From positions 1-57,451 of the IMG/VR virus record IMGVR_UViG_3300027637_000001: 57,451 nt of DNA. One strand, given 5' to 3'. The position numbers and the translations under genes are program-made. Below the pieces are notes generated by a model. The model did no database searches, was not told the DNA's origin, and saw only the letters and a list, made by a program, of their open reading frames with translations. This DNA is from a virus. Below, one piece after another: positions 1-57,451 of the stretch. Position 1 is the stretch's first letter; each line of letters begins with the position of its first letter.

Positions 1-26
1 CCTCACGGAAGGCGTGGCGGGGGAAA

Positions 27-641
27 TCAGGCACAGCTGGTGGCCTCCTCGATCAGTGCGGCGTAGCGGGCCTTGCCGGCGGCCGTCAGGTGGATCCCAT
101 CGGACGGGTCGATGTCGCCCGGCTGCTGCCAGGCGCGCCAGTCGACCACGCAGTCGCCGCGGCGGGCGGCCTCGGCCGTCGCCCACGTCCGGTAGGCGTT
201 GATCCCGGTGATGAACAGCGGGTCGGTGCCGGCGTAGTGGGGGAGCACCCAGGTGACGCCGGTGTCGGGGTGGAAGGTGTCGCGCAGCTGGACCAGCTGG
301 GCCCGGTCGGTGGCGGTGAACCCGTCGCCGTACTCGGGGCCCTTCCCGGTGTGATGGGCGGCGTCGTTGGCGCCGAGCGCGATCACCGCGGTGCGCGGGT
401 TGCGGGCCGGGTCGGCGACCCGCTGGGTGAGGCCGGGCTGGGCGTCCTCCGCCTCCCACCCGAGCATCGAATGGACGTCGTAGCCGTCGAGGTGGTCGTC
501 CAGCAGCGTGGTCATGGTGAGCGAGTCGCCCACGGCCAGGTCGGTGGTCGACGGGGGCGGGCCGCACGCCCACGCGAGGAGCGGCAGGGCCAGCAGCAGG
601 AGGGCGGCGCGTCGAGGTCGGCGGTGTGTGGGGTCGGTCAT
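27..641 (-). CDS. SGNH/GDSL-family hydrolase, predicted lipoprotein
   Basis: 204 residues. The N-terminus has Arg residues, a Leu/Ala-rich hydrophobic stretch and then AWAC-G, which reads as a lipoprotein signal with a lipidated Cys near residue 26. The mature part opens with GDSLT (nucleophile block I) and ends with DGIHLT (block V, catalytic Asp and His), with an Asn in GAND between them, so the SGNH catalytic set is visible. Family members are esterases; a cell-envelope ester is a reasonable substrate, but this is inference. The ATG at 641 is chosen over longer in-frame starts because it has an AAGGAG site and is followed directly by the signal peptide. It is served by the promoter at 733-761. 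The block V region carries the 46-base repeat also found at 12988-13033. Confidence 0.82.
   Translation of the reverse strand: MTDPTHRRPRRAALLLLALPLLAWACGPPPSTTDLAVGDSLTMTTLLDDHLDGYDVHSMLGWEAEDAQPGLTQRVADPARNPRTAVIALGANDAAHHTGKGPEYGDGFTATDRAQLVQLRDTFHPDTGVTWVLPHYAGTDPLFITGINAYRTWATAEAARRGDCVVDWRAWQQPGDIDPSDGIHLTAAGKARYAALIEEATSCA
76..121. repeat. 46-base exact direct repeat, copy 1
   Basis: Identical over 46 bases to 12988-13033, same orientation on the plus strand. Here it lies within the minus-strand SGNH hydrolase gene and encodes the catalytic block V (DGIHLT) and flanks. Flanking bases differ on both sides, so the identity has sharp edges. Confidence 0.97.
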
Positions 642-732
642 GGGGTGGTGCTCCTTGGTCGGGGGTGGTGTGGGCTGGTCCGGGCCCGCCCCGGGGGGGA
701 CCGGACGGGGGACCGCGGACCAGCCGACGCGG

Positions 733-761
733 ACGTTACCGCGGTACGGCGGTAGTGTCCA
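733..761 (-). promoter_or_regulatory. Promoter with GTTACCGCGG operator, SGNH gene
   Basis: Minus strand: -35 TGGACA (756-761), 17-base spacer, -10 TAACGT (733-738). The spacer end and -10 form the GTTACCGCGG motif. The stop codon of the upstream MerR-like gene (TAA, 736-738) lies inside the -10. Start codon and Shine-Dalgarno are about 90 bases downstream, so this transcript has a leader. Confidence 0.65.
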
Positions 762-1161
762 GCGCGTCGCCCACGAGCACGTCAAGGTCGTAGGCGGCGA
801 CCACCACCGGGCCCGGGGCGTCCTCGACCAGACGGCGGACGTCGGCCCACGTGCCGGCCCACGCCACGCCGGTGGCGGCCCCGTCGGCCACCACGTAGCC
901 GGAGGTCGGGGGGTCGTCGCCGTCGACCGCCAGGAACGCCGCAGCGAGCATCGGGAACGACGACTGATTGCGGCCGGCGCCGGTCGGGAACGCCGACGCC
1001 ACGTGGAACGCGAGGGCCAGACGGATCACCTGGGACGTGCTCCAGCGGCGCCGCGACCCCGAACCGGAGGCGGCCACCTCGGGCTCCGCGCCCGAGCGCA
1101 CGGCGTAGTCCAGCTGTCGGTAGGAGCAGCCGATCAGCTCGCAAACCTCAACGGACGACAT
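736..1161 (-). CDS. MerR-like helix-turn-helix regulator, candidate master repressor
   Basis: 141 residues. Residues 1-50 (VEVCELIGCSYRQLDYAVRSG, then RRRWS and a hydrophobic helix) match the winged-helix DNA-binding part of the MerR family; the C-terminal half lacks a recognisable effector domain. Known: actinophage immunity repressors include small HTH proteins of this kind. Seen: the gene has its own -10 (TAACGT) ten bases before the ATG, and a perfect palindrome CGGTAACGTTACCG (1167-1180) between spacer and start, the strongest form of the motif repeated at promoters over the whole window. I infer an autoregulated regulator of that regulon. Its stop codon falls in the next promoter. The effector and the direction of control are not known. 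Confidence 0.7.
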   Translation of the reverse strand: MSSVEVCELIGCSYRQLDYAVRSGAEPEVAASGSGSRRRWSTSQVIRLALAFHVASAFPTGAGRNQSSFPMLAAAFLAVDGDDPPTSGYVVADGAATGVAWAGTWADVRRLVEDAPGPVVVAAYDLDVLVGDALDTTAVPR

Positions 1162-1166
1162 CACAC

Positions 1167-1201
1167 CGGTAACGTTACCGCGGAACCTACCGGTGTGTCT
1201 A
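1167..1201 (-). promoter_or_regulatory. Promoter and palindromic operator of the MerR-like gene
   Basis: Minus strand: -35 TAGACA (1196-1201), 18-base spacer, -10 TAACGT (1172-1177), ATG at 1161, only ten bases on. CGGTAACGTTACCG at 1167-1180 is a perfect 14-base palindrome covering the -10, and ACCGGT flanks it on both sides (1165-1170 and 1189-1194). Occupancy here would block the promoter, consistent with autorepression. Confidence 0.65.
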
Positions 1202-1939
1202 CGATGTGTGCCCGTTGCCGTTCCCGCCGTTGCCGGAGAGGGCCGCCGACAGCCGCTCGGGCGCCGACTCCTCACGGGCCGCCCTGATCCCCGCGAGGTG
1301 CTCGGCGATCCGTTCGATGGCCGGGCGGGCGTCCACCACGATCGGACCGCCGCCCTCGCCGGTGTGCTCGACCCGGGTGCGGCCGTAGTCCTCCGGCCAG
1401 CGCGCCGACATCAGCCACCGCACCATGCCGGGATCGGGTGCGGCCTCGATCGTGCGCTCGGTGCGCTCCAGCTCGACCGGGTCGCCCTTGGGCTTGCCGG
1501 CGTCGTCGACCGGCTGGAGGAGCTTCACGGTGGTCTCGGTGCGGGTCCCGCCGCCGTAGGCCAGAGCGTTCGCCGCGCCCCGCAGCCGGGCCCGGGCCTC
1601 GGCTTCGGCCAGCTGCATCTTGCCGGCCAGCTCCATGCAATTCCGCTCGTGGGTCGACATCTCGGAGCGGCGCTTTCGGCCCTCGGTGATCTCGGTGAGG
1701 CACTTCACGCCGACGGAGCGCCAGCGGCGCAGCGTCTCGACCGTGACCCCGACCATCGGGCCGGCGTCGTGCAGGAACGCGCCCTCACGCAGCTCGGCGG
1801 CCACCGCGTCGATCACGTTCTGGCCGACCTGCTCGCCGTCGACCTCGACGTAGCGGACGATCGCCCTCAGGTTCGTCGGCGGGCCCCCAGCACCGGGCCG
1901 GGCGCCACCGCTGTTCGGTCTGGGTCCACCGCGGGGCAT
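1199..1939 (-). CDS. Terminase small subunit-like protein
   Basis: 246 residues. A Gly/Pro/Arg-rich head (PRPNSGGARPGAGGPP) precedes an HTH segment around residues 60-95 (GPMVGVTVETLRRWRSVG), and the C-terminal third contains WLMSARWPEDYGR followed by HTGEGGGPI, a pattern typical of actinophage small terminase subunits (mismatch of order with the portal is noted because no large subunit follows in the window). Role: recognises the packaging site and recruits the large terminase. ATG at 1939 is chosen because TACTCT lies seven bases upstream (a possible leaderless -10) and the longer frame is low-quality. The stop overlaps the -35 of the MerR-like gene. Confidence 0.72.
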   Translation of the reverse strand: MPRGGPRPNSGGARPGAGGPPTNLRAIVRYVEVDGEQVGQNVIDAVAAELREGAFLHDAGPMVGVTVETLRRWRSVGVKCLTEITEGRKRRSEMSTHERNCMELAGKMQLAEAEARARLRGAANALAYGGGTRTETTVKLLQPVDDAGKPKGDPVELERTERTIEAAPDPGMVRWLMSARWPEDYGRTRVEHTGEGGGPIVVDARPAIERIAEHLAGIRAAREESAPERLSAALSGNGGNGNGHTS

Positions 1940-1941
1940 GG

Positions 1942-1952
1942 GCCGGAGAGTA
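1942..1952 (-). promoter_or_regulatory. TACTCTCCGGC motif, candidate late promoter -10, terminase
   Basis: The 11-base TACTCTCCGGC on the minus strand places TACTCT seven bases before the ATG at 1939. The same 11 bases occur upstream of the major capsid gene at 39928-39938. No convincing TTGAC-like -35 is seen. It may mark late transcription; support is two occurrences only. Confidence 0.3.
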
Positions 1953-1959
1953 GCTCCGC

Positions 1960-2101
1960 CCTGCGTAGGGCACACCAGCCGCTGCTCGGGCTCACCGACA
2001 CCGTGCGGCCCGCCAAAGGAGCGAGGGGCGGGCCGGTGTCCGACGAGGGGCGCAGCCTCCCGCACCGTCGTGACCCTTCATGCTGGTGTGCCCTACGCAG
2101 G
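1960..2101. repeat. Long inverted-repeat element next to the terminase gene
   Basis: Perfect 19-base arms at 1960-1978 and 2083-2101 enclose 104 bases, in which a second dyad is nested: GACACC and GGCCCGCC (2000-2020 region) pairing with GGCGGGCC and GGTGTC (2033-2046 region). No gene fits inside. It would fold into a long branched hairpin in RNA or could be a protein-binding site in DNA. A partial third arm copy (CCTGCGTAGG) lies at about 2130. Confidence 0.7.
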
Positions 2102-2149
2102 GCCCGGACCGGTCCGAACGGCCCGGACGCCTGCGTAGGTGGGTGTGGT

Positions 2150-2317
2150 CTACCAGCCGCCCCAGCCGGGGTCGTCCGGGTTCTGGGTCTCCTGCTGGGC
2201 GTCACGGGTCGCCTGGCGGACGGCCTCCGCCTTCTGGGCGGCGTCGGCGAGCGGGTGCTTCCCGGACCCGCCGTACGCCTTCTGGGCGTCCGGGCTCTCG
2301 TCTCCTCGGCCCCACAT
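2150..2317 (-). CDS. Small acidic/Gln-rich protein, unrecognised
   Basis: 55 residues, starting MWGRGDESPDAQKAYG and ending DDPGWGGW. A GGAGG site lies nine bases before the ATG, and the gene begins two bases after the upstream stop at 2320, so it looks translationally coupled. Composition is hydrophilic with a central helix-forming AQKAEAVRQATRDAQQE. No family recognised. Confidence 0.6.
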   Translation of the reverse strand: MWGRGDESPDAQKAYGGSGKHPLADAAQKAEAVRQATRDAQQETQNPDDPGWGGW

Positions 2318-2319
2318 CG

Positions 2320-2559
2320 TCAGGCCTCCTCGACCGCGTCGGGGTGGACGTCCAGCTCGACGTCATCGGGGCCGTGCTCCGACTCCCCCTTGACCAGGGT
2401 GTAGCCGGTGACCTGGTAGAGGGCGTCGCCCGGGCCGTCCCCGGCGTCGACCACCTGCCCGTCCATCAGCTGGTAGTAGGCGATGTCGGCGACGCGCTCG
2501 GGGTCGTCGCGGCCGGTGCCGTCCTTGTGGGTCAGCTCCAGCTCCATGGTGATCTTCAT
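2320..2559 (-). CDS. Small acidic protein, unrecognised
   Basis: 79 residues starting MKITMELELTHKDG, ending VHPDAVEEA. The start at 2559 is preferred because CAGGAG lies eight bases upstream; the longer frame is Pro-rich and lacks a site. Strongly acidic, with alternating beta-like segments (ALYQVTGYTLV). Coupled to the 55-residue gene downstream. No family recognised. Confidence 0.65.
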   Translation of the reverse strand: MKITMELELTHKDGTGRDDPERVADIAYYQLMDGQVVDAGDGPGDALYQVTGYTLVKGESEHGPDDVELDVHPDAVEEA

Positions 2560-2596
2560 GCGGTTCTCCTGGGGTGGTGTCGGTGCCGGGGTCTCT

Positions 2597-2697
2597 CCCC
2601 GAGCGGGACGCACCAGCGGTAGAGGTCAACAGGGCATGAGGAGACCCTTGCCGGTCGTTTCCTCGCGGCCCTCGTGGCTGGTGCGTCCCGCTCGGGG
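2597..2697. repeat. Second inverted-repeat element with perfect 21-base arms
   Basis: Arms at 2597-2617 and 2677-2697 are perfectly complementary and enclose 59 bases with no credible gene. The right arm shares CTGGTG at its inner end and GGGCCCGGACCG just outside with the element at 1960-2101, so the two are related in design. It lies between two small minus-strand genes. Confidence 0.7.
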
Positions 2698-2736
2698 CCC
2701 GGACCGTGGCTGGTGGCCCGGGCCCCTCGGCGGGTG

Positions 2737-2925
2737 CTACTTGCGCTTCCCGCCGCCGCGGCGGGCGGCCTGGCGGTCGATGTTCCTGTCCATGCGGGCG
2801 AGCCGCTCCCGGGTCGTCTTCGCGTCGGCACCGGCTTTCGTGTTCTCGATCGCGCGCAGGTCCTCGGCGAACTCCTGGCGGTCGTCCTCGGGGGACGAGG
2901 CGGCGCCGAACACTCCGATGGGCAT
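2737..2925 (-). CDS. Small charged helical protein, unrecognised
   Basis: 62 residues, MPIGVFGAASSPEDD at the start and a very basic tail (RRGGGKRK). The middle (QEFAEDLRAIENTKAGADAKTTRERLARMDRN) reads as one long amphipathic helix. A CAGGAG site sits seven bases before the ATG. The basic tail hints at nucleic-acid contact; function unknown. Confidence 0.65.
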   Translation of the reverse strand: MPIGVFGAASSPEDDRQEFAEDLRAIENTKAGADAKTTRERLARMDRNIDRQAARRGGGKRK

Positions 2926-2968
2926 GGGGGGTCTCCTGTCAGGTCGTGATGTGCAGGGGGAGGGTGCC

Positions 2969-3009
2969 CCTCGGGCCCGGACGGGAGGCGGTTCCGCCCG
3001 GGCCCGAGG
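2969..3009 (-). terminator. GC-rich hairpin after the 3016-3510 gene
   Basis: CCTCGGGCCCGG (2969-2980) pairs perfectly with CCGGGCCCGAGG (2998-3009), and the 17-base loop can pair further. It lies just downstream of the stop at 3016. There is no T-run, as is common in GC-rich actinobacterial terminators. Confidence 0.5.
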
Positions 3010-3015
3010 AGCAGA

Positions 3016-3510
3016 TCAGCCGGCGGCGGCCTTGTGCTCGTCGATCGCCAGCATGGCCTCGACCGCCTCGACCGGGGTGTGACCGGCCTGGAACAGCTCG
3101 TCCCACAGCTCGGCCCGGTAGTCGCTCATCACGGCGCCCCGGTGCCGGCGGCGGAGCCACATCTCCGCACTGGCCCACCAGTCGCGGGCGGTGGCGGCGT
3201 CGCGGATCGCCGGGGGAGCGGTGGCCTTGGCGGCGGCGAAGATGGCGTCGGTCGTCGGTGGCCCGAAGCGGAGTTGATCGGCGACCAGCTGACGGGTCTC
3301 CATGCTCGCATCGGTCCACTGGGTGGCCGGGCGCTCGTCGGCGGGCAGGGCCAGCCAGGCAGCGCGAGCGGCCAGCTTCCACCCGGTGTCGGAGAGGCGG
3401 CCGGCCTCGTAGTGGTCGAGGTCGAGGGCCCGGAAGGTGGCGGCGATGGCCGTGGCCTTGCGGTTCTGGTTCCGGGTCTTGGTGTCGGTGTCGGTGTCGG
3501 TGAGGACCAT
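3016..3510 (-). CDS. Unrecognised protein with leaderless start
   Basis: 164 residues starting MVLTDTDTDTKTRNQNRK, the LTDT opening shared with other leaderless genes in this window. The rest is helical and rich in Trp (DWWASAEMWLRR, AELWDELF). ATG is six bases after the -10, with no Shine-Dalgarno. The repeated GTCGGT in the first codons encodes the DTDTDT run. Function unknown. Confidence 0.75.
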   Translation of the reverse strand: MVLTDTDTDTKTRNQNRKATAIAATFRALDLDHYEAGRLSDTGWKLAARAAWLALPADERPATQWTDASMETRQLVADQLRFGPPTTDAIFAAAKATAPPAIRDAATARDWWASAEMWLRRRHRGAVMSDYRAELWDELFQAGHTPVEAVEAMLAIDEHKAAAG

Positions 3511-3516
3511 GCAGGT

Positions 3517-3555
3517 ACGTTACCGCGGTTCGACCGTCAGGTCAAGCGCGGTAAC
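3517..3555 (-). promoter_or_regulatory. Leaderless promoter with twin operators
   Basis: Minus strand: -35 TTGACC (3540-3545), 17-base spacer, -10 TAACGT (3517-3522), then six bases to ATG (3508-3510). GTTACCGCG lies immediately upstream of the -35 (about 3545-3555), and ACCGCGG ends the spacer. The stop of the upstream gene (3537-3539) lies in the spacer next to the -35. Confidence 0.8.
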
Positions 3556-3836
3556 GGGATGCCGTCCGCGGCGGCCGGGTTCGTCCACATCAGGTCGACC
3601 AGGCAGCCGACCGGGTCGACCGCCTCGGAGAAGCCCCGGAACGTCGAGGCGGCGGCGCAGGTCGCTATGGCTGTCCCGCTCATGGCGGCGCCCACGGCGA
3701 CGAGGCGGCGGCGGAGCATCCAGGAGCGCACCCAGGCGGCGGCCTCCTGGCGGCGGTACGCGGCGGCGTCGGCGTAGCGGACGTCGGCGAACACCGGCGG
3801 GTCCGGCAGCAGCTGGACGGCGAGGAGGTCGCTCAC
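3537..3836 (-). CDS. Small protein with one hydrophobic segment
   Basis: 99 residues from a GTG at 3836 that overlaps the helicase stop as GTGA. N-terminus SDLLAVQLLPDPPVFADV; after a basic WMLRRR, residues 47-67 (LVAVGAAMSGTAIATCAAAS) could span a membrane. Runs directly into the next promoter. No family recognised. Confidence 0.6.
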   Translation of the reverse strand: MSDLLAVQLLPDPPVFADVRYADAAAYRRQEAAAWVRSWMLRRRLVAVGAAMSGTAIATCAAASTFRGFSEAVDPVGCLVDLMWTNPAAADGIPLPRLT

Positions 3837-5371
3837 CGGTCGACCTTCGCCATGATCTTGCGGACCGCGCCGCACGCCGACACGTCGAGGTGCTCCCGGG
3901 CCCGGGTCGCCGCCACGTACATCAGACGCAGCTCAGGCGGCGACGGGTCCTGGCCCTCCTCGTCGGGGAAGTCCCCGGCCAGGCGCACCGACGGCCACTC
4001 GCGGCCCTTCGCCTTGTGCGCCGTCGACACCACCACGTCCGCCTCCCGCTCGGCCACCAGCCCGGTGAGGGCGTCCATGACGATCTGGGTGCCGTAGCCG
4101 TCGAGCAGGCGCACCATCGTGCGCAGGTCCGAGCCCGCCGGGTCGTCCTCGACGTAGGCCTGGACCTCACGCCACGTCTCGAAGCACGCGAGGTCGGGGT
4201 GGCCGACCTTCTCGCCGGCCTGGAGCTTCGCCGCAGCGGTGGCGAAGTAGACGATCTCGTCGGTCCCGCCGACCATGTGCGGGTTCAAGCCCAGCGCCTG
4301 GTACTGCAGGAGCGCCTCCACGGCGGCGGCGTTCGTGCGGCACAGCACGGCGTCGGGGCGGGGCGCCGACGCTGGGGTGGTGTGGACCCGGGTGTCCAGC
4401 GACGGGTTGCCCTGCAGGCGGAGCGGGGCGTCGAGCTTGTCGAGTAGGAGGTTCGCGACGTCGGCGACCGCCTGGCCGAAGCGCCACGACTGGGTGAGCG
4501 ACGTCCGGGGGAACGACCCGTCGACCTGGTCGAGGGCGTCGATGGCGCCGCGCCACTCGTAGATTTGCTGGGAGCTGTCGCCCACGTAGCAGACCTGCTG
4601 GCCGCTCTTGGCGGCGTGGAACAGGGCGTCGAGCATCACCGGGGAGGCGTCCTGGGCCTCGTCGAACAGAACGAACTCGCCGGGCACGCCGTAGCGGCCG
4701 AGGTGCCAAAGCTTCACGTAGAGGTCGTGGACGTTGGTCCGGGACCGCAGCTGGGAGTCCTCGGAGACGAGGTCGTCCCAGGCCTTGCGGAGCCACGGGA
4801 CCAGCATGGTGGCCAGCTGACGGTTGTTGCCCCGGCCCCGACGGCCGTCGTCGAGGCGCCGGTCGATGCCCTCCATGTACGGGAAGTGCTGGATCCCGGG
4901 CTCGGCGTCGGCCGAGTTGCAGAACACCCCGACCGCGCGCATGACATGCGACGCGAGCTGGGTTGGTTGGATCACCTTCCGGCGGCGGGACCCGTCCGAC
5001 TGGGGGACCTCGACCACCACGGTCTCGTGGTTCAGGCCGAGGATCTTCGCCGCGGCCCACGGCGCGATGCGGGGCGCCCGGGTGTCGGCCAGGATCCGGC
5101 GGCCGAACCGGTGGTGCTGCTGGACCGCCCGGTAGGCGAGCGAGTGCAGCGTCCGGGCCTCGACGCCCATCGGCATCGCGGCCCCGGCGTCGTTGACGAT
5201 CGCCTTGTTGAACGCCACGTAGGTGCCGGAGGCGTTCCGGGCCCGGGCGGCCATGCCGAGCGTGGTGGTCTTCCCGGAGCCGGCGCCGGCCTGGACGACC
5301 AGGGATCCGCCGTCGGCGAACAGGTCGATGGCCTTCTGCTGCTCGGGGGTCGGGGTGAGGGTGGAGGGCAT
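3833..5371 (-). CDS. UvrD/Rep-like superfamily 1 DNA helicase
   Basis: 512 residues. Visible motifs: TPTPEQQKAIDLF (Q-motif-like), Walker A QAGAGSGKTTTL near residue 30, Walker B FVLFDEAQDASP near 235, motif III YVGDSSQQIYEWRGA near 260, motif IV region SLTQSWRFG, motif V/VI STAHKAKGREWP and LMYVAATRAREHL. This is the complete SF1A set in a short protein, about the size of compact phage helicases. It should unwind DNA 3' to 5' with ATP during replication or recombination. TAGGAG lies eight bases before the ATG. The stop overlaps the next start (GTGA). Confidence 0.93.
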   Translation of the reverse strand: MPSTLTPTPEQQKAIDLFADGGSLVVQAGAGSGKTTTLGMAARARNASGTYVAFNKAIVNDAGAAMPMGVEARTLHSLAYRAVQQHHRFGRRILADTRAPRIAPWAAAKILGLNHETVVVEVPQSDGSRRRKVIQPTQLASHVMRAVGVFCNSADAEPGIQHFPYMEGIDRRLDDGRRGRGNNRQLATMLVPWLRKAWDDLVSEDSQLRSRTNVHDLYVKLWHLGRYGVPGEFVLFDEAQDASPVMLDALFHAAKSGQQVCYVGDSSQQIYEWRGAIDALDQVDGSFPRTSLTQSWRFGQAVADVANLLLDKLDAPLRLQGNPSLDTRVHTTPASAPRPDAVLCRTNAAAVEALLQYQALGLNPHMVGGTDEIVYFATAAAKLQAGEKVGHPDLACFETWREVQAYVEDDPAGSDLRTMVRLLDGYGTQIVMDALTGLVAEREADVVVSTAHKAKGREWPSVRLAGDFPDEEGQDPSPPELRLMYVAATRAREHLDVSACGAVRKIMAKVDR

Positions 5372-5411
5372 CGTGGGGGCTCCTATCCAGGGGTGGTGAG
5401 GTGGTGTCGGG

Positions 5412-5762
5412 TCAGGTGCCGTCGCGGCCGCGGCGGGCCTTGAACAGCACCTGACGGACCGACTCGGGGGTGACGTCGAGGTGCTTGGCCACGTCGCCGT
5501 TGGGGACGCCCAAGCTGTTGAGCAGCAGGTAGAGCCGGATCCGGCGCTTGTTCTTCTCGTCGACCGGCTTCATGTACTCGACGATCGCTCGGGCGTCGTC
5601 GAGGAGGCGCTGGACGACAGCGTCGGGGTCGCTCAGGTCGAGGCTGTCGGAGCCGTCCAAGCTGGTGTTGGGGAACAGCTCGGCCAGCTCGGCCAGCTGC
5701 TCCTGGGTGTAGTCGGCCGCGGGCGGGTTGTCGGGGGTGGTGGTCGGGTCGGCGGTCGACAT
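5412..5762 (-). CDS. Helix-turn-helix protein, sigma-region-4-like C-terminus
   Basis: 116 residues. An acidic N-terminal half (QEQLAELAELFPNTSLDGSDSLDLSDP) is followed by a helix and then RIRLYLLLNSLGVPNGDVAKHLDVTPESVRQVLFKARRG, a classic HTH with the recognition helix in VTPESVRQVLF, resembling sigma region 4 or LuxR-like tails. Likely a DNA-binding regulator. It lies four bases downstream of the 133-residue gene and upstream of the helicase. Confidence 0.7.
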   Translation of the reverse strand: MSTADPTTTPDNPPAADYTQEQLAELAELFPNTSLDGSDSLDLSDPDAVVQRLLDDARAIVEYMKPVDEKNKRRIRLYLLLNSLGVPNGDVAKHLDVTPESVRQVLFKARRGRDGT

Positions 5763-5765
5763 CGT

Positions 5766-6167
5766 TCAGCCGAGGGACGTGACGTTGTCGGGCGCCGGGC
5801 CCTCGTCGGGCACGTCCTCGTCGGGCGCATCGGCGGCCTCGTCGAACGGGAGGTGGTGCACCCCGGCGGCCTCCTCGACGCGCTTGCGCTGCTGGTCCAG
5901 CAGCTCGGCCACCTCTTCGGCGCCGATGATCGCGGCGTTCTGGACCTTGAGCACGTGCACCCGTTCCAGCACGGGGGCGTCCTCGTCGATCTTGTCGAAC
6001 CGGACCTTGCGGACCTGGGCCTCGATCACCACGTGCACGGTGTCGTTGTGGTGCAGCTCCAGGTTGTCGACGCGCAGGGCCTTGTTCAGGCCGCCGGACG
6101 CGCCGGGCATCTCGATCCCGGAGGCGACGACGTCGCGTCCGTCGAACTGTGAGAGGGCAGTTGTCAT
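5766..6167 (-). CDS. Conserved actinophage-type protein, unknown function
   Basis: 133 residues. It starts MTTALSQFDGRDVVASGIEM, has a beta-rich core (DTVHVVIEAQVRKVRFDKIDE), then a helix ending QQRKRVEEAAGVHHLPF and an acidic tail. I have seen this general pattern in actinophage early regions without a function. An AGGAG site lies ten bases upstream; promoter and operator at 6190-6215. Confidence 0.7.
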   Translation of the reverse strand: MTTALSQFDGRDVVASGIEMPGASGGLNKALRVDNLELHHNDTVHVVIEAQVRKVRFDKIDEDAPVLERVHVLKVQNAAIIGAEEVAELLDQQRKRVEEAAGVHHLPFDEAADAPDEDVPDEGPAPDNVTSLG

Positions 6168-6189
6168 GAGGGGGGCTCCTGTCTCGGGG

Positions 6190-6215
6190 TCGTTACCGCG
6201 CTACGTTAGCGCGGT
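6190..6215 (-). promoter_or_regulatory. Operator palindrome and -10 before the 133-residue gene
   Basis: ACCGCGCTA (6195-6203) and TAGCGCGGT (6207-6215) form a dyad with a three-base centre, a head-to-head version of the regulon motif. Minus-strand -10 candidates are TAACGA (6190-6195) and TAACGT (6203-6208); no good -35 is seen. The stop of the VRR-NUC gene (6206-6208) lies inside. Confidence 0.6.
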
Positions 6216-6631
6216 TTGCGGACGGATGCTGGGGCCACCACGCGCCAGGCGTCAATCCACTCCATCGGGGTGAACCCGAACGCCCGGGGTGCGTCCATGG
6301 AGTTGTCGATCCACGACAGGATCAGCTCCCACGGGACCGACGGGTCGAGCACCCACGCGCGGGCCGACGGGATCTCCGACCACATCGACAACACCGCCAG
6401 CTGCTCGGGGCGCAGGCGGCCGTCAGCGGCCTTGACCTCGATCGCCAGGACCCGGGGCTTGCGGATGGCCAACAGGTCCGGCTTGCCCTTCAGGGTGCTG
6501 CCAGTGCGCCACGAGCCGTCATCGGTGCGCAGGGCGTAGGTGTGGTCGACGGCGTAGCCCCGGGTGTGGAGGGCCGCCACCAGCTTGGCCTGGAACAGCT
6601 TCTCCGGCGTCGGCCGGCGGCGGCCCGCCAT
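6206..6631 (-). CDS. VRR-NUC domain endonuclease
   Basis: 141 residues from the ATG at 6631 (overlaps the upstream stop as TGATG). PTPEKLFQAKLVAALHTRGY leads to GSTLKGKPDLLAI and RVLAIEVKAADGRLRPEQ: the D and EVK of a PD-(D/E)XK nuclease with the GKPDLL signature of VRR-NUC, a minimal structure-specific nuclease domain often given a junction-resolving or recombination role in phages. Length fits a stand-alone domain. Neighbours in the same block include an HNH protein and a helicase. Confidence 0.85.
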   Translation of the reverse strand: MAGRRRPTPEKLFQAKLVAALHTRGYAVDHTYALRTDDGSWRTGSTLKGKPDLLAIRKPRVLAIEVKAADGRLRPEQLAVLSMWSEIPSARAWVLDPSVPWELILSWIDNSMDAPRAFGFTPMEWIDAWRVVAPASVRKPR

Positions 6632-7059
6632 CAGAACTCGTCGTGAGCGGTGCCGCCGGGATCGACGTGCACGCCGCCGGGGACGATCGGCATGTCGACG
6701 GTGACCTCGACGGCCTCGTCGAGCTTCACGAACGCAGTCCCTCCGACCGCGTTCACCCGGTCGGAGAGACCTCCGGTGGCGTCGAGGAGGGCGGCCCACG
6801 CCTTGCGGGCCTCCTCCTCGGTCGGGTACCGGTCGGTCTCCTTGCGGGGGTCGGGGAAGTTGACGCGCCACCGCTTCCCGGTCGTGACGCCCGGGGGCCG
6901 GCCCCAGACGTCGAGGTCGACCATGTGGCGCTCGACGTCGCAGATCACCAGCGGGCGGCCGTCCGCCGGGCGGTCACCTCTCTCGGCGGCGTCGATGGTC
7001 ATGCCGGGACGCAGGTCGTCAGCCCGCAGCGCTACGCGCATCGTGATCGTGGGGGTCAT
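6631..7059 (-). CDS. Unrecognised 142-residue protein
   Basis: Starts MTPTITMRVALRADDLRPGMTID, beta-rich, with a KRWRVNFPDPRKETDRYPTEEEARKAW segment that looks like a small alpha/beta domain. CAGGAG lies seven bases before the ATG. Its stop overlaps the nuclease start. Function unknown. Confidence 0.7.
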   Translation of the reverse strand: MTPTITMRVALRADDLRPGMTIDAAERGDRPADGRPLVICDVERHMVDLDVWGRPPGVTTGKRWRVNFPDPRKETDRYPTEEEARKAWAALLDATGGLSDRVNAVGGTAFVKLDEAVEVTVDMPIVPGGVHVDPGGTAHDEF

Positions 7060-7252
7060 GGTTCTCCTGGGGTGGTTCGGTGGTGGATAGATCGACGGGG
7101 TAGCGGCAGCGGACCGCTCCCGGTGCGCCGAGGTCGCCGGCCACGGCGTGAGCCTTGCGGCGCCAGTCCATGGCCACGCGGCCGCCCTTCGCCGGGCGGG
7201 GGTGGAGCAGCGGGACCAGCTGCTTGCACCCCGGGCAGACGGTCCGGCTCAC
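7019..7252 (-). CDS. Small zinc-ribbon-like protein
   Basis: 77 residues from a GTG at 7252 overlapping the upstream stop (GTGA). CPGC at residues 6-9 and a later Cys in VRCRYP could bind zinc with His residues in the tail (ENHDPHDHD). It overlaps the start of the next gene by 41 bases in another frame, and that gene's Shine-Dalgarno lies within it. Confidence 0.55.
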   Translation of the reverse strand: MSRTVCPGCKQLVPLLHPRPAKGGRVAMDWRRKAHAVAGDLGAPGAVRCRYPVDLSTTEPPQENHDPHDHDARSAAG

Positions 7253-7515
7253 CGGCGGAAGGCGGCGGCGTCCACGCAGGTCGCGTGATGCGGAAGCCGC
7301 AGCGGGACCGTGGACATGAGCGGTGGCTGGGCGTGCACGATCGCCGTCGGCGCCATGGCCGGGTTCGGGTTGGGGACCAGCTCGACGTTGCCCTGGTCGT
7401 CGTCGGGCTCAGCGTCGACCGGCATCGACTTCCCGCCCTCGGTCGTCGCCCAGATGATCGGGGCCTGGCAGCGGGCGCCGCGGCAGTGCTGGACCCGGAA
7501 CGCTGGGTCGGTCAC
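7249..7515 (-). CDS. Small Cys/His protein of a common actinophage type
   Basis: 88 residues from a GTG at 7515 (GTGA overlap). HCRGARCQAPIIWATTEGGKSMPVDAEP near the start and HHATCVDAAAFRR at the end are the typical opening and closing of a small zinc-binding protein seen in many actinophages; CxxxxC plus HHxxC would be the ligands. Function unknown. Confidence 0.72.
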   Translation of the reverse strand: MTDPAFRVQHCRGARCQAPIIWATTEGGKSMPVDAEPDDDQGNVELVPNPNPAMAPTAIVHAQPPLMSTVPLRLPHHATCVDAAAFRR

Positions 7516-7910
7516 AGCGAGCCGCCGGGGCGCTCGTGGGCGATGCGGTCGGCCAGCGGCCACACCTCGGCATAGCCCGACAGCGGGGCGCACGTGGCGA
7601 CGCGCCAGCAGCCCGCCACCGGCCCGCACTCGTGGTGGCACTTCCCGTCGTCCGGGCACTGGCGAGCCGCCCGGGCCGGCGGGAAGTGCCACGCCAGAGC
7701 GTCGGACATCGTCGGGCCGCCGTCGGCGAACGCCTCGCGGGTGGCCTCGTTGAACCGCCATTGGAGGACGGCGTGGTGCCACCAGCGAGCCGGATCGCGC
7801 CGGGTCGGGGCGTCGGTGTTCCAGTTGGCCAGCTCCAGCATCTCGTCGCGGGTGACGACCATGAGGAGCCCGGGCGGGACCCGGTGGCGGGGAAGGGGAG
7901 TCGGGGGCAT
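7512..7910 (-). CDS. Cys-rich putative zinc-binding protein
   Basis: 132 residues. GGAGG lies seven bases before the ATG. Residues about 85-107 (CPDDGKCHHECGPVAGCW, then VATC) hold five Cys and two His in 24 positions, a probable metal site; the first half is helical and Trp-rich (ARWWHHAVLQWRFNEATREAF). No family recognised. Confidence 0.65.
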   Translation of the reverse strand: MPPTPLPRHRVPPGLLMVVTRDEMLELANWNTDAPTRRDPARWWHHAVLQWRFNEATREAFADGGPTMSDALAWHFPPARAARQCPDDGKCHHECGPVAGCWRVATCAPLSGYAEVWPLADRIAHERPGGSL

Positions 7911-7926
7911 GTCGGGGGACCTCCGG

Positions 7927-8136
7927 TCAGTCGTCGTGGGTCAGGGGTGTGATGCGGACCGCCCACGCGCGCAGCTGGGCGGCCAGCTCGGCGGCGGCCG
8001 CGTAGCAATCGTCGGCCGACACGCCGAGGGCCTCGGCCGTGCTGGTGTGCGAGTCGAAGTCGTACGCCTCGACCTGCTCGGCGGCGTCGTCAAGCATCGA
8101 CGCCTTCGCGGCCTGGATCCTCTGGCGGCGCGTCAT
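7927..8136 (-). CDS. Small helical protein, unrecognised
   Basis: 69 residues, MTRRQRIQAAKASMLDDAAEQVEAYDFD at the start, mostly Ala-rich helix. The ATG at 8136 overlaps the upstream stop as ATGA. A longer in-frame start exists but would overlap the upstream gene deeply. Confidence 0.6.
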   Translation of the reverse strand: MTRRQRIQAAKASMLDDAAEQVEAYDFDSHTSTAEALGVSADDCYAAAAELAAQLRAWAVRITPLTHDD

Positions 8137-8363
8137 CGCCACTGCACCTCCAGCGTCCACGTGTCGACGTCAGCGTGGCGCCACCGCCACCGCTCGACCT
8201 CGGCGTAGTCGCGGATCGCCAGGGCCTGCGTCGCCGACATCGTCGAGCGCAGCGGGCCGGCCGGGGTGTCGGCGAGGTCGGTGACGGTCTCGACCGTGAA
8301 CCCGAGCCACGTGGTCCGGTGGGTGGTCGACCGGATGACGTGGGCGGCGGTGTCCCAGGTCAC
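8133..8363 (-). CDS. Small protein, unrecognised
   Basis: 76 residues from the GTG at 8363, which overlaps the upstream stop as GTGA, the junction style of this operon; an in-frame GTG at 8372 is the alternative. Contains THRTTWLGFTVETVTDLAD and a Trp-rich tail (ERWRWRHADVDTWTLEVQW). Function unknown. Confidence 0.6.
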   Translation of the reverse strand: MTWDTAAHVIRSTTHRTTWLGFTVETVTDLADTPAGPLRSTMSATQALAIRDYAEVERWRWRHADVDTWTLEVQWR

Positions 8364-8515
8364 CACAGCCACACGATCAGACGGCCGACCACCGAGGCCA
8401 CCGAGCAGACGGTGGCGACGGCCGATAGCACCAGGCCGCGGCGGATCGCTCGGCGCTGGGCGGCGAGGTCACGGCGAAGGTCGGTCACGTCGTCAGCCAG
8501 GGAACGCCCGGTCAT
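8360..8515 (-). CDS. Small single-span membrane protein
   Basis: 51 residues. A charged helix (SLADDVTDLRRDLAAQRRAIRRG) is followed by a hydrophobic span from residue 28 to the end (LVLSAVATVCSVASVVG, then LIVWLW), so it is probably tail-anchored. ATG at 8515 overlaps the HNH gene stop (ATGA) and the stop overlaps the next GTG. Confidence 0.6.
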   Translation of the reverse strand: MTGRSLADDVTDLRRDLAAQRRAIRRGLVLSAVATVCSVASVVGRLIVWLW

Positions 8516-8997
8516 CGGACGTGCACCCGCTGGAGATCATCGGCGGGGGCGGGCCCGTCGACTGGGGCGCCGTCGTGCCACACCTCGACGACCCCGTGGA
8601 ACGCCAGGCGCCGCCACGCCTCCGATAGCCACCCGCCCATCGGGACCACCAGGCCCAGCGCCACGGCGTCGGCCCGGTCCATCGGCTCCACCCCGTCGTT
8701 GTGCCCAGCGCACAGCGTCAGCAGGTTGACCGGCAGGTACGGGCCGCCCTGGCCGTCCTTCCACAGATGGTGCACCGTCAACGGCCCCAGGCAGTCGCCG
8801 AGCAGCGACCCGGCCAGGCGGCACCGGCCGCCGTCCCGGGCGAACACCGCCCCGCGGATCTCGGCCCGCTCGTCCCGGACAGCAACCCGGCGCTCAGACA
8901 CCGAGTTGATGCGCTTGTGTCGGCGGGGGCCGGCGCCACGGTCGAGCCCCGTCCGGCGCCGCGGGCCCGGCCCCGGCGTCAGCCGTCCCGGCCTCAC
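8512..8997 (-). CDS. HNH endonuclease-like protein
   Basis: 161 residues from a GTG at 8997 overlapping the upstream stop. After a basic Arg/Gly-rich head, FARDGGRCRLAGSLLG and LTVHHLWKDG, then NLLTLCAGHNDGVE give the beta-beta-alpha-metal pattern (HH...N...H) of HNH nucleases. The C-terminal 50 residues are a separate small domain (GGWLSEAWRRLAFHGVVEVWHDG). It may act at replication or packaging; no terminase is adjacent. Confidence 0.8.
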   Translation of the reverse strand: MRPGRLTPGPGPRRRTGLDRGAGPRRHKRINSVSERRVAVRDERAEIRGAVFARDGGRCRLAGSLLGDCLGPLTVHHLWKDGQGGPYLPVNLLTLCAGHNDGVEPMDRADAVALGLVVPMGGWLSEAWRRLAFHGVVEVWHDGAPVDGPAPADDLQRVHVR

Positions 8998-9620
8998 AGC
9001 TTCTCCAGGATCAGGAGCGACGAATAGTTCCGGCGGGCATGCACCTGTCGGCGGCCCGGAGGCTGCGGGCGGACCGGGCGCACCAGGTGGAACATGTCGA
9101 CCAGGCGAGCCCGGCGCCTGGTCATCCCCGCGGCCTCGTGGACGTAGCCCTCGGCGTGGGCGGCGAACTCGCGGGTCTGCCAGCGCACCTGGCCCGAGCA
9201 CACCTGGTCCTGGCACTTGACCCACAGCAGCCCGCCCCGGCGGCGGCCCTCCCGGCCGCGCAGCAGGCGGAGCCCCTCGTCGATCCCGTCGCGCAACAGC
9301 TGGTGCTTCTCCTGCCAGGACATCACCTCGTTGATGCCGTAGCGCTCGTCGAAGTCGCCGAGGTCCGGGGTGCCGTTCAGCCGGTAGGGGCCGTCGAAGC
9401 ACACGACGTCGAAGCTCGACGGCGGCAGGCCCGTGGCCCGGAAGTCGGTCGGCGGCGTGATCTTGGTGAGGTCCGGTGGGGCGCCCTTGCGCCACCACGC
9501 GCCCCGCCCGTAGGTCAGGTCCACGACCCGGTCGGCTTCCCGGAGGTAGCCGAGCCGGGTCGCGGCGTGGACCAGGTCGACGTTCGTGCCGGTGACGATC
9601 GCCGGGACGTCGCCGGTCAC
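8994..9620 (-). CDS. SAM-dependent DNA methyltransferase-like protein
   Basis: 208 residues from a GTG at 9620 (GTGA overlap). VVDLTYGRGAWW resembles the SAM-binding motif I (DxxxGxG), and SFDVVCFDGPYRLNG resembles motif IV, where N4-cytosine/N6-adenine methylases carry DPPY; here it reads DGPY. LLWVKCQDQ follows. This pattern is known in actinophage proteins called DNA methylases. It may protect phage DNA from restriction; the DGPY change makes activity uncertain. Confidence 0.68.
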   Translation of the reverse strand: MTGDVPAIVTGTNVDLVHAATRLGYLREADRVVDLTYGRGAWWRKGAPPDLTKITPPTDFRATGLPPSSFDVVCFDGPYRLNGTPDLGDFDERYGINEVMSWQEKHQLLRDGIDEGLRLLRGREGRRRGGLLWVKCQDQVCSGQVRWQTREFAAHAEGYVHEAAGMTRRRARLVDMFHLVRPVRPQPPGRRQVHARRNYSSLLILEKL

Positions 9621-9778
9621 GACGCCTCGCAACACGGGTGGGGGCCGGGCGCTCGGCCCGACCCGGCGCACAGCGGGCACTCAACCTCTCCGCCGCCCTC
9701 GCTGCGCATCTGGCGTACGACGCGACTTCCCCGGCAGAGCCGGCACGGATGGCCCAGCAGGCAGGTGTCGGTGGTCAC
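9617..9778 (-). CDS. Tiny zinc-finger protein, DnaJ-like Cys pairs
   Basis: 53 residues from a GTG at 9778 (GTGA overlap). CRLCRGSR and CPLCAGSG are two CxxCxGxx units as in the DnaJ zinc domain, plus CC near the C-terminus (HPCCEAS). The end of this gene and of the next upstream gene share the same 15 bases at their junctions. Confidence 0.65.
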   Translation of the reverse strand: MTTDTCLLGHPCRLCRGSRVVRQMRSEGGGEVECPLCAGSGRAPGPHPCCEAS

Positions 9779-10107
9779 GACGCCTCGACCGAGCACGGGG
9801 GCTGGAGGTTCTCGACCAGCCACGCCTCGGCGTTGTCCATGGCGTGCTGGACGAGGCGGCCGGCGACGTCGTGGCCGCCGTAGCCCTCGGTCGGAGCCCA
9901 GCCCGCCAGGTAGTCGAACACGGTGCGGTCGACCTCGCCGGAGCGGAACAGGACTGTGGTGACGATCTGGGCGCCGCGGGTCTGGTGCTCGTCGCTCCAG
10001 ACGCCGAGCACGGCCACCATGACGTCGGCGATGTCGGGCCGGTCGAGGATCCGCACGGACCGGAAGGCCGGGTTACCGCTGGGGGTGTCGGTGAGCATGG
10101 CCGTCAC
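9775..10107 (-). CDS. Unrecognised 110-residue protein
   Basis: Starts VTAMLTDTPSGNPAF from a GTG at 10107 (GTGA overlap), or MLTDT from the ATG at 10098; the second would carry the LTDT opening used by leaderless genes here. Core IADVMVAVLGVWSDEHQTRGAQIVTTVLFRSGEVDRTVFDYLAGWAP looks like a compact alpha/beta fold. Function unknown. Confidence 0.62.
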   Translation of the reverse strand: MTAMLTDTPSGNPAFRSVRILDRPDIADVMVAVLGVWSDEHQTRGAQIVTTVLFRSGEVDRTVFDYLAGWAPTEGYGGHDVAGRLVQHAMDNAEAWLVENLQPPCSVEAS

Positions 10108-10322
10108 GCCACCACGTCGGAGGGGCCGACCCAGTAGGTGCGGACCCCGTCCTCGCGGTACTTCTTGGGGGCCTTGATCGGCTCCAGCTCGTACCAGCCG
10201 TCACCCGCTTCGCTCATGTAGCTCGGGGTGGCGGGCCGGAGGACCCGGAAGGTGCCGACCTTGCGGTACTGGACGACCGTGCCGGCGGCCAGGGCGTTCT
10301 CGGTGGTGTCGGTGATCTCCAT
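10104..10322 (-). CDS. Small protein with leaderless start (MEITDT class)
   Basis: 72 residues, MEITDTTENALAAGTVVQYRK at the start, beta-rich (FRVLRPATPSYM, GWYELEPIK). ATG at 10322 is seven bases after the -10 TAACAT and no Shine-Dalgarno is present; the opening matches that of 49602-49880. Function unknown. Confidence 0.7.
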   Translation of the reverse strand: MEITDTTENALAAGTVVQYRKVGTFRVLRPATPSYMSEAGDGWYELEPIKAPKKYREDGVRTYWVGPSDVVA

Positions 10323-10329
10323 GAGCGTC

Positions 10330-10370
10330 ATGTTACCGCGCTCACCCGTCATGTGCAAGCGCGGTAACGG
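10330..10370 (-). promoter_or_regulatory. Leaderless promoter with twin operators
   Basis: Minus strand: -35 TTGCAC (10353-10358), 17-base spacer, -10 TAACAT (10330-10335), seven bases to ATG (10320-10322). GTTACCGCG lies just upstream of the -35 and GAGCGCGG ends the spacer. The stop of the upstream gene frame (10342-10344) is inside. Confidence 0.78.
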
Positions 10371-10607
10371 CCGGGTGGTCGGTCACGGCCCACCCACAGA
10401 ACGAGCAGAACCGGTCGGCGTCGGGTCGGGTGGGATCCACCCACGAGAGGGACGCGGTGCAATTCCCCACCGGCACCCGGGGCCCGCCATCCGAACGGCC
10501 CAGGCCCTGGGCTCCCAAGCCACGCTTCCACGCGGCGGCAGCGGCAGCGGATGCCACAGCACCCCGCCCGCCTCCGTCACGACCAGCACCCCCAGGCGCT
10601 CGCCCAT
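10342..10607 (-). pseudogene. Small gene apparently split by a frameshift
   Basis: The ATG at 10607 overlaps the upstream stop (TGATG) and the first about 24 codons (MGERLGVLVVTEAGGVLWHP) have G/C at nearly every third position. From about 10540 that frame loses the bias, and the frame ending at 10342 gains it, encoding VPVGNCTASLSWVDPTRPD and FCSFCGWAVTDH, a plausible zinc site. One inserted or deleted base would join them. Alternatives are two overlapping genes (10383-10607, and a GTG near 10555 to 10342) or a recoded frame. Confidence 0.5.
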
Positions 10608-11137
10608 CAGAACGGGGCATCGCCGGTCGCCCGATGCTGGCCGGCCACCGCCGCTTCCAACGTCTCCCGCGACAACTGGAGCTGCTCATGGGATCGCGCC
10701 GGGCCCGACGACTGCACGACCGGCGGGCGCTGACGGTGATGCACCAGCGGCGGCACGCACCCCTTGGGGCACGCCTTCACCCACCACTGATGCCGGGCGT
10801 CCGTGCCCATGTCCAGCCACCCCGAGTCCAGGCACGTCAGACACTCCACCGTCCCCTCGGGCGACGCCTCCCGCATCACCCGGTGCCGGCGCCTGTTCGC
10901 GGAGATCACCGCCGCCCGGAACTGCGCCACCGTCGGGAACCGATCCACCTTCTCGTCGAGCAGGATCAGGTCCAGGCCGGCCACGACGTCCTCGATCGCG
11001 CACCCGCCGATCCCGGCCCGCCACAGCATCATCATCCCGTCGACCGTGGTCTCGTCGTCCAGCGGCCGGTTGTAGTTCAGCGACAGCGTCGCCAGCACCT
11101 TGGCGATGTCGGCGTCGGTCACGTTCGACTCGCTCAC
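10607..11137 (-). CDS. Replication-module protein with zinc site, possible helicase loader
   Basis: 176 residues from a GTG at 11137 overlapping the initiator stop. An N-terminal helical half (DIAKVLATLSLNYNRPLDDETTVD, then DLILLDEKVDRFPTVAQFRAAV) precedes CLTCLDSGWLDMG and ACPKGC, a four-Cys zinc site. Similar proteins often follow the initiator in actinophages, so a loader or primase-helper role is plausible but not shown. Confidence 0.6.
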   Translation of the reverse strand: MSESNVTDADIAKVLATLSLNYNRPLDDETTVDGMMMLWRAGIGGCAIEDVVAGLDLILLDEKVDRFPTVAQFRAAVISANRRRHRVMREASPEGTVECLTCLDSGWLDMGTDARHQWWVKACPKGCVPPLVHHRQRPPVVQSSGPARSHEQLQLSRETLEAAVAGQHRATGDAPF

Positions 11138-12027
11138 TGCCCCGACCCCAACGCCCGACGGGCCGCGCCCGATCCCAGCGCCTGCTGGCCGCCGGCCGCC
11201 CGCTCCTGGAGCAGCCCGAGCCCGGCCCCCATCCGACCACCAGCGTTCGCTGGGCGGGACGGACCGGGAAGCGGATCATCCTCCCACCGACCGGCATTGA
11301 GCCAGCCCTCGGGGTACTTCGTGAAGTCCGGCTTGCGGTTCGGGTCGTCCCGGTAGCGCTCGGCCCCGGCGATGATGTCGGCGGCGTTCGCGCGGCGGAT
11401 CGCGCGGTCCCAGGCCTTGCGCGCCGCCACCTTCCCGGTCTTGAGCGGGTACACCCGCCAGAAGGCGTCGAACCCGATCAGCGTGAGGGGCTCCTCTCTG
11501 GCCGCCGGAGGCGACTCCGGGCCCATCAACGTGAGTTGGTCGCGAGAGTTAGAGACAGGGGTTGGGTTTTCCTTGGGATCTACCTTGGGTTCTAGATCGC
11601 CCGCGCCGTGTGCGCGGGCCTCGCGCAGGGTGCGCGGGTCACCCGCGCCGTGTGCGCGGGCCAGGCGGGCGTCGGGGGCACCCTCGGGAGAGGCCGTCGG
11701 GTAGGCCCGGCGCCCTGGTTCGTAGACCGCCGGGCGGCCGTCGGGCATCACGAGAGCGAAGCGGCGGGCCCGGGTTGCGCTCTGGGCGTCGTCCCGCGAC
11801 CGGCCGTCGTCGAGGACCACGAGCAGCTCATGCTCGACCAGTTCGGCGAGGGCTCGGCGAACGGCGCCTTCAGAGAGCCGGGCCTTCTGGGCGATGGTGC
11901 GGACTCGCATCCACAGCTCGTAGCCGTTCTGGTCGTTGGCGCTGTCGGCGAGGGCCAGGTGGACCTGGAACGCGGCACCGGTGACGGGGGAGTGCCGGAA
12001 CACCCAGCCGATGGCCTCGGCGCTCAT
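11134..12027 (-). CDS. Replication initiation protein, winged-helix/DnaD-like
   Basis: 297 residues. Residues 1-110 (GWVFRHSPVTGAAFQVHLALAD, TIAQKARLSEGAVRRALAELVEHELLVVLDDGR) form a winged helix as in phage initiators. The middle is low-complexity with two RAHGAGD units encoded by iterated DNA. Residues 205-270 (FDAFWRVYPLKTGKVAARKAW, KYPEGWLNAGRWED) match the C-terminal domain common in phage O-like initiators. It should bind the origin and recruit the helicase. A 17-residue leader ORF with a strong ribosome site overlaps its start (ATGA), suggesting coupled translation. Confidence 0.8.
   Translation of the reverse strand: MSAEAIGWVFRHSPVTGAAFQVHLALADSANDQNGYELWMRVRTIAQKARLSEGAVRRALAELVEHELLVVLDDGRSRDDAQSATRARRFALVMPDGRPAVYEPGRRAYPTASPEGAPDARLARAHGAGDPRTLREARAHGAGDLEPKVDPKENPTPVSNSRDQLTLMGPESPPAAREEPLTLIGFDAFWRVYPLKTGKVAARKAWDRAIRRANAADIIAGAERYRDDPNRKPDFTKYPEGWLNAGRWEDDPLPGPSRPANAGGRMGAGLGLLQERAAGGQQALGSGAARRALGSGQ
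11542..11663. other. Candidate replication origin inside the initiator gene
   Basis: GTGCGCGGG occurs three times at 11610-11618, 11630-11638 and 11652-11660 (20 and 22 bases apart). The first and third lie in longer 20-base identical units beginning CCCGCGCC. Beside them, 11542-11598 is clearly richer in A/T (runs such as GGTTTTCC and TCTAGATC) than the surrounding DNA. Iterons plus an AT-rich stretch inside the initiator gene is the lambda-type origin layout. Confidence 0.5.
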
Positions 12028-12077
12028 CGGGATGGACCGCCGGGGTGGACTGCGGTAACGTTGGCCTCGTTGGGCAT
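12024..12077 (-). CDS. Leader peptide ORF before the initiator
   Basis: 17 codons (MPNEANVTAVHPGGPSR) with an ideal AAGGAGG ten bases upstream, ending so that its TGA overlaps the initiator ATG (ATGA). Codons 6-9 read through GTTACCGCAG, a regulon-like motif. It is probably a translational coupler. A bound regulator could also block elongation here; that is inference. Confidence 0.5.
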   Translation of the reverse strand: MPNEANVTAVHPGGPSR

Positions 12078-12101
12078 GGAGTCGTGACCTCCTTGTTCTG
12101 G

Positions 12102-12128
12102 AAGGGTCGGCCGTGGGGGCCGGCCCTT
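12102..12128. terminator. Hairpin between divergent promoters and the initiator
   Basis: AAGGGTCGGCC (12102-12112) pairs with GGCCGGCCCTT (12118-12128) with one G-T pair and a five-base loop. It lies in the predicted 5' leader of the minus-strand initiator transcript, so it may be an attenuator rather than a simple end. Confidence 0.45.
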
Positions 12129-12146
12129 CTCGCGTCTGGGGGCCGC

Positions 12147-12175
12147 ACCCTACGCCATCCGTGACCGCGGTGCCA
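12147..12175 (-). promoter_or_regulatory. Leftward promoter of the replication operon
   Basis: Minus strand: -35 TGGCAC (12170-12175), 17-base spacer, -10 TAGGGT (12147-12152). The spacer starts in ACCGCGGTCAC, a degenerate operator. Its -35 lies next to the -35 of the rightward promoter, so one bound regulator could affect both. Confidence 0.45.
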
Positions 12176-12206
12176 CGTTGCACACCAGCGTGTTCCGCGG
12201 TAACGT
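12161..12206 (+). promoter_or_regulatory. Rightward promoter of the Gam-RecT operon with operators
   Basis: -35 TTGCAC (12178-12183), 17-base spacer, -10 TAACGT (12201-12206). TTCCGCGG ends the spacer and a variant GTGACCGCGG (12161-12170) lies upstream. The start codon is 30 bases further with an AGGAGG site, so this member is not leaderless. Confidence 0.72.
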
Positions 12207-12235
12207 GCGGGTTCCCCACGACCCAGGAGGTCACG

Positions 12236-12964
12236 ATGTCCGACACCATCCCCACCCGCCCCGACGAGTCGATCGCCGAGCCCCTCGACGACGAGACGGC
12301 CGTCACGCTCATGGAGCTGATCGACGACACGCCGGTGGAACACCTGCTCGACGCGTGGCTGGAGGCCTCGCTGGCCGAGGTCGGCGACGAGCCCGAGGAC
12401 CAGGAGCAGGTCGACCGGCTGCTCTGGGTGCTGCGCCGCCTGCGTCAGCGCCGCGCCGAGGTCCTGGCCACCGGTCAGCGCCGGGTCGACCTGATCACGC
12501 ACTGGGCGACCGGTGAGATCGACAAGCTCGACGGCCGGGCGGCGCACATCGAGCGGACGCTGGAGAACTGGGCGCACGCCGAGCGCGAGCGCACCGGCCG
12601 CCAGACGGTCAAACTCCCGGCGGGGAACCTGGAGATCCGGGCCCGGCGCGAGCGGGTCGTGGTCCTCGACCCGAAGTCCGACGCCACCGTGGCCGCCGTC
12701 GGTGCGCTGGTCCCCGAGGCGGTGAAGACCACCCACGAGGTCCAGGGCAGCCAGGTGAAGGCGGTCGCGGTGGCCGACACGGTCGACGCCACGAACTGGG
12801 CCGCGGCGCAGGGCATCGAGATCCCGGAGGGCTACCAGGCACGGCGGGCGATCGTCGCCGACGACGGGGACGATCCGTCGTACTCGGTAGTGCCGGCCGT
12901 CGTGTACCTGGTCCCGGTCGAGGGCCGCGACGGGTTCACGTTCAAGGCGGTGACGGACCGGTGA
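12236..12964 (+). CDS. Gam-like host nuclease inhibitor
   Basis: 242 residues. After an acidic head, two long helices (QEQVDRLLWVLRRLRQRRAEV and RRVDLITHWATGEIDKLDGRAAHIE) lead to TLENWAHAERERTGRQTVKLPAGNLEIRARRERV: the coiled-coil arm and the KTLKLPxGxL-type hairpin of Mu Gam/host-nuclease-inhibitor proteins. Such proteins coat double-stranded ends and block RecBCD/AddAB-type nucleases. ATG at 12236 has CAGGAGG eight bases upstream. It sits in the same operon as a RecT-like protein, as expected for a recombination module. Confidence 0.8.
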   Translation: MSDTIPTRPDESIAEPLDDETAVTLMELIDDTPVEHLLDAWLEASLAEVGDEPEDQEQVDRLLWVLRRLRQRRAEVLATGQRRVDLITHWATGEIDKLDGRAAHIERTLENWAHAERERTGRQTVKLPAGNLEIRARRERVVVLDPKSDATVAAVGALVPEAVKTTHEVQGSQVKAVAVADTVDATNWAAAQGIEIPEGYQARRAIVADDGDDPSYSVVPAVVYLVPVEGRDGFTFKAVTDR

Positions 12965-13275
12965 GCGACTTCGCCAACCCGGAGCCCCCGGCGGCCGTCA
13001 GGTGGATCCCATCGGACGGGTCGATGTCGCCCGTCGCCGCTCGGGAAGTCGAGCAGGACGAGGCCGAGCACGACCTGGTCATGGACCAGATCCGGGCCGA
13101 GGCCAACGAGCTGGCCGCCGTCGAGGCGCACCGGAAGATCCTCCGGGCCGCCGAGCAGGACGAGGCGCGGGCCCGGGCGTTCCAGCAGCGGGTCATCGGC
13201 TGGGCGTACGTGCTGCTCGTGGGCCTGCTCGCCGTGGTCTTCTGGATCCTCGTCCAGGTCGCGGTCGAGCTGTGA
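12961..13275 (+). CDS. Small membrane protein carrying the 46-base repeat
   Basis: 104 residues from a GTG overlapping the gam-like stop (GTGA). An acidic coiled helix (REVEQDEAEHDLVMDQIRAEANELAAVEAHRK) precedes a C-terminal transmembrane span (VIGWAYVLLVGLLAVVFWILV). Residues 10-25 come from the 46-base repeat read on the strand opposite to the SGNH reading. Its role between Gam and RecT is unknown. Confidence 0.7.
   Translation: MSDFANPEPPAAVRWIPSDGSMSPVAAREVEQDEAEHDLVMDQIRAEANELAAVEAHRKILRAAEQDEARARAFQQRVIGWAYVLLVGLLAVVFWILVQVAVEL
12988..13033. repeat. 46-base exact direct repeat, copy 2
   Basis: Identical to 76-121. Here it lies in the 5' part of a plus-strand membrane-protein gene. Read on the minus strand it still spells the SGNH block V (GDIDPSDGIHLTAAG), which makes this copy look like a captured fragment of an SGNH gene. 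Confidence 0.97.
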
Positions 13276-14789
13276 CCACCACCGACGAGGTGGTCACGCC
13301 GGAGGTGATGCCGTCCCCCGGTGGTGGCCTGGTGCACGCGCCCGGCACCGAGGTGGCCGAGCCGGCGGCCTCAGCGATCGACCGGGCGGCCGAGGCCGCT
13401 CTGGCCATGCCGGGTGTCCCCGGGAGCGACGAGTTCCTGTCCCTGGCCGCCCAAGCGAAGATGCTGTCGCTGTCGGGGGCGGCGCCGGAGGCGGTGCGGG
13501 AGAACCCGCACATCGCGTTCCACGTCGCGATGGTGGGCCGCGACCTCGGGATCTCCCCGACCGCGGCGATCAACCTCATTGACGTGATCAAGACCCGGTC
13601 GGGTTACCAGCTGTCGCTGTCGCCGCAGCTGCTTAACGCGCAGATCCGCCGCCTGGGTCTGGGCGCGGTGCGGCCGGTAGTGCAGGAGCGTGACCGGGCG
13701 GTCGCCGTGGCGATCGGCCCGAACGGTGAGGAGCTGGGCCGCACGGAGTTCACGTGGGCGGACGCCCAGGACGCCGGGTTGGCCGGGCCCGCCTGCCAGC
13801 CGGGCGAGCACAGCGAGGCGTGCAAGCGCGGCACCCAGGGCGCCAAGTGCAATCAGGGCTACCGGACGTACCCGCGGCGCATGATGTGGTGGCGGGCCGC
13901 CGGGTTCTGCGCCGCCGACTGGTTCCCGGACGCGTCGGTCGGGCTCTACTCCCCCGAGGAGCTGGGCGCCGTCGTGGACGACCAGGGCCGGCCGCTCGAC
14001 CCCGCGCAGGTCGCGCTACCGCCGGGCTACTCCGACCCGGTCGCCGAGAAGGCGGAGCGCCAGGCGGTCGCCGACCGGCCCGCGTCGCCGGACAAGCTGT
14101 GGGAGCTGCAGGAGCTGGTGTACGCGCTCCCGGCGGAGCTGCTGGCCGAGTTCCGGGCCGCGTGGAAGGCGAACGACCGCCTGTCCCCCTTCCCGCTGCG
14201 GCACCTCCCCCAGCGTCTCCTCGGGACCGCCCGGGCGATGGTGAACGCCCAGTGGGCCGCCGCCACCAAGGCCGGGTTCGACAAGGCCACCGAGGAGGAC
14301 CGCCTACGCCACCGCTTGGCCGAGGGCGTCGCCTACCTGTTCCGGGCCGGCCCACCCGCGCAGGATCCGGCCGCTGTGGCCGCCACAGCGGCCCAGGACG
14401 GCCCCGGGGAGCCCTCCGGGTCCGCAGGGAGCGGGGAAACCGCTACGGGCGACACAGCGCCTCTCCCGGATGACGAGCGGACCGCGGCCGAGGAGGAGCC
14501 CGAGCGGGACTGGACGCCGGTCCTGCGTCAGCTCGCCGACGAGGTCCGCGCCCAGCTCGCCAAGATCCCGGCCGACGTCGGCGAACGCATCATGCGCGCC
14601 GTCGCCGCGATGCACCACAGCGCGGTGAACCGCGTCATCGCCGACGCCGGAGAGACCGCGGCCTACCCGCCGGAGCTGCACATCGACGGCCGGCGCATGG
14701 CCGCCACCATCGTGGCCGCCGCCGCGTTCGAGGTGTCGGGGGAGATCCACCCCGAGGTGGTCGCCGTCGAGGAGAAGGCGCAGGGCTGA
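13272..14789 (+). CDS. RecT-like single-strand annealing recombinase
   Basis: 505 residues from a GTG overlapping the upstream stop. The core (residues about 55-240) has AKMLSLSG, PHIAFHVAMVGRDLGISPTAAINLIDVI, then TYPRRMMWWRAAGFCAADWFPDASVGLYSPEELG, the pattern of the RecT/Bet annealing family in actinophages. A Cys cluster (CQPGEHSEACKRGTQGAKC) is inserted in the middle, possibly a zinc knuckle. The C-terminal 200 residues are an extra helical, acidic region, making it longer than most RecT proteins. It should anneal single strands during recombination-dependent replication. No partner exonuclease is adjacent. Confidence 0.78.
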   Translation: MTTTDEVVTPEVMPSPGGGLVHAPGTEVAEPAASAIDRAAEAALAMPGVPGSDEFLSLAAQAKMLSLSGAAPEAVRENPHIAFHVAMVGRDLGISPTAAINLIDVIKTRSGYQLSLSPQLLNAQIRRLGLGAVRPVVQERDRAVAVAIGPNGEELGRTEFTWADAQDAGLAGPACQPGEHSEACKRGTQGAKCNQGYRTYPRRMMWWRAAGFCAADWFPDASVGLYSPEELGAVVDDQGRPLDPAQVALPPGYSDPVAEKAERQAVADRPASPDKLWELQELVYALPAELLAEFRAAWKANDRLSPFPLRHLPQRLLGTARAMVNAQWAAATKAGFDKATEEDRLRHRLAEGVAYLFRAGPPAQDPAAVAATAAQDGPGEPSGSAGSGETATGDTAPLPDDERTAAEEEPERDWTPVLRQLADEVRAQLAKIPADVGERIMRAVAAMHHSAVNRVIADAGETAAYPPELHIDGRRMAATIVAAAAFEVSGEIHPEVVAVEEKAQG

Positions 14790-14795
14790 CGCGCA

Positions 14796-14836
14796 GGAGC
14801 CCGGGTCTCTCCCCCGACGGCAGAGACTCGGGCTCC
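14796..14836. terminator. Strong bidirectional hairpin ending the RecT operon
   Basis: A 15-base stem with one mismatch, 14796-14810 against 14822-14836, around an 11-base loop. It lies seven bases after the RecT stop and also downstream of the converging holin-type gene (stop 14931), so it can end transcription from both sides. Confidence 0.8.
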
Positions 14837-14930
14837 TTGCTCACCCCTGGACCGGTGCCCCCACGTGGGCCCTCGGTGACGAGAGCCTACCGCGGGGGTC
14901 GCCCCGGGCGCCGCTGGGGGCGTCCGGGGA

Positions 14931-15272
14931 CTACGGGGCCCGAGACCCGAGCGGGGGTTCCGCGGCCGAGTCGGTGTTGTCGACCGCCTTCACGGTCTTA
15001 TGGGCGAACCCGCCGGTCGAGCCGACGACCACCGCGGCGTAGAACAGCGAGGCGATGTCGAGGTCGCCCAGCGACTCGGTGAACCCGGGCAGCGTCAGGG
15101 CGCTGGTGGCCTCCGCCTGGGACCCGAGCAGGAGCGCCAGGAACGCCGTCGCCCACGGAATCACCGTGGTCCCCGCCCTCGACCACTCGCTGGCCTGCAG
15201 AAACTTGATCAGGGTGGTGAGCTGTGAGGCCACGAGGCCGAGCGCCACCAGCGTTGCGAGATCCTGTTCCAC
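14931..15272 (-). CDS. Holin-like membrane protein
   Basis: 113 residues from the GTG at 15272 with GGGAGG six bases upstream. Hydrophobic segments lie at about residues 5-24 (LATLVALGLVASQLTTLIKF), 36-52 (TVIPWATAFLALLLGS) and 75-92 (IASLFYAAVVVGSTGGF), followed by a charged tail. Three spans, short length and position after the endolysin fit a holin or a related lysis membrane protein. Confidence 0.6.
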   Translation of the reverse strand: MEQDLATLVALGLVASQLTTLIKFLQASEWSRAGTTVIPWATAFLALLLGSQAEATSALTLPGFTESLGDLDIASLFYAAVVVGSTGGFAHKTVKAVDNTDSAAEPPLGSRAP

Positions 15273-15314
15273 GTGGAACCTCCCGTGTCGTGTTACCGGG
15301 GAGCGTACGCGGTG

Positions 15315-15342
15315 GGGCCCGCACCCCGGAGGATGCGGGCCC
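15315..15342. terminator. Hairpin 1 of three
   Basis: GGGCCCGCA (15315-15323) pairs perfectly with TGCGGGCCC (15334-15342); the ten-base loop is CCCCGGAGGA. Confidence 0.6.
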
Positions 15343-15424
15343 TGTGTGTGGGTAGTCAGGTGGGCCGCGGTCAACGGGCCTCGGCTCAGACTCAGCGGTT
15401 CATGGGTCGACCCTACACGCGGGA

Positions 15425-15452
15425 CGGCCCCCACCACGGAGGATGGGGGCCG
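15425..15452. terminator. Hairpin 2 of three
   Basis: CGGCCCCCA (15425-15433) pairs perfectly with TGGGGGCCG (15444-15452); the loop is CCACGGAGGA, almost the loop of hairpin 1. Confidence 0.6.
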
Positions 15453-15521
15453 AGCGCAACTCTCGCAGGTCGAGGTGCCGGGGTCAGTTGATCATGCGAC
15501 CACCGTAGCCCCGACGCGGAG

Positions 15522-15547
15522 CGGCCCCCACCCGGAGGTGGAGGCCG
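15522..15547. terminator. Hairpin 3 of three
   Basis: CGGCC-C-CCAC (15522-15531) pairs with GTGG-A-GGCCG (15538-15547) with one mismatch; the loop again contains CGGAGG. Confidence 0.5.
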
Positions 15548-15715
15548 TCCGTTCTGGTCGGCGGGTCAGGTACGAGCCGGAAGACTCACCCCGATCCGCC
15601 GTGCCGGGCTAATGGCGGTAGCAGCCACCCGGCGGGGGGCACGACCCGAGGCCTAGGAACCCCCGGGCGCTACCGGCCCCTCTGTGATGCGCAGTCGTCG
15701 CAAACCTCGGCCAGC

Positions 15716-16429
15716 CTACGCGAACAGGACCGAGTGGAACGTGGCCGGCCCCGCCACGCCGTCCACCCGCAGCCCGTGGTCCCGCTGCCAGTCGACCACC
15801 GCGGCGTGCGTGAGCGGCCCGAACGAGCCGTCGATCACCAGCGGGTAGCCGCGCTGACGCAGCAAGTCCTGCCAGACCCGCACCACCGGGCCCCGGTCGT
15901 TGAGCCGTGCCGAGCCCGGGTAGCCGCCCGGCGGCGGCACCGGCCGGCCACCGGTCAGCGGGCCCGGCTGGCCGCCGGCCGCCGCGATGTAGGCCCGGAT
16001 CCGCGTCGCTGTGGCGCGGGCCTGGGCGGCGGTGCCCATGAACTCGAAGTGCATCGCGTCGGGCCACGCGAACCGGCCGCCCCACCGGAACCCGTTGTCG
16101 GTCCACAGCTGGACCATCCAGGCGGGCATGTCGGTGACCAGCCGCCGGTCGGCGCGCCGCGGGTTCGTCGGGGCGTTGATGTCGACGGCGGTGCCCTGGG
16201 AGTGGTTCGACGGGGACGACGTTCCGGCGATCGGGCGGCACGCGTAACCCCACGTCCAGTCCGGTCGGATGTCGTAGCCGCGGGCCTCGGTGAGGTCCAT
16301 CAGGAGCGCGACGAGGGGGGCGAGGTCCCGGTGGATGGGCAGGCGGAGACCGTCGTGCCGGGCCAGGGTCACGATCCGGCCCATGCGGTCGCAGTTCGGC
16401 CAGGCGGGCCCGAACGAGGCGTCAGCCAT
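15716..16429 (-). CDS. Endolysin: M15 D,D-carboxypeptidase-type domain plus peptidoglycan-binding domain
   Basis: 237 residues. The N-terminal 155 residues are a VanY/peptidase M15-type catalytic domain: RPIAGTSSPSNHSQGTAVDINAP carries the first zinc His and Asp (HSxGxAxDI), and WPDAMHFEF the last zinc His (HFE). The C-terminal 70 residues (GPVVRVWQDLLRQRGYPLVIDGSFGPLTHAAVVDWQRDHGL...DGVAGPATF) are a PG_binding_1 domain. It should cut peptide cross-links in peptidoglycan at lysis. ATG at 16429 overlaps the upstream stop by eight bases. Confidence 0.92.
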   Translation of the reverse strand: MADASFGPAWPNCDRMGRIVTLARHDGLRLPIHRDLAPLVALLMDLTEARGYDIRPDWTWGYACRPIAGTSSPSNHSQGTAVDINAPTNPRRADRRLVTDMPAWMVQLWTDNGFRWGGRFAWPDAMHFEFMGTAAQARATATRIRAYIAAAGGQPGPLTGGRPVPPPGGYPGSARLNDRGPVVRVWQDLLRQRGYPLVIDGSFGPLTHAAVVDWQRDHGLRVDGVAGPATFHSVLFA

Positions 16430-16814
16430 CGGAGCTGTCCTCCTCGGCGCCGGGCAGCGGGCGGGTGAACCCGTCGCAACCGCAGATGAGACAGGCCCCG
16501 GGGTCGCGGGCCTCGTTCCAGACCGGGCCGGCGGTCTCGGCGATGTCGGTCGGGTGGTCGACGATGTCGTGGTCGCACTCGCACGGGTCGCGCTCGACCT
16601 CGACGTCGACCGGCACGATCGGCATGTCGGCCGACAGCACGACCTCGGCGAGGGCCTCGACGTCGAGGGTGTCGCCCAGGCAGTCGGCGGCGTACATGTC
16701 GACGTCGGGGAAGCGGCCCCGGTGCTCACCGCCCTCGGGGGCGGCGTCGGCCGGGTCGTAGGGCGCCACACGCCACCTCGGTGGCGGGGACTCCAGGTTG
16801 GTCGGGGTGGTCAT
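16422..16814 (-). CDS. Acidic protein with Cys/His cluster, leaderless start
   Basis: 130 residues, MTTPTNLESPPPRWRVAPYDP at the start. DPCECDHDIVDH and ACLICGCDGF could form a zinc site. ATG is six bases after a TACGGT -10. It precedes the endolysin with a slight overlap. Function unknown. Confidence 0.65.
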   Translation of the reverse strand: MTTPTNLESPPPRWRVAPYDPADAAPEGGEHRGRFPDVDMYAADCLGDTLDVEALAEVVLSADMPIVPVDVEVERDPCECDHDIVDHPTDIAETAGPVWNEARDPGACLICGCDGFTRPLPGAEEDSSDG

Positions 16815-16820
16815 GACCCG

Positions 16821-16845
16821 ACCGTATCGCGCTAACTCCCGGTCA
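16821..16845 (-). promoter_or_regulatory. Leaderless-type -10 before the lysis-region gene
   Basis: Minus strand: TACGGT (16821-16826), six bases to ATG (16812-16814), with GTTAGCGCGA just upstream as a degenerate operator. No good -35 at 17-18 bases (CTGACC is 14 bases away), so this may be a weak or regulated member of the class. Confidence 0.5.
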
Positions 16846-17299
16846 GCTCGGCCTGCGCTTCGCCCAGGTCGCACGCCGGGGGCGGCAGGATCGCCCGGGT
16901 CTCGTCGCTCGCCCCCAGAGCGTCCAGGATCCGCTGGAACAGGTCGTAGCGCACGTGCACGCGGACGCACTCCGTCGCCGCAGCGCGGGCGGCGTCATCG
17001 GCCCGCTGCTGGACGACCTCGTCGAGGCGCGCCGCCTGGTCCTCCAGGTCGTCGATCGCCTGGTCGAGGCGGGCGTCAGTGGCGGCCTGGTGCTCGTCCA
17101 CCTGGCGATCCTTGTAGGAGTCCCAGGCGCCCAGCAGGCCCATCGCGACCACCAGAGCGATCAGCCACCGGGTCGACCGGTCGAGCTGCTCGACGCTGGC
17201 CCGGGGCACCTCGATCACCTCGCCGGGCTCCTCCTCGGGCTCGGCCGGGTCGTCGTCGGGCTCGGCGATGGGCCTCGGCGGGTCGGGCCAGCCGCTCAC
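16832..17299 (-). CDS. Single-span membrane protein with coiled coil, lysis region
   Basis: 155 residues from a GTG overlapping the upstream stop. A Pro/Glu/Asp-rich head (DDDPAEPEEEPGEV) leads to a transmembrane span near residues 45-62 (WLIALVVAMGLLGAW), then a long coiled coil (DEHQAATDARLDQAIDDLEDQAARLDEVVQQ). The layout resembles accessory lysis (spanin-like) or envelope proteins, but the class cannot be fixed. Confidence 0.6.
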   Translation of the reverse strand: MSGWPDPPRPIAEPDDDPAEPEEEPGEVIEVPRASVEQLDRSTRWLIALVVAMGLLGAWDSYKDRQVDEHQAATDARLDQAIDDLEDQAARLDEVVQQRADDAARAAATECVRVHVRYDLFQRILDALGASDETRAILPPPACDLGEAQAELTGS

Positions 17300-17394
17300 C
17301 ACGTGCACCTCGTCATCAGCGCCACCGCCAGGCCCGCCAGGAGCAGCAGCGGCGCCGCCCGGTAGGCGTAGTGCACCCACGCCGACCAGGTCAC
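17296..17394 (-). CDS. Tiny membrane peptide in the lysis region
   Basis: 32 residues, VTWSAWVHYAYRAAPLL at the start and a hydrophobic C-terminal half ending ALMTRCTW. GTG at 17394 overlaps the upstream stop and its own stop overlaps the next GTG, so it sits in a perfect chain of coupled genes. Possible holin regulator. Confidence 0.55.
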   Translation of the reverse strand: MTWSAWVHYAYRAAPLLLLAGLAVALMTRCTW

Positions 17395-17618
17395 CGCAGG
17401 ATCCCCCGGATGTTGCCCAGGACTCGCGCACCCAGCGACAGGGCCAGCACCGAGAAGATGAACCCGAACGACTCCATCCGCGCCCCCAGGAACGCGACCT
17501 CGATCGTCCCCCAGAACAGGGCCACGACGATGATCAGCGTCTGTAGCCACTGGGGCGGGGGCGGGAAGGGTGAGGCCTCCGATTCCTCGGGGGCCTCGTC
17601 GGGGGGCCGGTCGCTCAC
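17391..17618 (-). CDS. Two-span holin candidate
   Basis: 75 residues from a GTG at 17618 (GTGA overlap). A hydrophilic acidic/Pro-rich N-terminus is followed by spans at about residues 25-46 (WLQTLIIVVALFWGTIEVAF) and 52-68 (FGFIFSVLALSLGARVL), ending NIRGILR. Size, two spans and basic tail fit class II holins. Confidence 0.58.
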   Translation of the reverse strand: MSDRPPDEAPEESEASPFPPPPQWLQTLIIVVALFWGTIEVAFLGARMESFGFIFSVLALSLGARVLGNIRGILR

Positions 17619-18775
17619 GGAGCACCAGCCGTCGCCCTCGTGAGGTCCGCCACCAGCTCGCGGCCCGCCGCCGTCGCCCCTGCCATCGTCGAGCAGCCGC
17701 GTTCCCACGCCGCCGCCGCCGTCCACGCCTCCGCCCACCGCCAGGCGTTCCGTTCGATCGTCAGCGCCGCCGCCGCCGCACGGCCCGCCGCCCCCATCTC
17801 CGCCCGCCGCGCCGGGTCCCGGGACAAGGCCCGCAGCAGCCCCGCCCACTCCCGGGGCCGGTGCGCCAGGACCGTCCCCGGCGACATGTCCGCCCACGCC
17901 GCGTAGGGCTCCGTCGGCGCCGCCACGCACGGCACCCCGACCGCGTTCAGCTCCAGGGGCTTGAGCCAGCTCTTCGCCTGGTTGAACCGGGTCTGAGCCA
18001 GCGGAGCGATCCCGACCCCGAACCGGGCGATCGCCAACGGCCAGTCGTCGATCCCCACCGGGCCCGGCCCGGGCGGGTTCTCGCCCAGGCCCAGCGCCCG
18101 GCCCACCCCGTCAGGCTGGCCCACCGTCTCGAACCGGCCGCCGCCGGCCAGCAGCTGGGCGACCGCCGCGCCGACCACCTGCAGGTCGTCGGGATGCGAG
18201 TGCACCGAGCCGCCCCAGCCGACGAGGTCGGAGTCGACGTGGCCGACGGCCAGGTACCGCTCGGGCACGCAGTTCGGGACGATCACCGAGCCCGCCCGCT
18301 GGTTCGGGTACGAGGCCGCCAGGCGGGGCGTCGTCACGGTGACCATGGTCGCCAACGAGCACGCCCGGGCAGCGTTCACCGCTGAGTGCGGGTTCGGGAT
18401 CCGCACCCGCTTGTTCTCGGGGTGCGGGATCTCCTTGGCCAGGGTCCCGAACGCCGGGTTCGCCGGGTGGATGTGCGACAGGTCGTCGTCCATGTCGACC
18501 ACCACCGCGCACCCGCGGGCCCGCACCATCGGGATCATGTCGACCAGGAAGCTCACCGTGGGGCGCTGCAGCACGATCACGTCGGCGTCGGCCGGGAACT
18601 TCTCCTCGGCCACCTGGCCCTTGAAGTTGAACCCGACCCGCACGGCCCGTTCCTCGGGGCCCACCACGGTGACGTCGAGGTCGGTCTGGGCGTCGACCGC
18701 CGCCGCCGGCCACAGCATCCGGTACGACCCGCAGCCGGTCCGGTCCCCCGGGTAGAGGTAGACCCGGAGCGTCAC
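17615..18775 (-). CDS. GT-B type glycosyltransferase
   Basis: 386 residues from a GTG at 18775 (GTGA overlap). N-terminal Rossmann half opens TLRVYLYPGDRTGCGSYRMLWPA, with IVLQRPTVSFLVDMIP and VVDMDDDLSHIHPANPAF; the C-terminal half has RYLAVGHVDSDLVGWGGSVHSHPDD and AKSWLKPLELNAVGVPCVAAPTEPY, the donor-sugar E-rich motif area of GT4-like enzymes. It should move a nucleotide-activated sugar onto an unknown acceptor. Context (dioxygenase, kinase, methyltransferase in the same coupled operon, just after the tail fibre genes) suggests virion or surface glycan modification. Confidence 0.8.
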   Translation of the reverse strand: MTLRVYLYPGDRTGCGSYRMLWPAAAVDAQTDLDVTVVGPEERAVRVGFNFKGQVAEEKFPADADVIVLQRPTVSFLVDMIPMVRARGCAVVVDMDDDLSHIHPANPAFGTLAKEIPHPENKRVRIPNPHSAVNAARACSLATMVTVTTPRLAASYPNQRAGSVIVPNCVPERYLAVGHVDSDLVGWGGSVHSHPDDLQVVGAAVAQLLAGGGRFETVGQPDGVGRALGLGENPPGPGPVGIDDWPLAIARFGVGIAPLAQTRFNQAKSWLKPLELNAVGVPCVAAPTEPYAAWADMSPGTVLAHRPREWAGLLRALSRDPARRAEMGAAGRAAAAALTIERNAWRWAEAWTAAAAWERGCSTMAGATAAGRELVADLTRATAGAP

Positions 18776-18984
18776 GAGACGGCCCGCAGCTCCAGGTCCC
18801 GGTCGAGCCGGAACCTCGTCCACACCTCCACGAAGTTCTCCACAGGAATGATCGTGCGGGCCTCCTGCACGCCGTCGGTGTAGGCGAAGTCCACGACCCC
18901 GTCGACCAGCACACCGTGGCCGACCACGGTGTCGTCGCCGTCGACCGCCTCGAACAGGCCCTCGTCGTTCACCGGGATATCCAC
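18772..18984 (-). CDS. Small acidic protein in the modification island
   Basis: 70 residues, VDIPVNDEGLFEAVDGDDTVV at the start, all-beta in appearance (GHGVLVDGVVDFAYTDG). GTG at 18984 with GAGGAGG upstream; stop overlaps the glycosyltransferase start. No family recognised. Confidence 0.65.
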   Translation of the reverse strand: MDIPVNDEGLFEAVDGDDTVVGHGVLVDGVVDFAYTDGVQEARTIIPVENFVEVWTRFRLDRDLELRAVS

Positions 18985-18986
18985 AG

Positions 18987-19607
18987 CTAGTCCTCCTCGG
19001 GGCGGCGCCCGAGCGCCTCGACGTTCAGGTACGCCGGGGCCGCCGGGTTCCAGCGGGTGACCTCGGCGGGGGGCACGATCTGGCAGGGGTAGGTGTAGGC
19101 GGTGTGCAGCACCTCCAGGTCGGCGTCGCTCATCATCACCGCCATGGCCTTGTCGGAGAACCGGTAGAAGTCCTCCGGGTAGCCGTGGATCGGGAACGTC
19201 TGGTGGGTCTGCACGTACACCAGGCCGCCCGGGCGCACGACGGAGGCGGCAGCGACCATGGCCTGCCAGGGACGCTCCAGGTGCTCCCACACCGAGCACG
19301 CCACGTAGGCGTCGTACTCGCCCGGGTACCACTCGTACACCGACCCCAACAGGCCCGGCTCCGACGCCCGGAACGTAGCCAGGGTGTGGGCGTCGTCGAC
19401 CCGGTCGACGTCAGGGCCCTCCTCGCGGTCGACGCGCACCCAGTCGCCGTGCGGCGCCCAGGCGGTGTGGTGGGTCGGCCGGTCGGCCTCGGCGCGCAGC
19501 GTCCCCACCTCGACCACCCGGGGCCGCTCGATCGCGGCCAGGAAGTCGACCAGGCGCTGCGCGCCGTCGGCCGTCCCCGCACCGATCCCAGCCGGATCGG
19601 CGATCAC
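18987..19607 (-). CDS. Class I SAM-dependent methyltransferase, sugar/glycan type
   Basis: 206 residues from a GTG at 19607 overlapping the kinase stop. PRVVEVGTL is motif I, GDWVRVDREEGPDVDRVDD the adenosine-contacting strand, EYDAYVACSVWEHLERPW the motif II/acidic strand, and VRPGGLVYVQTHQTFPIHGYPEDFYRFS the strand and loop seen in small glycan O-methyltransferases. Probably methylates a sugar made or transferred by its neighbours (inference). Confidence 0.78.
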   Translation of the reverse strand: MIADPAGIGAGTADGAQRLVDFLAAIERPRVVEVGTLRAEADRPTHHTAWAPHGDWVRVDREEGPDVDRVDDAHTLATFRASEPGLLGSVYEWYPGEYDAYVACSVWEHLERPWQAMVAAASVVRPGGLVYVQTHQTFPIHGYPEDFYRFSDKAMAVMMSDADLEVLHTAYTYPCQIVPPAEVTRWNPAAPAYLNVEALGRRPEED

Positions 19608-20149
19608 CACGTCGCCTCCTCCCACACGTAGCTCGCGGCCACCCGGAGATCACCGTCGGGGACCACCACGCCGCCCTCGACCGCCTCGACCTGCGTGCGC
19701 AGGGTGCGCTGCAGCCGCCGGTTGCCGTCCAGCTCCTCGGCAGCGTCGTCGAGGTCGCGGCCGTCGGCCTCGTAGCGCTCGGCGAGCGAGCTGGCCACGT
19801 CCTGCCATGGCCGGTCCAGGAACACGAACCGGACCTGTACACCGGCCTCCTGCGCCGCCCGCCAGGCGTTCGACATGATCAGCCGGAACGGCCACACGAT
19901 CCCGGTCACCACCCGGTGCTGGTACTCGGCGCTCTGGGTGTCCGGGTCGGCGGTCTGCTGGGCCAGCTCGGTGACCTCGGCGAGCACCTCGGCGGCCCGC
20001 CACTCCAGCCACGGCACGTGCCCCGCCGAGGGCATCCCCGACGGGTGGGCGTCCAGCTCCTCGACGCCGGCCTGGCCGCCCTCGTTCAGCTGGTCGTGCA
20101 GGGTGGACTTCCCGGCGCCGGAGCAGCCGATCACGTAGGTGAGACGCAT
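19604..20149 (-). CDS. P-loop kinase
   Basis: 181 residues. MRLTYVIGCSGAGKSTLHDQL holds a perfect Walker A (residues 8-16). VRFVFLDRPWQDVASSLAERY resembles the lid and Walker B area of small-molecule kinases (nucleotide, shikimate or sugar kinases). Substrate unknown. It is coupled to the methyltransferase. Confidence 0.75.
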   Translation of the reverse strand: MRLTYVIGCSGAGKSTLHDQLNEGGQAGVEELDAHPSGMPSAGHVPWLEWRAAEVLAEVTELAQQTADPDTQSAEYQHRVVTGIVWPFRLIMSNAWRAAQEAGVQVRFVFLDRPWQDVASSLAERYEADGRDLDDAAEELDGNRRLQRTLRTQVEAVEGGVVVPDGDLRVAASYVWEEATW

Positions 20150-20158
20150 GAGGGGAAC

Positions 20159-20428
20159 CTACTCCTGGGTCGGGATGCGGTCGTGGTTGCGGGCGATGGC
20201 CGCATTGAACCCGGCCAGCACCTCGTCGGTCAGCTTGCGCAGCGCCAGCTGCAGCTCCAGCGACATCGGGCACGTGTCGATGGCCTTGTGGGCCAGCTCG
20301 GCCACGGCGCCTCGCATGGTCTCGTGGGCGACCCGGGCGGCGGTGTCGGGCGCGTGGTAGGCGACCCGGTGGGTGACCTCGTCGTGAAGGTCGCCCCGTC
20401 GGACCCGGTCCATGTCGACCTCGGCCAT
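20159..20428 (-). CDS. Helical protein in the modification island
   Basis: 89 residues, MAEVDMDRVRRGDLHDEVTHR at the start, helical and His-rich, ending ARNHDRIPTQE. ATG at 20428 overlaps the dioxygenase stop (TGATG). Not recognised; possibly a partner subunit. Confidence 0.65.
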   Translation of the reverse strand: MAEVDMDRVRRGDLHDEVTHRVAYHAPDTAARVAHETMRGAVAELAHKAIDTCPMSLELQLALRKLTDEVLAGFNAAIARNHDRIPTQE

Positions 20429-21309
20429 CAGCCGGCCGCCACGGGCTGCTCGGTGCGGATCGGCCAGAACCAGCCGCCGCTCGGGTGCTGCTCGGGCTCC
20501 CACCCGGCGTGAGCGAAGTCCTTCCGGGTGTGGATCCCCGAGAAGTGCGCGATCAGCGCCGGCCGGTACGTGTTCGGGAACCTCGGCGCCGAGCCCCGGT
20601 GGTACAGCCGCGGGTGCCACAGCAGCGCGTCGCCCGGGTTCGGGATCCAGTCGACCACCTCGGCGTTCCGGGCCTGGATCTCCGCCTCGACGAGCGGGGT
20701 CAGCACCGCCTCGGTCTGCGCCGGCCACGCCGGGTCCGCCATGTCGACGATCCCCGACGCCGCCACCCGGCTGTTGGTCAGCCGGTGCCAGCGGTGCGAC
20801 CCGGGGATGAACTGGAACGGGCCGGCGTCGGGCTCGATGTCCCCGAGCGCGATCCACACCGCGGCGTAGGCGTCCCCGACGTGGTCGGGGTTCAGGTAGC
20901 CGTCCTGGTGCCAGTTCCGCTGCGTCGAGGTCCACCCGGTCAGCGTCAGGTGCAGGCCCATCGGTTCCCCGACGGTGGCCTCCAGGGCCTCGGCCAGGGG
21001 CCCGGACATGAGGAGGTCGAGCAGCGCCGGGTTGTAGACGTACGGGCACGTGTCGGGCCAGCCGCCCGGGCGTTCGGCGTCCACGACGAACAGCCGGTCG
21101 GCGTCGCCCTTGAGCGACCAGGCGCCGTCGCCGCCCTCGGCGAACGCCGGCTTGAGGCCGCGCCAGCCGTTGGCCACCATCCATTCGTCCTGGTAGGCGG
21201 CGATCAGCTCGCCGGGAACGATGCGGTCGAGGGGCACGACGCCGTCGTCGGACCAGTCGGCCGGGCTCGGGTCGGGGGTGGGTTCGGAGAGGTCGTCCAG
21301 GGTGATCAT
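20428..21309 (-). CDS. Fe(II)/2-oxoglutarate dioxygenase, phytanoyl-CoA hydroxylase (PhyH) type
   Basis: 293 residues. NWHQDGYL supplies the HxD pair (about H134, D136), and WHPRLYHRGSAPRFPNTYRP the distal His (about H237) and the Arg for 2-oxoglutarate (about R249), on a double-stranded beta-helix (TGWTSTQRN, AAVWIALGDIEPDAGPFQFIPGSHRWHR). All metal ligands are present, so it should be active. PhyH-type enzymes hydroxylate small molecules, amino-acid side chains or, more remotely, bases. It is the first gene of the island and starts close to the divergent moron promoter. Confidence 0.85.
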   Translation of the reverse strand: MITLDDLSEPTPDPSPADWSDDGVVPLDRIVPGELIAAYQDEWMVANGWRGLKPAFAEGGDGAWSLKGDADRLFVVDAERPGGWPDTCPYVYNPALLDLLMSGPLAEALEATVGEPMGLHLTLTGWTSTQRNWHQDGYLNPDHVGDAYAAVWIALGDIEPDAGPFQFIPGSHRWHRLTNSRVAASGIVDMADPAWPAQTEAVLTPLVEAEIQARNAEVVDWIPNPGDALLWHPRLYHRGSAPRFPNTYRPALIAHFSGIHTRKDFAHAGWEPEQHPSGGWFWPIRTEQPVAAG

Positions 21310-21343
21310 GAGCCCACGCTACTTCCGGGCCCCGTGACCGCGC

Positions 21344-21372
21344 TTGCGCCCACGCCGTTACCGCGGTACGGT
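21344..21372 (+). promoter_or_regulatory. Leaderless promoter of the plus-strand moron
   Basis: -35 TTGCGC (21344-21349), 17-base spacer ending GTTACCGCGG, -10 TACGGT (21367-21372), six bases to ATG (21379). A variant operator GTGACCGCG lies just upstream. Same design as the minus-strand regulon promoters. Confidence 0.8.
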
Positions 21373-21378
21373 GTGCTC

Positions 21379-21540
21379 ATGAACCTCACCGACACCACCA
21401 CCAGCCGCACCGCCCGCCGACTCCGCGACGCCGCCCGGGGCGGCTACTTCGACGCCGCCGACGCCGACCGCGACGGCGACCCCGTCCTGGCCTCGGCGCT
21501 CCGCCGGACCGCCCGCCGCAACGCCCGCCGGGCCCGCTGA
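21379..21540 (+). CDS. Small basic moron protein, LTDT-class leaderless
   Basis: 53 residues, MNLTDTTTSRTARRLRDAARG, very Arg-rich (tail RRTARRNARRAR). It begins six bases after the -10. It is plus-strand inside a long minus-strand region and is followed two bases later by another small gene. A small basic helix protein could bind nucleic acid; function unknown. Confidence 0.7.
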   Translation: MNLTDTTTSRTARRLRDAARGGYFDAADADRDGDPVLASALRRTARRNARRAR

Positions 21541-21542
21541 CC

Positions 21543-21749
21543 ATGCACCTCCACGAGGTCGAGCAGCGCGAGACGGCGTTCACCCCCCGCATGTGGGATG
21601 CCACCCCCGACGTGTGCTGCGCCTACTTGCAGACCGGCGCTTGCGCCCACACCGAGGGTTACGACCCGGCCGACGACGACCTGGAGCCGGTCTCCACCGG
21701 CGCCGACGAGGTCCGCTACGCCGTCGAAGGCGACGACGAGCCGTTCTGA
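21543..21749 (+). CDS. Second moron gene, small acidic protein
   Basis: 68 residues, MHLHEVEQRETAFTPRMWD, with CC and C (CCAYLQTGACAH) and an acidic tail. It follows the Arg-rich gene by two bases on the plus strand, so both are one transcript. The acidic/basic pairing suggests interacting products (inference). Confidence 0.65.
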   Translation: MHLHEVEQRETAFTPRMWDATPDVCCAYLQTGACAHTEGYDPADDDLEPVSTGADEVRYAVEGDDEPF

Positions 21750-21760
21750 CCGCCGCCGCT

Positions 21761-21802
21761 CACCGCCCCCGAGGACCCGACGGACCGGGCCCGGGGGCGG
21801 TG
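21761..21802. terminator. Hairpin between convergent moron and tail genes
   Basis: CACCGCCCCCG (21761-21771) pairs perfectly with CGGGGGCGGTG (21792-21802). It lies between the plus-strand moron stop and the minus-strand tail gene stop, so it can serve both directions. Confidence 0.75.
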
Positions 21803-21808
21803 GCGCGT

Positions 21809-23488
21809 CTACAGCTCGTTGACGGTGAGCGGCCCGACCTGTAGGTAGTGCGGGTCGGCCGGGTCGAAGATCCCGACGTGCGCCAGCAGGATCCCGTCGG
21901 GCGCGTACCCCTGGAACCCGTCGCCCCCCGCGTCGGTCCACGACATCACGAACTCGGCGTCGTCCCACGCCGGAGGGTCCATGTGCGGCGGGTAGAACCG
22001 GCCGACCATCCCCGTCCCGGCCTTCATGGTGTCGGCCTGGAACGGGTAGCACGCCCCGAAGTCCGCCCACGACCCCGACCCGCCGTTCAGGATGTCGGCG
22101 CCGGCCTGGGGGTAGGTCAGGTGGTTCTCGTCGAGGCGGGTGGCTCCGATGATGATGTGGTCGCCGAGCGGGCCGGTGATCTTCACGTCGAGGGTGCGGG
22201 ACCGCAGCGACCGGTCCAGGTCGGCCTCATGCACGACCAGCGTCACCTGGCCGCCGATCCGTTCGGACGCGAGCACCTCGCCGCCGGCCGACAGGCGCAG
22301 CCCGGGGATCGTCTGGGACGTGTTCCCGAGCAGCACAAGGTCGTCGTCGTCGTAGTGCCCCGACCAGACGCCCATGTTCACGATCCAGGGGGACACCCCG
22401 AAGATGTCGCCCCACGTCATCGTGATCAGGTAGGTGCCGTCGTCCTCGTCGAGGTGGACGGCGTGGGCGTGGCCCTGCTGGCCGACCATCAGGCCGCCGT
22501 TCTCCTGGAACCAGATCGACGAGAGGTGCGAGTCGACGGCGGTCAGCTCGCGGAGCACGGCCACGTGGCGCTCGTTGCCGTTCGAGCCGGTGACCTTGCG
22601 GAACTGGCCCCGGCGGCCGCCGACCGCGAGCACGGTGGTCAGCTCGTTGACGTTGCGGGCGCCCGGGTCGGTGTCGACGGTGACGTTCACGAGGTCGAAG
22701 CGGTCCCAGTCCGCCTCCTCCCACGCGACGTAGGCGGACGCGCGGTTGCGGGCGGTGGCGAGCACGAACGCCGCGACGCGGGGCCCCGGGTCCACGTCGG
22801 TGGTCTCGGTGGCGGTGGCGCCGGTCAGCTCGGCGAACGCCTCGACGTCGGCCGGGTCGACCTCGGCGTCCGCGTCGAAGAACCAGAGCCCGACCTTGTG
22901 CCCGAACGGCCGGATGGCGTCGAGGTTGCGCATCGGGTCGATGTCGGGGAGCGCCGCCGTCCACGCCGCGCCCGAGCCCCAATCGGCGTTGATGGTGGCC
23001 TGGAGCGACGGGTTGTCGTCGTAGAACTTGTCGGCGTCCACGATGGGCCGGAGCAGCGCGACGGCCAGCACCTTCCCCGGGTTACGCCACGCCCAGTTCA
23101 GGGCGTTAAGGGAGCCCATGCCCTCGCCGATGACGGCGACCCGGTCGGTGCGGGTCCCGATCCACACCTGGGCGGCCGCCCAGTCGACGAGGTCGTCGAC
23201 CCAGCCGCCCGGGTCGACGACGTCGGGGGTCGCCCACTGGGACGTGCCCCCGAGGCGGGCGGCCAGCACCGGGTAGCTGGTCGAGGTCACCGCGGTGAAC
23301 AGGCTGGAGAACGAGCCGGTCAGGGTGCCCTCGGCGGTGCCCTGGTAGGCGTGGAAGTAGAGCACCGGGATGTCGCCGCCGGGGGCGTGCGCCCGGCCGA
23401 CGTGCAGTACGACGGTCTCGTCGGTGGCGGAGCTGTCGGCGCTGTAGCGGGTCCAGCGCGACGACCCGAGCGGCGGGACGACGCTCAC
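21809..23488 (-). CDS. Minor tail protein with alpha/beta-hydrolase fold lacking the nucleophile
   Basis: 559 residues from a GTG at 23488 (GTGA overlap). Residues 30-230 look like an alpha/beta hydrolase (GGDIPVLYFHAYQGT, RVAVIGEGMGSLNALNWAWR, KVGLWFFDADAEVDPAD), but the nucleophile elbow reads G-E-G-M-G, with no Ser. The C-terminal half is beta-rich with repeated lectin- or sandwich-like strands. As the last tail gene it is probably a tip or fibre protein with a binding rather than a cutting role. Confidence 0.68.
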   Translation of the reverse strand: MSVVPPLGSSRWTRYSADSSATDETVVLHVGRAHAPGGDIPVLYFHAYQGTAEGTLTGSFSSLFTAVTSTSYPVLAARLGGTSQWATPDVVDPGGWVDDLVDWAAAQVWIGTRTDRVAVIGEGMGSLNALNWAWRNPGKVLAVALLRPIVDADKFYDDNPSLQATINADWGSGAAWTAALPDIDPMRNLDAIRPFGHKVGLWFFDADAEVDPADVEAFAELTGATATETTDVDPGPRVAAFVLATARNRASAYVAWEEADWDRFDLVNVTVDTDPGARNVNELTTVLAVGGRRGQFRKVTGSNGNERHVAVLRELTAVDSHLSSIWFQENGGLMVGQQGHAHAVHLDEDDGTYLITMTWGDIFGVSPWIVNMGVWSGHYDDDDLVLLGNTSQTIPGLRLSAGGEVLASERIGGQVTLVVHEADLDRSLRSRTLDVKITGPLGDHIIIGATRLDENHLTYPQAGADILNGGSGSWADFGACYPFQADTMKAGTGMVGRFYPPHMDPPAWDDAEFVMSWTDAGGDGFQGYAPDGILLAHVGIFDPADPHYLQVGPLTVNEL

Positions 23489-24300
23489 GCCGCGACCGCT
23501 CGCAACGACGCCAGGTTGAGCACGGACGCTGACATGCGGACCGTGAGGTTCCCGCCCGAGCCCATGCCCGCGATGACGTAGTCGCCGGCCGAGTGCGCAG
23601 CGAGCCGGGCGAACGGCTCGACGGTGCGGGTCGTGGTCGTGTCCATGTCGGGGACGGGGACCCCGTCGAGCGCCGCGAAGAGCCCGGTGTTGCTGGCCGG
23701 GTAGATCCCGAACGAGGCCTCCGCCGGGGCGTTGGAGGCGGCCTGGAGGCCGGGCACGTGGCCGATCAGGTAGACGGGGCGGGCGAGGTCTGGGACGGTG
23801 ACGAGCAGGCCGGGCACGGCGGCGTTGAAGAGGCCGCCGCCGGTGCCGGTGATCGTGACCGCGGTCGAGGAGAACGCGAACGCGATCTCTAGGCCGCCGC
23901 CGTGCAGGTCGAGACGGGAGGCGTGCGCGGCCAGAGCGGTGGGGGTGACGGTGCCCAACGGGTCGTCCTCCAGGTCGAAGGGGTCATAGGGGCCGCCGGT
24001 GACCGGCACGGTGAGGAACGAGGGCTCGTAGGAGACGCAGCCCGGCACGAACCGTTCCACCATCCACGTGGTGCCCTCGGGGGCGATGTCGCTGTTCGGC
24101 CAGAGGTCCATCGACCAGACCCCGGCGCTGTTGATGCCGTTGCCGGTCATCAGGACCGTGGTGCCGACGAACTTCTTCCCGGTCGAGAGGGCCCGGCCCA
24201 CGACGGGGCGGCCCTGGCCTCCCACGAGCGTGACCCACACCTGGGCCGGCCAGGGGGTCGTGGTGTCCGGCTTGTCGAGGTCTTCCTGAACCACGGTCAC
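23485..24300 (-). CDS. Minor tail protein
   Basis: 271 residues from the GTG at 24300 with GGAGGGG upstream. A beta-rich N-terminal domain (AQVWVTLVGGQGRPVVGRALSTG) precedes a second beta domain (GLEIAFAFSSTAVTITGTGGG, ending AGDYVIAGMGSGGNLTVRMSASV). Position among tail genes is the main evidence. Confidence 0.62.
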   Translation of the reverse strand: MTVVQEDLDKPDTTTPWPAQVWVTLVGGQGRPVVGRALSTGKKFVGTTVLMTGNGINSAGVWSMDLWPNSDIAPEGTTWMVERFVPGCVSYEPSFLTVPVTGGPYDPFDLEDDPLGTVTPTALAAHASRLDLHGGGLEIAFAFSSTAVTITGTGGGLFNAAVPGLLVTVPDLARPVYLIGHVPGLQAASNAPAEASFGIYPASNTGLFAALDGVPVPDMDTTTTRTVEPFARLAAHSAGDYVIAGMGSGGNLTVRMSASVLNLASLRAVAA

Positions 24301-24312
24301 CGGGGACCCCTC

Positions 24313-24948
24313 CTAGTTGATCTGCTGGATGCGGGCAAGGTAGCTGACCCCGTCCAGGATGACGTCGGCGCCACCAGCGGACGACACGACGCCGGTGCTG
24401 TACTCGATCGCGCACACCGTGTTCGCGCCGAACGCTCCGATGCACGGGAGCAGCAGGTCGTTGTCGGGCCACGCCCACTCCGGCAGAGCGAAGATCGGGG
24501 TGGCCGAGCCCGACGTCCGGGTGGCTCGGCCCCGCAGCTCGATACGCCCCGACCGGCGGGTGAACATGACCTGAGCGTTGCCGTTCTGGCCCGGGGGGAG
24601 CGTGCCGGCCGAGTGCCCCCAGCCGGTCAGGAACGGGGGCTCGCCCTCGGTGCCGACGATGTGCCATTCGTCCCAGTCGCCCGAGAGGCGCCCGACGACA
24701 AAGCACCGGGCGGCGTCGCCGGTGTAGAGCAACTGCACCCGGTCGCCCGGCATGAGCGTCACCGGGGCGGCGATCGTGGCGCCGTGGGCCTCGTTGGGGC
24801 CGTCGGCGACCACCGTCGCGATGGTGTTCGTCGGGTCGACGCCGGTCACGACGCCGGCCACGTAGCCGGGGATCAGCCGCAGCGCAGCGGCCCGGCCGGC
24901 CTGGGCGGCGGCGGCGACCATCTCGCGCTCCAGGGCAGACAGGGCCAC
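24313..24948 (-). CDS. Minor tail protein with N-terminal OB-like domain
   Basis: 211 residues from a GTG that overlaps the upstream stop as TAGTG. VTGVDPTNTIATVVADGPNEAHGATI and LMPGDRVQLLYTGDAARCFVVGRL resemble the OB-fold found in tail hub or spike proteins. The rest is beta-rich. Adjacent to the large tail proteins. Confidence 0.65.
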   Translation of the reverse strand: MALSALEREMVAAAAQAGRAAALRLIPGYVAGVVTGVDPTNTIATVVADGPNEAHGATIAAPVTLMPGDRVQLLYTGDAARCFVVGRLSGDWDEWHIVGTEGEPPFLTGWGHSAGTLPPGQNGNAQVMFTRRSGRIELRGRATRTSGSATPIFALPEWAWPDNDLLLPCIGAFGANTVCAIEYSTGVVSSAGGADVILDGVSYLARIQQIN

Positions 24949-26057
24949 TACGCGTCCTCCTCGACGATGTCGGCGAAGTCCTCGCTCCAGACCCGCCGCA
25001 GCTCGTGGGACATGACCCCACCGGCCACCAGCGGGAGGGTCCACTGCTGCTCGCGGTACTTCTCGCCCTTCCACCCGATGACGTCGAACGTGTCGTGGCG
25101 CGGGTCGATCGCGGTGCTGAAGTTGACCCACCGGTACGTGGCGTAGTCGGCCTGCCCGAACGCTTTCGCCATGCGGGCGGCCTGCCCGTTCGAGGTGACG
25201 CCCTGCACGTCGTACTTGCGGACGAGGGCCCGGCCCCGGTTGGCCTCAGAGTGCGGCGCCGACGCCGGCACCTTCCACTCACCCCAGATCGGGCCGGACG
25301 ACATGCCCGAGTTGAGAACCAGGTAGACGTTCGGGGCGGCCAGCAGGTCGTCGGACTCCTGCACCGACCCGGCCACCACGTTCTGGCCGGCCACGTAGGT
25401 CAGGGTGGGCTCGACCGACGACATCGACGGCACCGCCCGCAGCACCGCCACGCCCATGTTGTCGAAGTACAGCGAGTAGAACCCGGCCAGCGCGGCGAGG
25501 TCGTTGATGATCTCCAGGCGGGTGGCCTCCGCCTTCCACACCATCCACTCCGACACCGTGGCGTCGGTCGCTTCGATGTCGTGCTCAACGATCCCGCCGG
25601 CCTCGACCTGCTGAACGAGCAGGTCGTACACCGAGTCACCGGGCGCAGCGAACGTGACCCCGCGGGACTCCTCGTCGAGGAGCGCGAGCTGGTCGAGCAG
25701 CGCCCCATCGGTGGTCTGGCCGACCCCGACCGAGGCGAGGTCGACGGACCCGTAGAGCTGCTCGGAGCGGGTGGCGTCGGCGAACACGAACACGCCCAGC
25801 GGGTACTCGGTGCCGTCCTGCATGACCATCCACGGGCGCAGCCGCTCGGTCAGCGTGTTGATCTCGGCCGTGACCTTGGGGGGAAGCGTGAGCCCGTTGA
25901 GTGCCCGCTTGACCTTCCGGTTGATGTTGTTGGTCACCGACGCCCCGCCCATCTGGACGGTCAGGTCACCTATCCACGAGTTGAACCGGTCGAGGAGATC
26001 GAACCGGAAGCCCTCCGCCCGCTGGCCCCAGCCGTCGAGGGTGAGGAGGTCGCTCAC
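24948..26057 (-). CDS. Minor tail protein, baseplate hub-like
   Basis: 369 residues from a GTG at 26057 (GTGA overlap). Motifs such as SVTNNINRKVKRALNGLTLPP, WMVMQDGTEYPLGVFVFAD, and a long DYATYRWVNFSTAIDPRHDTFDV match a common siphophage tail protein that follows the distal tail protein. Probably part of the hub at the tail tip. Confidence 0.72.
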   Translation of the reverse strand: MSDLLTLDGWGQRAEGFRFDLLDRFNSWIGDLTVQMGGASVTNNINRKVKRALNGLTLPPKVTAEINTLTERLRPWMVMQDGTEYPLGVFVFADATRSEQLYGSVDLASVGVGQTTDGALLDQLALLDEESRGVTFAAPGDSVYDLLVQQVEAGGIVEHDIEATDATVSEWMVWKAEATRLEIINDLAALAGFYSLYFDNMGVAVLRAVPSMSSVEPTLTYVAGQNVVAGSVQESDDLLAAPNVYLVLNSGMSSGPIWGEWKVPASAPHSEANRGRALVRKYDVQGVTSNGQAARMAKAFGQADYATYRWVNFSTAIDPRHDTFDVIGWKGEKYREQQWTLPLVAGGVMSHELRRVWSEDFADIVEEDA

Positions 26058-28543
26058 GGCGACGCCGGGGCCGTCACCTGCGCGACGGACGTGTCGTGGA
26101 CCGCGGGCGTGTCGGCGGCCTCGACGATCCCGATGTCGGCCGTCCACAGCTCGGAGCCCTGGGCGTCGCCGCGCCGGTTGGTGCCCTCAGGCACCACCAG
26201 CGACGCGTACCAGCGGTTCCCCTCGCCGTCGCGGACGCACACGTAGGGGATCGGCGCCCACGCCAGGTCCCGGAGGGGCTGGAACAGGTCCATGGACGGG
26301 AGCACCGGCGTGAGCTTGCACCCGGCCGCCAGCAGCAGCCGGCGCGTGAACCCGTCGCCCCGGCGCTCCAACGGACGGAACGCCACCTCGCGGTTGCGGC
26401 CATGCATCCGGCGCAGCTCGACGTCGTCGAACTCCCGGAACGTGAAGTCCCGGACCACCTCGCGATCCCACACCTCGGGGTAGACGCAGCCCATGCCGGT
26501 GGCGGCGTTCGAGCTGAACGCCAGGGCCACCTGGCCGCCCGGCACCGTGATCGACGCCGGGTCGGACCAGTCGCCCACCACGCCGTCGGAGCGCAGGGCC
26601 CGCACCCGGTACTGCGTGCGGACCCCGATGAGGGGCTCCAGGTCGTTCCAGGCGTCGGTGGTGCGGCCGTCCACCGAGGCGACGCGCTGCCAGTCGGGGT
26701 CCAGGTCGTCGAGCCGGTCGACCTGGTAGCCGACCGTGTCGGGGTCGGACTCGGGCACCGGTGACCACGACACCTGGGCGTAGGGCATCGTGTCCTCGGA
26801 ACAGCCCGGGCAGATGGCCTCCCCCGAGCAGATCGTGACGTGATGGGCGGTCAGGGCCCCGTCGCGGGCTCCCACACCGGTGACGGCCGGCGGGACCTCG
26901 ACCAGGGTCGTGAGCAGGTCCGAGGACCGCACCCCGGAGTCCCACAGCGGGAGCGTGACGCCGTCGGCCAGGTAGTTGCCCTCGGCGTGGTCGGTGCCCC
27001 CGGCCCACGTCTGGTCGTTCGTGGTGGCGTCGCTGATCAGCGCGGCGACGTACCACGGGACGGTGTCGGTGGAGTCCGGGGACGAGAACTGGACGCGGTG
27101 CAGCGCCGTGGTCAGGTCGACGCCGTCGTCGAAGCGCATTACCACCGTCTTGTAGGTGACGCCCTGGTCATCGGTGTTCGACACCGGCGCCGACACCGGT
27201 AGCCGGGCGACGTCGTCGGCCGAGACCTCGACCGCGCCGAGCACCCGGGTGCCAGTGGCGTCCACGAACACCTCGGCCCGCAGCGGCGCCGACGGCCGTC
27301 CGTCCTGGGCCCGCCACCCAGCGACCACGAACACCTGGCCGTACACCGTGGTCCCGGCCGGGATGGTCATGAGCTGGGACACGACCTCGTCGCCGTACAC
27401 CGGCGCGCCACGCGACAGCGCGTAGGGCATCGTGTCCGCGATCACCGTCGACCCGTCCCGGATCCGGGCGCAGGGGATCCCGTCGAGCTGGGCGCCGGCC
27501 GCGCCCATCAGCCCGGACACGCCGTTCGCCGAGGTCTGCACCGTCGGGTTGAACGGCTGCGCCCGGCGGACCCAGGTGCCGTCGGCGGCCTGGCCCCGGA
27601 GGTGACGCCACGGGAGCACCGACCCGGCGACGTTGTCGACGTTGTAGTCGGTGATCCGGCGGGCCATCAGGACGAGGTTCTCGCCGGCCGTCGAGGTCGG
27701 CGAGCCCGTCCCGGCCGGGGTGTCCATGCTCACCGACATCCACGAGAACGCCGTACCGGGCGAGCCGACACCGACCCCGCGGCGGCGCTCGGGGATGCTG
27801 AACACCCGCAGGTAGACCCGGTCGACCCGCCAGTAGCCGGCGCCGGCCCGGCACGTGATCCGCATCTTCCGGGACCCACCGGACGCGAAGTCCCGGATCA
27901 TGGTGGGCGTCCACGGCCGCCAGAACGCCTCGTTCGCCTGGACGATCGCCTCGCCGAAGCGGGTGACGCCGGTCGAGAACCCGTTCGACCAGATCAGCGC
28001 TTCCTTGTTCCAGACGGTGAGGCCGCCCGGGTCGTAGCGGCGCACGTTGTAGGGCAGGTTCCCGCGGACGATGACCTCGACAGCGAGCACGTGCCGGTCG
28101 AGCCCGAACGCCCCCGTGCCGAACTGGAGATCCACATAGGCGTTGATCGCCGACGCCGCGATGAACTGGCCGTCGTCGAACGCGTTCAGCCGCGCGATCG
28201 TGACCGGCTGCGTCAGATTCTCGTTGTACATCGCCGAGGACCCGGTGACTGCGGTCACGGAGAAGTCGTTGTAGGTGAGCGCTCCCCAGGGCTCGTCGCC
28301 GGACTCGACCAGCTCGACGAGCATCGGCCGCCGGACGCTGTTGTAGATCGCGGGCAGCGTCGAGGCCTGGGCGCCCTGGCCGGCGTAGAGATCGACGATG
28401 TCGATGTCGCCGGTCGCGCGGGCCTCGAAGTGCAGGGTCTCGACGTCGGCGGAGGCGTCCACCACCCCCTGGGCGTAGCCGACGTCGATGTGCTCGACGC
28501 CCAGCTTCCCGGGGGCGTTCAGGTTCCAGTCGGGGGCGGTCAC
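26054..28543 (-). CDS. Large minor tail protein with fibronectin-III-like domain
   Basis: 829 residues from a GTG overlapping the tape-measure stop. The first 280 residues look like a distal tail/carbohydrate-binding region. Around residues 570-680, CSGEAICPGCSED and then SWSPVPESDPDTVGYQVDRL and RTQYRVRALRSDGVVGDWSDP give a fibronectin type III domain. Next to the tape measure, it is the likely distal tail protein. Confidence 0.75.
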   Translation of the reverse strand: MTAPDWNLNAPGKLGVEHIDVGYAQGVVDASADVETLHFEARATGDIDIVDLYAGQGAQASTLPAIYNSVRRPMLVELVESGDEPWGALTYNDFSVTAVTGSSAMYNENLTQPVTIARLNAFDDGQFIAASAINAYVDLQFGTGAFGLDRHVLAVEVIVRGNLPYNVRRYDPGGLTVWNKEALIWSNGFSTGVTRFGEAIVQANEAFWRPWTPTMIRDFASGGSRKMRITCRAGAGYWRVDRVYLRVFSIPERRRGVGVGSPGTAFSWMSVSMDTPAGTGSPTSTAGENLVLMARRITDYNVDNVAGSVLPWRHLRGQAADGTWVRRAQPFNPTVQTSANGVSGLMGAAGAQLDGIPCARIRDGSTVIADTMPYALSRGAPVYGDEVVSQLMTIPAGTTVYGQVFVVAGWRAQDGRPSAPLRAEVFVDATGTRVLGAVEVSADDVARLPVSAPVSNTDDQGVTYKTVVMRFDDGVDLTTALHRVQFSSPDSTDTVPWYVAALISDATTNDQTWAGGTDHAEGNYLADGVTLPLWDSGVRSSDLLTTLVEVPPAVTGVGARDGALTAHHVTICSGEAICPGCSEDTMPYAQVSWSPVPESDPDTVGYQVDRLDDLDPDWQRVASVDGRTTDAWNDLEPLIGVRTQYRVRALRSDGVVGDWSDPASITVPGGQVALAFSSNAATGMGCVYPEVWDREVVRDFTFREFDDVELRRMHGRNREVAFRPLERRGDGFTRRLLLAAGCKLTPVLPSMDLFQPLRDLAWAPIPYVCVRDGEGNRWYASLVVPEGTNRRGDAQGSELWTADIGIVEAADTPAVHDTSVAQVTAPASP

Positions 28544-31500
28544 GCGATCCTCGCTTCGACTCGGGCGGCGCGCTGGTCGATCACGTCGGCGGCCCGCTTC
28601 CCGATGCGGTCACCGATCCGGTCGGCCTCGGCGTCGGACACGGGGCCCGCAACGTAGGTCGTGAAGTTCAGGATCGTGGCCCCAGCGTCCCCAGGAGCGC
28701 CGGAGACGGCCGACCGGCCACCGGTGGGCGGTGGCGCCGACGACGAGCCCTGAGCGGCCGCCAGGACGTCCCACAGCCCCGACTGGTTCGCGAGCTGGAG
28801 CGTGCGGCGCGGGTTGGTCAGCGGCAGCAACACCTCCTTGCCGGCCTCGCCGATGATCATGTTCGTGGCCCGGTCGAAGATCCCGCCCTCGGCGCCCACC
28901 CCCGGGATGGCGCCAACGACGTCGCCCACGACCCCGCCGCCGGGTATGGACTCGATCTTCTCGATGAGGTCGGCCACCCAGCCGATCGCCGATTCGATCC
29001 AGCCAATGAGCGTTTCGATCGCGCCCGACACCAGGTCGATCGCGCCCTTCATCACGTTCCAGGCAGTGGTCGCGACCCCGAGCGCGAACCCGAGCCCGAA
29101 CTGGAGGGCGGCGGTGATCGGGCCGAGGGCGGCCGACAGCAGGCCCGTGATGGCGCCCGACACGAACCCGACCGCCGTCTTGAACAGATCCCACGCGCCT
29201 TTCGCCACGTTGATCGCGGCGGTGAAGGCGCCGGCCAGGAACCCGCCGAGGGGGACCAGCACGCTGTTCCAGAGGAACGACGCGGCGGTCGTTACCCCGG
29301 TGATCGCCGCTCCCAGCACGGTCGACAGGACTCCGGCCAGGAACGAGATCACCGGGGTGAGCACGTCGGCCAGGAACCGGCCGAGCGGGACCAGGATGTA
29401 GTTCCACAGAGCGTTCGCGGCGATCGACACCGCGGTGACCGCTACGGCCAGGGGCCCGAACGCCACCACCGCGAGGGCGATCAGGGCGGGCTGCAAGAAC
29501 GTCCAGATGAACTCGCCGAGCGGCACGAGGACGGACTGCCACAGCCACGTCGCCGCGGCCACGATGGCGTCGACCGCGACGAGCAGCGCCCCGCCGATCG
29601 CTTCACCGACTGCGATCACCGCTCCGATGAACGTCGACAGCAGGAACTCGCCGAGCGGCACCAGGACGTTGGTCCAGAGGTCGCCGAGCGTGGCCACGAG
29701 CGCGTCGAACGCCGGGCCGGCGTTGTCGCTGACGAACGTCACGACGTCGGCCAGCGCCCCCAGCAGCAGAGCGATCCCCTGGAACACCAGGCCGTGGGTG
29801 AACGTGTTCAGCCGGACGAACAGGGCGCCCAGCTTGAACAGCGGCACCAGCAGCGGGGTCAGCGCCGCGAGGATCTCGGCGAGCGACACGGCGATCGACG
29901 CCAGGGCCTTGCCCAGCTCGGGCAGCTCGGGGCCGATGTCCTGTAGGAGCCCCTCGAACGTCTCCAGCCAGGCGTCGGCCAGATCCTCCAGTGCCGGCCC
30001 GATGATCTCCAGGGCGTCGATCAGGCCGCTGGCCAGCAGCGAAATGAACTGGTTCAGGATCGGAATGGCGGGCTCGATCGCCTCGAAGAACCGGACGGCG
30101 ACGTCGGCGAGCCCCTGCAGGATCGGCACCAGCGACTGCAGCACGGCCGTCAGCGACGCCGACAGCTGAGCGAACAGGGGCTCCATAGCCTGGACGAGGG
30201 AGCCGAGCCCCTCGGCCAGCGTGTCGATCACCGGGGTGAGCAGCTCCACCAGGTTGGCCAGGAGCGCCAGGACCGGGGGGAGCACGGTCGATGCCAGGGT
30301 GGCGAACAGACCGATGATCGGCTGCAGGGCGCCGCCGATCGCGGAGAACAGGGGGGCCAGCGCCTCCAGGACCGGGCGGAAGTCGCCGGCCACGGTGCCG
30401 ACCGTCTCGAAGATCGACGCGAACCCGTCGGCCAGGCCCTGCAGCGCGACACCGAACGACGGGCCCACAGCGTCGATCACGTCGACCAGCGTCGAGATCA
30501 GGCCGCCCGCGATCGACGACAGCGCCGGGGCGATGGTGCCCAGCGACGACTCGATCGCCGGGATGGCCTCCGACAGCGCCGTCTTGATCGTGGGGACCAG
30601 GGGCTCGAACGCCTCGGTGAGGGCGATCTGGATGGTGTCTTTGAACGTCGAGAACACGCCGAGCAGGGTCTGGGCCTGCTTGGCCATCGCCCCGGCCGCG
30701 CCCGGGAACTCCTTCATGCCCTGGAGCAGGAGGTCGATTCCCTCGGTGGCGGGGATCGCTCCTGACTCGACCAGCTTCTGCAGCTCGCCGGTCGTGATCC
30801 CGAGGCCGTCGGCCATCGCCTGGAACGGGGCGAACCCGGGGAGCGCCTCGGACAGCTGGAGCAGCTCCTGGGTGCTGACCTTGCCGCGCGACGCCATCTG
30901 CCCGAGGGCGCGGACCACGCGGTCGATGGCGTCCGGTGGGGCGCCGAGCACGGCGGTCAGGTCGCCGATCGTCTCGACGGTCGGGATCAGCTCCTCGCGA
31001 GCGATCCCGGCGGCGTCGGAGACGGCCAGCAGCCGCCGGGTGTTCTCGGCCAGCCCCTGGAACTCGAACGGGGTCCGGGCCGCGAACTGCTGCATCTCGC
31101 GGATGAACGCGTCGGCCTCCTCGGCCGATCCCAGCAGCGACTCGAACCCGATGCGGGTCTGCTCGATCGACGCCGAGCCCTTCAGGCCGAACGCGACCGC
31201 CGCTGCCCCGGCGATCCCGAACCCGACCGCCGTCGCCGCCGCCCCGGAGGTGAGCAGCGAGAACGCCGCCCCGGACGTCCCGATCCTGGAGATAGCCCGG
31301 ATGCTGTCGTTCGACGAGTCGCGGAACGACCGCTCGACCGACTCGGCCGCCACCTCGGCCGAGGCCACCACCGGACCGAACGCGTCGACTCCGCCGATGT
31401 CGGCCAGATCCTCGTCGGCGCCGCGCCGCGCCTCAGAGAACGCGTTCTCGATCGCCTCACCGGTGGCCTCGGCCTGTCCCCTCACCGAGGCGAACAGCTC

Positions 31501-31764
31501 GGGGCCGCCGATGTCCCGCAGGACGGCGTCGACCTCGCGCTGGGTCTCCTGGAACTCCCGCTCTACCTGGTTGAGCGACCGGTCGACGTCGCCCAGGATC
31601 TCGCGGAACGCCTCCCGGAACACGTCCTCGATCTGCTCGCCGACGCGCTCGGCGACCTCTTCGATCGCCTCCAGGCGGGCGTCGATGCCGTCCAGGCCGC
31701 GCTCGGCGGCGTCGACATCGGCGTCGATCTCGACGTGGGCCTCGGAGAGGGGGCCGGTGACCAT
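28540..31764 (-). CDS. Tape measure protein
   Basis: 1074 residues, the longest of the tail genes. Residues 1-160 are coiled coil; about 170-380 match the TP901-type core (SGAAFSLLTSGAAATAVGFG, IGFESLLGSAEEADAFIREMQQFAARTPFEFQG, VVRALGQMASRGKVSTQELLQLSEALPG); the rest is long hydrophobic helices with repeated LVPLGEF-type units (about every 60-90 residues: SVLVPLGGFL, NVLVPLGEFL, YILVPLGRFL). By the usual rule of about 0.15 nm per residue the tail would be near 160 nm. It sets tail length and helps DNA entry. Confidence 0.95.
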   Translation of the reverse strand: MVTGPLSEAHVEIDADVDAAERGLDGIDARLEAIEEVAERVGEQIEDVFREAFREILGDVDRSLNQVEREFQETQREVDAVLRDIGGPELFASVRGQAEATGEAIENAFSEARRGADEDLADIGGVDAFGPVVASAEVAAESVERSFRDSSNDSIRAISRIGTSGAAFSLLTSGAAATAVGFGIAGAAAVAFGLKGSASIEQTRIGFESLLGSAEEADAFIREMQQFAARTPFEFQGLAENTRRLLAVSDAAGIAREELIPTVETIGDLTAVLGAPPDAIDRVVRALGQMASRGKVSTQELLQLSEALPGFAPFQAMADGLGITTGELQKLVESGAIPATEGIDLLLQGMKEFPGAAGAMAKQAQTLLGVFSTFKDTIQIALTEAFEPLVPTIKTALSEAIPAIESSLGTIAPALSSIAGGLISTLVDVIDAVGPSFGVALQGLADGFASIFETVGTVAGDFRPVLEALAPLFSAIGGALQPIIGLFATLASTVLPPVLALLANLVELLTPVIDTLAEGLGSLVQAMEPLFAQLSASLTAVLQSLVPILQGLADVAVRFFEAIEPAIPILNQFISLLASGLIDALEIIGPALEDLADAWLETFEGLLQDIGPELPELGKALASIAVSLAEILAALTPLLVPLFKLGALFVRLNTFTHGLVFQGIALLLGALADVVTFVSDNAGPAFDALVATLGDLWTNVLVPLGEFLLSTFIGAVIAVGEAIGGALLVAVDAIVAAATWLWQSVLVPLGEFIWTFLQPALIALAVVAFGPLAVAVTAVSIAANALWNYILVPLGRFLADVLTPVISFLAGVLSTVLGAAITGVTTAASFLWNSVLVPLGGFLAGAFTAAINVAKGAWDLFKTAVGFVSGAITGLLSAALGPITAALQFGLGFALGVATTAWNVMKGAIDLVSGAIETLIGWIESAIGWVADLIEKIESIPGGGVVGDVVGAIPGVGAEGGIFDRATNMIIGEAGKEVLLPLTNPRRTLQLANQSGLWDVLAAAQGSSSAPPPTGGRSAVSGAPGDAGATILNFTTYVAGPVSDAEADRIGDRIGKRAADVIDQRAARVEARIA

Positions 31765-31767
31765 GGC

Positions 31768-32193
31768 CTACAGCGCCGTTCCTGCCAGAGCCCCCGAGCC
31801 GATCACCGGGATGACGGGCTCGCGGAGGGCGGCGGGCTCGCCCAGCTGCTGGCCGGCGGCCACGCTGGAACGGAACGCCGCCCGGTCGCCCCGCCACCAC
31901 GACGGGGCGGGGATGTGGTCGGGCGCGGTGCCGGGCACGTGCTGGCCGTCCTTCCCTCGGGGCGCCCGCTGACCGGGGCCCATCGGCTGGGCGGCCGGCC
32001 GGGCCGCTGTCGGGCGGCGCCCGGCCCGCCGGTCTCGTTCGACCTGCTCGGCCAGGCGCTGCTCCTGCAGGGCCGCCAACAGGCTGTAGTCCCCCGTCAA
32101 CGCCGTGTCGATGGCCAGGCGCGACTCGGCGTCCAGGCCCTCGACCATGTCGGCATAGAAGAGGTTCAGCAGCCGGTCAGCGGGCAGGGTCAT
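31768..32193 (-). CDS. Tail assembly chaperone, downstream frame (GT-type)
   Basis: 141 residues if started at the ATG at 32193, five bases after the upstream stop. MTLPADRLLNLFYADMVEGLDAESR, then WWRGDRAAFRSSV. The open frame continues upstream through the end of the first chaperone, in the -1 frame relative to it, with VEWGRRNWWQLDG-like sequence, so it may also be made as a frameshift product as in most siphophages. A possible slip is at TGGGGAC (around 32255). Confidence 0.7.
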   Translation of the reverse strand: MTLPADRLLNLFYADMVEGLDAESRLAIDTALTGDYSLLAALQEQRLAEQVERDRRAGRRPTAARPAAQPMGPGQRAPRGKDGQHVPGTAPDHIPAPSWWRGDRAAFRSSVAAGQQLGEPAALREPVIPVIGSGALAGTAL

Positions 32194-32198
32194 GGGGT

Positions 32199-32705
32199 CT
32201 ACGCCCCGACCTGCGCATCGGCCGTCGAGCTGCCACCAGTTCCGCCGTCCCCATTCGACGAGGTGGACGACGGCTCGGTAGGGCGGGCGGTGTAGTGCTG
32301 CATCAGCGCGTTGAAGACGGAGGTCATCTGGGCCAGGTTGATGGTCCGCTGGTCGTGCTCGCGGCGCTTCGCCGGGGTCAGCCCCTTGGCCGGGGGCCGT
32401 AGGTAGAGCTGCCACTTGTCGTAGGAGTCGGGCTCCATCACCGTGCGGATGAACTCGTCCATCCGGGTGAACGCCGAGCCCCCGGCCGTCGCGAGCTTGG
32501 CGCCGGCCTCGGGGTCGTCCTGGTCGATGTCCTGGAGGCTGTCGACCCCGTCGGGGAGTACCTCCGCGATCTCCTCGCGGACCGTGGCCATGTCGAGGAT
32601 CACCCCGCCCGGCAGCTCGGGGACGCAGTGGTAGTTGACCCCGTTGAGCCGGAACGACACCTTCTCCTGGCGCCGGAGCCCCGAGAAGTCCTGTAGCTGA
32701 ACCAT
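32199..32705 (-). CDS. Tail assembly chaperone, upstream frame (G-type)
   Basis: 168 residues. MVQLQDFSGLRRQEKVSFRLNGVNYHCVPELPGGVILD at the start and YLRPPAKGLTPAKRREHDQRTINLAQMTSVFNALMQHYTARPTEPS near the end match the first tail assembly chaperone of actinophages. GGGAGG precedes the ATG. Sits directly before the tape measure, which it wraps during assembly. Confidence 0.82.
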   Translation of the reverse strand: MVQLQDFSGLRRQEKVSFRLNGVNYHCVPELPGGVILDMATVREEIAEVLPDGVDSLQDIDQDDPEAGAKLATAGGSAFTRMDEFIRTVMEPDSYDKWQLYLRPPAKGLTPAKRREHDQRTINLAQMTSVFNALMQHYTARPTEPSSTSSNGDGGTGGSSTADAQVGA

Positions 32706-32718
32706 CGTTTCCTCCCGT

Positions 32719-33063
32719 TCAGCTCCGCCCGGCGGGCAGAGCGTTGGTCAGGAATCTACGAGGTGGGATGCGACGGCCACGAGCGTGAGCTATCCGCCAT
32801 GACCTGGGCGCGTAGACCGACCCGGACCCCTCGTGCACCGCGAGGCTGTAGCGGACGTTCGAGCCGACCTCGATCACGAGCCCGTTCGCCGCGGGCATCG
32901 GAGCGGTCCGGTCCTGCGCCGCCCGCAGCCGTCCCCGGTCGACCGGGCACAGCACCTTGGCATGGTTCAGGACCCGTTCGGCCCGGCGGGTCAGGTCCCG
33001 GCCGACCGGCCCGGTGGGGGCGCGGAGCAGCTGTCGCCGGGCGGCCATGTTGCGCTTGACCAT
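32719..33063 (-). CDS. Head-tail connector/tail completion-like protein
   Basis: 114 residues, basic: VKRNMAARRQLLRAPTGPVGRDLTRRAERVLNHAKVLCPVDRGRLRAA, then VGSNVRYSLAVHEGSG. The AVHEG and PVDTGRLR-like motifs are typical of HK97 gp10-type proteins. ATG at 33063 overlaps the upstream stop (TGATG). Confidence 0.75.
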   Translation of the reverse strand: MVKRNMAARRQLLRAPTGPVGRDLTRRAERVLNHAKVLCPVDRGRLRAAQDRTAPMPAANGLVIEVGSNVRYSLAVHEGSGSVYAPRSWRIAHARGRRIPPRRFLTNALPAGRS

Positions 33064-33602
33064 CAGCACTCCCCGCAGTTCGGGATCCCGACCAGGACGT
33101 GCAGCTCAGACCCGGCGCAGCCGCCATCGTTGCCGACCCCCAGCTGCTCCTGCACGATCATCGACGGGTGAAGGCGGCGGGTGTCGCCGTCGTCGAGCTG
33201 ACAGCACTTCACGGCGCGCAACACCGCTTCCCGGTCCGCCCAGTCGACCTCGGCGGCGGCGGTCATGGCGGCCGGCGGCGGCGGGTGGCCGTCGTCCTCC
33301 TGGGTAGGGACGCAGCGCAGCACGGTCACGACGTACTCGACGACCGTCCAGGGGGCCCCGCACGTGTCGGTGGTGAGGAGCTGGACCAGCTCGGGCGACG
33401 CCGACGGGTAGCTGGTGCGGATGTGGACGGTCAGCTGCCCGTCGGGGCACATGCAGTAGTCCCAGGCCAGGTCGGCGCCCGGGATCATGTAGCTGAACCC
33501 GGGGGCCCCGGCCTCGGTCTCCGCCAGCGCGGCCGAGGCGCACTCCAGGAGGCGGTTCCCGATGTCGAGCAGCGCTCCAGGCGCCGGGGTCGGGCCGGCC
33601 AT
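33063..33602 (-). CDS. Connector/neck protein of the head-tail joining region
   Basis: 179 residues, ATG overlapping the adaptor stop. LLDIGNRLLECASAALAETEAGAPG and AWDYCMCPDGQLTVHIRTSYPS resemble actinophage neck proteins placed between adaptor and tail completion genes. Eight Cys residues, with pairs CMC, CC and CGEC at the end. Exact role (stopper or terminator) not fixed. Confidence 0.6.
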   Translation of the reverse strand: MAGPTPAPGALLDIGNRLLECASAALAETEAGAPGFSYMIPGADLAWDYCMCPDGQLTVHIRTSYPSASPELVQLLTTDTCGAPWTVVEYVVTVLRCVPTQEDDGHPPPPAAMTAAAEVDWADREAVLRAVKCCQLDDGDTRRLHPSMIVQEQLGVGNDGGCAGSELHVLVGIPNCGEC

Positions 33603-35533
33603 CAGGATCCGCCGCCCTGCAGCAGGTGTCGGCCCTGCTGCTCCCACGTGTCCGGGTTGATGAACACCGGCCGCTCAATCAGCCGGCCCGGGTTCCACGT
33701 GTCGAGGAACCGGTCGACCAGCGCCAGCCCAGTGGACTGGCCCTCGCGGCGCTCCTTGATCGTGGGGAACTTCTGCTCGGTGCCCTGCCGCGACGTCGAC
33801 ACCGTGTAGGCCGGCAGCGCGCACCGGCCGGTCTCGCACCACTTCGCGTACTCGGCCGACAGCTGCGCCACCGCCCACGCCCCCGAGGCCGGCGGCGGCG
33901 TGCCGATCACCGCCTGGATCGACCAGGCGCCCTCACCCGACACCGGGACCGTCCAGTCCTGGCACAGCGGCCACTGCTCGCCGTCCGTGCGCGTCAGGAT
34001 CGCCCGCCCGTCGGCCGCCCACAGCACGTACGCGTCCGCCGGGACGACCACCCCATCGACGATCACCTCGACGATCGACGTCGTCGCCGCGGGCAGCAGC
34101 AGCTCGTCGGCGTCGTTGCACCCGCACCCGCCCCGGCACCGGCCGCACACCGCGTCCCACCACAGCGCCGACGAGCGCAGCGCCGGCCAGCCCTGCCCAT
34201 CCCACCACGACCTCGGCCGCCACCCGTCCGGGGTGCACGACCGGTGGCACGGCCGCAGCGGGACGGTGCACGACCCGAACTGGCGGCCCGACAGGGCCCA
34301 CAGGTCTTCGCTCGCGGCCAGCAGCGACTCGGCGGTGCCGGTCGGCGCCGGGCACGAGGTCGGCAGCGGCCAGGGTTCACACAGCGGGATCATCTCGTCT
34401 CCAGAGCGGCCGGCCACCGCCAGCGTGATCGCTGGCAGCGTGAACGCCACAGCGGCGATCAGGGTCTCAGTTTGCGCCTCCAGGTGCAGGTCGACCGCAG
34501 GCAGCACGTAGGTCAGCTCGGCGGCGACCGGTGCGTCAGCCACGCCGGCCAGCTCCAGCTCGACCGCGGGGAGCGTCCACGCGCCCTCCGCCGCAGCGGA
34601 CGACGACGCCTCGGCGGCCAGCTCGACGGCCGGCAGCACGAGATCCACGACCCCGTCAGCGGCCGCCGACGCGGCCACGGCCAGCTCGACCGGCGGCAGC
34701 TCGTAGGCCACCGCCCCGGTCGACGACGCCGACGCCTCCACAGCGACCGCCACAGCTGGCAGGACAGCCTCCAGAGCGCCCGAGGCGGTCGCTGTGCCCT
34801 CCAGGGCCAGCGACACCGCTGGGAGCACCAGAGCGGCCTCACCGTCCGCCTGGGCCGTCCCCTCGACCACCAGCTCGACCGCGGGCAGCACGTAGGCCAG
34901 CTCGCCGGTCTCCGGCGCCGCAGCCGCCGGGCCCCGCAGCCCAGCGGTCACCACCGTGCCCGTGGTCGTCGCCACCCACGCCGCCGGGTTGTAGCTGTCC
35001 GCGTTGATCGGCCCGGCGCACACCGCCGCCGACCCGAAGATGCCCGCGTTCGTGGACAGCTGATTGTTCGGGAGCGGGTACGTGATCGAGCCCAGCGACC
35101 CGTCGCGGGTCAGGGACACGATCGCCAACCACTCCTCGACCCCCCACGGCGGGTCCAGCAGCGGGGCGTCCCCCGTGTTCACCGCCGTCGCGAACACCGG
35201 GGGCTGCGCCGGGTCGAACGTCCCGGCAGCGAACCGGAACGCCTGCGCCCACACCGCCTGCGTCGCCGTCGTGGTCAGCTGCACCGACGCGCCCGTGGCC
35301 CCGTCGCGCCAGCCCCACGACTGAATCATGGAGTTGCCGTTGGTGTTCGTGATGTCGAGGGGCTCGGTCCACGGGGCCGGCCACGTGATCCCCTGGGGCC
35401 GGTTCCGGCCGAACGCCGCCACGACGATCGTCCGGTCACCAGCGACCGACGCCCCGTCGAGGTTGAGCGTCGGATTCGCCGTGAGCGCACCGAGCAGAGT
35501 CGGGGTCACCGATACCGGCGTCGGCGCGCTCAC
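33602..35533 (-). CDS. Head-tail adaptor fused to a repeat-rich N-terminal module
   Basis: 643 residues. Residues 1-205: beta-rich domain (TIVVAAFGRNRPQGITWPAPW). Residues about 208-385: eight repeats of 21-22 residues with consensus LPAVELxxEGxAxA. Residues 381-643: a head-tail adaptor (ESLLAASEDLWALSGRQFGSC, VRPCHRSC-like Cys clusters, CGRCRGGCGCND, VDRFLDTWNPGR). An internal ATG at 34393 has GGAG five bases upstream and would give the adaptor alone (263 residues). Adaptors normally lack such an N-terminal extension. The extension could display on the virion surface. Confidence 0.72.
   Translation of the reverse strand: MSAPTPVSVTPTLLGALTANPTLNLDGASVAGDRTIVVAAFGRNRPQGITWPAPWTEPLDITNTNGNSMIQSWGWRDGATGASVQLTTTATQAVWAQAFRFAAGTFDPAQPPVFATAVNTGDAPLLDPPWGVEEWLAIVSLTRDGSLGSITYPLPNNQLSTNAGIFGSAAVCAGPINADSYNPAAWVATTTGTVVTAGLRGPAAAAPETGELAYVLPAVELVVEGTAQADGEAALVLPAVSLALEGTATASGALEAVLPAVAVAVEASASSTGAVAYELPPVELAVAASAAADGVVDLVLPAVELAAEASSSAAAEGAWTLPAVELELAGVADAPVAAELTYVLPAVDLHLEAQTETLIAAVAFTLPAITLAVAGRSGDEMIPLCEPWPLPTSCPAPTGTAESLLAASEDLWALSGRQFGSCTVPLRPCHRSCTPDGWRPRSWWDGQGWPALRSSALWWDAVCGRCRGGCGCNDADELLLPAATTSIVEVIVDGVVVPADAYVLWAADGRAILTRTDGEQWPLCQDWTVPVSGEGAWSIQAVIGTPPPASGAWAVAQLSAEYAKWCETGRCALPAYTVSTSRQGTEQKFPTIKERREGQSTGLALVDRFLDTWNPGRLIERPVFINPDTWEQQGRHLLQGGGS
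34378..34912 (-). repeat. Eight tandem LPAVEL repeats in the adaptor fusion
   Basis: Coding repeats of about 63-66 bases, each encoding a beta-strand-like unit of the LPAVELVVEGTAQADGE type (variants LPAVSLALEG, LPPVELAVAA, LPAVDLHLEA, LPAITLAVAG). Units diverge in protein and DNA, so the array is not recent. Confidence 0.85.
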
Positions 35534-35546
35534 GGCGGCCCTCCCG

Positions 35547-35963
35547 TCAGCCCGCGGGCATCGTCAGCGTGCCGGAAGTGATCTCGACGTCCAGGCCGAC
35601 CGACACCGCGGTCGTCGACAGCGTGAACTGGCCCCCGCCCCCGGTCACCGTCACCGCCCCATCGATCACCGTCGCGCCGGTCGAATCCTTCATGCGCGCC
35701 CACCCGGCCACGCCATCGTCGACCCCGACCGCCGCCGGGACCGGCGTCACGTCCAGCGTCTTGACCCCGGAGACCGCCGCCGACCACGCCGGATCCGACA
35801 GCGTGAACGTCAGCAGCAGGTCGCCGGTCTCGGCCGCGTTCGCGTTCGCCGGCTGGGCGCCCGTGAACACGTCGATCGTGCCGGGCCCAGCCCCACCGTC
35901 CGCCCGATCGCCGACCGCGTCCGCGGCCGCGTTCTGAGCGGCGGTGGGGATGCGGGTCGCCAC
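35547..35963 (-). CDS. Virion-region protein, unknown role
   Basis: 138 residues from a GTG at 35963. TRIPTAAQNAAADAVGDRADGGAGPGTIDVFTGAQPANANAAETGDLLLTF at the start, then beta-rich. This opening is common in actinophage structural clusters without an assigned role. Lies between the tail tube-like gene and the adaptor fusion. Confidence 0.65.
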   Translation of the reverse strand: MATRIPTAAQNAAADAVGDRADGGAGPGTIDVFTGAQPANANAAETGDLLLTFTLSDPAWSAAVSGVKTLDVTPVPAAVGVDDGVAGWARMKDSTGATVIDGAVTVTGGGGQFTLSTTAVSVGLDVEITSGTLTMPAG

Positions 35964-35967
35964 CGGA

Positions 35968-36627
35968 TCAGGCGGCGGGGAGCGTCACCGCTCCACAGCC
36001 GGTCTCGGACGGCAGGGTCAGGCGGGTGATGTTGAACCCGCGGTGGCCGTTCGCCGGCACCTGGGTGATGAACTTCACCGCGCCCGGGCCCTGGCCCCAC
36101 AGCTGGTTCGCCTTCTCCGACCTCGCCGTGATCCGCCACTCGATCACGTCGTTCGTGATCGTGAAGTCGTTCAGCCGGCCCGACGCCAGGTGCGGCCACG
36201 CCCAGTAGGCGGTTCGGGGCTCGTCCTCGGTGCACGTGTCCGAGTCGGCCTGCCAGATTTCCAGGCCCCAGCGGGCGTCTACCGAGCCCTCCTCGACCCA
36301 GAACCCGGTACCGGTCGCCGGGTCCCCCGTCGTCACCAGCGTCTGTCCGGTGGTGATCACCACCAGGTCGGGGTCGATCGCGCAGAACCGGATGTTCAGC
36401 TCGTCGCGGAGGAACTCGTCGTTCCCTCGGCGGTTCACGCAGAACCGGCCGTCGGCCCGGCGAAGCTGGTACTCGACGCCGTCCTCGTACTGGGGCGACA
36501 CCTGCGCCTCGACGAACCCGGCGGAGACGATCAGCGACCCCGTGCCGGTCACCGGGGCGCCGCACTCGTCGAGGCGGATCACCCGGAACAGGGAGCCCTG
36601 GATGGGGGAAATGCAGTCAGCGGGCAC
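35968..36627 (-). CDS. Probable major tail (tube) protein
   Basis: 219 residues. CISPIQGSLFRVIRLDECGAPVTGTGSLIVSAGFVEAQVSPQYEDG, FCAIDPDLVVITTG and WGLEIWQADSDTC, ending with GAVTLPAA, match the tail-tube-type protein of streptomycete-like siphophages. GTG overlaps the upstream gene. Its place before the adaptor is unusual. Confidence 0.65.
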   Translation of the reverse strand: MPADCISPIQGSLFRVIRLDECGAPVTGTGSLIVSAGFVEAQVSPQYEDGVEYQLRRADGRFCVNRRGNDEFLRDELNIRFCAIDPDLVVITTGQTLVTTGDPATGTGFWVEEGSVDARWGLEIWQADSDTCTEDEPRTAYWAWPHLASGRLNDFTITNDVIEWRITARSEKANQLWGQGPGAVKFITQVPANGHRGFNITRLTLPSETGCGAVTLPAA

Positions 36628-37027
36628 GGTGGTCCTCCAGCGCCTGGTCGACGGCCGCGACGATGTCGTCGCGGCCCATGTTGTCGGTCACGGCCACCGG
36701 CACACCGGCGGCGGTCAACTTCTCGGCGTGCGCCACCCAGGCCTCGCGGGACGAACCCTGACCGGCCCGGGGAGGCGCCTCGCCCACCAGCGCCCCGACC
36801 GCGTCGGCGCCGGTGCCCTCGGCCGGAACGGGAGCACCGGCCGACGAACTCTCCAGCGGGTCCCGCACGAGCTTCGACAGCTCGCCCCGCTGCTCGTCGT
36901 CGAGCCCGTCCAGGGACTCGACCTCGACCTCGTTCCCGCCCAGCGGCCGCCACGGGATGGCGGCCTCGCCGAGCACCCCGACACCGACCAGGAGCCGAGG
37001 CTGACCACGGAACCGGAGGCGGATCAC
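36617..37027 (-). CDS. Unrecognised structural-region protein
   Basis: 136 residues from a GTG at 37027 (GTGA overlap). VIRLRFRGQPRLLVGVGVLGEAAIPWRPLGGNEVEVESLDGLDDEQRGE at the start; a C-terminal helix pair (REAWVAHAEKLTAAGVPV...RDDIVAAVDQALEDH) resembles a small HeH/LEM-like fold. Function unknown. Confidence 0.62.
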   Translation of the reverse strand: MIRLRFRGQPRLLVGVGVLGEAAIPWRPLGGNEVEVESLDGLDDEQRGELSKLVRDPLESSSAGAPVPAEGTGADAVGALVGEAPPRAGQGSSREAWVAHAEKLTAAGVPVAVTDNMGRDDIVAAVDQALEDHRAR

Positions 37028-37956
37028 GACGCGCTCCCACCGGCACCGGTGGTCACGCCGCCGTGGGACACCTCGACCGCGGTCAGCGAGCACTGGTCGA
37101 ACCACACCAGGTAGGGCCGGCCCACCTGGTAGACGGCCGTGTTCTGGGCCCGGTCCATGTAGGAGCCCGGCTGGATCCCGAAGTCCTGGATGGGGCCCCG
37201 GTACACCGACACCGGCGGCGTCGCGTACCACCACAGCGCCTGGCGGTTCGCCAGGGTCGCGCCGTCCGGGCCGACACCGGCGCCGAGCGTCGAGTACGCC
37301 GCCACCACGTTCCCGTTGAGGGTCCGCAGCTGCTGGCCCCTGGCGGTCACCAGGCTGTTGGCGGCCAGGTGCGGCACCGAGTCCCTCGGGACGTGGATGA
37401 CGCCCTCACCGCCGTACGTGTCGGCCAGGCGGATCTCCAGGAGCCCGAGCGCCTCGACGGGGTCGAGGACCCCGCTGATCTCGTCGGCGGCCTCCTGGAG
37501 GATCAGCTCGTGCGAGCCCTGGGGGTCCGCGAGCACCTGGGTGTCGGCGGCGAGGTGCGGGTACACCGTCCCGGCCGGCACCTGGGAGGTCTCCCCGGTC
37601 CAGAACACGCGCTCGACGGCCCGGGCCTCGCCGTTCGTCAGAGCGGCGGTGGCGCGGTTCTCCAGGCGGGCGAGGTCGTTGCCCCACCCGACCGGCGAGC
37701 ACGACAGCTCGGCGTACACCCAGAACGCGTGCGCGGCCCACGTGGTGACGCCCTCGTGGGACGCCTCCCCGGTGACCGGCCCCGTGCTGCACGGGTCGAG
37801 CAGCCCGGAGAACGCCGGCCCGCACGGGAGCCCCTCCCGCTGGGCGCCCATCTCCCACCGCTCCACCACATCGACGGGTGGAGCGGCGGAGAACAGGCCG
37901 TAGGGGGCGGAGACGAACGTCGGGCCCGTCTCGACCAGGGCGAAGAGATCAGGCAC
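37024..37956 (-). CDS. Conserved protein after the major capsid gene, unrecognised
   Basis: 310 residues from a GTG at 37956 with GAGGAGGG upstream. VERWEMGAQREGLPCGPAFSGLLDPC, ERVFWTGETSQVPAGTVYPHLA, and YGGEGVIHVPRDSVPHLAANSLV are distinctive and recall proteins found next to capsid genes in actinophages. It may be a minor capsid or portal-vertex protein; not established. Confidence 0.6.
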   Translation of the reverse strand: MPDLFALVETGPTFVSAPYGLFSAAPPVDVVERWEMGAQREGLPCGPAFSGLLDPCSTGPVTGEASHEGVTTWAAHAFWVYAELSCSPVGWGNDLARLENRATAALTNGEARAVERVFWTGETSQVPAGTVYPHLAADTQVLADPQGSHELILQEAADEISGVLDPVEALGLLEIRLADTYGGEGVIHVPRDSVPHLAANSLVTARGQQLRTLNGNVVAAYSTLGAGVGPDGATLANRQALWWYATPPVSVYRGPIQDFGIQPGSYMDRAQNTAVYQVGRPYLVWFDQCSLTAVEVSHGGVTTGAGGSAS

Positions 37957-37990
37957 CGACGTCCCTCCTCTCGGTCACGTCGACCCCGGC

Positions 37991-39820
37991 TTACGCCGAG
38001 GCCGCGGCCTGCGTGGTCTGGGCGCCGGTGACGCCGTCCGGGAACATGTTGGCGAAGTTGATCCGGTAGGCCCGGTTGCCACGGGCACCGATGAACGACG
38101 CCTCTTCCGACCACGCCGCGGTGAAATCGTTCTGAGCGTTCAGCACGCTGTCGCGCACCACGCCCAGGTTCAGCGACATGCCACCGCCGCGGAAGAAGTG
38201 CCCCGGGGGGTACATCCGCACGTAGAACGACGACGGCCACGCCGTCGGGGCCGTGTCGGCGCCCATCGTCCCGGCGGGGGCGGCCCAGCCGGTGGCGTGC
38301 TGCCAGTCCTCGACGAACACGGCCCGGATGTTGCGGGCGTCGAGCTGGGACATCAGCCACGCGTCGGCGACGGACAGGTCGTCCCAGCCGTTGCGCTTCG
38401 ACAGGTCCGAGCGGATCAGGCCCCGGACGAACACCGGCACGTCGACCTGCATCACCGCGTTCTCGGGCATCCCGAGGCGGAGCCGCTCGTGGGTGGCGAC
38501 CAGCTCCAGCGCGCCGAGGAAGTGCGTGGTGGCCGACGAGGCGTCGCCCATGGTCGGGGTCACGTTCACGATCGACGCGTGGGCGTCCATCAGCGTGTTG
38601 TGCCGGCGGTTGAGCACCCGGTCGTGGGCGACCTCGACCAGCGACAGGTAGTGGCGGATCACCTCCGGGTAGGCGTCCTGGGTCAGGTTGCCGGCCAGAA
38701 CGCAGATCCCGAGGAGCCACAGCCGCTCCTCGGTGAAGTCCGGGCACGGGGGCCGCAGGCACGCCTTGACCGGCGTGTCGCCGGTGGCGGCCACGAGGTC
38801 GTCGGCCTCGGTCCACAGCCACGGCATCGTCGCGTTCGTCGCGGTGCCCGACGCGGCCACACCGGAGAGGGCGAAGAACTGGGCGAGGTCGAGCGACTCG
38901 GGCCAGCGGAGCCCGCCCCGGTTGATGCCCACGGTCGGGATGTCGACCCGGCCCGTGGCGGGCCCGGTGAGGTCGAAGAACGAGTAGTCGATCTCCGACG
39001 GGGCGCACCAGCCACCGGCGGCGACGAGGGCGGCCATGCCCTCGAACGTGCGGGCCGGGTTGACCAGCTCGGCGAACGCCCGGTCGATGTCGGCCAGCGA
39101 CGAGCCCTCCCCGAGGACGTGGTCGTAGTGGCGGGACACGGTGGCCACCGGCGCCGGGGAACCCTGGCCGCTGGTCACGGCCATGGTCTTGGCCCGCTGG
39201 GTGTAGGCGGTCACGAGGTCGTCGAGCGTGACCAGGCGCTGGCCGCCGACGACCGGCACGTTCCCGGCGGCCGTGACGACCATCTCCGGGCGCGGGCGGG
39301 CCGGGACGCCGGGCGCCGGGGCGTTGTTGGCGATGTCCCGGGCGCTCATGGCCGGGTTCATGGTGGGCCGCTTGGCGACGGCGGCGACGGTCAGTGGCCG
39401 GCGGGCCGAGGCGGCGGCGGCCTCGGCGGGCGCGTCGGCCGGGGTCTCGGCGGGCTGCTCGGGGGCCGGGTCGCCCTCGGCGGGCTGCTCCTCGACGGGC
39501 GGCGGGTCGTCGCCCTCGGCCGGGGGCTCGTCGCCCTCGGCGGTGGCGGGGGTGCCGGCGGCGTCGCGGATGGCGGCCACGTGGCCGGCCTGCTCCTCGG
39601 CGCGGCGGGTCACCTCGGCCTCGACGGCCTTCTGGGCGCCGGCCAGCTCACCAGCCCGGGCGGCGTCCTCGGCGGTCACGCTGGACGGGTCGGCCTCGGC
39701 CTTCGCGACGAGGGCGTCCAGCTCGGCCCGCACGCTGTCGAGCAGCTGGGTCAGGTCGTCGGGCTCGACGGCCCCCAGATCCTCGGGAACGGTCAGGGTG
39801 GGCTCGGTGGGCTCGGGCAT
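37991..39820 (-). CDS. Major capsid protein with N-terminal scaffold-like domain
   Basis: 609 residues from the ATG at 39820 (AGAGGA upstream). Residues 1-140 are acidic helix and Pro/Glu/Ala linker (TQLLDSVRAELDALVAKAEAD; EGDEPPAEGDDPPPVEE), like the delta/scaffold region removed in HK97-type maturation. Residues about 200-609 contain TTHFLGALELVATHERLRLGMPENAVMQVD, WLMSQLDARNIRAVFVEDWQ and VRMYPPGHFFRGGGMSLNLGVVRDS, typical of actinophage HK97-fold capsid proteins. Forms the icosahedral shell. Confidence 0.85.
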   Translation of the reverse strand: MPEPTEPTLTVPEDLGAVEPDDLTQLLDSVRAELDALVAKAEADPSSVTAEDAARAGELAGAQKAVEAEVTRRAEEQAGHVAAIRDAAGTPATAEGDEPPAEGDDPPPVEEQPAEGDPAPEQPAETPADAPAEAAAASARRPLTVAAVAKRPTMNPAMSARDIANNAPAPGVPARPRPEMVVTAAGNVPVVGGQRLVTLDDLVTAYTQRAKTMAVTSGQGSPAPVATVSRHYDHVLGEGSSLADIDRAFAELVNPARTFEGMAALVAAGGWCAPSEIDYSFFDLTGPATGRVDIPTVGINRGGLRWPESLDLAQFFALSGVAASGTATNATMPWLWTEADDLVAATGDTPVKACLRPPCPDFTEERLWLLGICVLAGNLTQDAYPEVIRHYLSLVEVAHDRVLNRRHNTLMDAHASIVNVTPTMGDASSATTHFLGALELVATHERLRLGMPENAVMQVDVPVFVRGLIRSDLSKRNGWDDLSVADAWLMSQLDARNIRAVFVEDWQHATGWAAPAGTMGADTAPTAWPSSFYVRMYPPGHFFRGGGMSLNLGVVRDSVLNAQNDFTAAWSEEASFIGARGNRAYRINFANMFPDGVTGAQTTQAAASA

Positions 39821-39927
39821 CGTCTGGTCCTCTCTTGGACGCATGGTGCGTGTCAGGAGTCGACCAGGTCGAGCATTGCGGCCCCACCGGCGGGAGACCA
39901 GGTCCCCGGCGCCGAGCAGCGGCGTAC

Positions 39928-39938
39928 GCCGGAGAGTA
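39928..39938 (-). promoter_or_regulatory. TACTCTCCGGC motif upstream of the capsid gene
   Basis: The same 11 bases as at 1942-1952. TTGCGC lies 19 bases upstream of TACTCT at the edge of the terminator hairpin. A capsid-specific late promoter here would isolate the capsid gene from the inserted early-type genes upstream. Confidence 0.35.
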
Positions 39939-39960
39939 TGCGCCGCCCACCCCAGACGCG

Positions 39961-39997
39961 CAACCGCCCCCGACCGGGCCAGGGTCGGGGGCGGTTG
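39961..39997. terminator. Perfect 15-base-stem terminator before the capsid gene
   Basis: CAACCGCCCCCGACC (39961-39975) pairs perfectly with 39983-39997 around a seven-base loop, 34 bases after the stop of the inserted gene at 40031. It should end the transcript of the inserted genes. Confidence 0.82.
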
Positions 39998-40030
39998 ATG
40001 CGCCGGGCGTTGCAGCGCCCGAGAGGGGGA

Positions 40031-40420
40031 TCAGTCCCAGTCGCCGGTCAGCACGTCCACGTTGGCGGTGGCGGCCGACCGGTGGGCGGCGGAGTGCGGG
40101 TAGGGGCGGGAGGTCCAGCCGGTGGTGGTGTCCAGGATCACCCACTGGCCGCCGTCGGCCTCTTCCGTGATGAACCGGGCCGGGACCGGCACGAACCACT
40201 CTTCGCCGGTGTCCACGTCCTTGATCCGAACGATGTGGTCGGCCTCGGCGGCGACGGCCCGCTGGGCGGCGTAGGCGATGGCGTCGGCCGGGTTGCCCCA
40301 GGCGCCGTCGCCGCGGGTGACGTTGGTGAAGTAGGGGCGCTCGCAGGCGTCGAAGCGGATCCGGCCGGCCTCGGCGTTGACCAGGCGGCGGGCGGTGGGT
40401 GCGGTGTCGGTGAGGACCAT
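40031..40420 (-). CDS. Inserted LTDT-class leaderless gene in the capsid module
   Basis: 129 residues, MVLTDTAPTARRLVNAEAGRIRF at the start, then beta-rich (HIVRIKDVDTGEEWFVPVPARFI, GQWVILDTTTGW). ATG six bases after the -10. Ended by a strong terminator. Function unknown; regulation differs from surrounding late genes. Confidence 0.75.
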   Translation of the reverse strand: MVLTDTAPTARRLVNAEAGRIRFDACERPYFTNVTRGDGAWGNPADAIAYAAQRAVAAEADHIVRIKDVDTGEEWFVPVPARFITEEADGGQWVILDTTTGWTSRPYPHSAAHRSAATANVDVLTGDWD

Positions 40421-40426
40421 GCGGAC

Positions 40427-40466
40427 ACCGTACCGCGGTAACACTCGGTCGTCAAGCGCGGTAACG
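40427..40466 (-). promoter_or_regulatory. Leaderless promoter with twin operators
   Basis: Minus strand: -35 TTGACG (40450-40455), 17-base spacer ending GTTACCGCGG, -10 TACGGT (40427-40432), six bases to ATG (40418-40420), and a second GTTACCGCG just upstream of the -35. This is one of the cleanest members of the class. Confidence 0.83.
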
Positions 40467-40468
40467 GA

Positions 40469-40663
40469 TCACGGCTTCCGGGGCCCGTGAGGCGGCACGG
40501 ACCCCGTCCAGCGACCGCCGGTGGTGCGCCCGACCTTGCGCCGGGGCGGCGTCACGCCGAAGAACCGGGCGCCCCGGTGGCAGACCGGACAGATCGGCTG
40601 CCCCGTCCCCGTGCCCCAGGGCTGACCGGCCCCGGGGCACTGCGGCGATGGCGTCAGCCCCAT
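40469..40663 (-). CDS. Small zinc-knuckle-like protein
   Basis: 64 residues, MGLTPSPQCPGAGQPWGTG, then ICPVCHRGARFFGVTPPRRKVGRTTGG: two Cys clusters that can bind zinc, and a basic tail. ATG overlaps the upstream stop by ten bases. Runs into the next promoter. Confidence 0.6.
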   Translation of the reverse strand: MGLTPSPQCPGAGQPWGTGTGQPICPVCHRGARFFGVTPPRRKVGRTTGGRWTGSVPPHGPRKP

Positions 40664-41613
40664 GGGAGGCCTCGCTTGGCGGCGCACACCGGGCCGTAGC
40701 CGACGGCGGTGGACTCGGGGGTGTCGAGCGGCCGCGTGCAGAACACGCAGGTGTGGAACAGCTGGCCGAACCGGGCGGCGTCCTCGGCCGTGGCCAGGGT
40801 CTCCGTCGAGCAGCGACGCAGGGCGCCACCGGCGTACACCCACTCGTCGCCGTCCCAGCGGACGGCGTAGAAGCGGCCGGTGCCCTGGGCCTTGTGGACC
40901 CGGTAGAAGTCGCCGTCGAGCACGTGGACGTCGCCCTTCTCGGGCTCGTAGGCGGGGGCGGCCGGCCGGCGGGGCATGCCGTCGTTGGTCGGGTTGTCGT
41001 CGACCACCGGCGCCGTGCGGCGGGGGAGGGCCAGGAGCCGGTCGATCACGACCGAGGCGCCGGCCCGGGGATCGTCGAGCGTGGCGAGGGCGGCCAGGAT
41101 CTCGTCGGCGTCCATCGGCCGGGCGGTCTGGCGGTCGGCCAGCAGCGTGCGGATGAACGTGGCTTGCTTCTCGGTGACCGGGCGGCCGGCGGGCGCCGGG
41201 GTAGCGGTGACGTCGGGGGTGTCGACGACCGGGCGGGCGGCCGGCGGGTTGTTGCCGATGGCGGGGCACTCGGACACCAGGTGCTCGACCGCCCACGAGG
41301 CGCCGCCGCCACCGGCGTGGTTCTTCACCGCGACGCCCTGGCCGGCCTCGACGCGGCCGCCGCAGCGGGCGCAGTTCCCGGGGTAGCGGTTCGTCATCGC
41401 CGGGCGGGGCTCAGCCCGGCGGCCGGTCGACTCGCGGCGCTCGGGGGCGTCGATGCTGTCGCCCCGGTGGGTCTCGACCCGCTGGTGGGCCCGGCCTCGC
41501 ATGGCCGCTTCGACGGCGTCGCACGGGTGCGTGAACACCTCGTCGAGCGTGGGGAACGAGGCGTGGCAGGCGCCGCACTCGTAGGTCTCGGTGGTGGTGG
41601 TGCCGGTGAGCAT
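40654..41613 (-). CDS. Multi-zinc-finger protein with DUF6011-like C-terminus
   Basis: 319 residues, MLTGTTTTETYECGACHASFP at the start. Three Cys clusters: CGACHASFPTLDEVFTHPC (C2H2-like, residues 12-32), CARCGGRVEAGQG (about 85), and HTCVFCTRPLDTPESTAVGYGPVC at the end, which matches the DUF6011-type domain. A DYR/PMD-rich helical part (VTEKQATFIRTLLADRQ) lies between. The ATG at 41613 is six bases after the -10; a GTG at 41619 is less likely. Possibly nucleic-acid binding. Confidence 0.7.
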   Translation of the reverse strand: MLTGTTTTETYECGACHASFPTLDEVFTHPCDAVEAAMRGRAHQRVETHRGDSIDAPERRESTGRRAEPRPAMTNRYPGNCARCGGRVEAGQGVAVKNHAGGGGASWAVEHLVSECPAIGNNPPAARPVVDTPDVTATPAPAGRPVTEKQATFIRTLLADRQTARPMDADEILAALATLDDPRAGASVVIDRLLALPRRTAPVVDDNPTNDGMPRRPAAPAYEPEKGDVHVLDGDFYRVHKAQGTGRFYAVRWDGDEWVYAGGALRRCSTETLATAEDAARFGQLFHTCVFCTRPLDTPESTAVGYGPVCAAKRGLPWG

Positions 41614-41619
41614 GACCAC

Positions 41620-41649
41620 ACGTTACCACGGTCACGGTTACCGGTGCAA
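41620..41649 (-). promoter_or_regulatory. Leaderless promoter, ACCACGG-type operator
   Basis: Minus strand: -35 TTGCAC (41644-41649), 18-base spacer, -10 TAACGT (41620-41625), six bases to ATG (41611-41613). The operator reads GTTACCACGG on the plus strand (41622-41631), with a second GGTTACC at 41636-41642. Confidence 0.75.
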
Positions 41650-41723
41650 CGGTATGGGCGCCGGTATGAAATCCGCGAGGATCACCGCCCCCGGCCCCCT
41701 ACACCCCGGGGTAGAACGCGCAA

Positions 41724-41757
41724 CGGCCCCCGATGGGCACGGAGCCACCGGGGGCCG
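41724..41757. terminator. Hairpin after the MuF-protease operon segment
   Basis: CGGCCCCCG (41724-41732) pairs perfectly with CGGGGGCCG (41749-41757). It is 30 bases after the stop at 41788 and before the divergent-regulated insert, so it probably ends the portal transcript. Confidence 0.7.
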
Positions 41758-41787
41758 AAGAGCACCGGATCACGCAGCACCCGGAAG

Positions 41788-42054
41788 CTACACGATGCGG
41801 AGCTTCCCCGGGTGGGTCTGCTGGTAGCTGAACGCGCACCCGTGGTCAGCGAAGTAGGCGACCTGGCCGTCGAGCACGATCCGGTACTTCGCCCCCTCGG
41901 GGACCTCCTCGACGCCGTCGCCCTCGACGACAGCCAGGGGCTCGCACGGCGGCGTTCCCCGGTGCGCTGTCCCGGTCATGCCCTGGGCGGCGTCGCCCGA
42001 GGTGCGCAGCGCCCGGCCCGCCCTCGCCGCCCGTCCACCGCAGCCGCAGCCCAT
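41788..42054 (-). CDS. Small Cys/His protein after the capsid polyprotein
   Basis: 88 residues, MGCGCGGRAARAGRALRTSG at the start, then KYRIVLDGQVAYFADHGCAFSYQQTHPGKLRIV. ATG overlaps the upstream stop (TGATG). The second half is a small beta motif. Function unknown. Confidence 0.62.
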   Translation of the reverse strand: MGCGCGGRAARAGRALRTSGDAAQGMTGTAHRGTPPCEPLAVVEGDGVEEVPEGAKYRIVLDGQVAYFADHGCAFSYQQTHPGKLRIV

Positions 42055-45000
42055 CAGAGCACCCGCTTCCGGGCGTCGAGCACGCGGGCGGCCGGCGTGC
42101 GGCCCACGGCCGCGGCGAGCGACGCGATCGACCGGGCCCGACGTCGGGCCTCGGCAGCGGCAGCGGTGGCCACGTGCACCACCGGCACCGACGAGGCGAC
42201 CATGGCGTCGCCGTCGTAGGTCGTCGAGGCGTGCGCCATCGCGAACCCAGGCACCGGCACCAGCAGCGCGGCGACCAGCTCCTGCCAGCCGGCCCGGTCC
42301 GGGTGCGACTGCCAGTCCCCCGAGCAGGTGCACGCCAGGGCGCGGGCCACGGTCTCCGGGCGCGTGCCGGGCAGCACCGCGCCGGCCATCCACACGCCGC
42401 CGAGCCGGTCGGACTCGCCCACGGCGATCATGCCGAACACCGAGCACGAGTTGTCGTAGTGCTCGACCGCCTGGTGGTGGTCGGTGCGGTGCATCGACGC
42501 GTGGCCGCAGCCCATCGTGATCGGGCCGGCCGGGACGTGGCCCTCGCGGGTGACGGCCCACTTGCCCATGAACCGGGCGTAGTCGACGTTCCGGCGCGGG
42601 GCGGTGCGGTGCTGGCCGGCCTTGGCGTAGGCCCGGTGGTTCGTCCCGAACGGGGCCAGAAGCCCGTAGATGCGGCCCTCGTCGGTGATCGCCAGGGCGG
42701 AGGTCAGCTCGACGTCGAGGGGCTCCTGGAACCAGGCGGCCGGCGGGAGGTCGGTGACGGCCACGGTCGAGGCGGCGGCCACCAGCGCCGCGGCCGGTGT
42801 GACATCCGAGGTAAAGGTTTCACGCCCGTGGTCACACCCGCCGCAGGTGCCCCCGCAGCCGCAGCCCGGGGCGAGGGGGGTGAGCAGCTCGGGTCCCAGG
42901 TCGCCCACCAGGAGCCGTCGGGCGACCGCCGGGTCGAGGAAGCCCCCGACGGGAGCCATCGGCACCGGCGTTGGGGGCGGCAGCAGGGCGACGGCGGCGG
43001 CCTCGGCGGTGATGCGCCCGGCGTCGACCGCGGAGGCGACCATCGCCACGTCCTCCTCGGTCAGCTCGGGCTGCTGGCCCCCGAACATCGCGACCAGCTC
43101 CGCCGTGGGCTCCAGCGTGGCGTCGGCCTGCGCCGGGGTCGACACCGCGGTCAGCTCGGCCACGTTGACGCCGTCCAAGATCACCTTCTCGGGCTCGATC
43201 AGGGTCTCCTCGATCGGCGCGTTCGGGTCGGGCTCGACCGGGTCGACCGCCATCGGGTCGGCGGCCTCGCCCGGGGCCGGCCACACGAGCGTCACCTTGG
43301 GGGCGGTCTCGTCGCCCCCGATCGACACCCACCGGTCGAACCCGGCCACCGCCCGGCGGGCGTGCTCCGCCGCGTCCGGGTTCTCCAGGTCCAGGCGCAC
43401 GAACCCGTAGTCGGCGCCGTCGGTCTGCACGATCCGGGTCACGAGCCCGACCGGCACCACCTTGGGCGTCCCCCCGTGGGCGCTGGAGTGCTGCTGGACG
43501 TGGTACGCGAACGGCGGGTCCCGGTAGGTCATGTTCGTGAACACCCGGCCCGAGTCGCGGAGGCCGGTCGCTTCGCCCTGGCGGTGCATCACCGCCCGCA
43601 GGTGCTCGCCGGGCTGCGCCGGGGGCCCGTCGGCGTCGGCCGAGGTCGGGTCCGCCGGGTGACCCGTCGGACCCGGGGGCGGCGGGTCGTCGTCGATCGC
43701 GGCGTTCAGCGTGAGGTTGAGCGTGATCGGAGCGCCCCCGGCGGCGGCCGCACCGCGGGCCAGGGCCTCCCCGATCGCGGCCGTCAGCTCGGCGCGGTCC
43801 ATGTCGTTGTCCTCCTCCGGCGGCGAGCCGCCCATGGTGAAGTCGTAGGCCGTCGAGCCTCGGGTGAGGCGGAGACGGTCGAACGTGATCGGGCCTTCAC
43901 TGGCGCCGGCCACGGCCATGAGGCTGCCAGCAGGCGGGTTGTAGGCGAGCGCCACGTGAGCGACCCACGGCCGGTGGTTCGTGGGCGGTTCCCAGCCGGG
44001 CGCGGCCGCTTGGCCCACGATGCCGATCTGAGTCGCGGCCATGTGCGCCACGAGCAGTTCGCGGGAGTCGTTGTCGGGGTCGTCGCCCACGTTCAGGACC
44101 AGGCAGGGCTCGGGCCCGGTCACGTTCCACACCGCGGCACCGAACACCTTCGCCGTGATCGGACCCAGCTGGCCGGCGACCACCTCAGCCTCCTCCAGCA
44201 TGGCGTCGAACGCCTCGTCCGGGATCTCGTCGCCGTCACCCAGGTAGCCCAGGGTCAGGTGGAGAGCCTCAACGGGCTCGCCGTCGAGGAGCACCAGGCG
44301 GTCGGCGTCCTCGGCGGCAGGGACTAACCCCACCATGGCGCCGGTGTGGGGCTCCCCCGTGGTCGAGTCGACCTGAGGCGGGCCCATGACGGCGGCGGCA
44401 GCCAGCACGCCGCCGCCCAGCCAGACCGTCCGGCCGGCGAAGAACCGGCCCGGCACGTAGCCGGCGGCCGCCAGGGACTCCTCGACCTCGTCTACGATCC
44501 CGCCCTGCTGACGGCCGGCCACCAGCAGCGGGGCCGCCTGGTCGGTGAACAGCACGGTGCACCGGCAGTTCATCACCTCGGCCGCCGGGCCGCCGGGGTC
44601 GCCCGGCACCATCAGCGACGCGCCGCCGACCACGAACGGCTGGCCGCGCTCGACGACCTGGCCGTCGGCGTGGCGGTGCGTCGGCCGGGTCCGGCCGTCC
44701 ATCGTGGCGAGCCACTGGCGGTACGGCGGCGCCGCGTCGCCCATCAGATCGACTCGGGCCTGGGCGCCCATGTTCGACGCGGCGATCACCTCGGTGCGGG
44801 CCAGCGCCTCCGCCCGGGCGACCGACAGCTCCGTCACCCCGGTGATCCGGCGGCGCAGATCGTCGATGCCCTCGCCGGCCTCGAACCCGGCCACCAGCTC
44901 CGCCCGCGCCGACGTCCACACCTCGTCGCTCAACGGATAGAACCTGTTCTCGACCCCGGCCAGGTAGTCCCGGGCCCGGGCGTCCATCAGCTCCTCGGGC

Positions 45001-45311
45001 ACGTCCAGCACAGCGATCCCGAGCCCCAGCACCTGCTCGACCGCGGCGTCGCCGCCCGCCCGGTACACGGTGGCGAACCAGGGGAGCACCTCGTCGTGGA
45101 CCGCGGCCTGCCACTGCACGCCGATCGACCCGAGGTCGTCGAGGCTGGCCCGCGCCTCGGCCTCGTCAGCGGCGGCGGTCACCGACGCCACCGTGGCGAA
45201 GCGGGCCGCCACACCGACCAGGATCGGCGCCAGAGCGTCCAGGATCACGTCGGTGGCCTCGGCCTCCAGCTCCTCGACCCGGCGGCGGTGAGCGGTCCTC
45301 CAGTCGGTCAC
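42054..45311 (-). CDS. Capsid polyprotein: MuF-like, 2H phosphoesterase-like and maturation-protease-like domains
   Basis: 1085 residues from a GTG overlapping the portal stop. Residues 1-260: MuF minor-head domain (RTEVIAASNMGAQARVDLMG, WLATMDGRTRPTHRHADG, EVMNCRCTVLF). About 315-460: 2H phosphoesterase/LigT-like, with ALHLTLGYLG (HxT) and AHVALAYN (second motif HxA instead of HxT). About 560-680: an XkdF-like segment (FAYHVQQHSSAHGGTPKVVPVG). About 790-800: Cys-rich CGCGGTCGGC. About 855-1060: domain resembling actinophage capsid-maturation proteases (ALAITDEGRIYGLLAPFGT, MGCGHASMHRTDHHQAVEHYDNS, ATALVPVPGF-like end). Usually these are separate genes. No frameshift is seen. Confidence 0.78.
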   Translation of the reverse strand: MTDWRTAHRRRVEELEAEATDVILDALAPILVGVAARFATVASVTAAADEAEARASLDDLGSIGVQWQAAVHDEVLPWFATVYRAGGDAAVEQVLGLGIAVLDVPEELMDARARDYLAGVENRFYPLSDEVWTSARAELVAGFEAGEGIDDLRRRITGVTELSVARAEALARTEVIAASNMGAQARVDLMGDAAPPYRQWLATMDGRTRPTHRHADGQVVERGQPFVVGGASLMVPGDPGGPAAEVMNCRCTVLFTDQAAPLLVAGRQQGGIVDEVEESLAAAGYVPGRFFAGRTVWLGGGVLAAAAVMGPPQVDSTTGEPHTGAMVGLVPAAEDADRLVLLDGEPVEALHLTLGYLGDGDEIPDEAFDAMLEEAEVVAGQLGPITAKVFGAAVWNVTGPEPCLVLNVGDDPDNDSRELLVAHMAATQIGIVGQAAAPGWEPPTNHRPWVAHVALAYNPPAGSLMAVAGASEGPITFDRLRLTRGSTAYDFTMGGSPPEEDNDMDRAELTAAIGEALARGAAAAGGAPITLNLTLNAAIDDDPPPPGPTGHPADPTSADADGPPAQPGEHLRAVMHRQGEATGLRDSGRVFTNMTYRDPPFAYHVQQHSSAHGGTPKVVPVGLVTRIVQTDGADYGFVRLDLENPDAAEHARRAVAGFDRWVSIGGDETAPKVTLVWPAPGEAADPMAVDPVEPDPNAPIEETLIEPEKVILDGVNVAELTAVSTPAQADATLEPTAELVAMFGGQQPELTEEDVAMVASAVDAGRITAEAAAVALLPPPTPVPMAPVGGFLDPAVARRLLVGDLGPELLTPLAPGCGCGGTCGGCDHGRETFTSDVTPAAALVAAASTVAVTDLPPAAWFQEPLDVELTSALAITDEGRIYGLLAPFGTNHRAYAKAGQHRTAPRRNVDYARFMGKWAVTREGHVPAGPITMGCGHASMHRTDHHQAVEHYDNSCSVFGMIAVGESDRLGGVWMAGAVLPGTRPETVARALACTCSGDWQSHPDRAGWQELVAALLVPVPGFAMAHASTTYDGDAMVASSVPVVHVATAAAAEARRRARSIASLAAAVGRTPAARVLDARKRVL

Positions 45312-47335
45312 GACGCCCTCCGGGCCGCAGCCAGGACCGCCTCGGCCGGTGACGGCGGCGCCGACAGGTAGGCCTCCAGCAGATCCCAGTCGTGGACCGT
45401 CTGGGTGCGGATCAGCTCCCGGACGTACCGGTCGAGCGCCGCCGTCAGGGTGGCGGCGTCGAGCCCGAACCGGTGGGCGTAGTCCGGGACCCGGTCCCAC
45501 GCCCCCTCCAGCAGGTCTCCCTTCTCGGGGGCCCACATCGCCGCGACGTTGCAGGCGGTGTGCATGAGCTGCGGGGGCTGGTCGAGGCGGGGGTCGAGGG
45601 TGCGGCGGTTCTTGGTGACGTTGCGGAGCCGGTTGCCGGCGCGCTCCAGGGCCCGGGACACGAACAGGTCGGCCATCGTGACCAGACCGACGTCGGCGGC
45701 GACCGGCACCGCGGCGGGACGCACCGGGGACGGGGCCGGGTCCTCGCTCGGGGCCGGGTCGTCGGGCTCCGACTCGGGGGTGGCGCCCACCTCGGGCTCG
45801 GGCTCCTCCGGCTCCTCCGGGCCGGCGCCGGGCGGCGTGCCGGCGGCCGGGAGCGGCACCTGGTCCTCCTTGAACACGCCCAGCTCGATCAGCGCCGCAC
45901 GCTGGAGCGTGGCGTCACCGCCGGGCTCGGCCACCTTGAGCAGCAGCCGGCGGCGCACCTCGCCGTTGTCCGGGGGCTGGACGTCCGACAAGCCGGTCTC
46001 GGCCCGCAGCGCCTCGCCGCCCGCCTCGTACCGGTCGTAGGCGGCGGTGACGTCGTCCGACTTGTCCGGTTTCGTGGTGAACGCGTCGAGGGTGTACCAG
46101 GCGATCAGGTGGTCGCCGGTGGCGCCGTCGCGGAGATCCTCCGCCTGGAGGGCCTGGGCCAGCATCCCCGGGTCCCCGAACGGCAGGTCGAGCATGTCGC
46201 CCCGCTGCTGCGCCACCGTCGCCAGACCGGGCAGCAGGTAGCCGCGGGTGATCCCGTCGCACACCAGGTCGAGGTTCGGGCGGACGTGGATCTTCACGCC
46301 CTCCTCGGCCGTCATGGCCTTGCCCCAGTGGTTCTCCTGTTCGCCGGTGAGCGCCGGGGCGGGCATGTCCATGGCGGTGGCCAGGCGGCCCAGCAGCTCC
46401 TCGCGCAGCTTGATGGAGTGCTCGTCGAACGGCGTCGAGAACTTGATGTGCTGCAGGTACTTGAGGAACTCGCCCTTGCCCTTGAACACGAACGGCACGT
46501 ACGCCGCCGCCGACGACCGGTCGTGGATCGGCTTGGTGACGTTGGCCATGAACTCGGCCAGGAACGCGGTGAACCCGTCGGTGCCGGGCGGGGCGTCCGG
46601 CGGGACCGGAAAGTCGATCTCTTGGGGGATGGCGAACACACCGGCGCCGGCCAGCCTCGACACGGCCGTCGCCTGGATCGCCTGCGTGAGGGTGAACAGC
46701 TCCGACAGGATCCCGAGCGCGCCCCGCACTGGGGAGTCCGGGCGCCAGTGGTGCCGGGGGTCGGGCCGGTGGACCTTGACTACGATCCCGTCCTCCAGCG
46801 GCATGAACTCGTTCGCGCCGTCGCCGGTCTGGACCTCGTAGACCGGGCGGCCGTCACGGTCCGATGTCCGGGACCCCAGCCGGATCTCGCCGGCCGAGCG
46901 CACCTGCCACGTGAACCCGCCGCCGTTGCGCGGGTTGAACCCGCACATGTACCCGACGCCGGGGGTGAGGAGGTACGTGCCCCACGAGCGCAGGAGCGCC
47001 GCCTGGCCGCCCACGCCCCCGGCTAGCTCGGCCATCAGTTCTTGGGCCGGGTGGTTGTCGGGGAGGATCTCGGGCTCGGCGCCGGGGGAGCGGCGGCGGG
47101 CGGCGACCAGGCGGGCCTGGCCCATGGAGTTGCCCAGCCACGTCTCGGCGTGGCGTAGCTCGCCGGTGTTGTCCCGCATGAACCAGGCGTCGGGGTGCCA
47201 GGCCTCGGGGGCGGGGGCGTCGGCGCGGGTGGGTGCGAGGATCTTCGCGGCGGCGGTCATGGTGCTGGCAGGGTTGAGGGCGGTGCCGGCGCGGCGGGCC
47301 CGGCGGGAGGGCTTGCGGAGCAGGTCCCGGGGCAC
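45308..47335 (-). CDS. Portal protein
   Basis: 675 residues from a GTG four bases after the upstream stop. HPDAWFMRDNTGELRHAETWLGNSMGQARLVAARR, AALLRSWGTYLLTPGVGYMCGF, GALGILSELFTLTQAIQATAVSRLAGAGVFAIP and DMPAPALTGEQENHWGKAMTAEEGVKIHVRP are features of actinophage portal proteins. A Pro/Glu/Asp linker (about residues 500-560) leads to a helical C-terminal region. It forms the dodecameric DNA gate; its neighbour is the MuF fusion, as is usual. Confidence 0.88.
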   Translation of the reverse strand: MPRDLLRKPSRRARRAGTALNPASTMTAAAKILAPTRADAPAPEAWHPDAWFMRDNTGELRHAETWLGNSMGQARLVAARRRSPGAEPEILPDNHPAQELMAELAGGVGGQAALLRSWGTYLLTPGVGYMCGFNPRNGGGFTWQVRSAGEIRLGSRTSDRDGRPVYEVQTGDGANEFMPLEDGIVVKVHRPDPRHHWRPDSPVRGALGILSELFTLTQAIQATAVSRLAGAGVFAIPQEIDFPVPPDAPPGTDGFTAFLAEFMANVTKPIHDRSSAAAYVPFVFKGKGEFLKYLQHIKFSTPFDEHSIKLREELLGRLATAMDMPAPALTGEQENHWGKAMTAEEGVKIHVRPNLDLVCDGITRGYLLPGLATVAQQRGDMLDLPFGDPGMLAQALQAEDLRDGATGDHLIAWYTLDAFTTKPDKSDDVTAAYDRYEAGGEALRAETGLSDVQPPDNGEVRRRLLLKVAEPGGDATLQRAALIELGVFKEDQVPLPAAGTPPGAGPEEPEEPEPEVGATPESEPDDPAPSEDPAPSPVRPAAVPVAADVGLVTMADLFVSRALERAGNRLRNVTKNRRTLDPRLDQPPQLMHTACNVAAMWAPEKGDLLEGAWDRVPDYAHRFGLDAATLTAALDRYVRELIRTQTVHDWDLLEAYLSAPPSPAEAVLAAARRAS

Positions 47336-47339
47336 CCGC

Positions 47340-47636
47340 TCAGACCTCCTCGTCGGCGTCGGGCTCCAGGATCACGAGCCACGCCGCCACGTACGCCACA
47401 GCGGGCCACACGAGCCCGGGGACCGGTAGCCCGACCACCTGGTCGACCACCACCGTGAACCCGAGGGCGACCCAGGCGCCGACGCACCAGGGACAGAGCG
47501 TGAGGTACTCCCAGGCGTCCCCTCGGGCGGCGACCCACGATCGGGCCCGGACCATGAGCGGGAGACCGTCGGCCACCAGCAGCCGCGTCACCCGAGCCAC
47601 CGCGAGGGTGAGCAGCACCAGCGTCAGGACGTCCAC
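47340..47636 (-). CDS. DUF1360-like membrane protein
   Basis: 98 residues from a GTG at 47636. Hydrophobic spans at about residues 2-20 and 75-92, with TLCPWCVGAWVALG in between, the CPxCxGxW signature of DUF1360 proteins often found before the portal in actinophages. TACGCT seven bases before the GTG could be a leaderless -10. Confidence 0.75.
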   Translation of the reverse strand: MDVLTLVLLTLAVARVTRLLVADGLPLMVRARSWVAARGDAWEYLTLCPWCVGAWVALGFTVVVDQVVGLPVPGLVWPAVAYVAAWLVILEPDADEEV

Positions 47637-47683
47637 GGCGGCGAGCGTACAGCGCGACCCCGTCACGGTGGGTGTACGCGGAT

Positions 47684-47715
47684 CGGCCCCCGCCTGGATG
47701 GGAGGACAGGGGCCG
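47684..47715. terminator. Hairpin between early block and late operon
   Basis: CGGCCCC (47684-47690) pairs with GGGGCCG (47709-47715). The 18-base loop contains GGGAGGA, as in the hairpins near 15.4 kb. It separates the small-gene block from the head operon. Confidence 0.6.
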
Positions 47716-47744
47716 TGGTCCGGGTTGGTGCTGTCGACCCTAGC

Positions 47745-48164
47745 TCAGAAGGGGAACACCTTGTCCCGCATCCAGTACGCCACCAGCGGCGGGAACTGGG
47801 CGATCAGCTTCTCCGGGTCCGGCACCATCACGCCCGGGCCCTCGTAGGTCGTCAGCCGGGGCACCTCGACGCCCTCGCCCAGGGTCTCGTCGACGACCTC
47901 GACCCGCCACGCCGACCAGCACGTCGGCTCGCCGATCGTGCGGGCGTGCTGCCACACCACGACCTCGACGCCCTCGTGGACCAGGTAGTAGCCCTCCGAC
48001 CCGTTCCCGAACCGGACCCACCGGACCTCCAGCGGCTGGGGGCGGGCGTGGCCGTCGGCGCACTCCCGGGCCCCGTCGAGGCTGTGCCGGAAGCGCCAGC
48101 CGACCAGCTCGATCGGTTCGCCGCAGCCGTCACAGCGCATCGTGTGGATGTCGACCTCGGCCAC
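47745..48164 (-). CDS. Small protein with N-terminal zinc motif
   Basis: 139 residues from a GTG at 48164. VDIHTMRCDGCGEPIELVGWRFRHSLDGARECADGH carries CxxC and a later C/H set; the remainder is beta-rich (GYYLVHEGVEVVVWQHART). Ends MRDKVFPF. No family recognised. Confidence 0.65.
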   Translation of the reverse strand: MAEVDIHTMRCDGCGEPIELVGWRFRHSLDGARECADGHARPQPLEVRWVRFGNGSEGYYLVHEGVEVVVWQHARTIGEPTCWSAWRVEVVDETLGEGVEVPRLTTYEGPGVMVPDPEKLIAQFPPLVAYWMRDKVFPF

Positions 48165-48165
48165 G

Positions 48166-48669
48166 TCAGCCCCCGGCCAGCGCCGAGCGGCCGGTGGCCA
48201 CCAGGCGGGCCAGCTCGACGGCCTGGGGTGCCGTCAGGACGACGCGGACCATCGCTGCGCCCGAGGTCGACACCGAGGGGGTGATCCGGTGGACCTCGAT
48301 CCCGGCCTGGGACAGGGCGGCGTCGACCTCGTCGGCGCCCTCGGTGGCCGCCCGGTCGGCGATGTACCAGCGCTCGTAGTCGTCCTGGCGGCCCTCGAAC
48401 GAGGTCAGCTCCGACGCCAGGTAGACCTCGCCGGTCAACGACCGCTGCTCGGGGTGGAACGCCCCGGGGACCTCGACCATCGCGCCGGACGGGATGGGCT
48501 CGGAGGTCCCGTAGTCCAGCTCGGTGACGAGCACCTGGCGGACCGCTCGGGTCTCGCCCGGGCGGGTCCGGCGGACGATCTCGTCGACCCGGAGGCGGCG
48601 GGGCCGGATCTCCAGGGCCTGGTGGAACAGGGTGACCTCGTCACCGGTGTGTACGTCGTTGATCAGCAT
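48166..48669 (-). CDS. Unrecognised 167-residue protein
   Basis: MLINDVHTGDEVTLFHQALEIRPRRLRVDEIVRR at the start, beta-rich; a helical C-terminus (TAPQAVELARLVATGRSALAGG). Two bases from the next gene upstream. Function unknown. Confidence 0.65.
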   Translation of the reverse strand: MLINDVHTGDEVTLFHQALEIRPRRLRVDEIVRRTRPGETRAVRQVLVTELDYGTSEPIPSGAMVEVPGAFHPEQRSLTGEVYLASELTSFEGRQDDYERWYIADRAATEGADEVDAALSQAGIEVHRITPSVSTSGAAMVRVVLTAPQAVELARLVATGRSALAGG

Positions 48670-48670
48670 G

Positions 48671-48955
48671 TCAGTGCTCCTCGGGGAGGTGGGCGGTGAG
48701 GTAGTCGACCTCGGCGGCGTCGCGCACGAGGTCGGCCAGGTGGAGGTTCGCCATGCCGTCGGTGACGTCGGCGACGATGTCGGAGGCGGCGGACGAGTAG
48801 CCGCCCGCCGCTCGGGTGACGGAGACGGGCCGGGGGGAGGCGTGACGCTCGACCTCCAGGGCGATGGCCCGGAGACGGGCGGCGACCCGGACGGCGGAGC
48901 GCTGGTAGCGGGCCGTCACGGTCGCGAGGGCCTCGGGGCTGGTGGGGTTGGGCAT
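48671..48955 (-). CDS. Small helical protein, unrecognised
   Basis: 94 residues, MPNPTSPEALATVTARYQRSA at the start, long Arg/Ala helix, then SVTRAAGGYSSAASDIVADVTDGM and a helix ending LTAHLPEEH. AAGGAG lies seven bases before the ATG. Confidence 0.65.
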   Translation of the reverse strand: MPNPTSPEALATVTARYQRSAVRVAARLRAIALEVERHASPRPVSVTRAAGGYSSAASDIVADVTDGMANLHLADLVRDAAEVDYLTAHLPEEH

Positions 48956-48992
48956 CGGGGGCTCCTTGCTCGGGTGAGGGGGGGCGGTCGAC

Positions 48993-49026
48993 GGGGGTCG
49001 GACCCGGGCGGCCAGGCCCGACCCCC
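48993..49026 (-). terminator. Hairpin after the 74-residue leaderless gene
   Basis: GGGGGTCGG (48993-49001) pairs perfectly with CCGACCCCC (49018-49026), eight bases past the stop at 49034. It probably limits that leaderless transcript. Confidence 0.62.
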
Positions 49027-49033
49027 TGGCGGG

Positions 49034-49258
49034 TCACGCCGCCGCGTGGCGGAGACGACGGGCCCGCTGGACCCAGGCGGTCGCCACCGGGGTGGCGTTC
49101 TGAGCGGCCCGGAGGCGACCGGCGGCCTGGAGGCGCCGGACCCGGGCGCACGCCTCGTCGGCGTAGCGCTCGGCCTCGGAGAGGGTGACCACCAGGGCAT
49201 GGCGGCCCTCGGTGATCGTCAGGGTGGGGTTCTGGGCGGTGCCGGTGAGCGTCTCCAT
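49034..49258 (-). CDS. Small leaderless gene, LTGT opening
   Basis: 74 residues, METLTGTAQNPTLTITEGRHA at the start, then a long basic helix (ARVRRLQAAGRLRAAQ, AWVQRARRLRHAAA). ATG six bases after the -10. The basic helix suggests nucleic-acid binding; function unknown. Confidence 0.7.
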   Translation of the reverse strand: METLTGTAQNPTLTITEGRHALVVTLSEAERYADEACARVRRLQAAGRLRAAQNATPVATAWVQRARRLRHAAA

Positions 49259-49264
49259 GCCCAC

Positions 49265-49303
49265 ACCGTACCGCGGTAACACCCGTAGGTCAAGCGCGGT
49301 AAC
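49265..49303 (-). promoter_or_regulatory. Leaderless promoter with twin operators
   Basis: Minus strand: -35 TTGACC (49288-49293), 17-base spacer ending GTTACCGCGG, -10 TACGGT (49265-49270), six bases to ATG (49256-49258), and GTTACCGCG immediately upstream of the -35. Nearly identical to 40427-40466. Confidence 0.85.
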
Positions 49304-49305
49304 GC

Positions 49306-49602
49306 TCACCGATCTGGGTCGGCGAGGTACTGGACGACCGCGCGGCCCAGCTGCGTGCACTCGTCCAGCGACAACGACGCCGAGTCCGGGTGATGACGGA
49401 TCACCGAGGCGACGTCGCCGGCCGACGGGAGCGGGTCGGGCCGCTCGACGACCAGGGGCAGGACGTGGGCGGCGAGGTCGTCGGCCTCGCCGACGGTGAG
49501 GTGGACGGGCCCGCGGCGCAGCATCACGGCGACGTCGTGGGGGGTCCAGGCCGCCGCGCCCGGGCGGGTCGGGCCGCCCGGGCGCTGGTAGACGGAGGGC
49601 AC
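49306..49602 (-). CDS. Unrecognised 98-residue protein
   Basis: GTG at 49602 overlaps the upstream stop (TAGTG). VPSVYQRPGGPTRPGAAAWTPHDVAVMLRRG at the start; helical VASVIRHHPDSASLSLDECTQLGRAVVQYL at the end. Two similar helical halves (each with a D/H-rich turn) may be an internal duplication. Confidence 0.62.
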   Translation of the reverse strand: MPSVYQRPGGPTRPGAAAWTPHDVAVMLRRGPVHLTVGEADDLAAHVLPLVVERPDPLPSAGDVASVIRHHPDSASLSLDECTQLGRAVVQYLADPDR

Positions 49603-49880
49603 TAGTCCCAGCCCTCCGTCGGGGAGGCGCCGTAGTTGATGGCGGCCAGCCACTCCCGGACCGACGAGCCGGGGAGGTGATCCACGGGCTCGTCGACCTC
49701 GGCCAGGAGCCAGGTGGCGGCCTCGTGCGGGGTCATGGTCTCGGCCACGAAGTCGATGTCGTCCTCGTCGAAGTCCGAGAGGATCGCGCCGTAACCCAGC
49801 TCCTGGGAGAGGGCCATCTCCAGCTCGGTCAGGAACTCGGCCGGGGCCGGGGGCGGGGTGGTGGTGTCGGTGATCTCCAT
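49602..49880 (-). CDS. Leaderless gene, MEITDT opening
   Basis: 92 residues, MEITDTTTPPPAPAEFLTELE, acidic and helical (DFDEDDIDFVAETMTPHEAATWLLAEVDEP). The first seven residues match those of 10104-10322. ATG seven bases after the -10. Function unknown. Confidence 0.72.
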   Translation of the reverse strand: MEITDTTTPPPAPAEFLTELEMALSQELGYGAILSDFDEDDIDFVAETMTPHEAATWLLAEVDEPVDHLPGSSVREWLAAINYGASPTEGWD

Positions 49881-49887
49881 GCCCCAG

Positions 49888-49928
49888 ACGTTACCACGGT
49901 TACGGGTCAGGGCGCAACCGTGGTAACG
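49888..49928 (-). promoter_or_regulatory. Leaderless promoter, ACCACGG-type twin operators
   Basis: Minus strand: -35 TTGCGC (49912-49917), 18-base spacer ending TAACCGTGG, -10 TAACGT (49888-49893), seven bases to ATG (49878-49880). GTTACCACGG also lies directly upstream of the -35. Both copies use the A variant. Confidence 0.78.
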
Positions 49929-49943
49929 CAGGGCTCCGACAGG

Positions 49944-50120
49944 TCAGCTGTCCCGGCCGCTGTCGTCCTGGAGGTCACCCGAGGTCGTCGGGTACCCGGC
50001 GTTCCGGGCCGCGTTCTCCATCGACTCCCGGGTCGTCTCGTCGACCTGATCCTGGTCGCTCGACGTCGACCGGGTGCTGCGGGTCTGGTCCTGCTTGGTG
50101 CTCTCGTCGCGCTTGGCCAT
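49944..50120 (-). CDS. Small hydrophilic Ser/Thr/Asp-rich protein
   Basis: 58 residues from the ATG at 50120: MAKRDESTKQDQTRSTRSTSS, then DETTRESMENAARNAGYPTT. Low complexity, probably disordered. No strong ribosome site. Function unknown. Confidence 0.5.
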   Translation of the reverse strand: MAKRDESTKQDQTRSTRSTSSDQDQVDETTRESMENAARNAGYPTTSGDLQDDSGRDS

Positions 50121-50148
50121 GGTCAAGAGGTTCCCGCTGTCGGGGCCG

Positions 50149-50277
50149 TCAATCCCGGTCCGGCAGTGTTGGCAGCCCGTGAGGGCCAGTGCGGTACTCC
50201 CCGCACCGGGCCGAGTCGGGCCCCGACAGCGCGATCTGCACAGCCCAGTCAGTCTCCGCCCGGCGGGCCAGCCGCAC
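50149..50277 (-). CDS. Possible very small gene
   Basis: 42 residues from a GTG at 50277 inside the end of the upstream gene: VRLARRAETDWAVQIALSG, ending GLPTLPDRD. High third-position G/C, but no ribosome site, so it is weakly supported. Confidence 0.3.
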   Translation of the reverse strand: MRLARRAETDWAVQIALSGPDSARCGEYRTGPHGLPTLPDRD

Positions 50278-50581
50278 CCGACAGGGCAGGTTGCCCAGCG
50301 GCCAGGGCCGCAGCGGCCGCCAGGCTGAGCGGAACGACAGTCGGGCGGAGCGTGCCGGCGGTGCCGGCGTCCCAGGCGACCAGGCCCAGCTCAGTGCGGA
50401 GACGCTGGAGCTGGTAGTGGGTCGTGCCCCACGAGGAGGCGTGACCGCGCCGGGCGGCGACCGCCCGGACCGTGGCCCGGCCCTCGTCGAGGTACACCCC
50501 GAGCAGGGCCAGCATCGTGGCCGTGCGGGCTGGGGACACGTAGTCCGGGTGACGGGCCAGCGCCGGGTGGTCAGCCACCAT
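50249..50581 (-). CDS. Winged-helix-like DNA-binding protein
   Basis: 110 residues. ARTATMLALLGVYLDEGRATVRAVAARRGHASSWGTTHYQLQRLRTELGLVAWD resembles a LexA-type winged helix (helix, turn, recognition helix, wing). ATG at 50581 lies in the end of the upstream gene. C-terminal Ala-rich hydrophobic stretch (LSLAAAAALAAG). Candidate small regulator. Confidence 0.6.
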   Translation of the reverse strand: MVADHPALARHPDYVSPARTATMLALLGVYLDEGRATVRAVAARRGHASSWGTTHYQLQRLRTELGLVAWDAGTAGTLRPTVVPLSLAAAAALAAGQPALSGAAGPPGGD

Positions 50582-50918
50582 GGAGGGCCGCCCATCCCGC
50601 CTGGCGGTCCAGGACCCCGAACTTCTCGGCGCGGTGGCGCTTCCCTCGGCCGCCGTCGTCGTGGTCCGCGGCGAACGCCAGGGCGCCGTGGGCGGAGATC
50701 GTGCCCAAGTGCGACCAGCCCTCCGGGTGCGGGCCCGGGTCGCCGGCCTCGATCTCGACGCCGGGCTGGTCGCCGGGGCCCTGGCGGACCAGGATCACGA
50801 GGAACGGGCCCCACCACTGGTAGCCGGCTGTCACCGTCCACTCGTGGTCGGGATCGTGGGCGGCCAGGTGCTCCTGGGCAGCGACCACGATGACCTCGGA
50901 CGCGGCGGCGGTGCTCAC
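50571..50918 (-). CDS. Unrecognised 115-residue protein
   Basis: GTG at 50918 overlaps the upstream stop (GTGA). VSTAAASEVIVVAAQEHLAAHDPDHEWTVTAGYQWWGPFLVILVRQG at the start, an alpha/beta pattern; a charged end (DHDDGGRGKRHRAEKFG). Function unknown. Confidence 0.6.
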   Translation of the reverse strand: MSTAAASEVIVVAAQEHLAAHDPDHEWTVTAGYQWWGPFLVILVRQGPGDQPGVEIEAGDPGPHPEGWSHLGTISAHGALAFAADHDDGGRGKRHRAEKFGVLDRQAGWAALHGG

Positions 50919-51169
50919 ACTCGCCACCGGTGCCGGGGCTCGACCGGCACGGGGACGATGACCGGCGGCGGGCACGGCGGGTTCACGTTGACGTTGATCA
51001 CCGGGCCCGGCCGGGCCGGCCAGTAGCCCAGGGCCTTGCACAGCCGGTCAACCAGCTGACGGCCGTCGGCCCGGTCCACGGTGAGGGCCAGGGCCGTGAC
51101 GTCACCGGCGGCGGACTCGGCCAGGACAGTCAGCCCGTCGAGGGACACGTCGATGTCGGCCTCAGCCAT
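50915..51169 (-). CDS. Small protein, unrecognised
   Basis: 84 residues, MAEADIDVSLDGLTVLAESAAGD at the start and a Pro/Val tail (PPCPPPVIVPVPVEPRHRW). Overlaps neighbours at both ends. The N-terminal half resembles that of the next upstream protein (MADLTLTLQV), so the two may be related. Confidence 0.58.
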   Translation of the reverse strand: MAEADIDVSLDGLTVLAESAAGDVTALALTVDRADGRQLVDRLCKALGYWPARPGPVINVNVNPPCPPPVIVPVPVEPRHRWRV

Positions 51170-51440
51170 GGCGCGGATGGGGCGGGACGTCGTCGCCGAG
51201 CAGCTCCGCCCGGATGCGCCTGGCGTCACGAGCCAGGAGGTCGGACAGGTAGGCCCGGACGTTGTCGTCGAAGCCGAGGGCCTCGGCCACAGCGTCCTCG
51301 CCGATCGCCTCGGCCAGCTGGGTGAACAGCTCCCGGGCCTGCCCGAACGACATGTCGACGATCACCTCGGCCGGGCCCGGCAGCGCCTCGCCGTTGACGT
51401 CAGCGGCGCCGACCTGGAGCGTCAAGGTCAGGTCAGCCAC
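51162..51440 (-). CDS. Small acidic protein, unrecognised
   Basis: 92 residues from a GTG at 51440. MADLTLTLQVGAADVNGEALPGPAEVIVDMSFGQARELFTQLAEA reads as strands then helices. Overlaps the next start. Function unknown. Confidence 0.6.
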   Translation of the reverse strand: MADLTLTLQVGAADVNGEALPGPAEVIVDMSFGQARELFTQLAEAIGEDAVAEALGFDDNVRAYLSDLLARDARRIRAELLGDDVPPHPRHG

Positions 51441-51493
51441 CGGGCTCCTCCTCTGGCTCGTCGACCACTCGGATCCCGAGGACCACGGCTCAT
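51428..51493 (-). CDS. Possible 21-codon linking ORF
   Basis: MSRGPRDPSGRRARGGARWLT starts as ATGA on the upstream stop and contains the AGAGGAGG ribosome site of the next gene. It may exist only to couple translation. Weak support as a protein. Confidence 0.3.
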   Translation of the reverse strand: MSRGPRDPSGRRARGGARWLT

Positions 51494-51702
51494 GGCGCTG
51501 GCCGGTCGTTGAGGGCGGCCTGGATGCGGCGGATCGACTCTGACGGATCCCGGTCGGCGGCCAGGTCGTCGAGCAGCGAACGAGACGCCGCCCGCAGCTG
51601 ACGGTGCCGTTCGGCGTTGCGCAGGCCGACGGCGTAGGCGGCCAGCACCCCAGTGGTCGCAGCGCTGCAAACGAGCTGGAGGATCTCGATCACTCCGGCC
51701 AC
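51490..51702 (-). CDS. Small membrane-anchored protein
   Basis: 70 residues from a GTG at 51702. VAGVIEILQLVCSAATTGVLAAYAVGLRN is a signal-anchor span; the remainder is charged helix (RAASRSLLDDLAADRDPSESIRRIQAAL). Overlaps the upstream gene end. Confidence 0.6.
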   Translation of the reverse strand: MAGVIEILQLVCSAATTGVLAAYAVGLRNAERHRQLRAASRSLLDDLAADRDPSESIRRIQAALNDRPAP

Positions 51703-52472
51703 CCCCTCCGGGCGGCACGAGCGGCCCTGTACTGCGCCACACGGGCCTCCACAGCGTCCCGGGCCTTACCCAGCGCCGCCAGGCCCACAGCCGTCCCCAG
51801 GACGACACCAGCGACCAACACGGGGACGTCCGGGGCCGTGTCACGGAACCGCGGCGCCGGGATCGACCGAGGGGCGTCGTAGTCGCCGTAGCTGCGCAGC
51901 GCGCCGGTGTCGACCGGGGTCAGGCGGCGGTGGGCCCGGCGGGCGACCTCCGTTGCGCGGCGGGCCAGGGCCTCGTCGAGCGCCTCGTCCCGGGCGGCCC
52001 GCACCCGGTCGGCGGCCGTGACGAACCGGCCGGAAGCGTCCCGGGTCTCGTCGAGGCTGACGTGGCGGATGGTCCAGCCCGCCTCGGCGGCGGTGTGGAA
52101 GTGCCGGATGCACACGCTGTAGCGCAGCACCGCCGACCCGTCGCCCACCTGCTGCTGGGCCTCGTGGCCCGAGCCGGGCTGGTGGCACGAGACGTAGTCG
52201 CGGCCGGGGAGCCCGGACGGGACGCCGCCGTTCACAGGCCAGGCGCAGTCCGGGGCCACGTCGGGGGCGTCCTCGGGGAACCGGGGATCACAGTCGCAGT
52301 CGCGGCGGCCGCCGGCCGGGCCGCCGTTGGCGTAGCCCGCGGCCACCGCCTCGGCCAGGTGCTCGTCGCACACCGCCACCCGGCGGCCGTCGACCACGGT
52401 CCAGGCGGTGGCGTCCGCCACGCAGAACGGCGCCTCGCGGCGCCAGTGGCACACTCCGATGAACTCAGGCAC
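51690..52472 (-). CDS. Cys-rich protein with C-terminal membrane span
   Basis: 260 residues. N-terminal zinc-type clusters (CHWRREAPFCVADATAW, CDEHL, CDCDP, CAWPVNG, CHQPGSGHE, CIRHFH) over 130 residues, then helices, and a hydrophobic span near residues 220-240 (VLVAGVVLGTAVGLAAL). Looks like a membrane-tethered metal-binding protein; function unknown. Confidence 0.62.
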   Translation of the reverse strand: MPEFIGVCHWRREAPFCVADATAWTVVDGRRVAVCDEHLAEAVAAGYANGGPAGGRRDCDCDPRFPEDAPDVAPDCAWPVNGGVPSGLPGRDYVSCHQPGSGHEAQQQVGDGSAVLRYSVCIRHFHTAAEAGWTIRHVSLDETRDASGRFVTAADRVRAARDEALDEALARRATEVARRAHRRLTPVDTGALRSYGDYDAPRSIPAPRFRDTAPDVPVLVAGVVLGTAVGLAALGKARDAVEARVAQYRAARAARRGWPE

Positions 52473-53184
52473 CGGTCGTGCCCTCGGTCAGGAGCCGCCA
52501 CACCGCCGTGGCGACGAACACGTCCATCGTCGTCGAGGAGTCGCCCGTGCGCTGGGCCGGGGGCGACATGGCGTAGACGACGGTCTCGACCACCTCGGCG
52601 AACGACACCGGCCGGGTCTGGACGTCGTCCATCGTCGAGTAGTCGCCCGGCACGATCAGATCCACGCTGTCGCCGGGCACGGGCAGGCGGCGGCGCATCT
52701 GCACCCACCGGGACTCGTCACCCGACACCGCCGGGCCGTTCTTCCACGACTGGGTCGCGGTGTAGCGGAACTCGTAGGTGGAGGGGAGATCCTCCAGCCG
52801 GGCCAGCCACGTGGGCTGGCCTTCGACCTCGGGGCCCGGGAACAGCGGGCCGTCCGGCAGCAGGGCCCGGTCGACCAGCTTTGCCGGGAACATCGGCGCC
52901 CCGTCGAGGTGCCGGAGCGTCTCGACGTCGTGCACCGCGGCGTTCGCCATCAGGCCGCAGTCGTAGACCCGGGCGGGCTCGGTCACCACGACCCCGCACG
53001 CCTCGCCGCGCGACGAGCCCGGAACGAACCCGTGGATCCGGTCGAACGGGATCGCGTGGGCCAGGTGGAGGCGGGGCCGGCCGCAGGCCCACCGGACAGC
53101 CGGGTTCTCGCTGTCCTCGTGACCTGGGGGTAGGACCGTGTAGCAGGTGTCCGCGCTTGCGCCGGGGGTGAACGGGTGGGTCAT
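52465..53184 (-). CDS. Unrecognised 239-residue protein
   Basis: ATG at 53184 (CAAGGAGC upstream). MTHPFTPGASADTCYTVLPPG at the start, Cys-containing first half, and a helical end (SFAEVVETVVYAMSP, TTMDVFVATAVWRLLTEG). Promoter at 53216. Its start overlaps the upstream gene stop. No family recognised. Confidence 0.62.
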   Translation of the reverse strand: MTHPFTPGASADTCYTVLPPGHEDSENPAVRWACGRPRLHLAHAIPFDRIHGFVPGSSRGEACGVVVTEPARVYDCGLMANAAVHDVETLRHLDGAPMFPAKLVDRALLPDGPLFPGPEVEGQPTWLARLEDLPSTYEFRYTATQSWKNGPAVSGDESRWVQMRRRLPVPGDSVDLIVPGDYSTMDDVQTRPVSFAEVVETVVYAMSPPAQRTGDSSTTMDVFVATAVWRLLTEGTTGA

Positions 53185-54122
53185 GTCGGGGGCTCCTTGT
53201 CGTCGTGGTCCCCCGATGTTACCACGGTCACGGTGTCGTGGTGGGGTTCGTCGCCGGCCAGCCGGCGGCACGTCGACACAGCGCACCGGTCGGTCGCCCC
53301 GTCGTGGATGAACCCGTGCGGGCCCACCGGGTGCCGGGCGTGGGTCGGGTGGTCGGGCGGGTACAGGCAGCAGGGGACGCCCTCGGTGTCGGCCGTCCAC
53401 GCGTGGGTGTGGACCGGGTGGGCGAACGGGGCCATGCCGTCACACACCCGGCAGCGGTCAACGATCAGGGCGTCGGCGACGAACTCGTGGGGGGCGACGT
53501 GGCAGCGGCACCGGCAGTGCTCGCACGCCCCGACCCGCGGTACCTGGACGCCGGGGACCGCGCCAGCGACTCGGCGGCGGCACGACGGTTCGTCGTGCGG
53601 GTCGTCGTCCTCGTCGACCATGGTGCGGCCGGCGGCGACCTGCTCCCGGACGGCCCGGTCGGCGGGCTGACCGCGGAGCGGGGCCAGGTCGGCCTCGGTG
53701 TACAGCCGGGGCGCCATGGTGGCCTCCAGCTCGCGGTGGGCCTCGGCCGTGTGCCAGTGGATGACCACCGCCCGGGCCTGCTCGAACAGGTGGCGGACCA
53801 CGTCGGCGCCGGTGAACGGCCGCGAGCCGGGGGTGGTCAGGTCCATGGCGGCGAGGCGTTCCTGGAGGCGGTCGACCAGGTCCAGGTCGGCCTCGACCGC
53901 GGGCCACCGGTGGCGGGGGATGCGGCCGAGGGCGGCGTGGCGGGCGGTCTCGGACGGCCAGCGCGACGGGCGGGGCTCGGGATCGGACCATTGGGCGGAG
54001 ACGACCTGGGGGCCGTCCTTGGGTGGCCAATCGAGGTGGAGGACCATGTCGGCGGCGTAGCGCGGGTTCATCCGCGCTGGGTCGACGTCGGGTACGTCCA
54101 GGGCGATGATCAGGCGGGGCAT
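53181..54122 (-). CDS. Larger Cys/His-rich protein, first of a paralogous group
   Basis: 313 residues from the ATG at 54122. N-terminus PRLIIALDVPDVDPARMNPRYAADMVL is the same type as 54122-54415 and loosely as 54768-55229. The C-terminal half has many Cys/His (CEHCRCRCHVAPH, CRVCDG, CCLYPPDH, CAVSTCRR), suggesting several zinc sites. Contains the promoter of the next gene. Function unknown. Confidence 0.62.
   Translation of the reverse strand: MPRLIIALDVPDVDPARMNPRYAADMVLHLDWPPKDGPQVVSAQWSDPEPRPSRWPSETARHAALGRIPRHRWPAVEADLDLVDRLQERLAAMDLTTPGSRPFTGADVVRHLFEQARAVVIHWHTAEAHRELEATMAPRLYTEADLAPLRGQPADRAVREQVAAGRTMVDEDDDPHDEPSCRRRVAGAVPGVQVPRVGACEHCRCRCHVAPHEFVADALIVDRCRVCDGMAPFAHPVHTHAWTADTEGVPCCLYPPDHPTHARHPVGPHGFIHDGATDRCAVSTCRRLAGDEPHHDTVTVVTSGDHDDKEPPT
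53216..53237 (-). promoter_or_regulatory. ACCACGG-type operator and -10
   Basis: Minus strand -10 TAACAT (53216-53221) with GTTACCACGGTCACGG on the plus strand covering -10 and spacer. No clear -35; ribosome site and ATG follow about 30 bases on. Confidence 0.5.
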
Positions 54123-54415
54123 CAGACGGCACCGCCGAGACGGGCCTGGCGCCGACGCAGCGCGGCGACCGGCGGCGCCACGGCCAGCTCGACCTCGGGG
54201 GCGTCGCACGGCGGCCGGACGCAGGGCTTCATGCCGGTCTCGGGCTCGGGGAGGTGGTCGCCCCACTCGGCGCCCACGAACTCGGGGGCGGTCGGCCAGT
54301 CCCGGGAGCGGCGGTCGCCGTCGAGGTCGAGCACCTCGTCCGCGACCTCGTGGGGGTCGGCCAGGGTGGGGTCGACGATGTCGGGGATCTCGACCACGAT
54401 CGTGAGGCGGGCCAC
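54122..54415 (-). CDS. Small paralogue of the 53181-54122 N-terminus
   Basis: 97 residues from a GTG at 54415. VARLTIVVEIPDIVDPTLADPHEVADEVLDLDG aligns by eye with the start of the 313-residue protein (hydrophobic strand, (D/E)(V/I)PD, DP, P, A-D-x-V-L). Stop overlaps the next ATG. Function unknown. Confidence 0.62.
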   Translation of the reverse strand: MARLTIVVEIPDIVDPTLADPHEVADEVLDLDGDRRSRDWPTAPEFVGAEWGDHLPEPETGMKPCVRPPCDAPEVELAVAPPVAALRRRQARLGGAV

Positions 54416-54417
54416 GG

Positions 54418-54765
54418 TCAGTCCTCCTCCGGGGTGGGGGCGTCGACCAGAGCCAGGCGCTCGGGCTCGGTCTCCTCGACCAGGATCGTTCCGAGGTGGC
54501 GGGCGACGGCCCGGTCGAGGTGGAGCGTCTGGTAGGCGGCCAGGTTGGGTCCCTCGGTCTCGGACTGGACGAGCATGGCGACGGAGACCATGCCGGTGGC
54601 GCCGTCGGGGCCGATCTCGGTGGAGTGCCCGACGGCGATCCCGTTGGGCACGATGTCGATGTGGCGGAGCCTGAGGTGTTCGGCGGCGACGTGGGCCAGG
54701 CAGTCGTCGACCGCGTCGAACGTGGCGCCGCAGCTCGGGCAGGTGTCGGTGATCAGCTGGGCCAC
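54418..54765 (-). CDS. C2H2-type zinc-finger protein
   Basis: 115 residues from a GTG at 54765. CPSCGATFDAVDDCLAHVAAEH (residues 9-30) is a C2H2-like finger; then GIAVGHSTEIGPDGATGMVSVAML and acidic tail. Same junction sequence (GCCACGGTCA on the plus strand) as the next gene at 54411, so the two junctions were probably duplicated. Confidence 0.65.
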   Translation of the reverse strand: MAQLITDTCPSCGATFDAVDDCLAHVAAEHLRLRHIDIVPNGIAVGHSTEIGPDGATGMVSVAMLVQSETEGPNLAAYQTLHLDRAVARHLGTILVEETEPERLALVDAPTPEED

Positions 54766-54767
54766 GG

Positions 54768-55229
54768 TCAGGGCTCCTCGCGGTGGGGGTGGATCTCGAC
54801 GGTGAGGCGGGTCCCGAACGGGGGTGGCGCCATGGCGTCGAGGGGGTGCCACCACTTGACCCGGTCGCCGTTGTCGACGATGGTCGGCGGGTCGACGGGG
54901 GCGCCGTCGAGCACGCGGTGGCGCTTGACGGCGACGGCCTCGACCAGGGCCCGGTCGACGTTCGAGCTGGACGCGCCGACGGAGACGACCTGGAGGTCGA
55001 GGGTGTGGAACGGGGCCGAGCGGGTCTCGGGGTCGTGGCGGGGAGCACGGTCGACGACGGCGGCGGAGATCCGGTCCCAGGAGCCGGCCACGAGCTGGGC
55101 AATGCGGGCGCCGTCGCGGGGGGAGGCCAGGGCGTGGAACACGCCGGGGAGCGCGTCGGCGATGGCGCGGTGGGGGGCGGACAGCATGTCGTCGTGGACG
55201 TCGACCGCGAGGTAGAGGCGGCGGGCCAT
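54768..55229 (-). CDS. Unrecognised protein, possible paralogue group member
   Basis: 153 residues, MARRLYLAVDVHDDMLSAPHRAIADALPGVFHAL at the start, similar in strand-helix layout to its two neighbours. Ends VEIHPHREEP. ATG overlaps the upstream stop. Confidence 0.62.
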   Translation of the reverse strand: MARRLYLAVDVHDDMLSAPHRAIADALPGVFHALASPRDGARIAQLVAGSWDRISAAVVDRAPRHDPETRSAPFHTLDLQVVSVGASSSNVDRALVEAVAVKRHRVLDGAPVDPPTIVDNGDRVKWWHPLDAMAPPPFGTRLTVEIHPHREEP

Positions 55230-55411
55230 CAGGGCTGGCCTCCCAGGGCCTTGATCAGCTCGCGGCGCTCGATCTCGGTCAGGGTGGCGTCGACCTCGGT
55301 GTCGCCGACGGTGACGATCAGGGACAGGACGTTGTGGCGGGCGGGGGCCGGGTTGGGTTCGACCTCGGTCGCGTCTCCGCCGTCGTGGATGTGGATGGTC
55401 GCGTGGCGCAT
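55229..55411 (-). CDS. Small protein, unrecognised
   Basis: 60 residues, MRHATIHIHDGGDATEVEPNPAP, then LSLIVTVGDTEVDATLTEIERRELIKALGG, a beta pair and helix. ATG overlaps the upstream stop; own stop overlaps the next ATG. Confidence 0.62.
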   Translation of the reverse strand: MRHATIHIHDGGDATEVEPNPAPARHNVLSLIVTVGDTEVDATLTEIERRELIKALGGQP

Positions 55412-55812
55412 CAGAGGGGGGCTCCGTAGCGGTCGGCGACCCAGGTCGCGACGCGGCGGCGGGTGTCGTCGTCGGGGAGGCCGGCCATGGCCTCGGCGAT
55501 GTTGGCGAGGGTGGTCAGCTCGACGTCGTCGGGGCTGGTGGTGGCCTGGCGGGGGACGGCGGTCGTGGTGGCGGACCACTCGGGGACGGCGGGGGTCTCT
55601 CCGGCGTCGGTGATGTCGAACCCGCCGAGGGCCTCGGCGATGGGCTTGTGCTTGTCGCAGACGGGGACGGGGTCGGCGGAGGGGTCGAAGTGGGCGTCGT
55701 AGCTGGGGTCGGTGAGGCCGCAGAGCTTGGTGCCGGGGTCGAACATGATGTCGACCTGGTCGGAGTTGACGGGCCAGGCGCATTGCCTGGTGGGGGTGGG
55801 TGTGGGGGCCAT
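55411..55812 (-). CDS. Unrecognised protein with Cys pairs
   Basis: 133 residues, MAPTPTPTRQCAWPVNSDQVD at the start, three spaced Cys (C11, C31, C52) with His, then acidic; ends DTRRRVATWVADRYGAPL. AAGGAG precedes the ATG. First gene after the promoter at 55846. Confidence 0.62.
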   Translation of the reverse strand: MAPTPTPTRQCAWPVNSDQVDIMFDPGTKLCGLTDPSYDAHFDPSADPVPVCDKHKPIAEALGGFDITDAGETPAVPEWSATTTAVPRQATTSPDDVELTTLANIAEAMAGLPDDDTRRRVATWVADRYGAPL

Positions 55813-55845
55813 GGGGTCTCCTTGCGTTACTGGGGTGACGGGTTC

Positions 55846-55875
55846 AGCGTACCACGGTCACGTTACCGGGGTCAC
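55846..55875 (-). promoter_or_regulatory. ACCACGG-type promoter
   Basis: Minus strand: -35 GTGACC (55870-55875), 18-base spacer ending GACCGTGG, -10 TACGCT (55846-55851). Contains GTAACGTGACC repeats and is flanked by another GTTAC at 55826. This member has a leader with a ribosome site. Confidence 0.6.
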
Positions 55876-55885
55876 GGATTGGGGG

Positions 55886-56173
55886 TTATCGGTCGCAGCC
55901 TTCACAGCCGCCGGGGACGAGGCGGACCGGGTCGTAGGGCCACGGTTCCAGACCGGCCCGGTCGCGGATCGCGGCCATGGCGTCGAACACGGGGCGGAAC
56001 GTGTAGCCGCCCACGATGCGGCCGGTCGAGCCCGAGCGGCGGACCCGGGGGGCGTCGTAGTAGGCGTGGACGAAGCCGTGCCAGGCGGCGTCCAGCTGGG
56101 AGCGGACCTCGCGTCGGCGGCGGTGGTGCTCGGCCAGGCGGGACGGCCGCCAGACGTCGTCCAGGTCACCCAC
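55886..56173 (-). CDS. Unrecognised 95-residue protein
   Basis: GTG at 56173 overlaps the upstream stop. VGDLDDVWRPSRLAEHHRRRREVRSQLDAAWHGFVHAYYDAPRVRR at the start, ending GGCEGCDR (CxxC). Helical and Trp/Tyr-rich. Function unknown. Confidence 0.58.
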   Translation of the reverse strand: MGDLDDVWRPSRLAEHHRRRREVRSQLDAAWHGFVHAYYDAPRVRRSGSTGRIVGGYTFRPVFDAMAAIRDRAGLEPWPYDPVRLVPGGCEGCDR

Positions 56174-56435
56174 GGAAGATCCTTCGCAGGCTGCAGCCGT
56201 CGAGAGCCTGGAGGTACAGGCCCCGGCAGACCACGGCGAACGCCCAGACGGCGGCCAGCCAGAGCAGAGCCCCCGTCCGGTTGTCGGGGACGGGCTCGCC
56301 CAGCAGCACGAACCCGAGCGCGAGCTGGGCCAGCCCGAGCAGACCAGCAGGCACGAGCCGGGACACGAGGTCACCGACCAGGAACCACGAGACGTGGACG
56401 GCCGCCATGAACGCGAAGAGGAACAGCCAGGTCAT
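56166..56435 (-). CDS. Multi-span membrane protein
   Basis: 89 residues: MTWLFLFAFMAAVHVSWFLVGD, LVPAGLLGLAQLALGFVLLG and GALLWLAAVWAFAVVCRGLYL are three clear hydrophobic spans; ends SLRRIFRG. ATG overlaps the upstream stop. Possible superinfection-exclusion or lysis accessory role, not shown. Confidence 0.65.
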   Translation of the reverse strand: MTWLFLFAFMAAVHVSWFLVGDLVSRLVPAGLLGLAQLALGFVLLGEPVPDNRTGALLWLAAVWAFAVVCRGLYLQALDGCSLRRIFRG

Positions 56436-56764
56436 CGGCCGGGCCACCAGCGGCGGCGGGGCCGGGGGAGCGGGACGTTGTGCAGCGCCTCCCACTCGAC
56501 GGCGACCTCGTCGAGGATGCGGCGGACCTCGGCCTCGACTCGGGCCTGGCGGTCGGACCGGAGACGGATCCGGCGCGTCAGCCCCGACGCGGTCGAGGAG
56601 ACCACCTTGTAGGGGTCGCCGTCCCACATCACCGGGTCGCCCGCCTGGATCAGCGGCCCCAGGTCCCAGGGGCCCAGCGTCGGGTAGGTGCGGCGCATGA
56701 TGTCGGCGCCGGCCGTCCCGATCACCGCGCCGGGCCGGTACATGCGCTCGGTGTCGTCGGTCAC
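56432..56764 (-). CDS. Unrecognised 110-residue protein
   Basis: GTG at 56764 overlaps the upstream stop. VTDDTERMYRPGAVIGTAGADIM, beta-rich middle (GDPVMWDGDPYKVVSSTASGLTRRI), and a basic end (RPRRRWWPGR). Function unknown. Confidence 0.58.
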   Translation of the reverse strand: MTDDTERMYRPGAVIGTAGADIMRRTYPTLGPWDLGPLIQAGDPVMWDGDPYKVVSSTASGLTRRIRLRSDRQARVEAEVRRILDEVAVEWEALHNVPLPRPRRRWWPGR

Positions 56765-57153
56765 CGGTCGAGGGCCCTGCGCAGCTCGTCGAACGTGGGG
56801 CCGTCCGCCGGTGGGTCGACGACGATGCACGGGGCCCGGTCGGCGTAGGCCTCCATCTCGGCGGGCAGCGGGACACCGGCCCACTCGTCGGGCCAGCAGG
56901 CCCGGTGCAGCGCGGCCAGCTCGACGAGACCGAGCGTCCAGGTCTTCCCGTCCTCGATCTCCAGCACCTCGGCGGCCAGCGGCGGGAGCTGGGCCGGGAT
57001 CGTGGTGGTGGGCGCCGTGACCGGGATCATCTCGGGCTCGGGGGTGGAGGGCACGGGGTCGCTGTTGTCGGTGATCGTCGCCCACGTGATGAGACCGATG
57101 ATGAGGGCGAGCAGGCCGCCGGTGACGATGTCGCTGTCGCGGCGGCGGGTCAT
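56761..57153 (-). CDS. Secreted or membrane-anchored protein
   Basis: 130 residues: a short basic start (MTRRRDS), hydrophobic span at residues 9-27 (IVTGGLLALIIGLITWATI), Pro/Thr-rich linker, and a compact C-terminal domain with two Cys (HRACWPDEW, APCIVVDPP) that could pair outside the cell. Confidence 0.6.
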   Translation of the reverse strand: MTRRRDSDIVTGGLLALIIGLITWATITDNSDPVPSTPEPEMIPVTAPTTTIPAQLPPLAAEVLEIEDGKTWTLGLVELAALHRACWPDEWAGVPLPAEMEAYADRAPCIVVDPPADGPTFDELRRALDR

Positions 57154-57428
57154 GCGTGGACCCCCTCGTTCTCCAGGTGGAGGATCCCGGCGGCGGTCAG
57201 CTCGACGGTCCCGCCCTTGCGGCCGGCGGGGCCCTGGCACCGGTGGATGAGGCCGAGGCGGGCGAAGCGCCGGAACTCGCGGGTCACGGTGCGGCCGTCG
57301 TCGTGGAAGAACAGGTGCACGCCGTTCTTGGGGTACCAGGACACCAGCTCGTTGGCGGCGTCGGTGAGGAGCTTGAGCGTGTCGGGGTGGCCGAGCGGGG
57401 GGAGCGGCGGGACGGGCTGGTCGCCCAT
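57150..57428 (-). CDS. Small winged-helix-like protein
   Basis: 92 residues from the ATG at 57428, which overlaps the upstream stop (TGATG). LLTDAANELVSWYPKNGVHLFFHDDGRTVTREFRRFARLGLIHRCQG, then GTVELTAAGILHLE, resembles an MarR/ArsR-like winged helix. Candidate small regulator. Confidence 0.58.
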   Translation of the reverse strand: MGDQPVPPLPPLGHPDTLKLLTDAANELVSWYPKNGVHLFFHDDGRTVTREFRRFARLGLIHRCQGPAGRKGGTVELTAAGILHLENEGVHA

Positions 57429-57451
57429 CACTTGACGTCCATCACGAGGCG
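57428..57451 (-). CDS. 3' end of a gene cut by the window edge
   Basis: The last seven codons (RLVMDVK) and stop of an upstream gene, overlapping the next ATG as TGATG. Shows that the operon continues beyond the window. Confidence 0.55.
   Translation of the reverse strand, partial: RLVMDVK

Follow-up and report, generated by a model that had tools for sequence, protein, structure and literature searches.

Virion glycosylation cassettes have been described in actinobacteriophages (PMC11600133, PMC11256854, PMC13313380). In cluster O phages, glycosyltransferases (GTs) together with an O-methyltransferase are stated to modify the capsid and tail tube (PMC11600133, citing Freeman 2023), so that an O-methyltransferase alongside virion glycosylation is already known from actinophages (PMC11600133, PMC13313380, both citing Freeman 2023).

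The locus studied here lies in a virus record of 57,451 bases and 73% GC, analysed over its entire length (the window). Like the described cassettes, which are reported to modify capsid and tail-tube proteins, it combines GT and methyltransferase genes in a tailed phage. Its GT is, however, of another family, for which a tblastn search at E 1e-5 found no match in mycobacteriophages, the group with reported virion glycosylation, and no homology to the glycosylation GTs of these phages was detected at the tblastn level. Further differences are the addition of a PhyH oxygenase, a kinase, a 70-aa protein and an Acb2-like gene, and the location of the operon, which tail genes adjoin on one side and lysis genes on the other.

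Oxygenase, kinase and GT classes are also shared with DNA hypermodification sets, both TET/JBP-based and 5hmU-kinase systems; in contrast to them, a TET/JBP or thymidylate-synthase-like gene was not found in the window. Domains of GtrA/GtrB/GtrC-type membrane proteins, known from serotype-conversion modules, were not among the matches of the general Pfam scans. Bacterial methyltransferase-PhyH fusions (Hyphobacterium, Maricaulaceae, Rokubacteria; L140, L126, L147) tie the same PhyH subfamily to a SAM methyltransferase, but in one fused chain instead of the separate genes of phages, in which the methyltransferases belong to other subfamilies. The parts of the locus and phage glycan cassettes are already known, and the locus is not a new class. 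A recurrent oxygenase-methyltransferase pair with a phrog_7162 GT and a nested Acb2-like gene was absent from the searchable, incomplete literature, in which nothing relevant on PhyH alongside phage GT genes was found either.

Organization of the locus

An earlier note on this DNA described six tightly packed, mostly overlapping minus-strand genes at 17615-21309. All six ORFs are present, in the order PhyH, 89-aa protein, kinase, methyltransferase, 70-aa protein and GT (Table 1). Their consecutive junctions comprise a 1-nt overlap, a 9-nt gap, a 7-nt overlap, a 2-nt gap and a 4-nt overlap (three overlaps in five), in agreement with the packing proposed. GC3 of PhyH, kinase, methyltransferase and GT ranges from 0.94 to 0.98, and their GC content by codon position is coding-like. 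The island is composed of real genes and not of chance ORFs, because two other phages share the gene order and dN/dS is mostly below 1. The enzyme classes named previously were confirmed as well, by family matches for the oxygenase, GT and methyltransferase, and for the kinase by its Walker A motif and a sub-cutoff AAA_33 match.

Table 1. Coordinates and diagnostic features of the operon and its flanking genes in the window
Feature	Position	Strand	Evidence
PhyH-type Fe(II)/2-oxoglutarate oxygenase, 293 aa	20428..21309	-	PF05721 E 1e-16
Acb2/Tad1 hairpin-family protein, 89 aa	20159..20428	-	PF24729 E 6e-5 (below curated cutoff); phrog_1454 E 3.5e-11
P-loop kinase, 181 aa	19604..20149	-	Walker A GCSGAGKST; AAA_33 E 1e-5, slightly under cutoff
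Class I SAM methyltransferase, 207 aa, GTG start 19610	18987..19610	-	Methyltransf_11 E 2e-4, above Pfam cutoff
70-aa protein, unknown fold	18772..18984	-	clade-restricted; homologues in L039 and L040 only
GT4-like GT-B glycosyltransferase, predicted retaining, 386 aa, GTG start 18775	17615..18775	-	phrog_7162 E 2.8e-28
Lysis region, flanking	15716..17621	-	small membrane-like proteins and M15 peptidase/PG-binding endolysin
Endolysin, M15-type	15716-16771	-	PF13539, PF01471, phrog_2649
Tail genes, flanking, upstream of island	21809..31764	-	PHROG tail families for two; block syntenic in L039, L040
Terminal protein of tail block, 559 aa	21809-23488	-	block syntenic in L039, L040
Tail protein	24948-26147	-	PHROG tail family, phrog_1887
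Gene in flanking tail block	26054-28543	-	block syntenic in L039, L040
Tape measure	28540-31764	-	PHROG tail family

The major capsid protein shares 32% identity with counterparts in Streptomyces and Microbacterium phages, and since its matches are mostly in actinobacterial phages, the host is probably an actinobacterium. Downstream of the island, short ORFs near the endolysin appear membrane-like in translation. On the other side, the 559-aa protein has an N-terminal alpha/beta-hydrolase-like region with a nucleophile elbow, GEGMGS, apparently missing the usual serine; it is possibly an esterase fold used for binding only. Two small plus-strand ORFs, at 21543-21749 and about 21380-21540, are divergent to the operon and separate the tail genes from PhyH. 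Both are without a Pfam family; the longer one has a coding-like GC3 of 0.93, and the relatives showed nothing that matched it.

Elsewhere in the window, a Mu Gam-like protein is encoded at 12113-12964 (PF07352, E 8e-11) on the plus strand, opposite to nearly all genes, and adjoins a plus-strand ORF of 595 aa. A tRNA-Ala (CGC) was called antisense within the Gam-like gene (12607-12681, minus strand) and is perhaps false. A GDSL lipase/acylhydrolase (PF13472, E 2.8e-9) is located on the minus strand at the record edge (27-785).

Enzymes of the operon and their linkage

In the PhyH protein, the HxD...H iron triad noted earlier is indeed intact (H134, D136, H237), as is the 2-oxoglutarate arginine (R249), and all four residues are invariant across 26 phage homologues. 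The structural model (pLDDT 90) has Pro hydroxylase H11, phytanoyl-CoA hydroxylase, SnoN and EctD as Foldseek neighbours, and a profile search of the PDB retrieves SnoK, SnoN and EvdO2, enzymes of sugar-bearing antibiotics. Amino acids and small metabolites are also hydroxylated by PhyH homologues. No close match in annotated phages was obtained by tblastn. Marine phages with this PhyH (L015, L018, L020, L034) frequently carry a second, divergent PhyH elsewhere, adjoining in some of them ORFs with translations resembling GT2 and methyltransferase. Nitrospirillum loci L132, L136, L139 and L148 contain tandem pairs of the same PhyH type, all of them extended at the N-terminus by a region of unknown family.

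The GT model (pLDDT 94) is closest in Foldseek to MshA, methylmannose polysaccharide mannosyltransferase, PimA and BshA, and SdgB, which glycosylates proteins, appears further down the ranking; judging from the model, it is a retaining GT4-type enzyme. Matches in tblastn were limited to phages of Arthrobacter (Atuin, Mimi group) and Streptomyces (Zuko group). Among soil phages, genes homologous to tail genes of the window are present in 59 of 79 loci of the GT family. Recurrent neighbours of the family are GT2 enzymes, GDP-mannose dehydratase/epimerase, Methyltransf_13/14 (sugar C-methyltransferase type) and Methyltransf_24 proteins, a predicted gene content that fits a cassette for glycan assembly and tailoring.

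The methyltransferase has a degenerate glycine loop and an alternative start, GTG 19625, that would give 212 aa. It is kept in the soil phages L039 and L040, and more distant homologues are found beside GT in other phages; in the window clade it represents a subfamily different from the one adjoining PhyH elsewhere. For the 70-aa protein, no family was detected in Pfam, NCBIfam and PADLOC, and nothing significant in PHROGs.

In Pfam, the kinase matches generic AAA/P-loop models only. It is limited to the clade of the window, L039 and L040, and in this place the cousin L041 has other genes, including a cytidylyltransferase. This makes phosphorylation the weakest part of the set of modifications proposed in the earlier note. 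The kinase-slot homologue is 40% identical in L039, the closer relative, yet 62% identical in the more distant L040, and the L039 kinase has a dN/dS of about 1.05, compared with 0.3-0.7 for the remaining genes in both relatives, dS values in this comparison being depressed by the extreme GC3. Because of this difference in identity and a dN/dS of about 1, the L039 kinase slot may have been exchanged.

No close DNA match of the window exists in annotated phages. A 26.8-kb contig of another record carries PhyH, GT and the 89-aa protein that are 100% identical and in unchanged order. The order PhyH, kinase, methyltransferase, 70-aa protein and GT, together with the flanking tail and lysis genes, is kept in L039 and L040, with protein identities of 65-78% for PhyH, methyltransferase and GT (74% and 65% for GT in the two phages). 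Linkage of the six genes, as claimed before, is thus upheld for five of them, in conserved order; the 89-aa gene is missing from both relatives.

Of 35 PhyH loci in phages, 22 have GT and 24 a methyltransferase at a distance of no more than 3 kb, and neither was found only at 3-10 kb in any of them; these counts overstate independence, as the 35 loci are phylogenetically related and two pairs are possibly from near-identical phages. For this reason, the occurrence of PhyH-methyltransferase-GT linkage in four gene orders is a better argument than the counts. L041 shows PhyH, a different methyltransferase, cytidylyltransferase, a GT2-like gene (read from translation) and GT, and L013 has the order GT-PhyH-methyltransferase. 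Many marine phages have GT-HNH-PhyH-HNH-small ORF-methyltransferase, surrounded by HNH, ParB, PAPS-reductase and terminase genes of a recombination/packaging region. PhyH and methyltransferase are fused in one chain in 9 of 27 bacterial loci; in L147 the fusion is followed by an ORF with a translation resembling nucleotide-sugar dehydrogenase. Linkage of the methyltransferase in the phage loci, in several orders, and the bacterial fusions argue that oxygenase and methyltransferase belong together as a functional pair.

Proposed role and alternative readings

We favour, with moderate confidence, an operon for glycan tailoring that belongs to the late (tail-lysis) region and acts on a structural protein of the phage. 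The GT4-like enzyme would use a nucleotide sugar of the host as donor, no gene for NDP-sugar synthesis being recognised in the window, and attach the sugar to a tail or capsid protein. In the presumed order of steps, PhyH would subsequently oxidise a C-H, either in the sugar or in the modified residue. The hydroxyl formed in this way, or one next to it, would then be converted by the methyltransferase to an O-methyl ether. A possible task of the kinase is to phosphorylate the sugar or another small alcohol of the pathway. Position had been taken earlier as favouring a virion target. This stands insofar as the tail-side site is common to much of the GT family, but the recombination/packaging context of the marine trio weakens the positional argument and is the main point against deducing function from position, which is not decisive by itself.

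If not the virion, the enzymes might alter a glycan on the host surface, or a polymer of the cell wall, during infection, in receptor masking or superinfection exclusion, a reading that is unlikely but comes first among the alternatives. Three of the top Foldseek hits of the GT (MshA, PimA and methylmannose polysaccharide mannosyltransferase) come from actinobacteria and are enzymes of small molecules, lipids or polysaccharides, and the adjoining endolysin and tail proteins have the same envelope as their target. Among the genes of the operon, however, none was recognised as a glycan partner of the flippase or membrane type, and the GT is modelled as a soluble GT-B protein. In addition, a tail-adjacent site suggests late expression, which would be late for exclusion.

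It is less probable still that a host metabolite or nucleotide-sugar pool is modified, as a form of auxiliary metabolism. The steady coupling of PhyH to glycosyltransferases and methyltransferases across phages of very different origin, and the proximity of tail genes in the majority of the soil phages, speak against it, even though EctD and hydroxylases of free amino acids are among the structural neighbours of PhyH, and the kinase, as well as the cytidylyltransferase in L041, hint at small activated intermediates. Hypermodification of phage DNA by base oxidation, phosphorylation and glycosylation ranks last and is very improbable. Similar enzyme classes occur in such sets, and ParB, HNH and PAPS-reductase genes adjoin the trio in marine relatives. 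The oxygenase is nevertheless PhyH rather than TET/JBP, the signature Tet_JBP and thymidylate-synthase-like genes were not found, a Pfam scan of the other 50 ORFs revealed no DNA-modification family, and the kinase has only its generic matches. Together with the sugar-tailoring neighbours of the soil-phage GT, these observations disfavour DNA as the target and agree with the preference for a glycan or virion target expressed in the earlier note.

Returning to tailoring of virion glycans, a more specific form of the proposal can be put forward tentatively: a dedicated pair of C-H oxygenase and O-methyltransferase may edit the glycans after glycosylation. The pair recurs in phages from soil, freshwater and the sea that are unrelated to each other, and it is related to the bacterial fusions; in the lineage of the window, the operon would carry an anti-signalling sponge in addition. 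If true, the pair would represent new phage-coat chemistry, in which sugars are edited beyond being added. Glycan coats of phages reportedly alter antibody recognition, which is relevant to phage therapy. Phages of this kind could be searched for by the signature of phrog_7162 GT, PhyH and methyltransferase.

The nested 89-aa gene

Acb2 and Tad1 are inhibitors of bacterial antiviral signalling that act as cyclic-nucleotide sponges. The 89-aa protein, previously listed without a family, is a real ORF and is recognisable as a member of their hairpin family, by a PF24729 match below the gathering score combined with a profile match to a PDB entry. The profile, built from seven sequences, retrieved 9ptq ('Acb2 homolog 43', E 6e-5) and, more weakly, Tad1 (E about 0.01); a PDB search with the single sequence gave nothing useful. 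The protein and its six phage relatives have the motifs YH.P, R, E and NAAIAR in common, conserved as in the small hairpin domain of the sponges. It differs from described sponges in scoring below the Pfam cutoff and in being nested in a sugar-modification operon, and its ligand binding is putative.

No match to the 89-aa family was found anywhere in the whole records of L039 and L040, and insertion within the lineage of the window, between PhyH and kinase, is therefore the simplest reading. Because of its similarity to Acb2/Tad1 and its absence from two phages that share the other five genes, the 89-aa gene is probably inserted counter-defence cargo, a putative cyclic-nucleotide sponge outside the pathway. 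The proposal of a single target for the six genes is rejected for this gene, and the linkage of the remaining five is retained. The presence of the gene suggests actinophage tail-lysis operons as sites in which to search for counter-defence genes. Its junction with PhyH reads TGATG, and the two genes are probably translationally coupled, so that the putative sponge would be co-produced with the operon.
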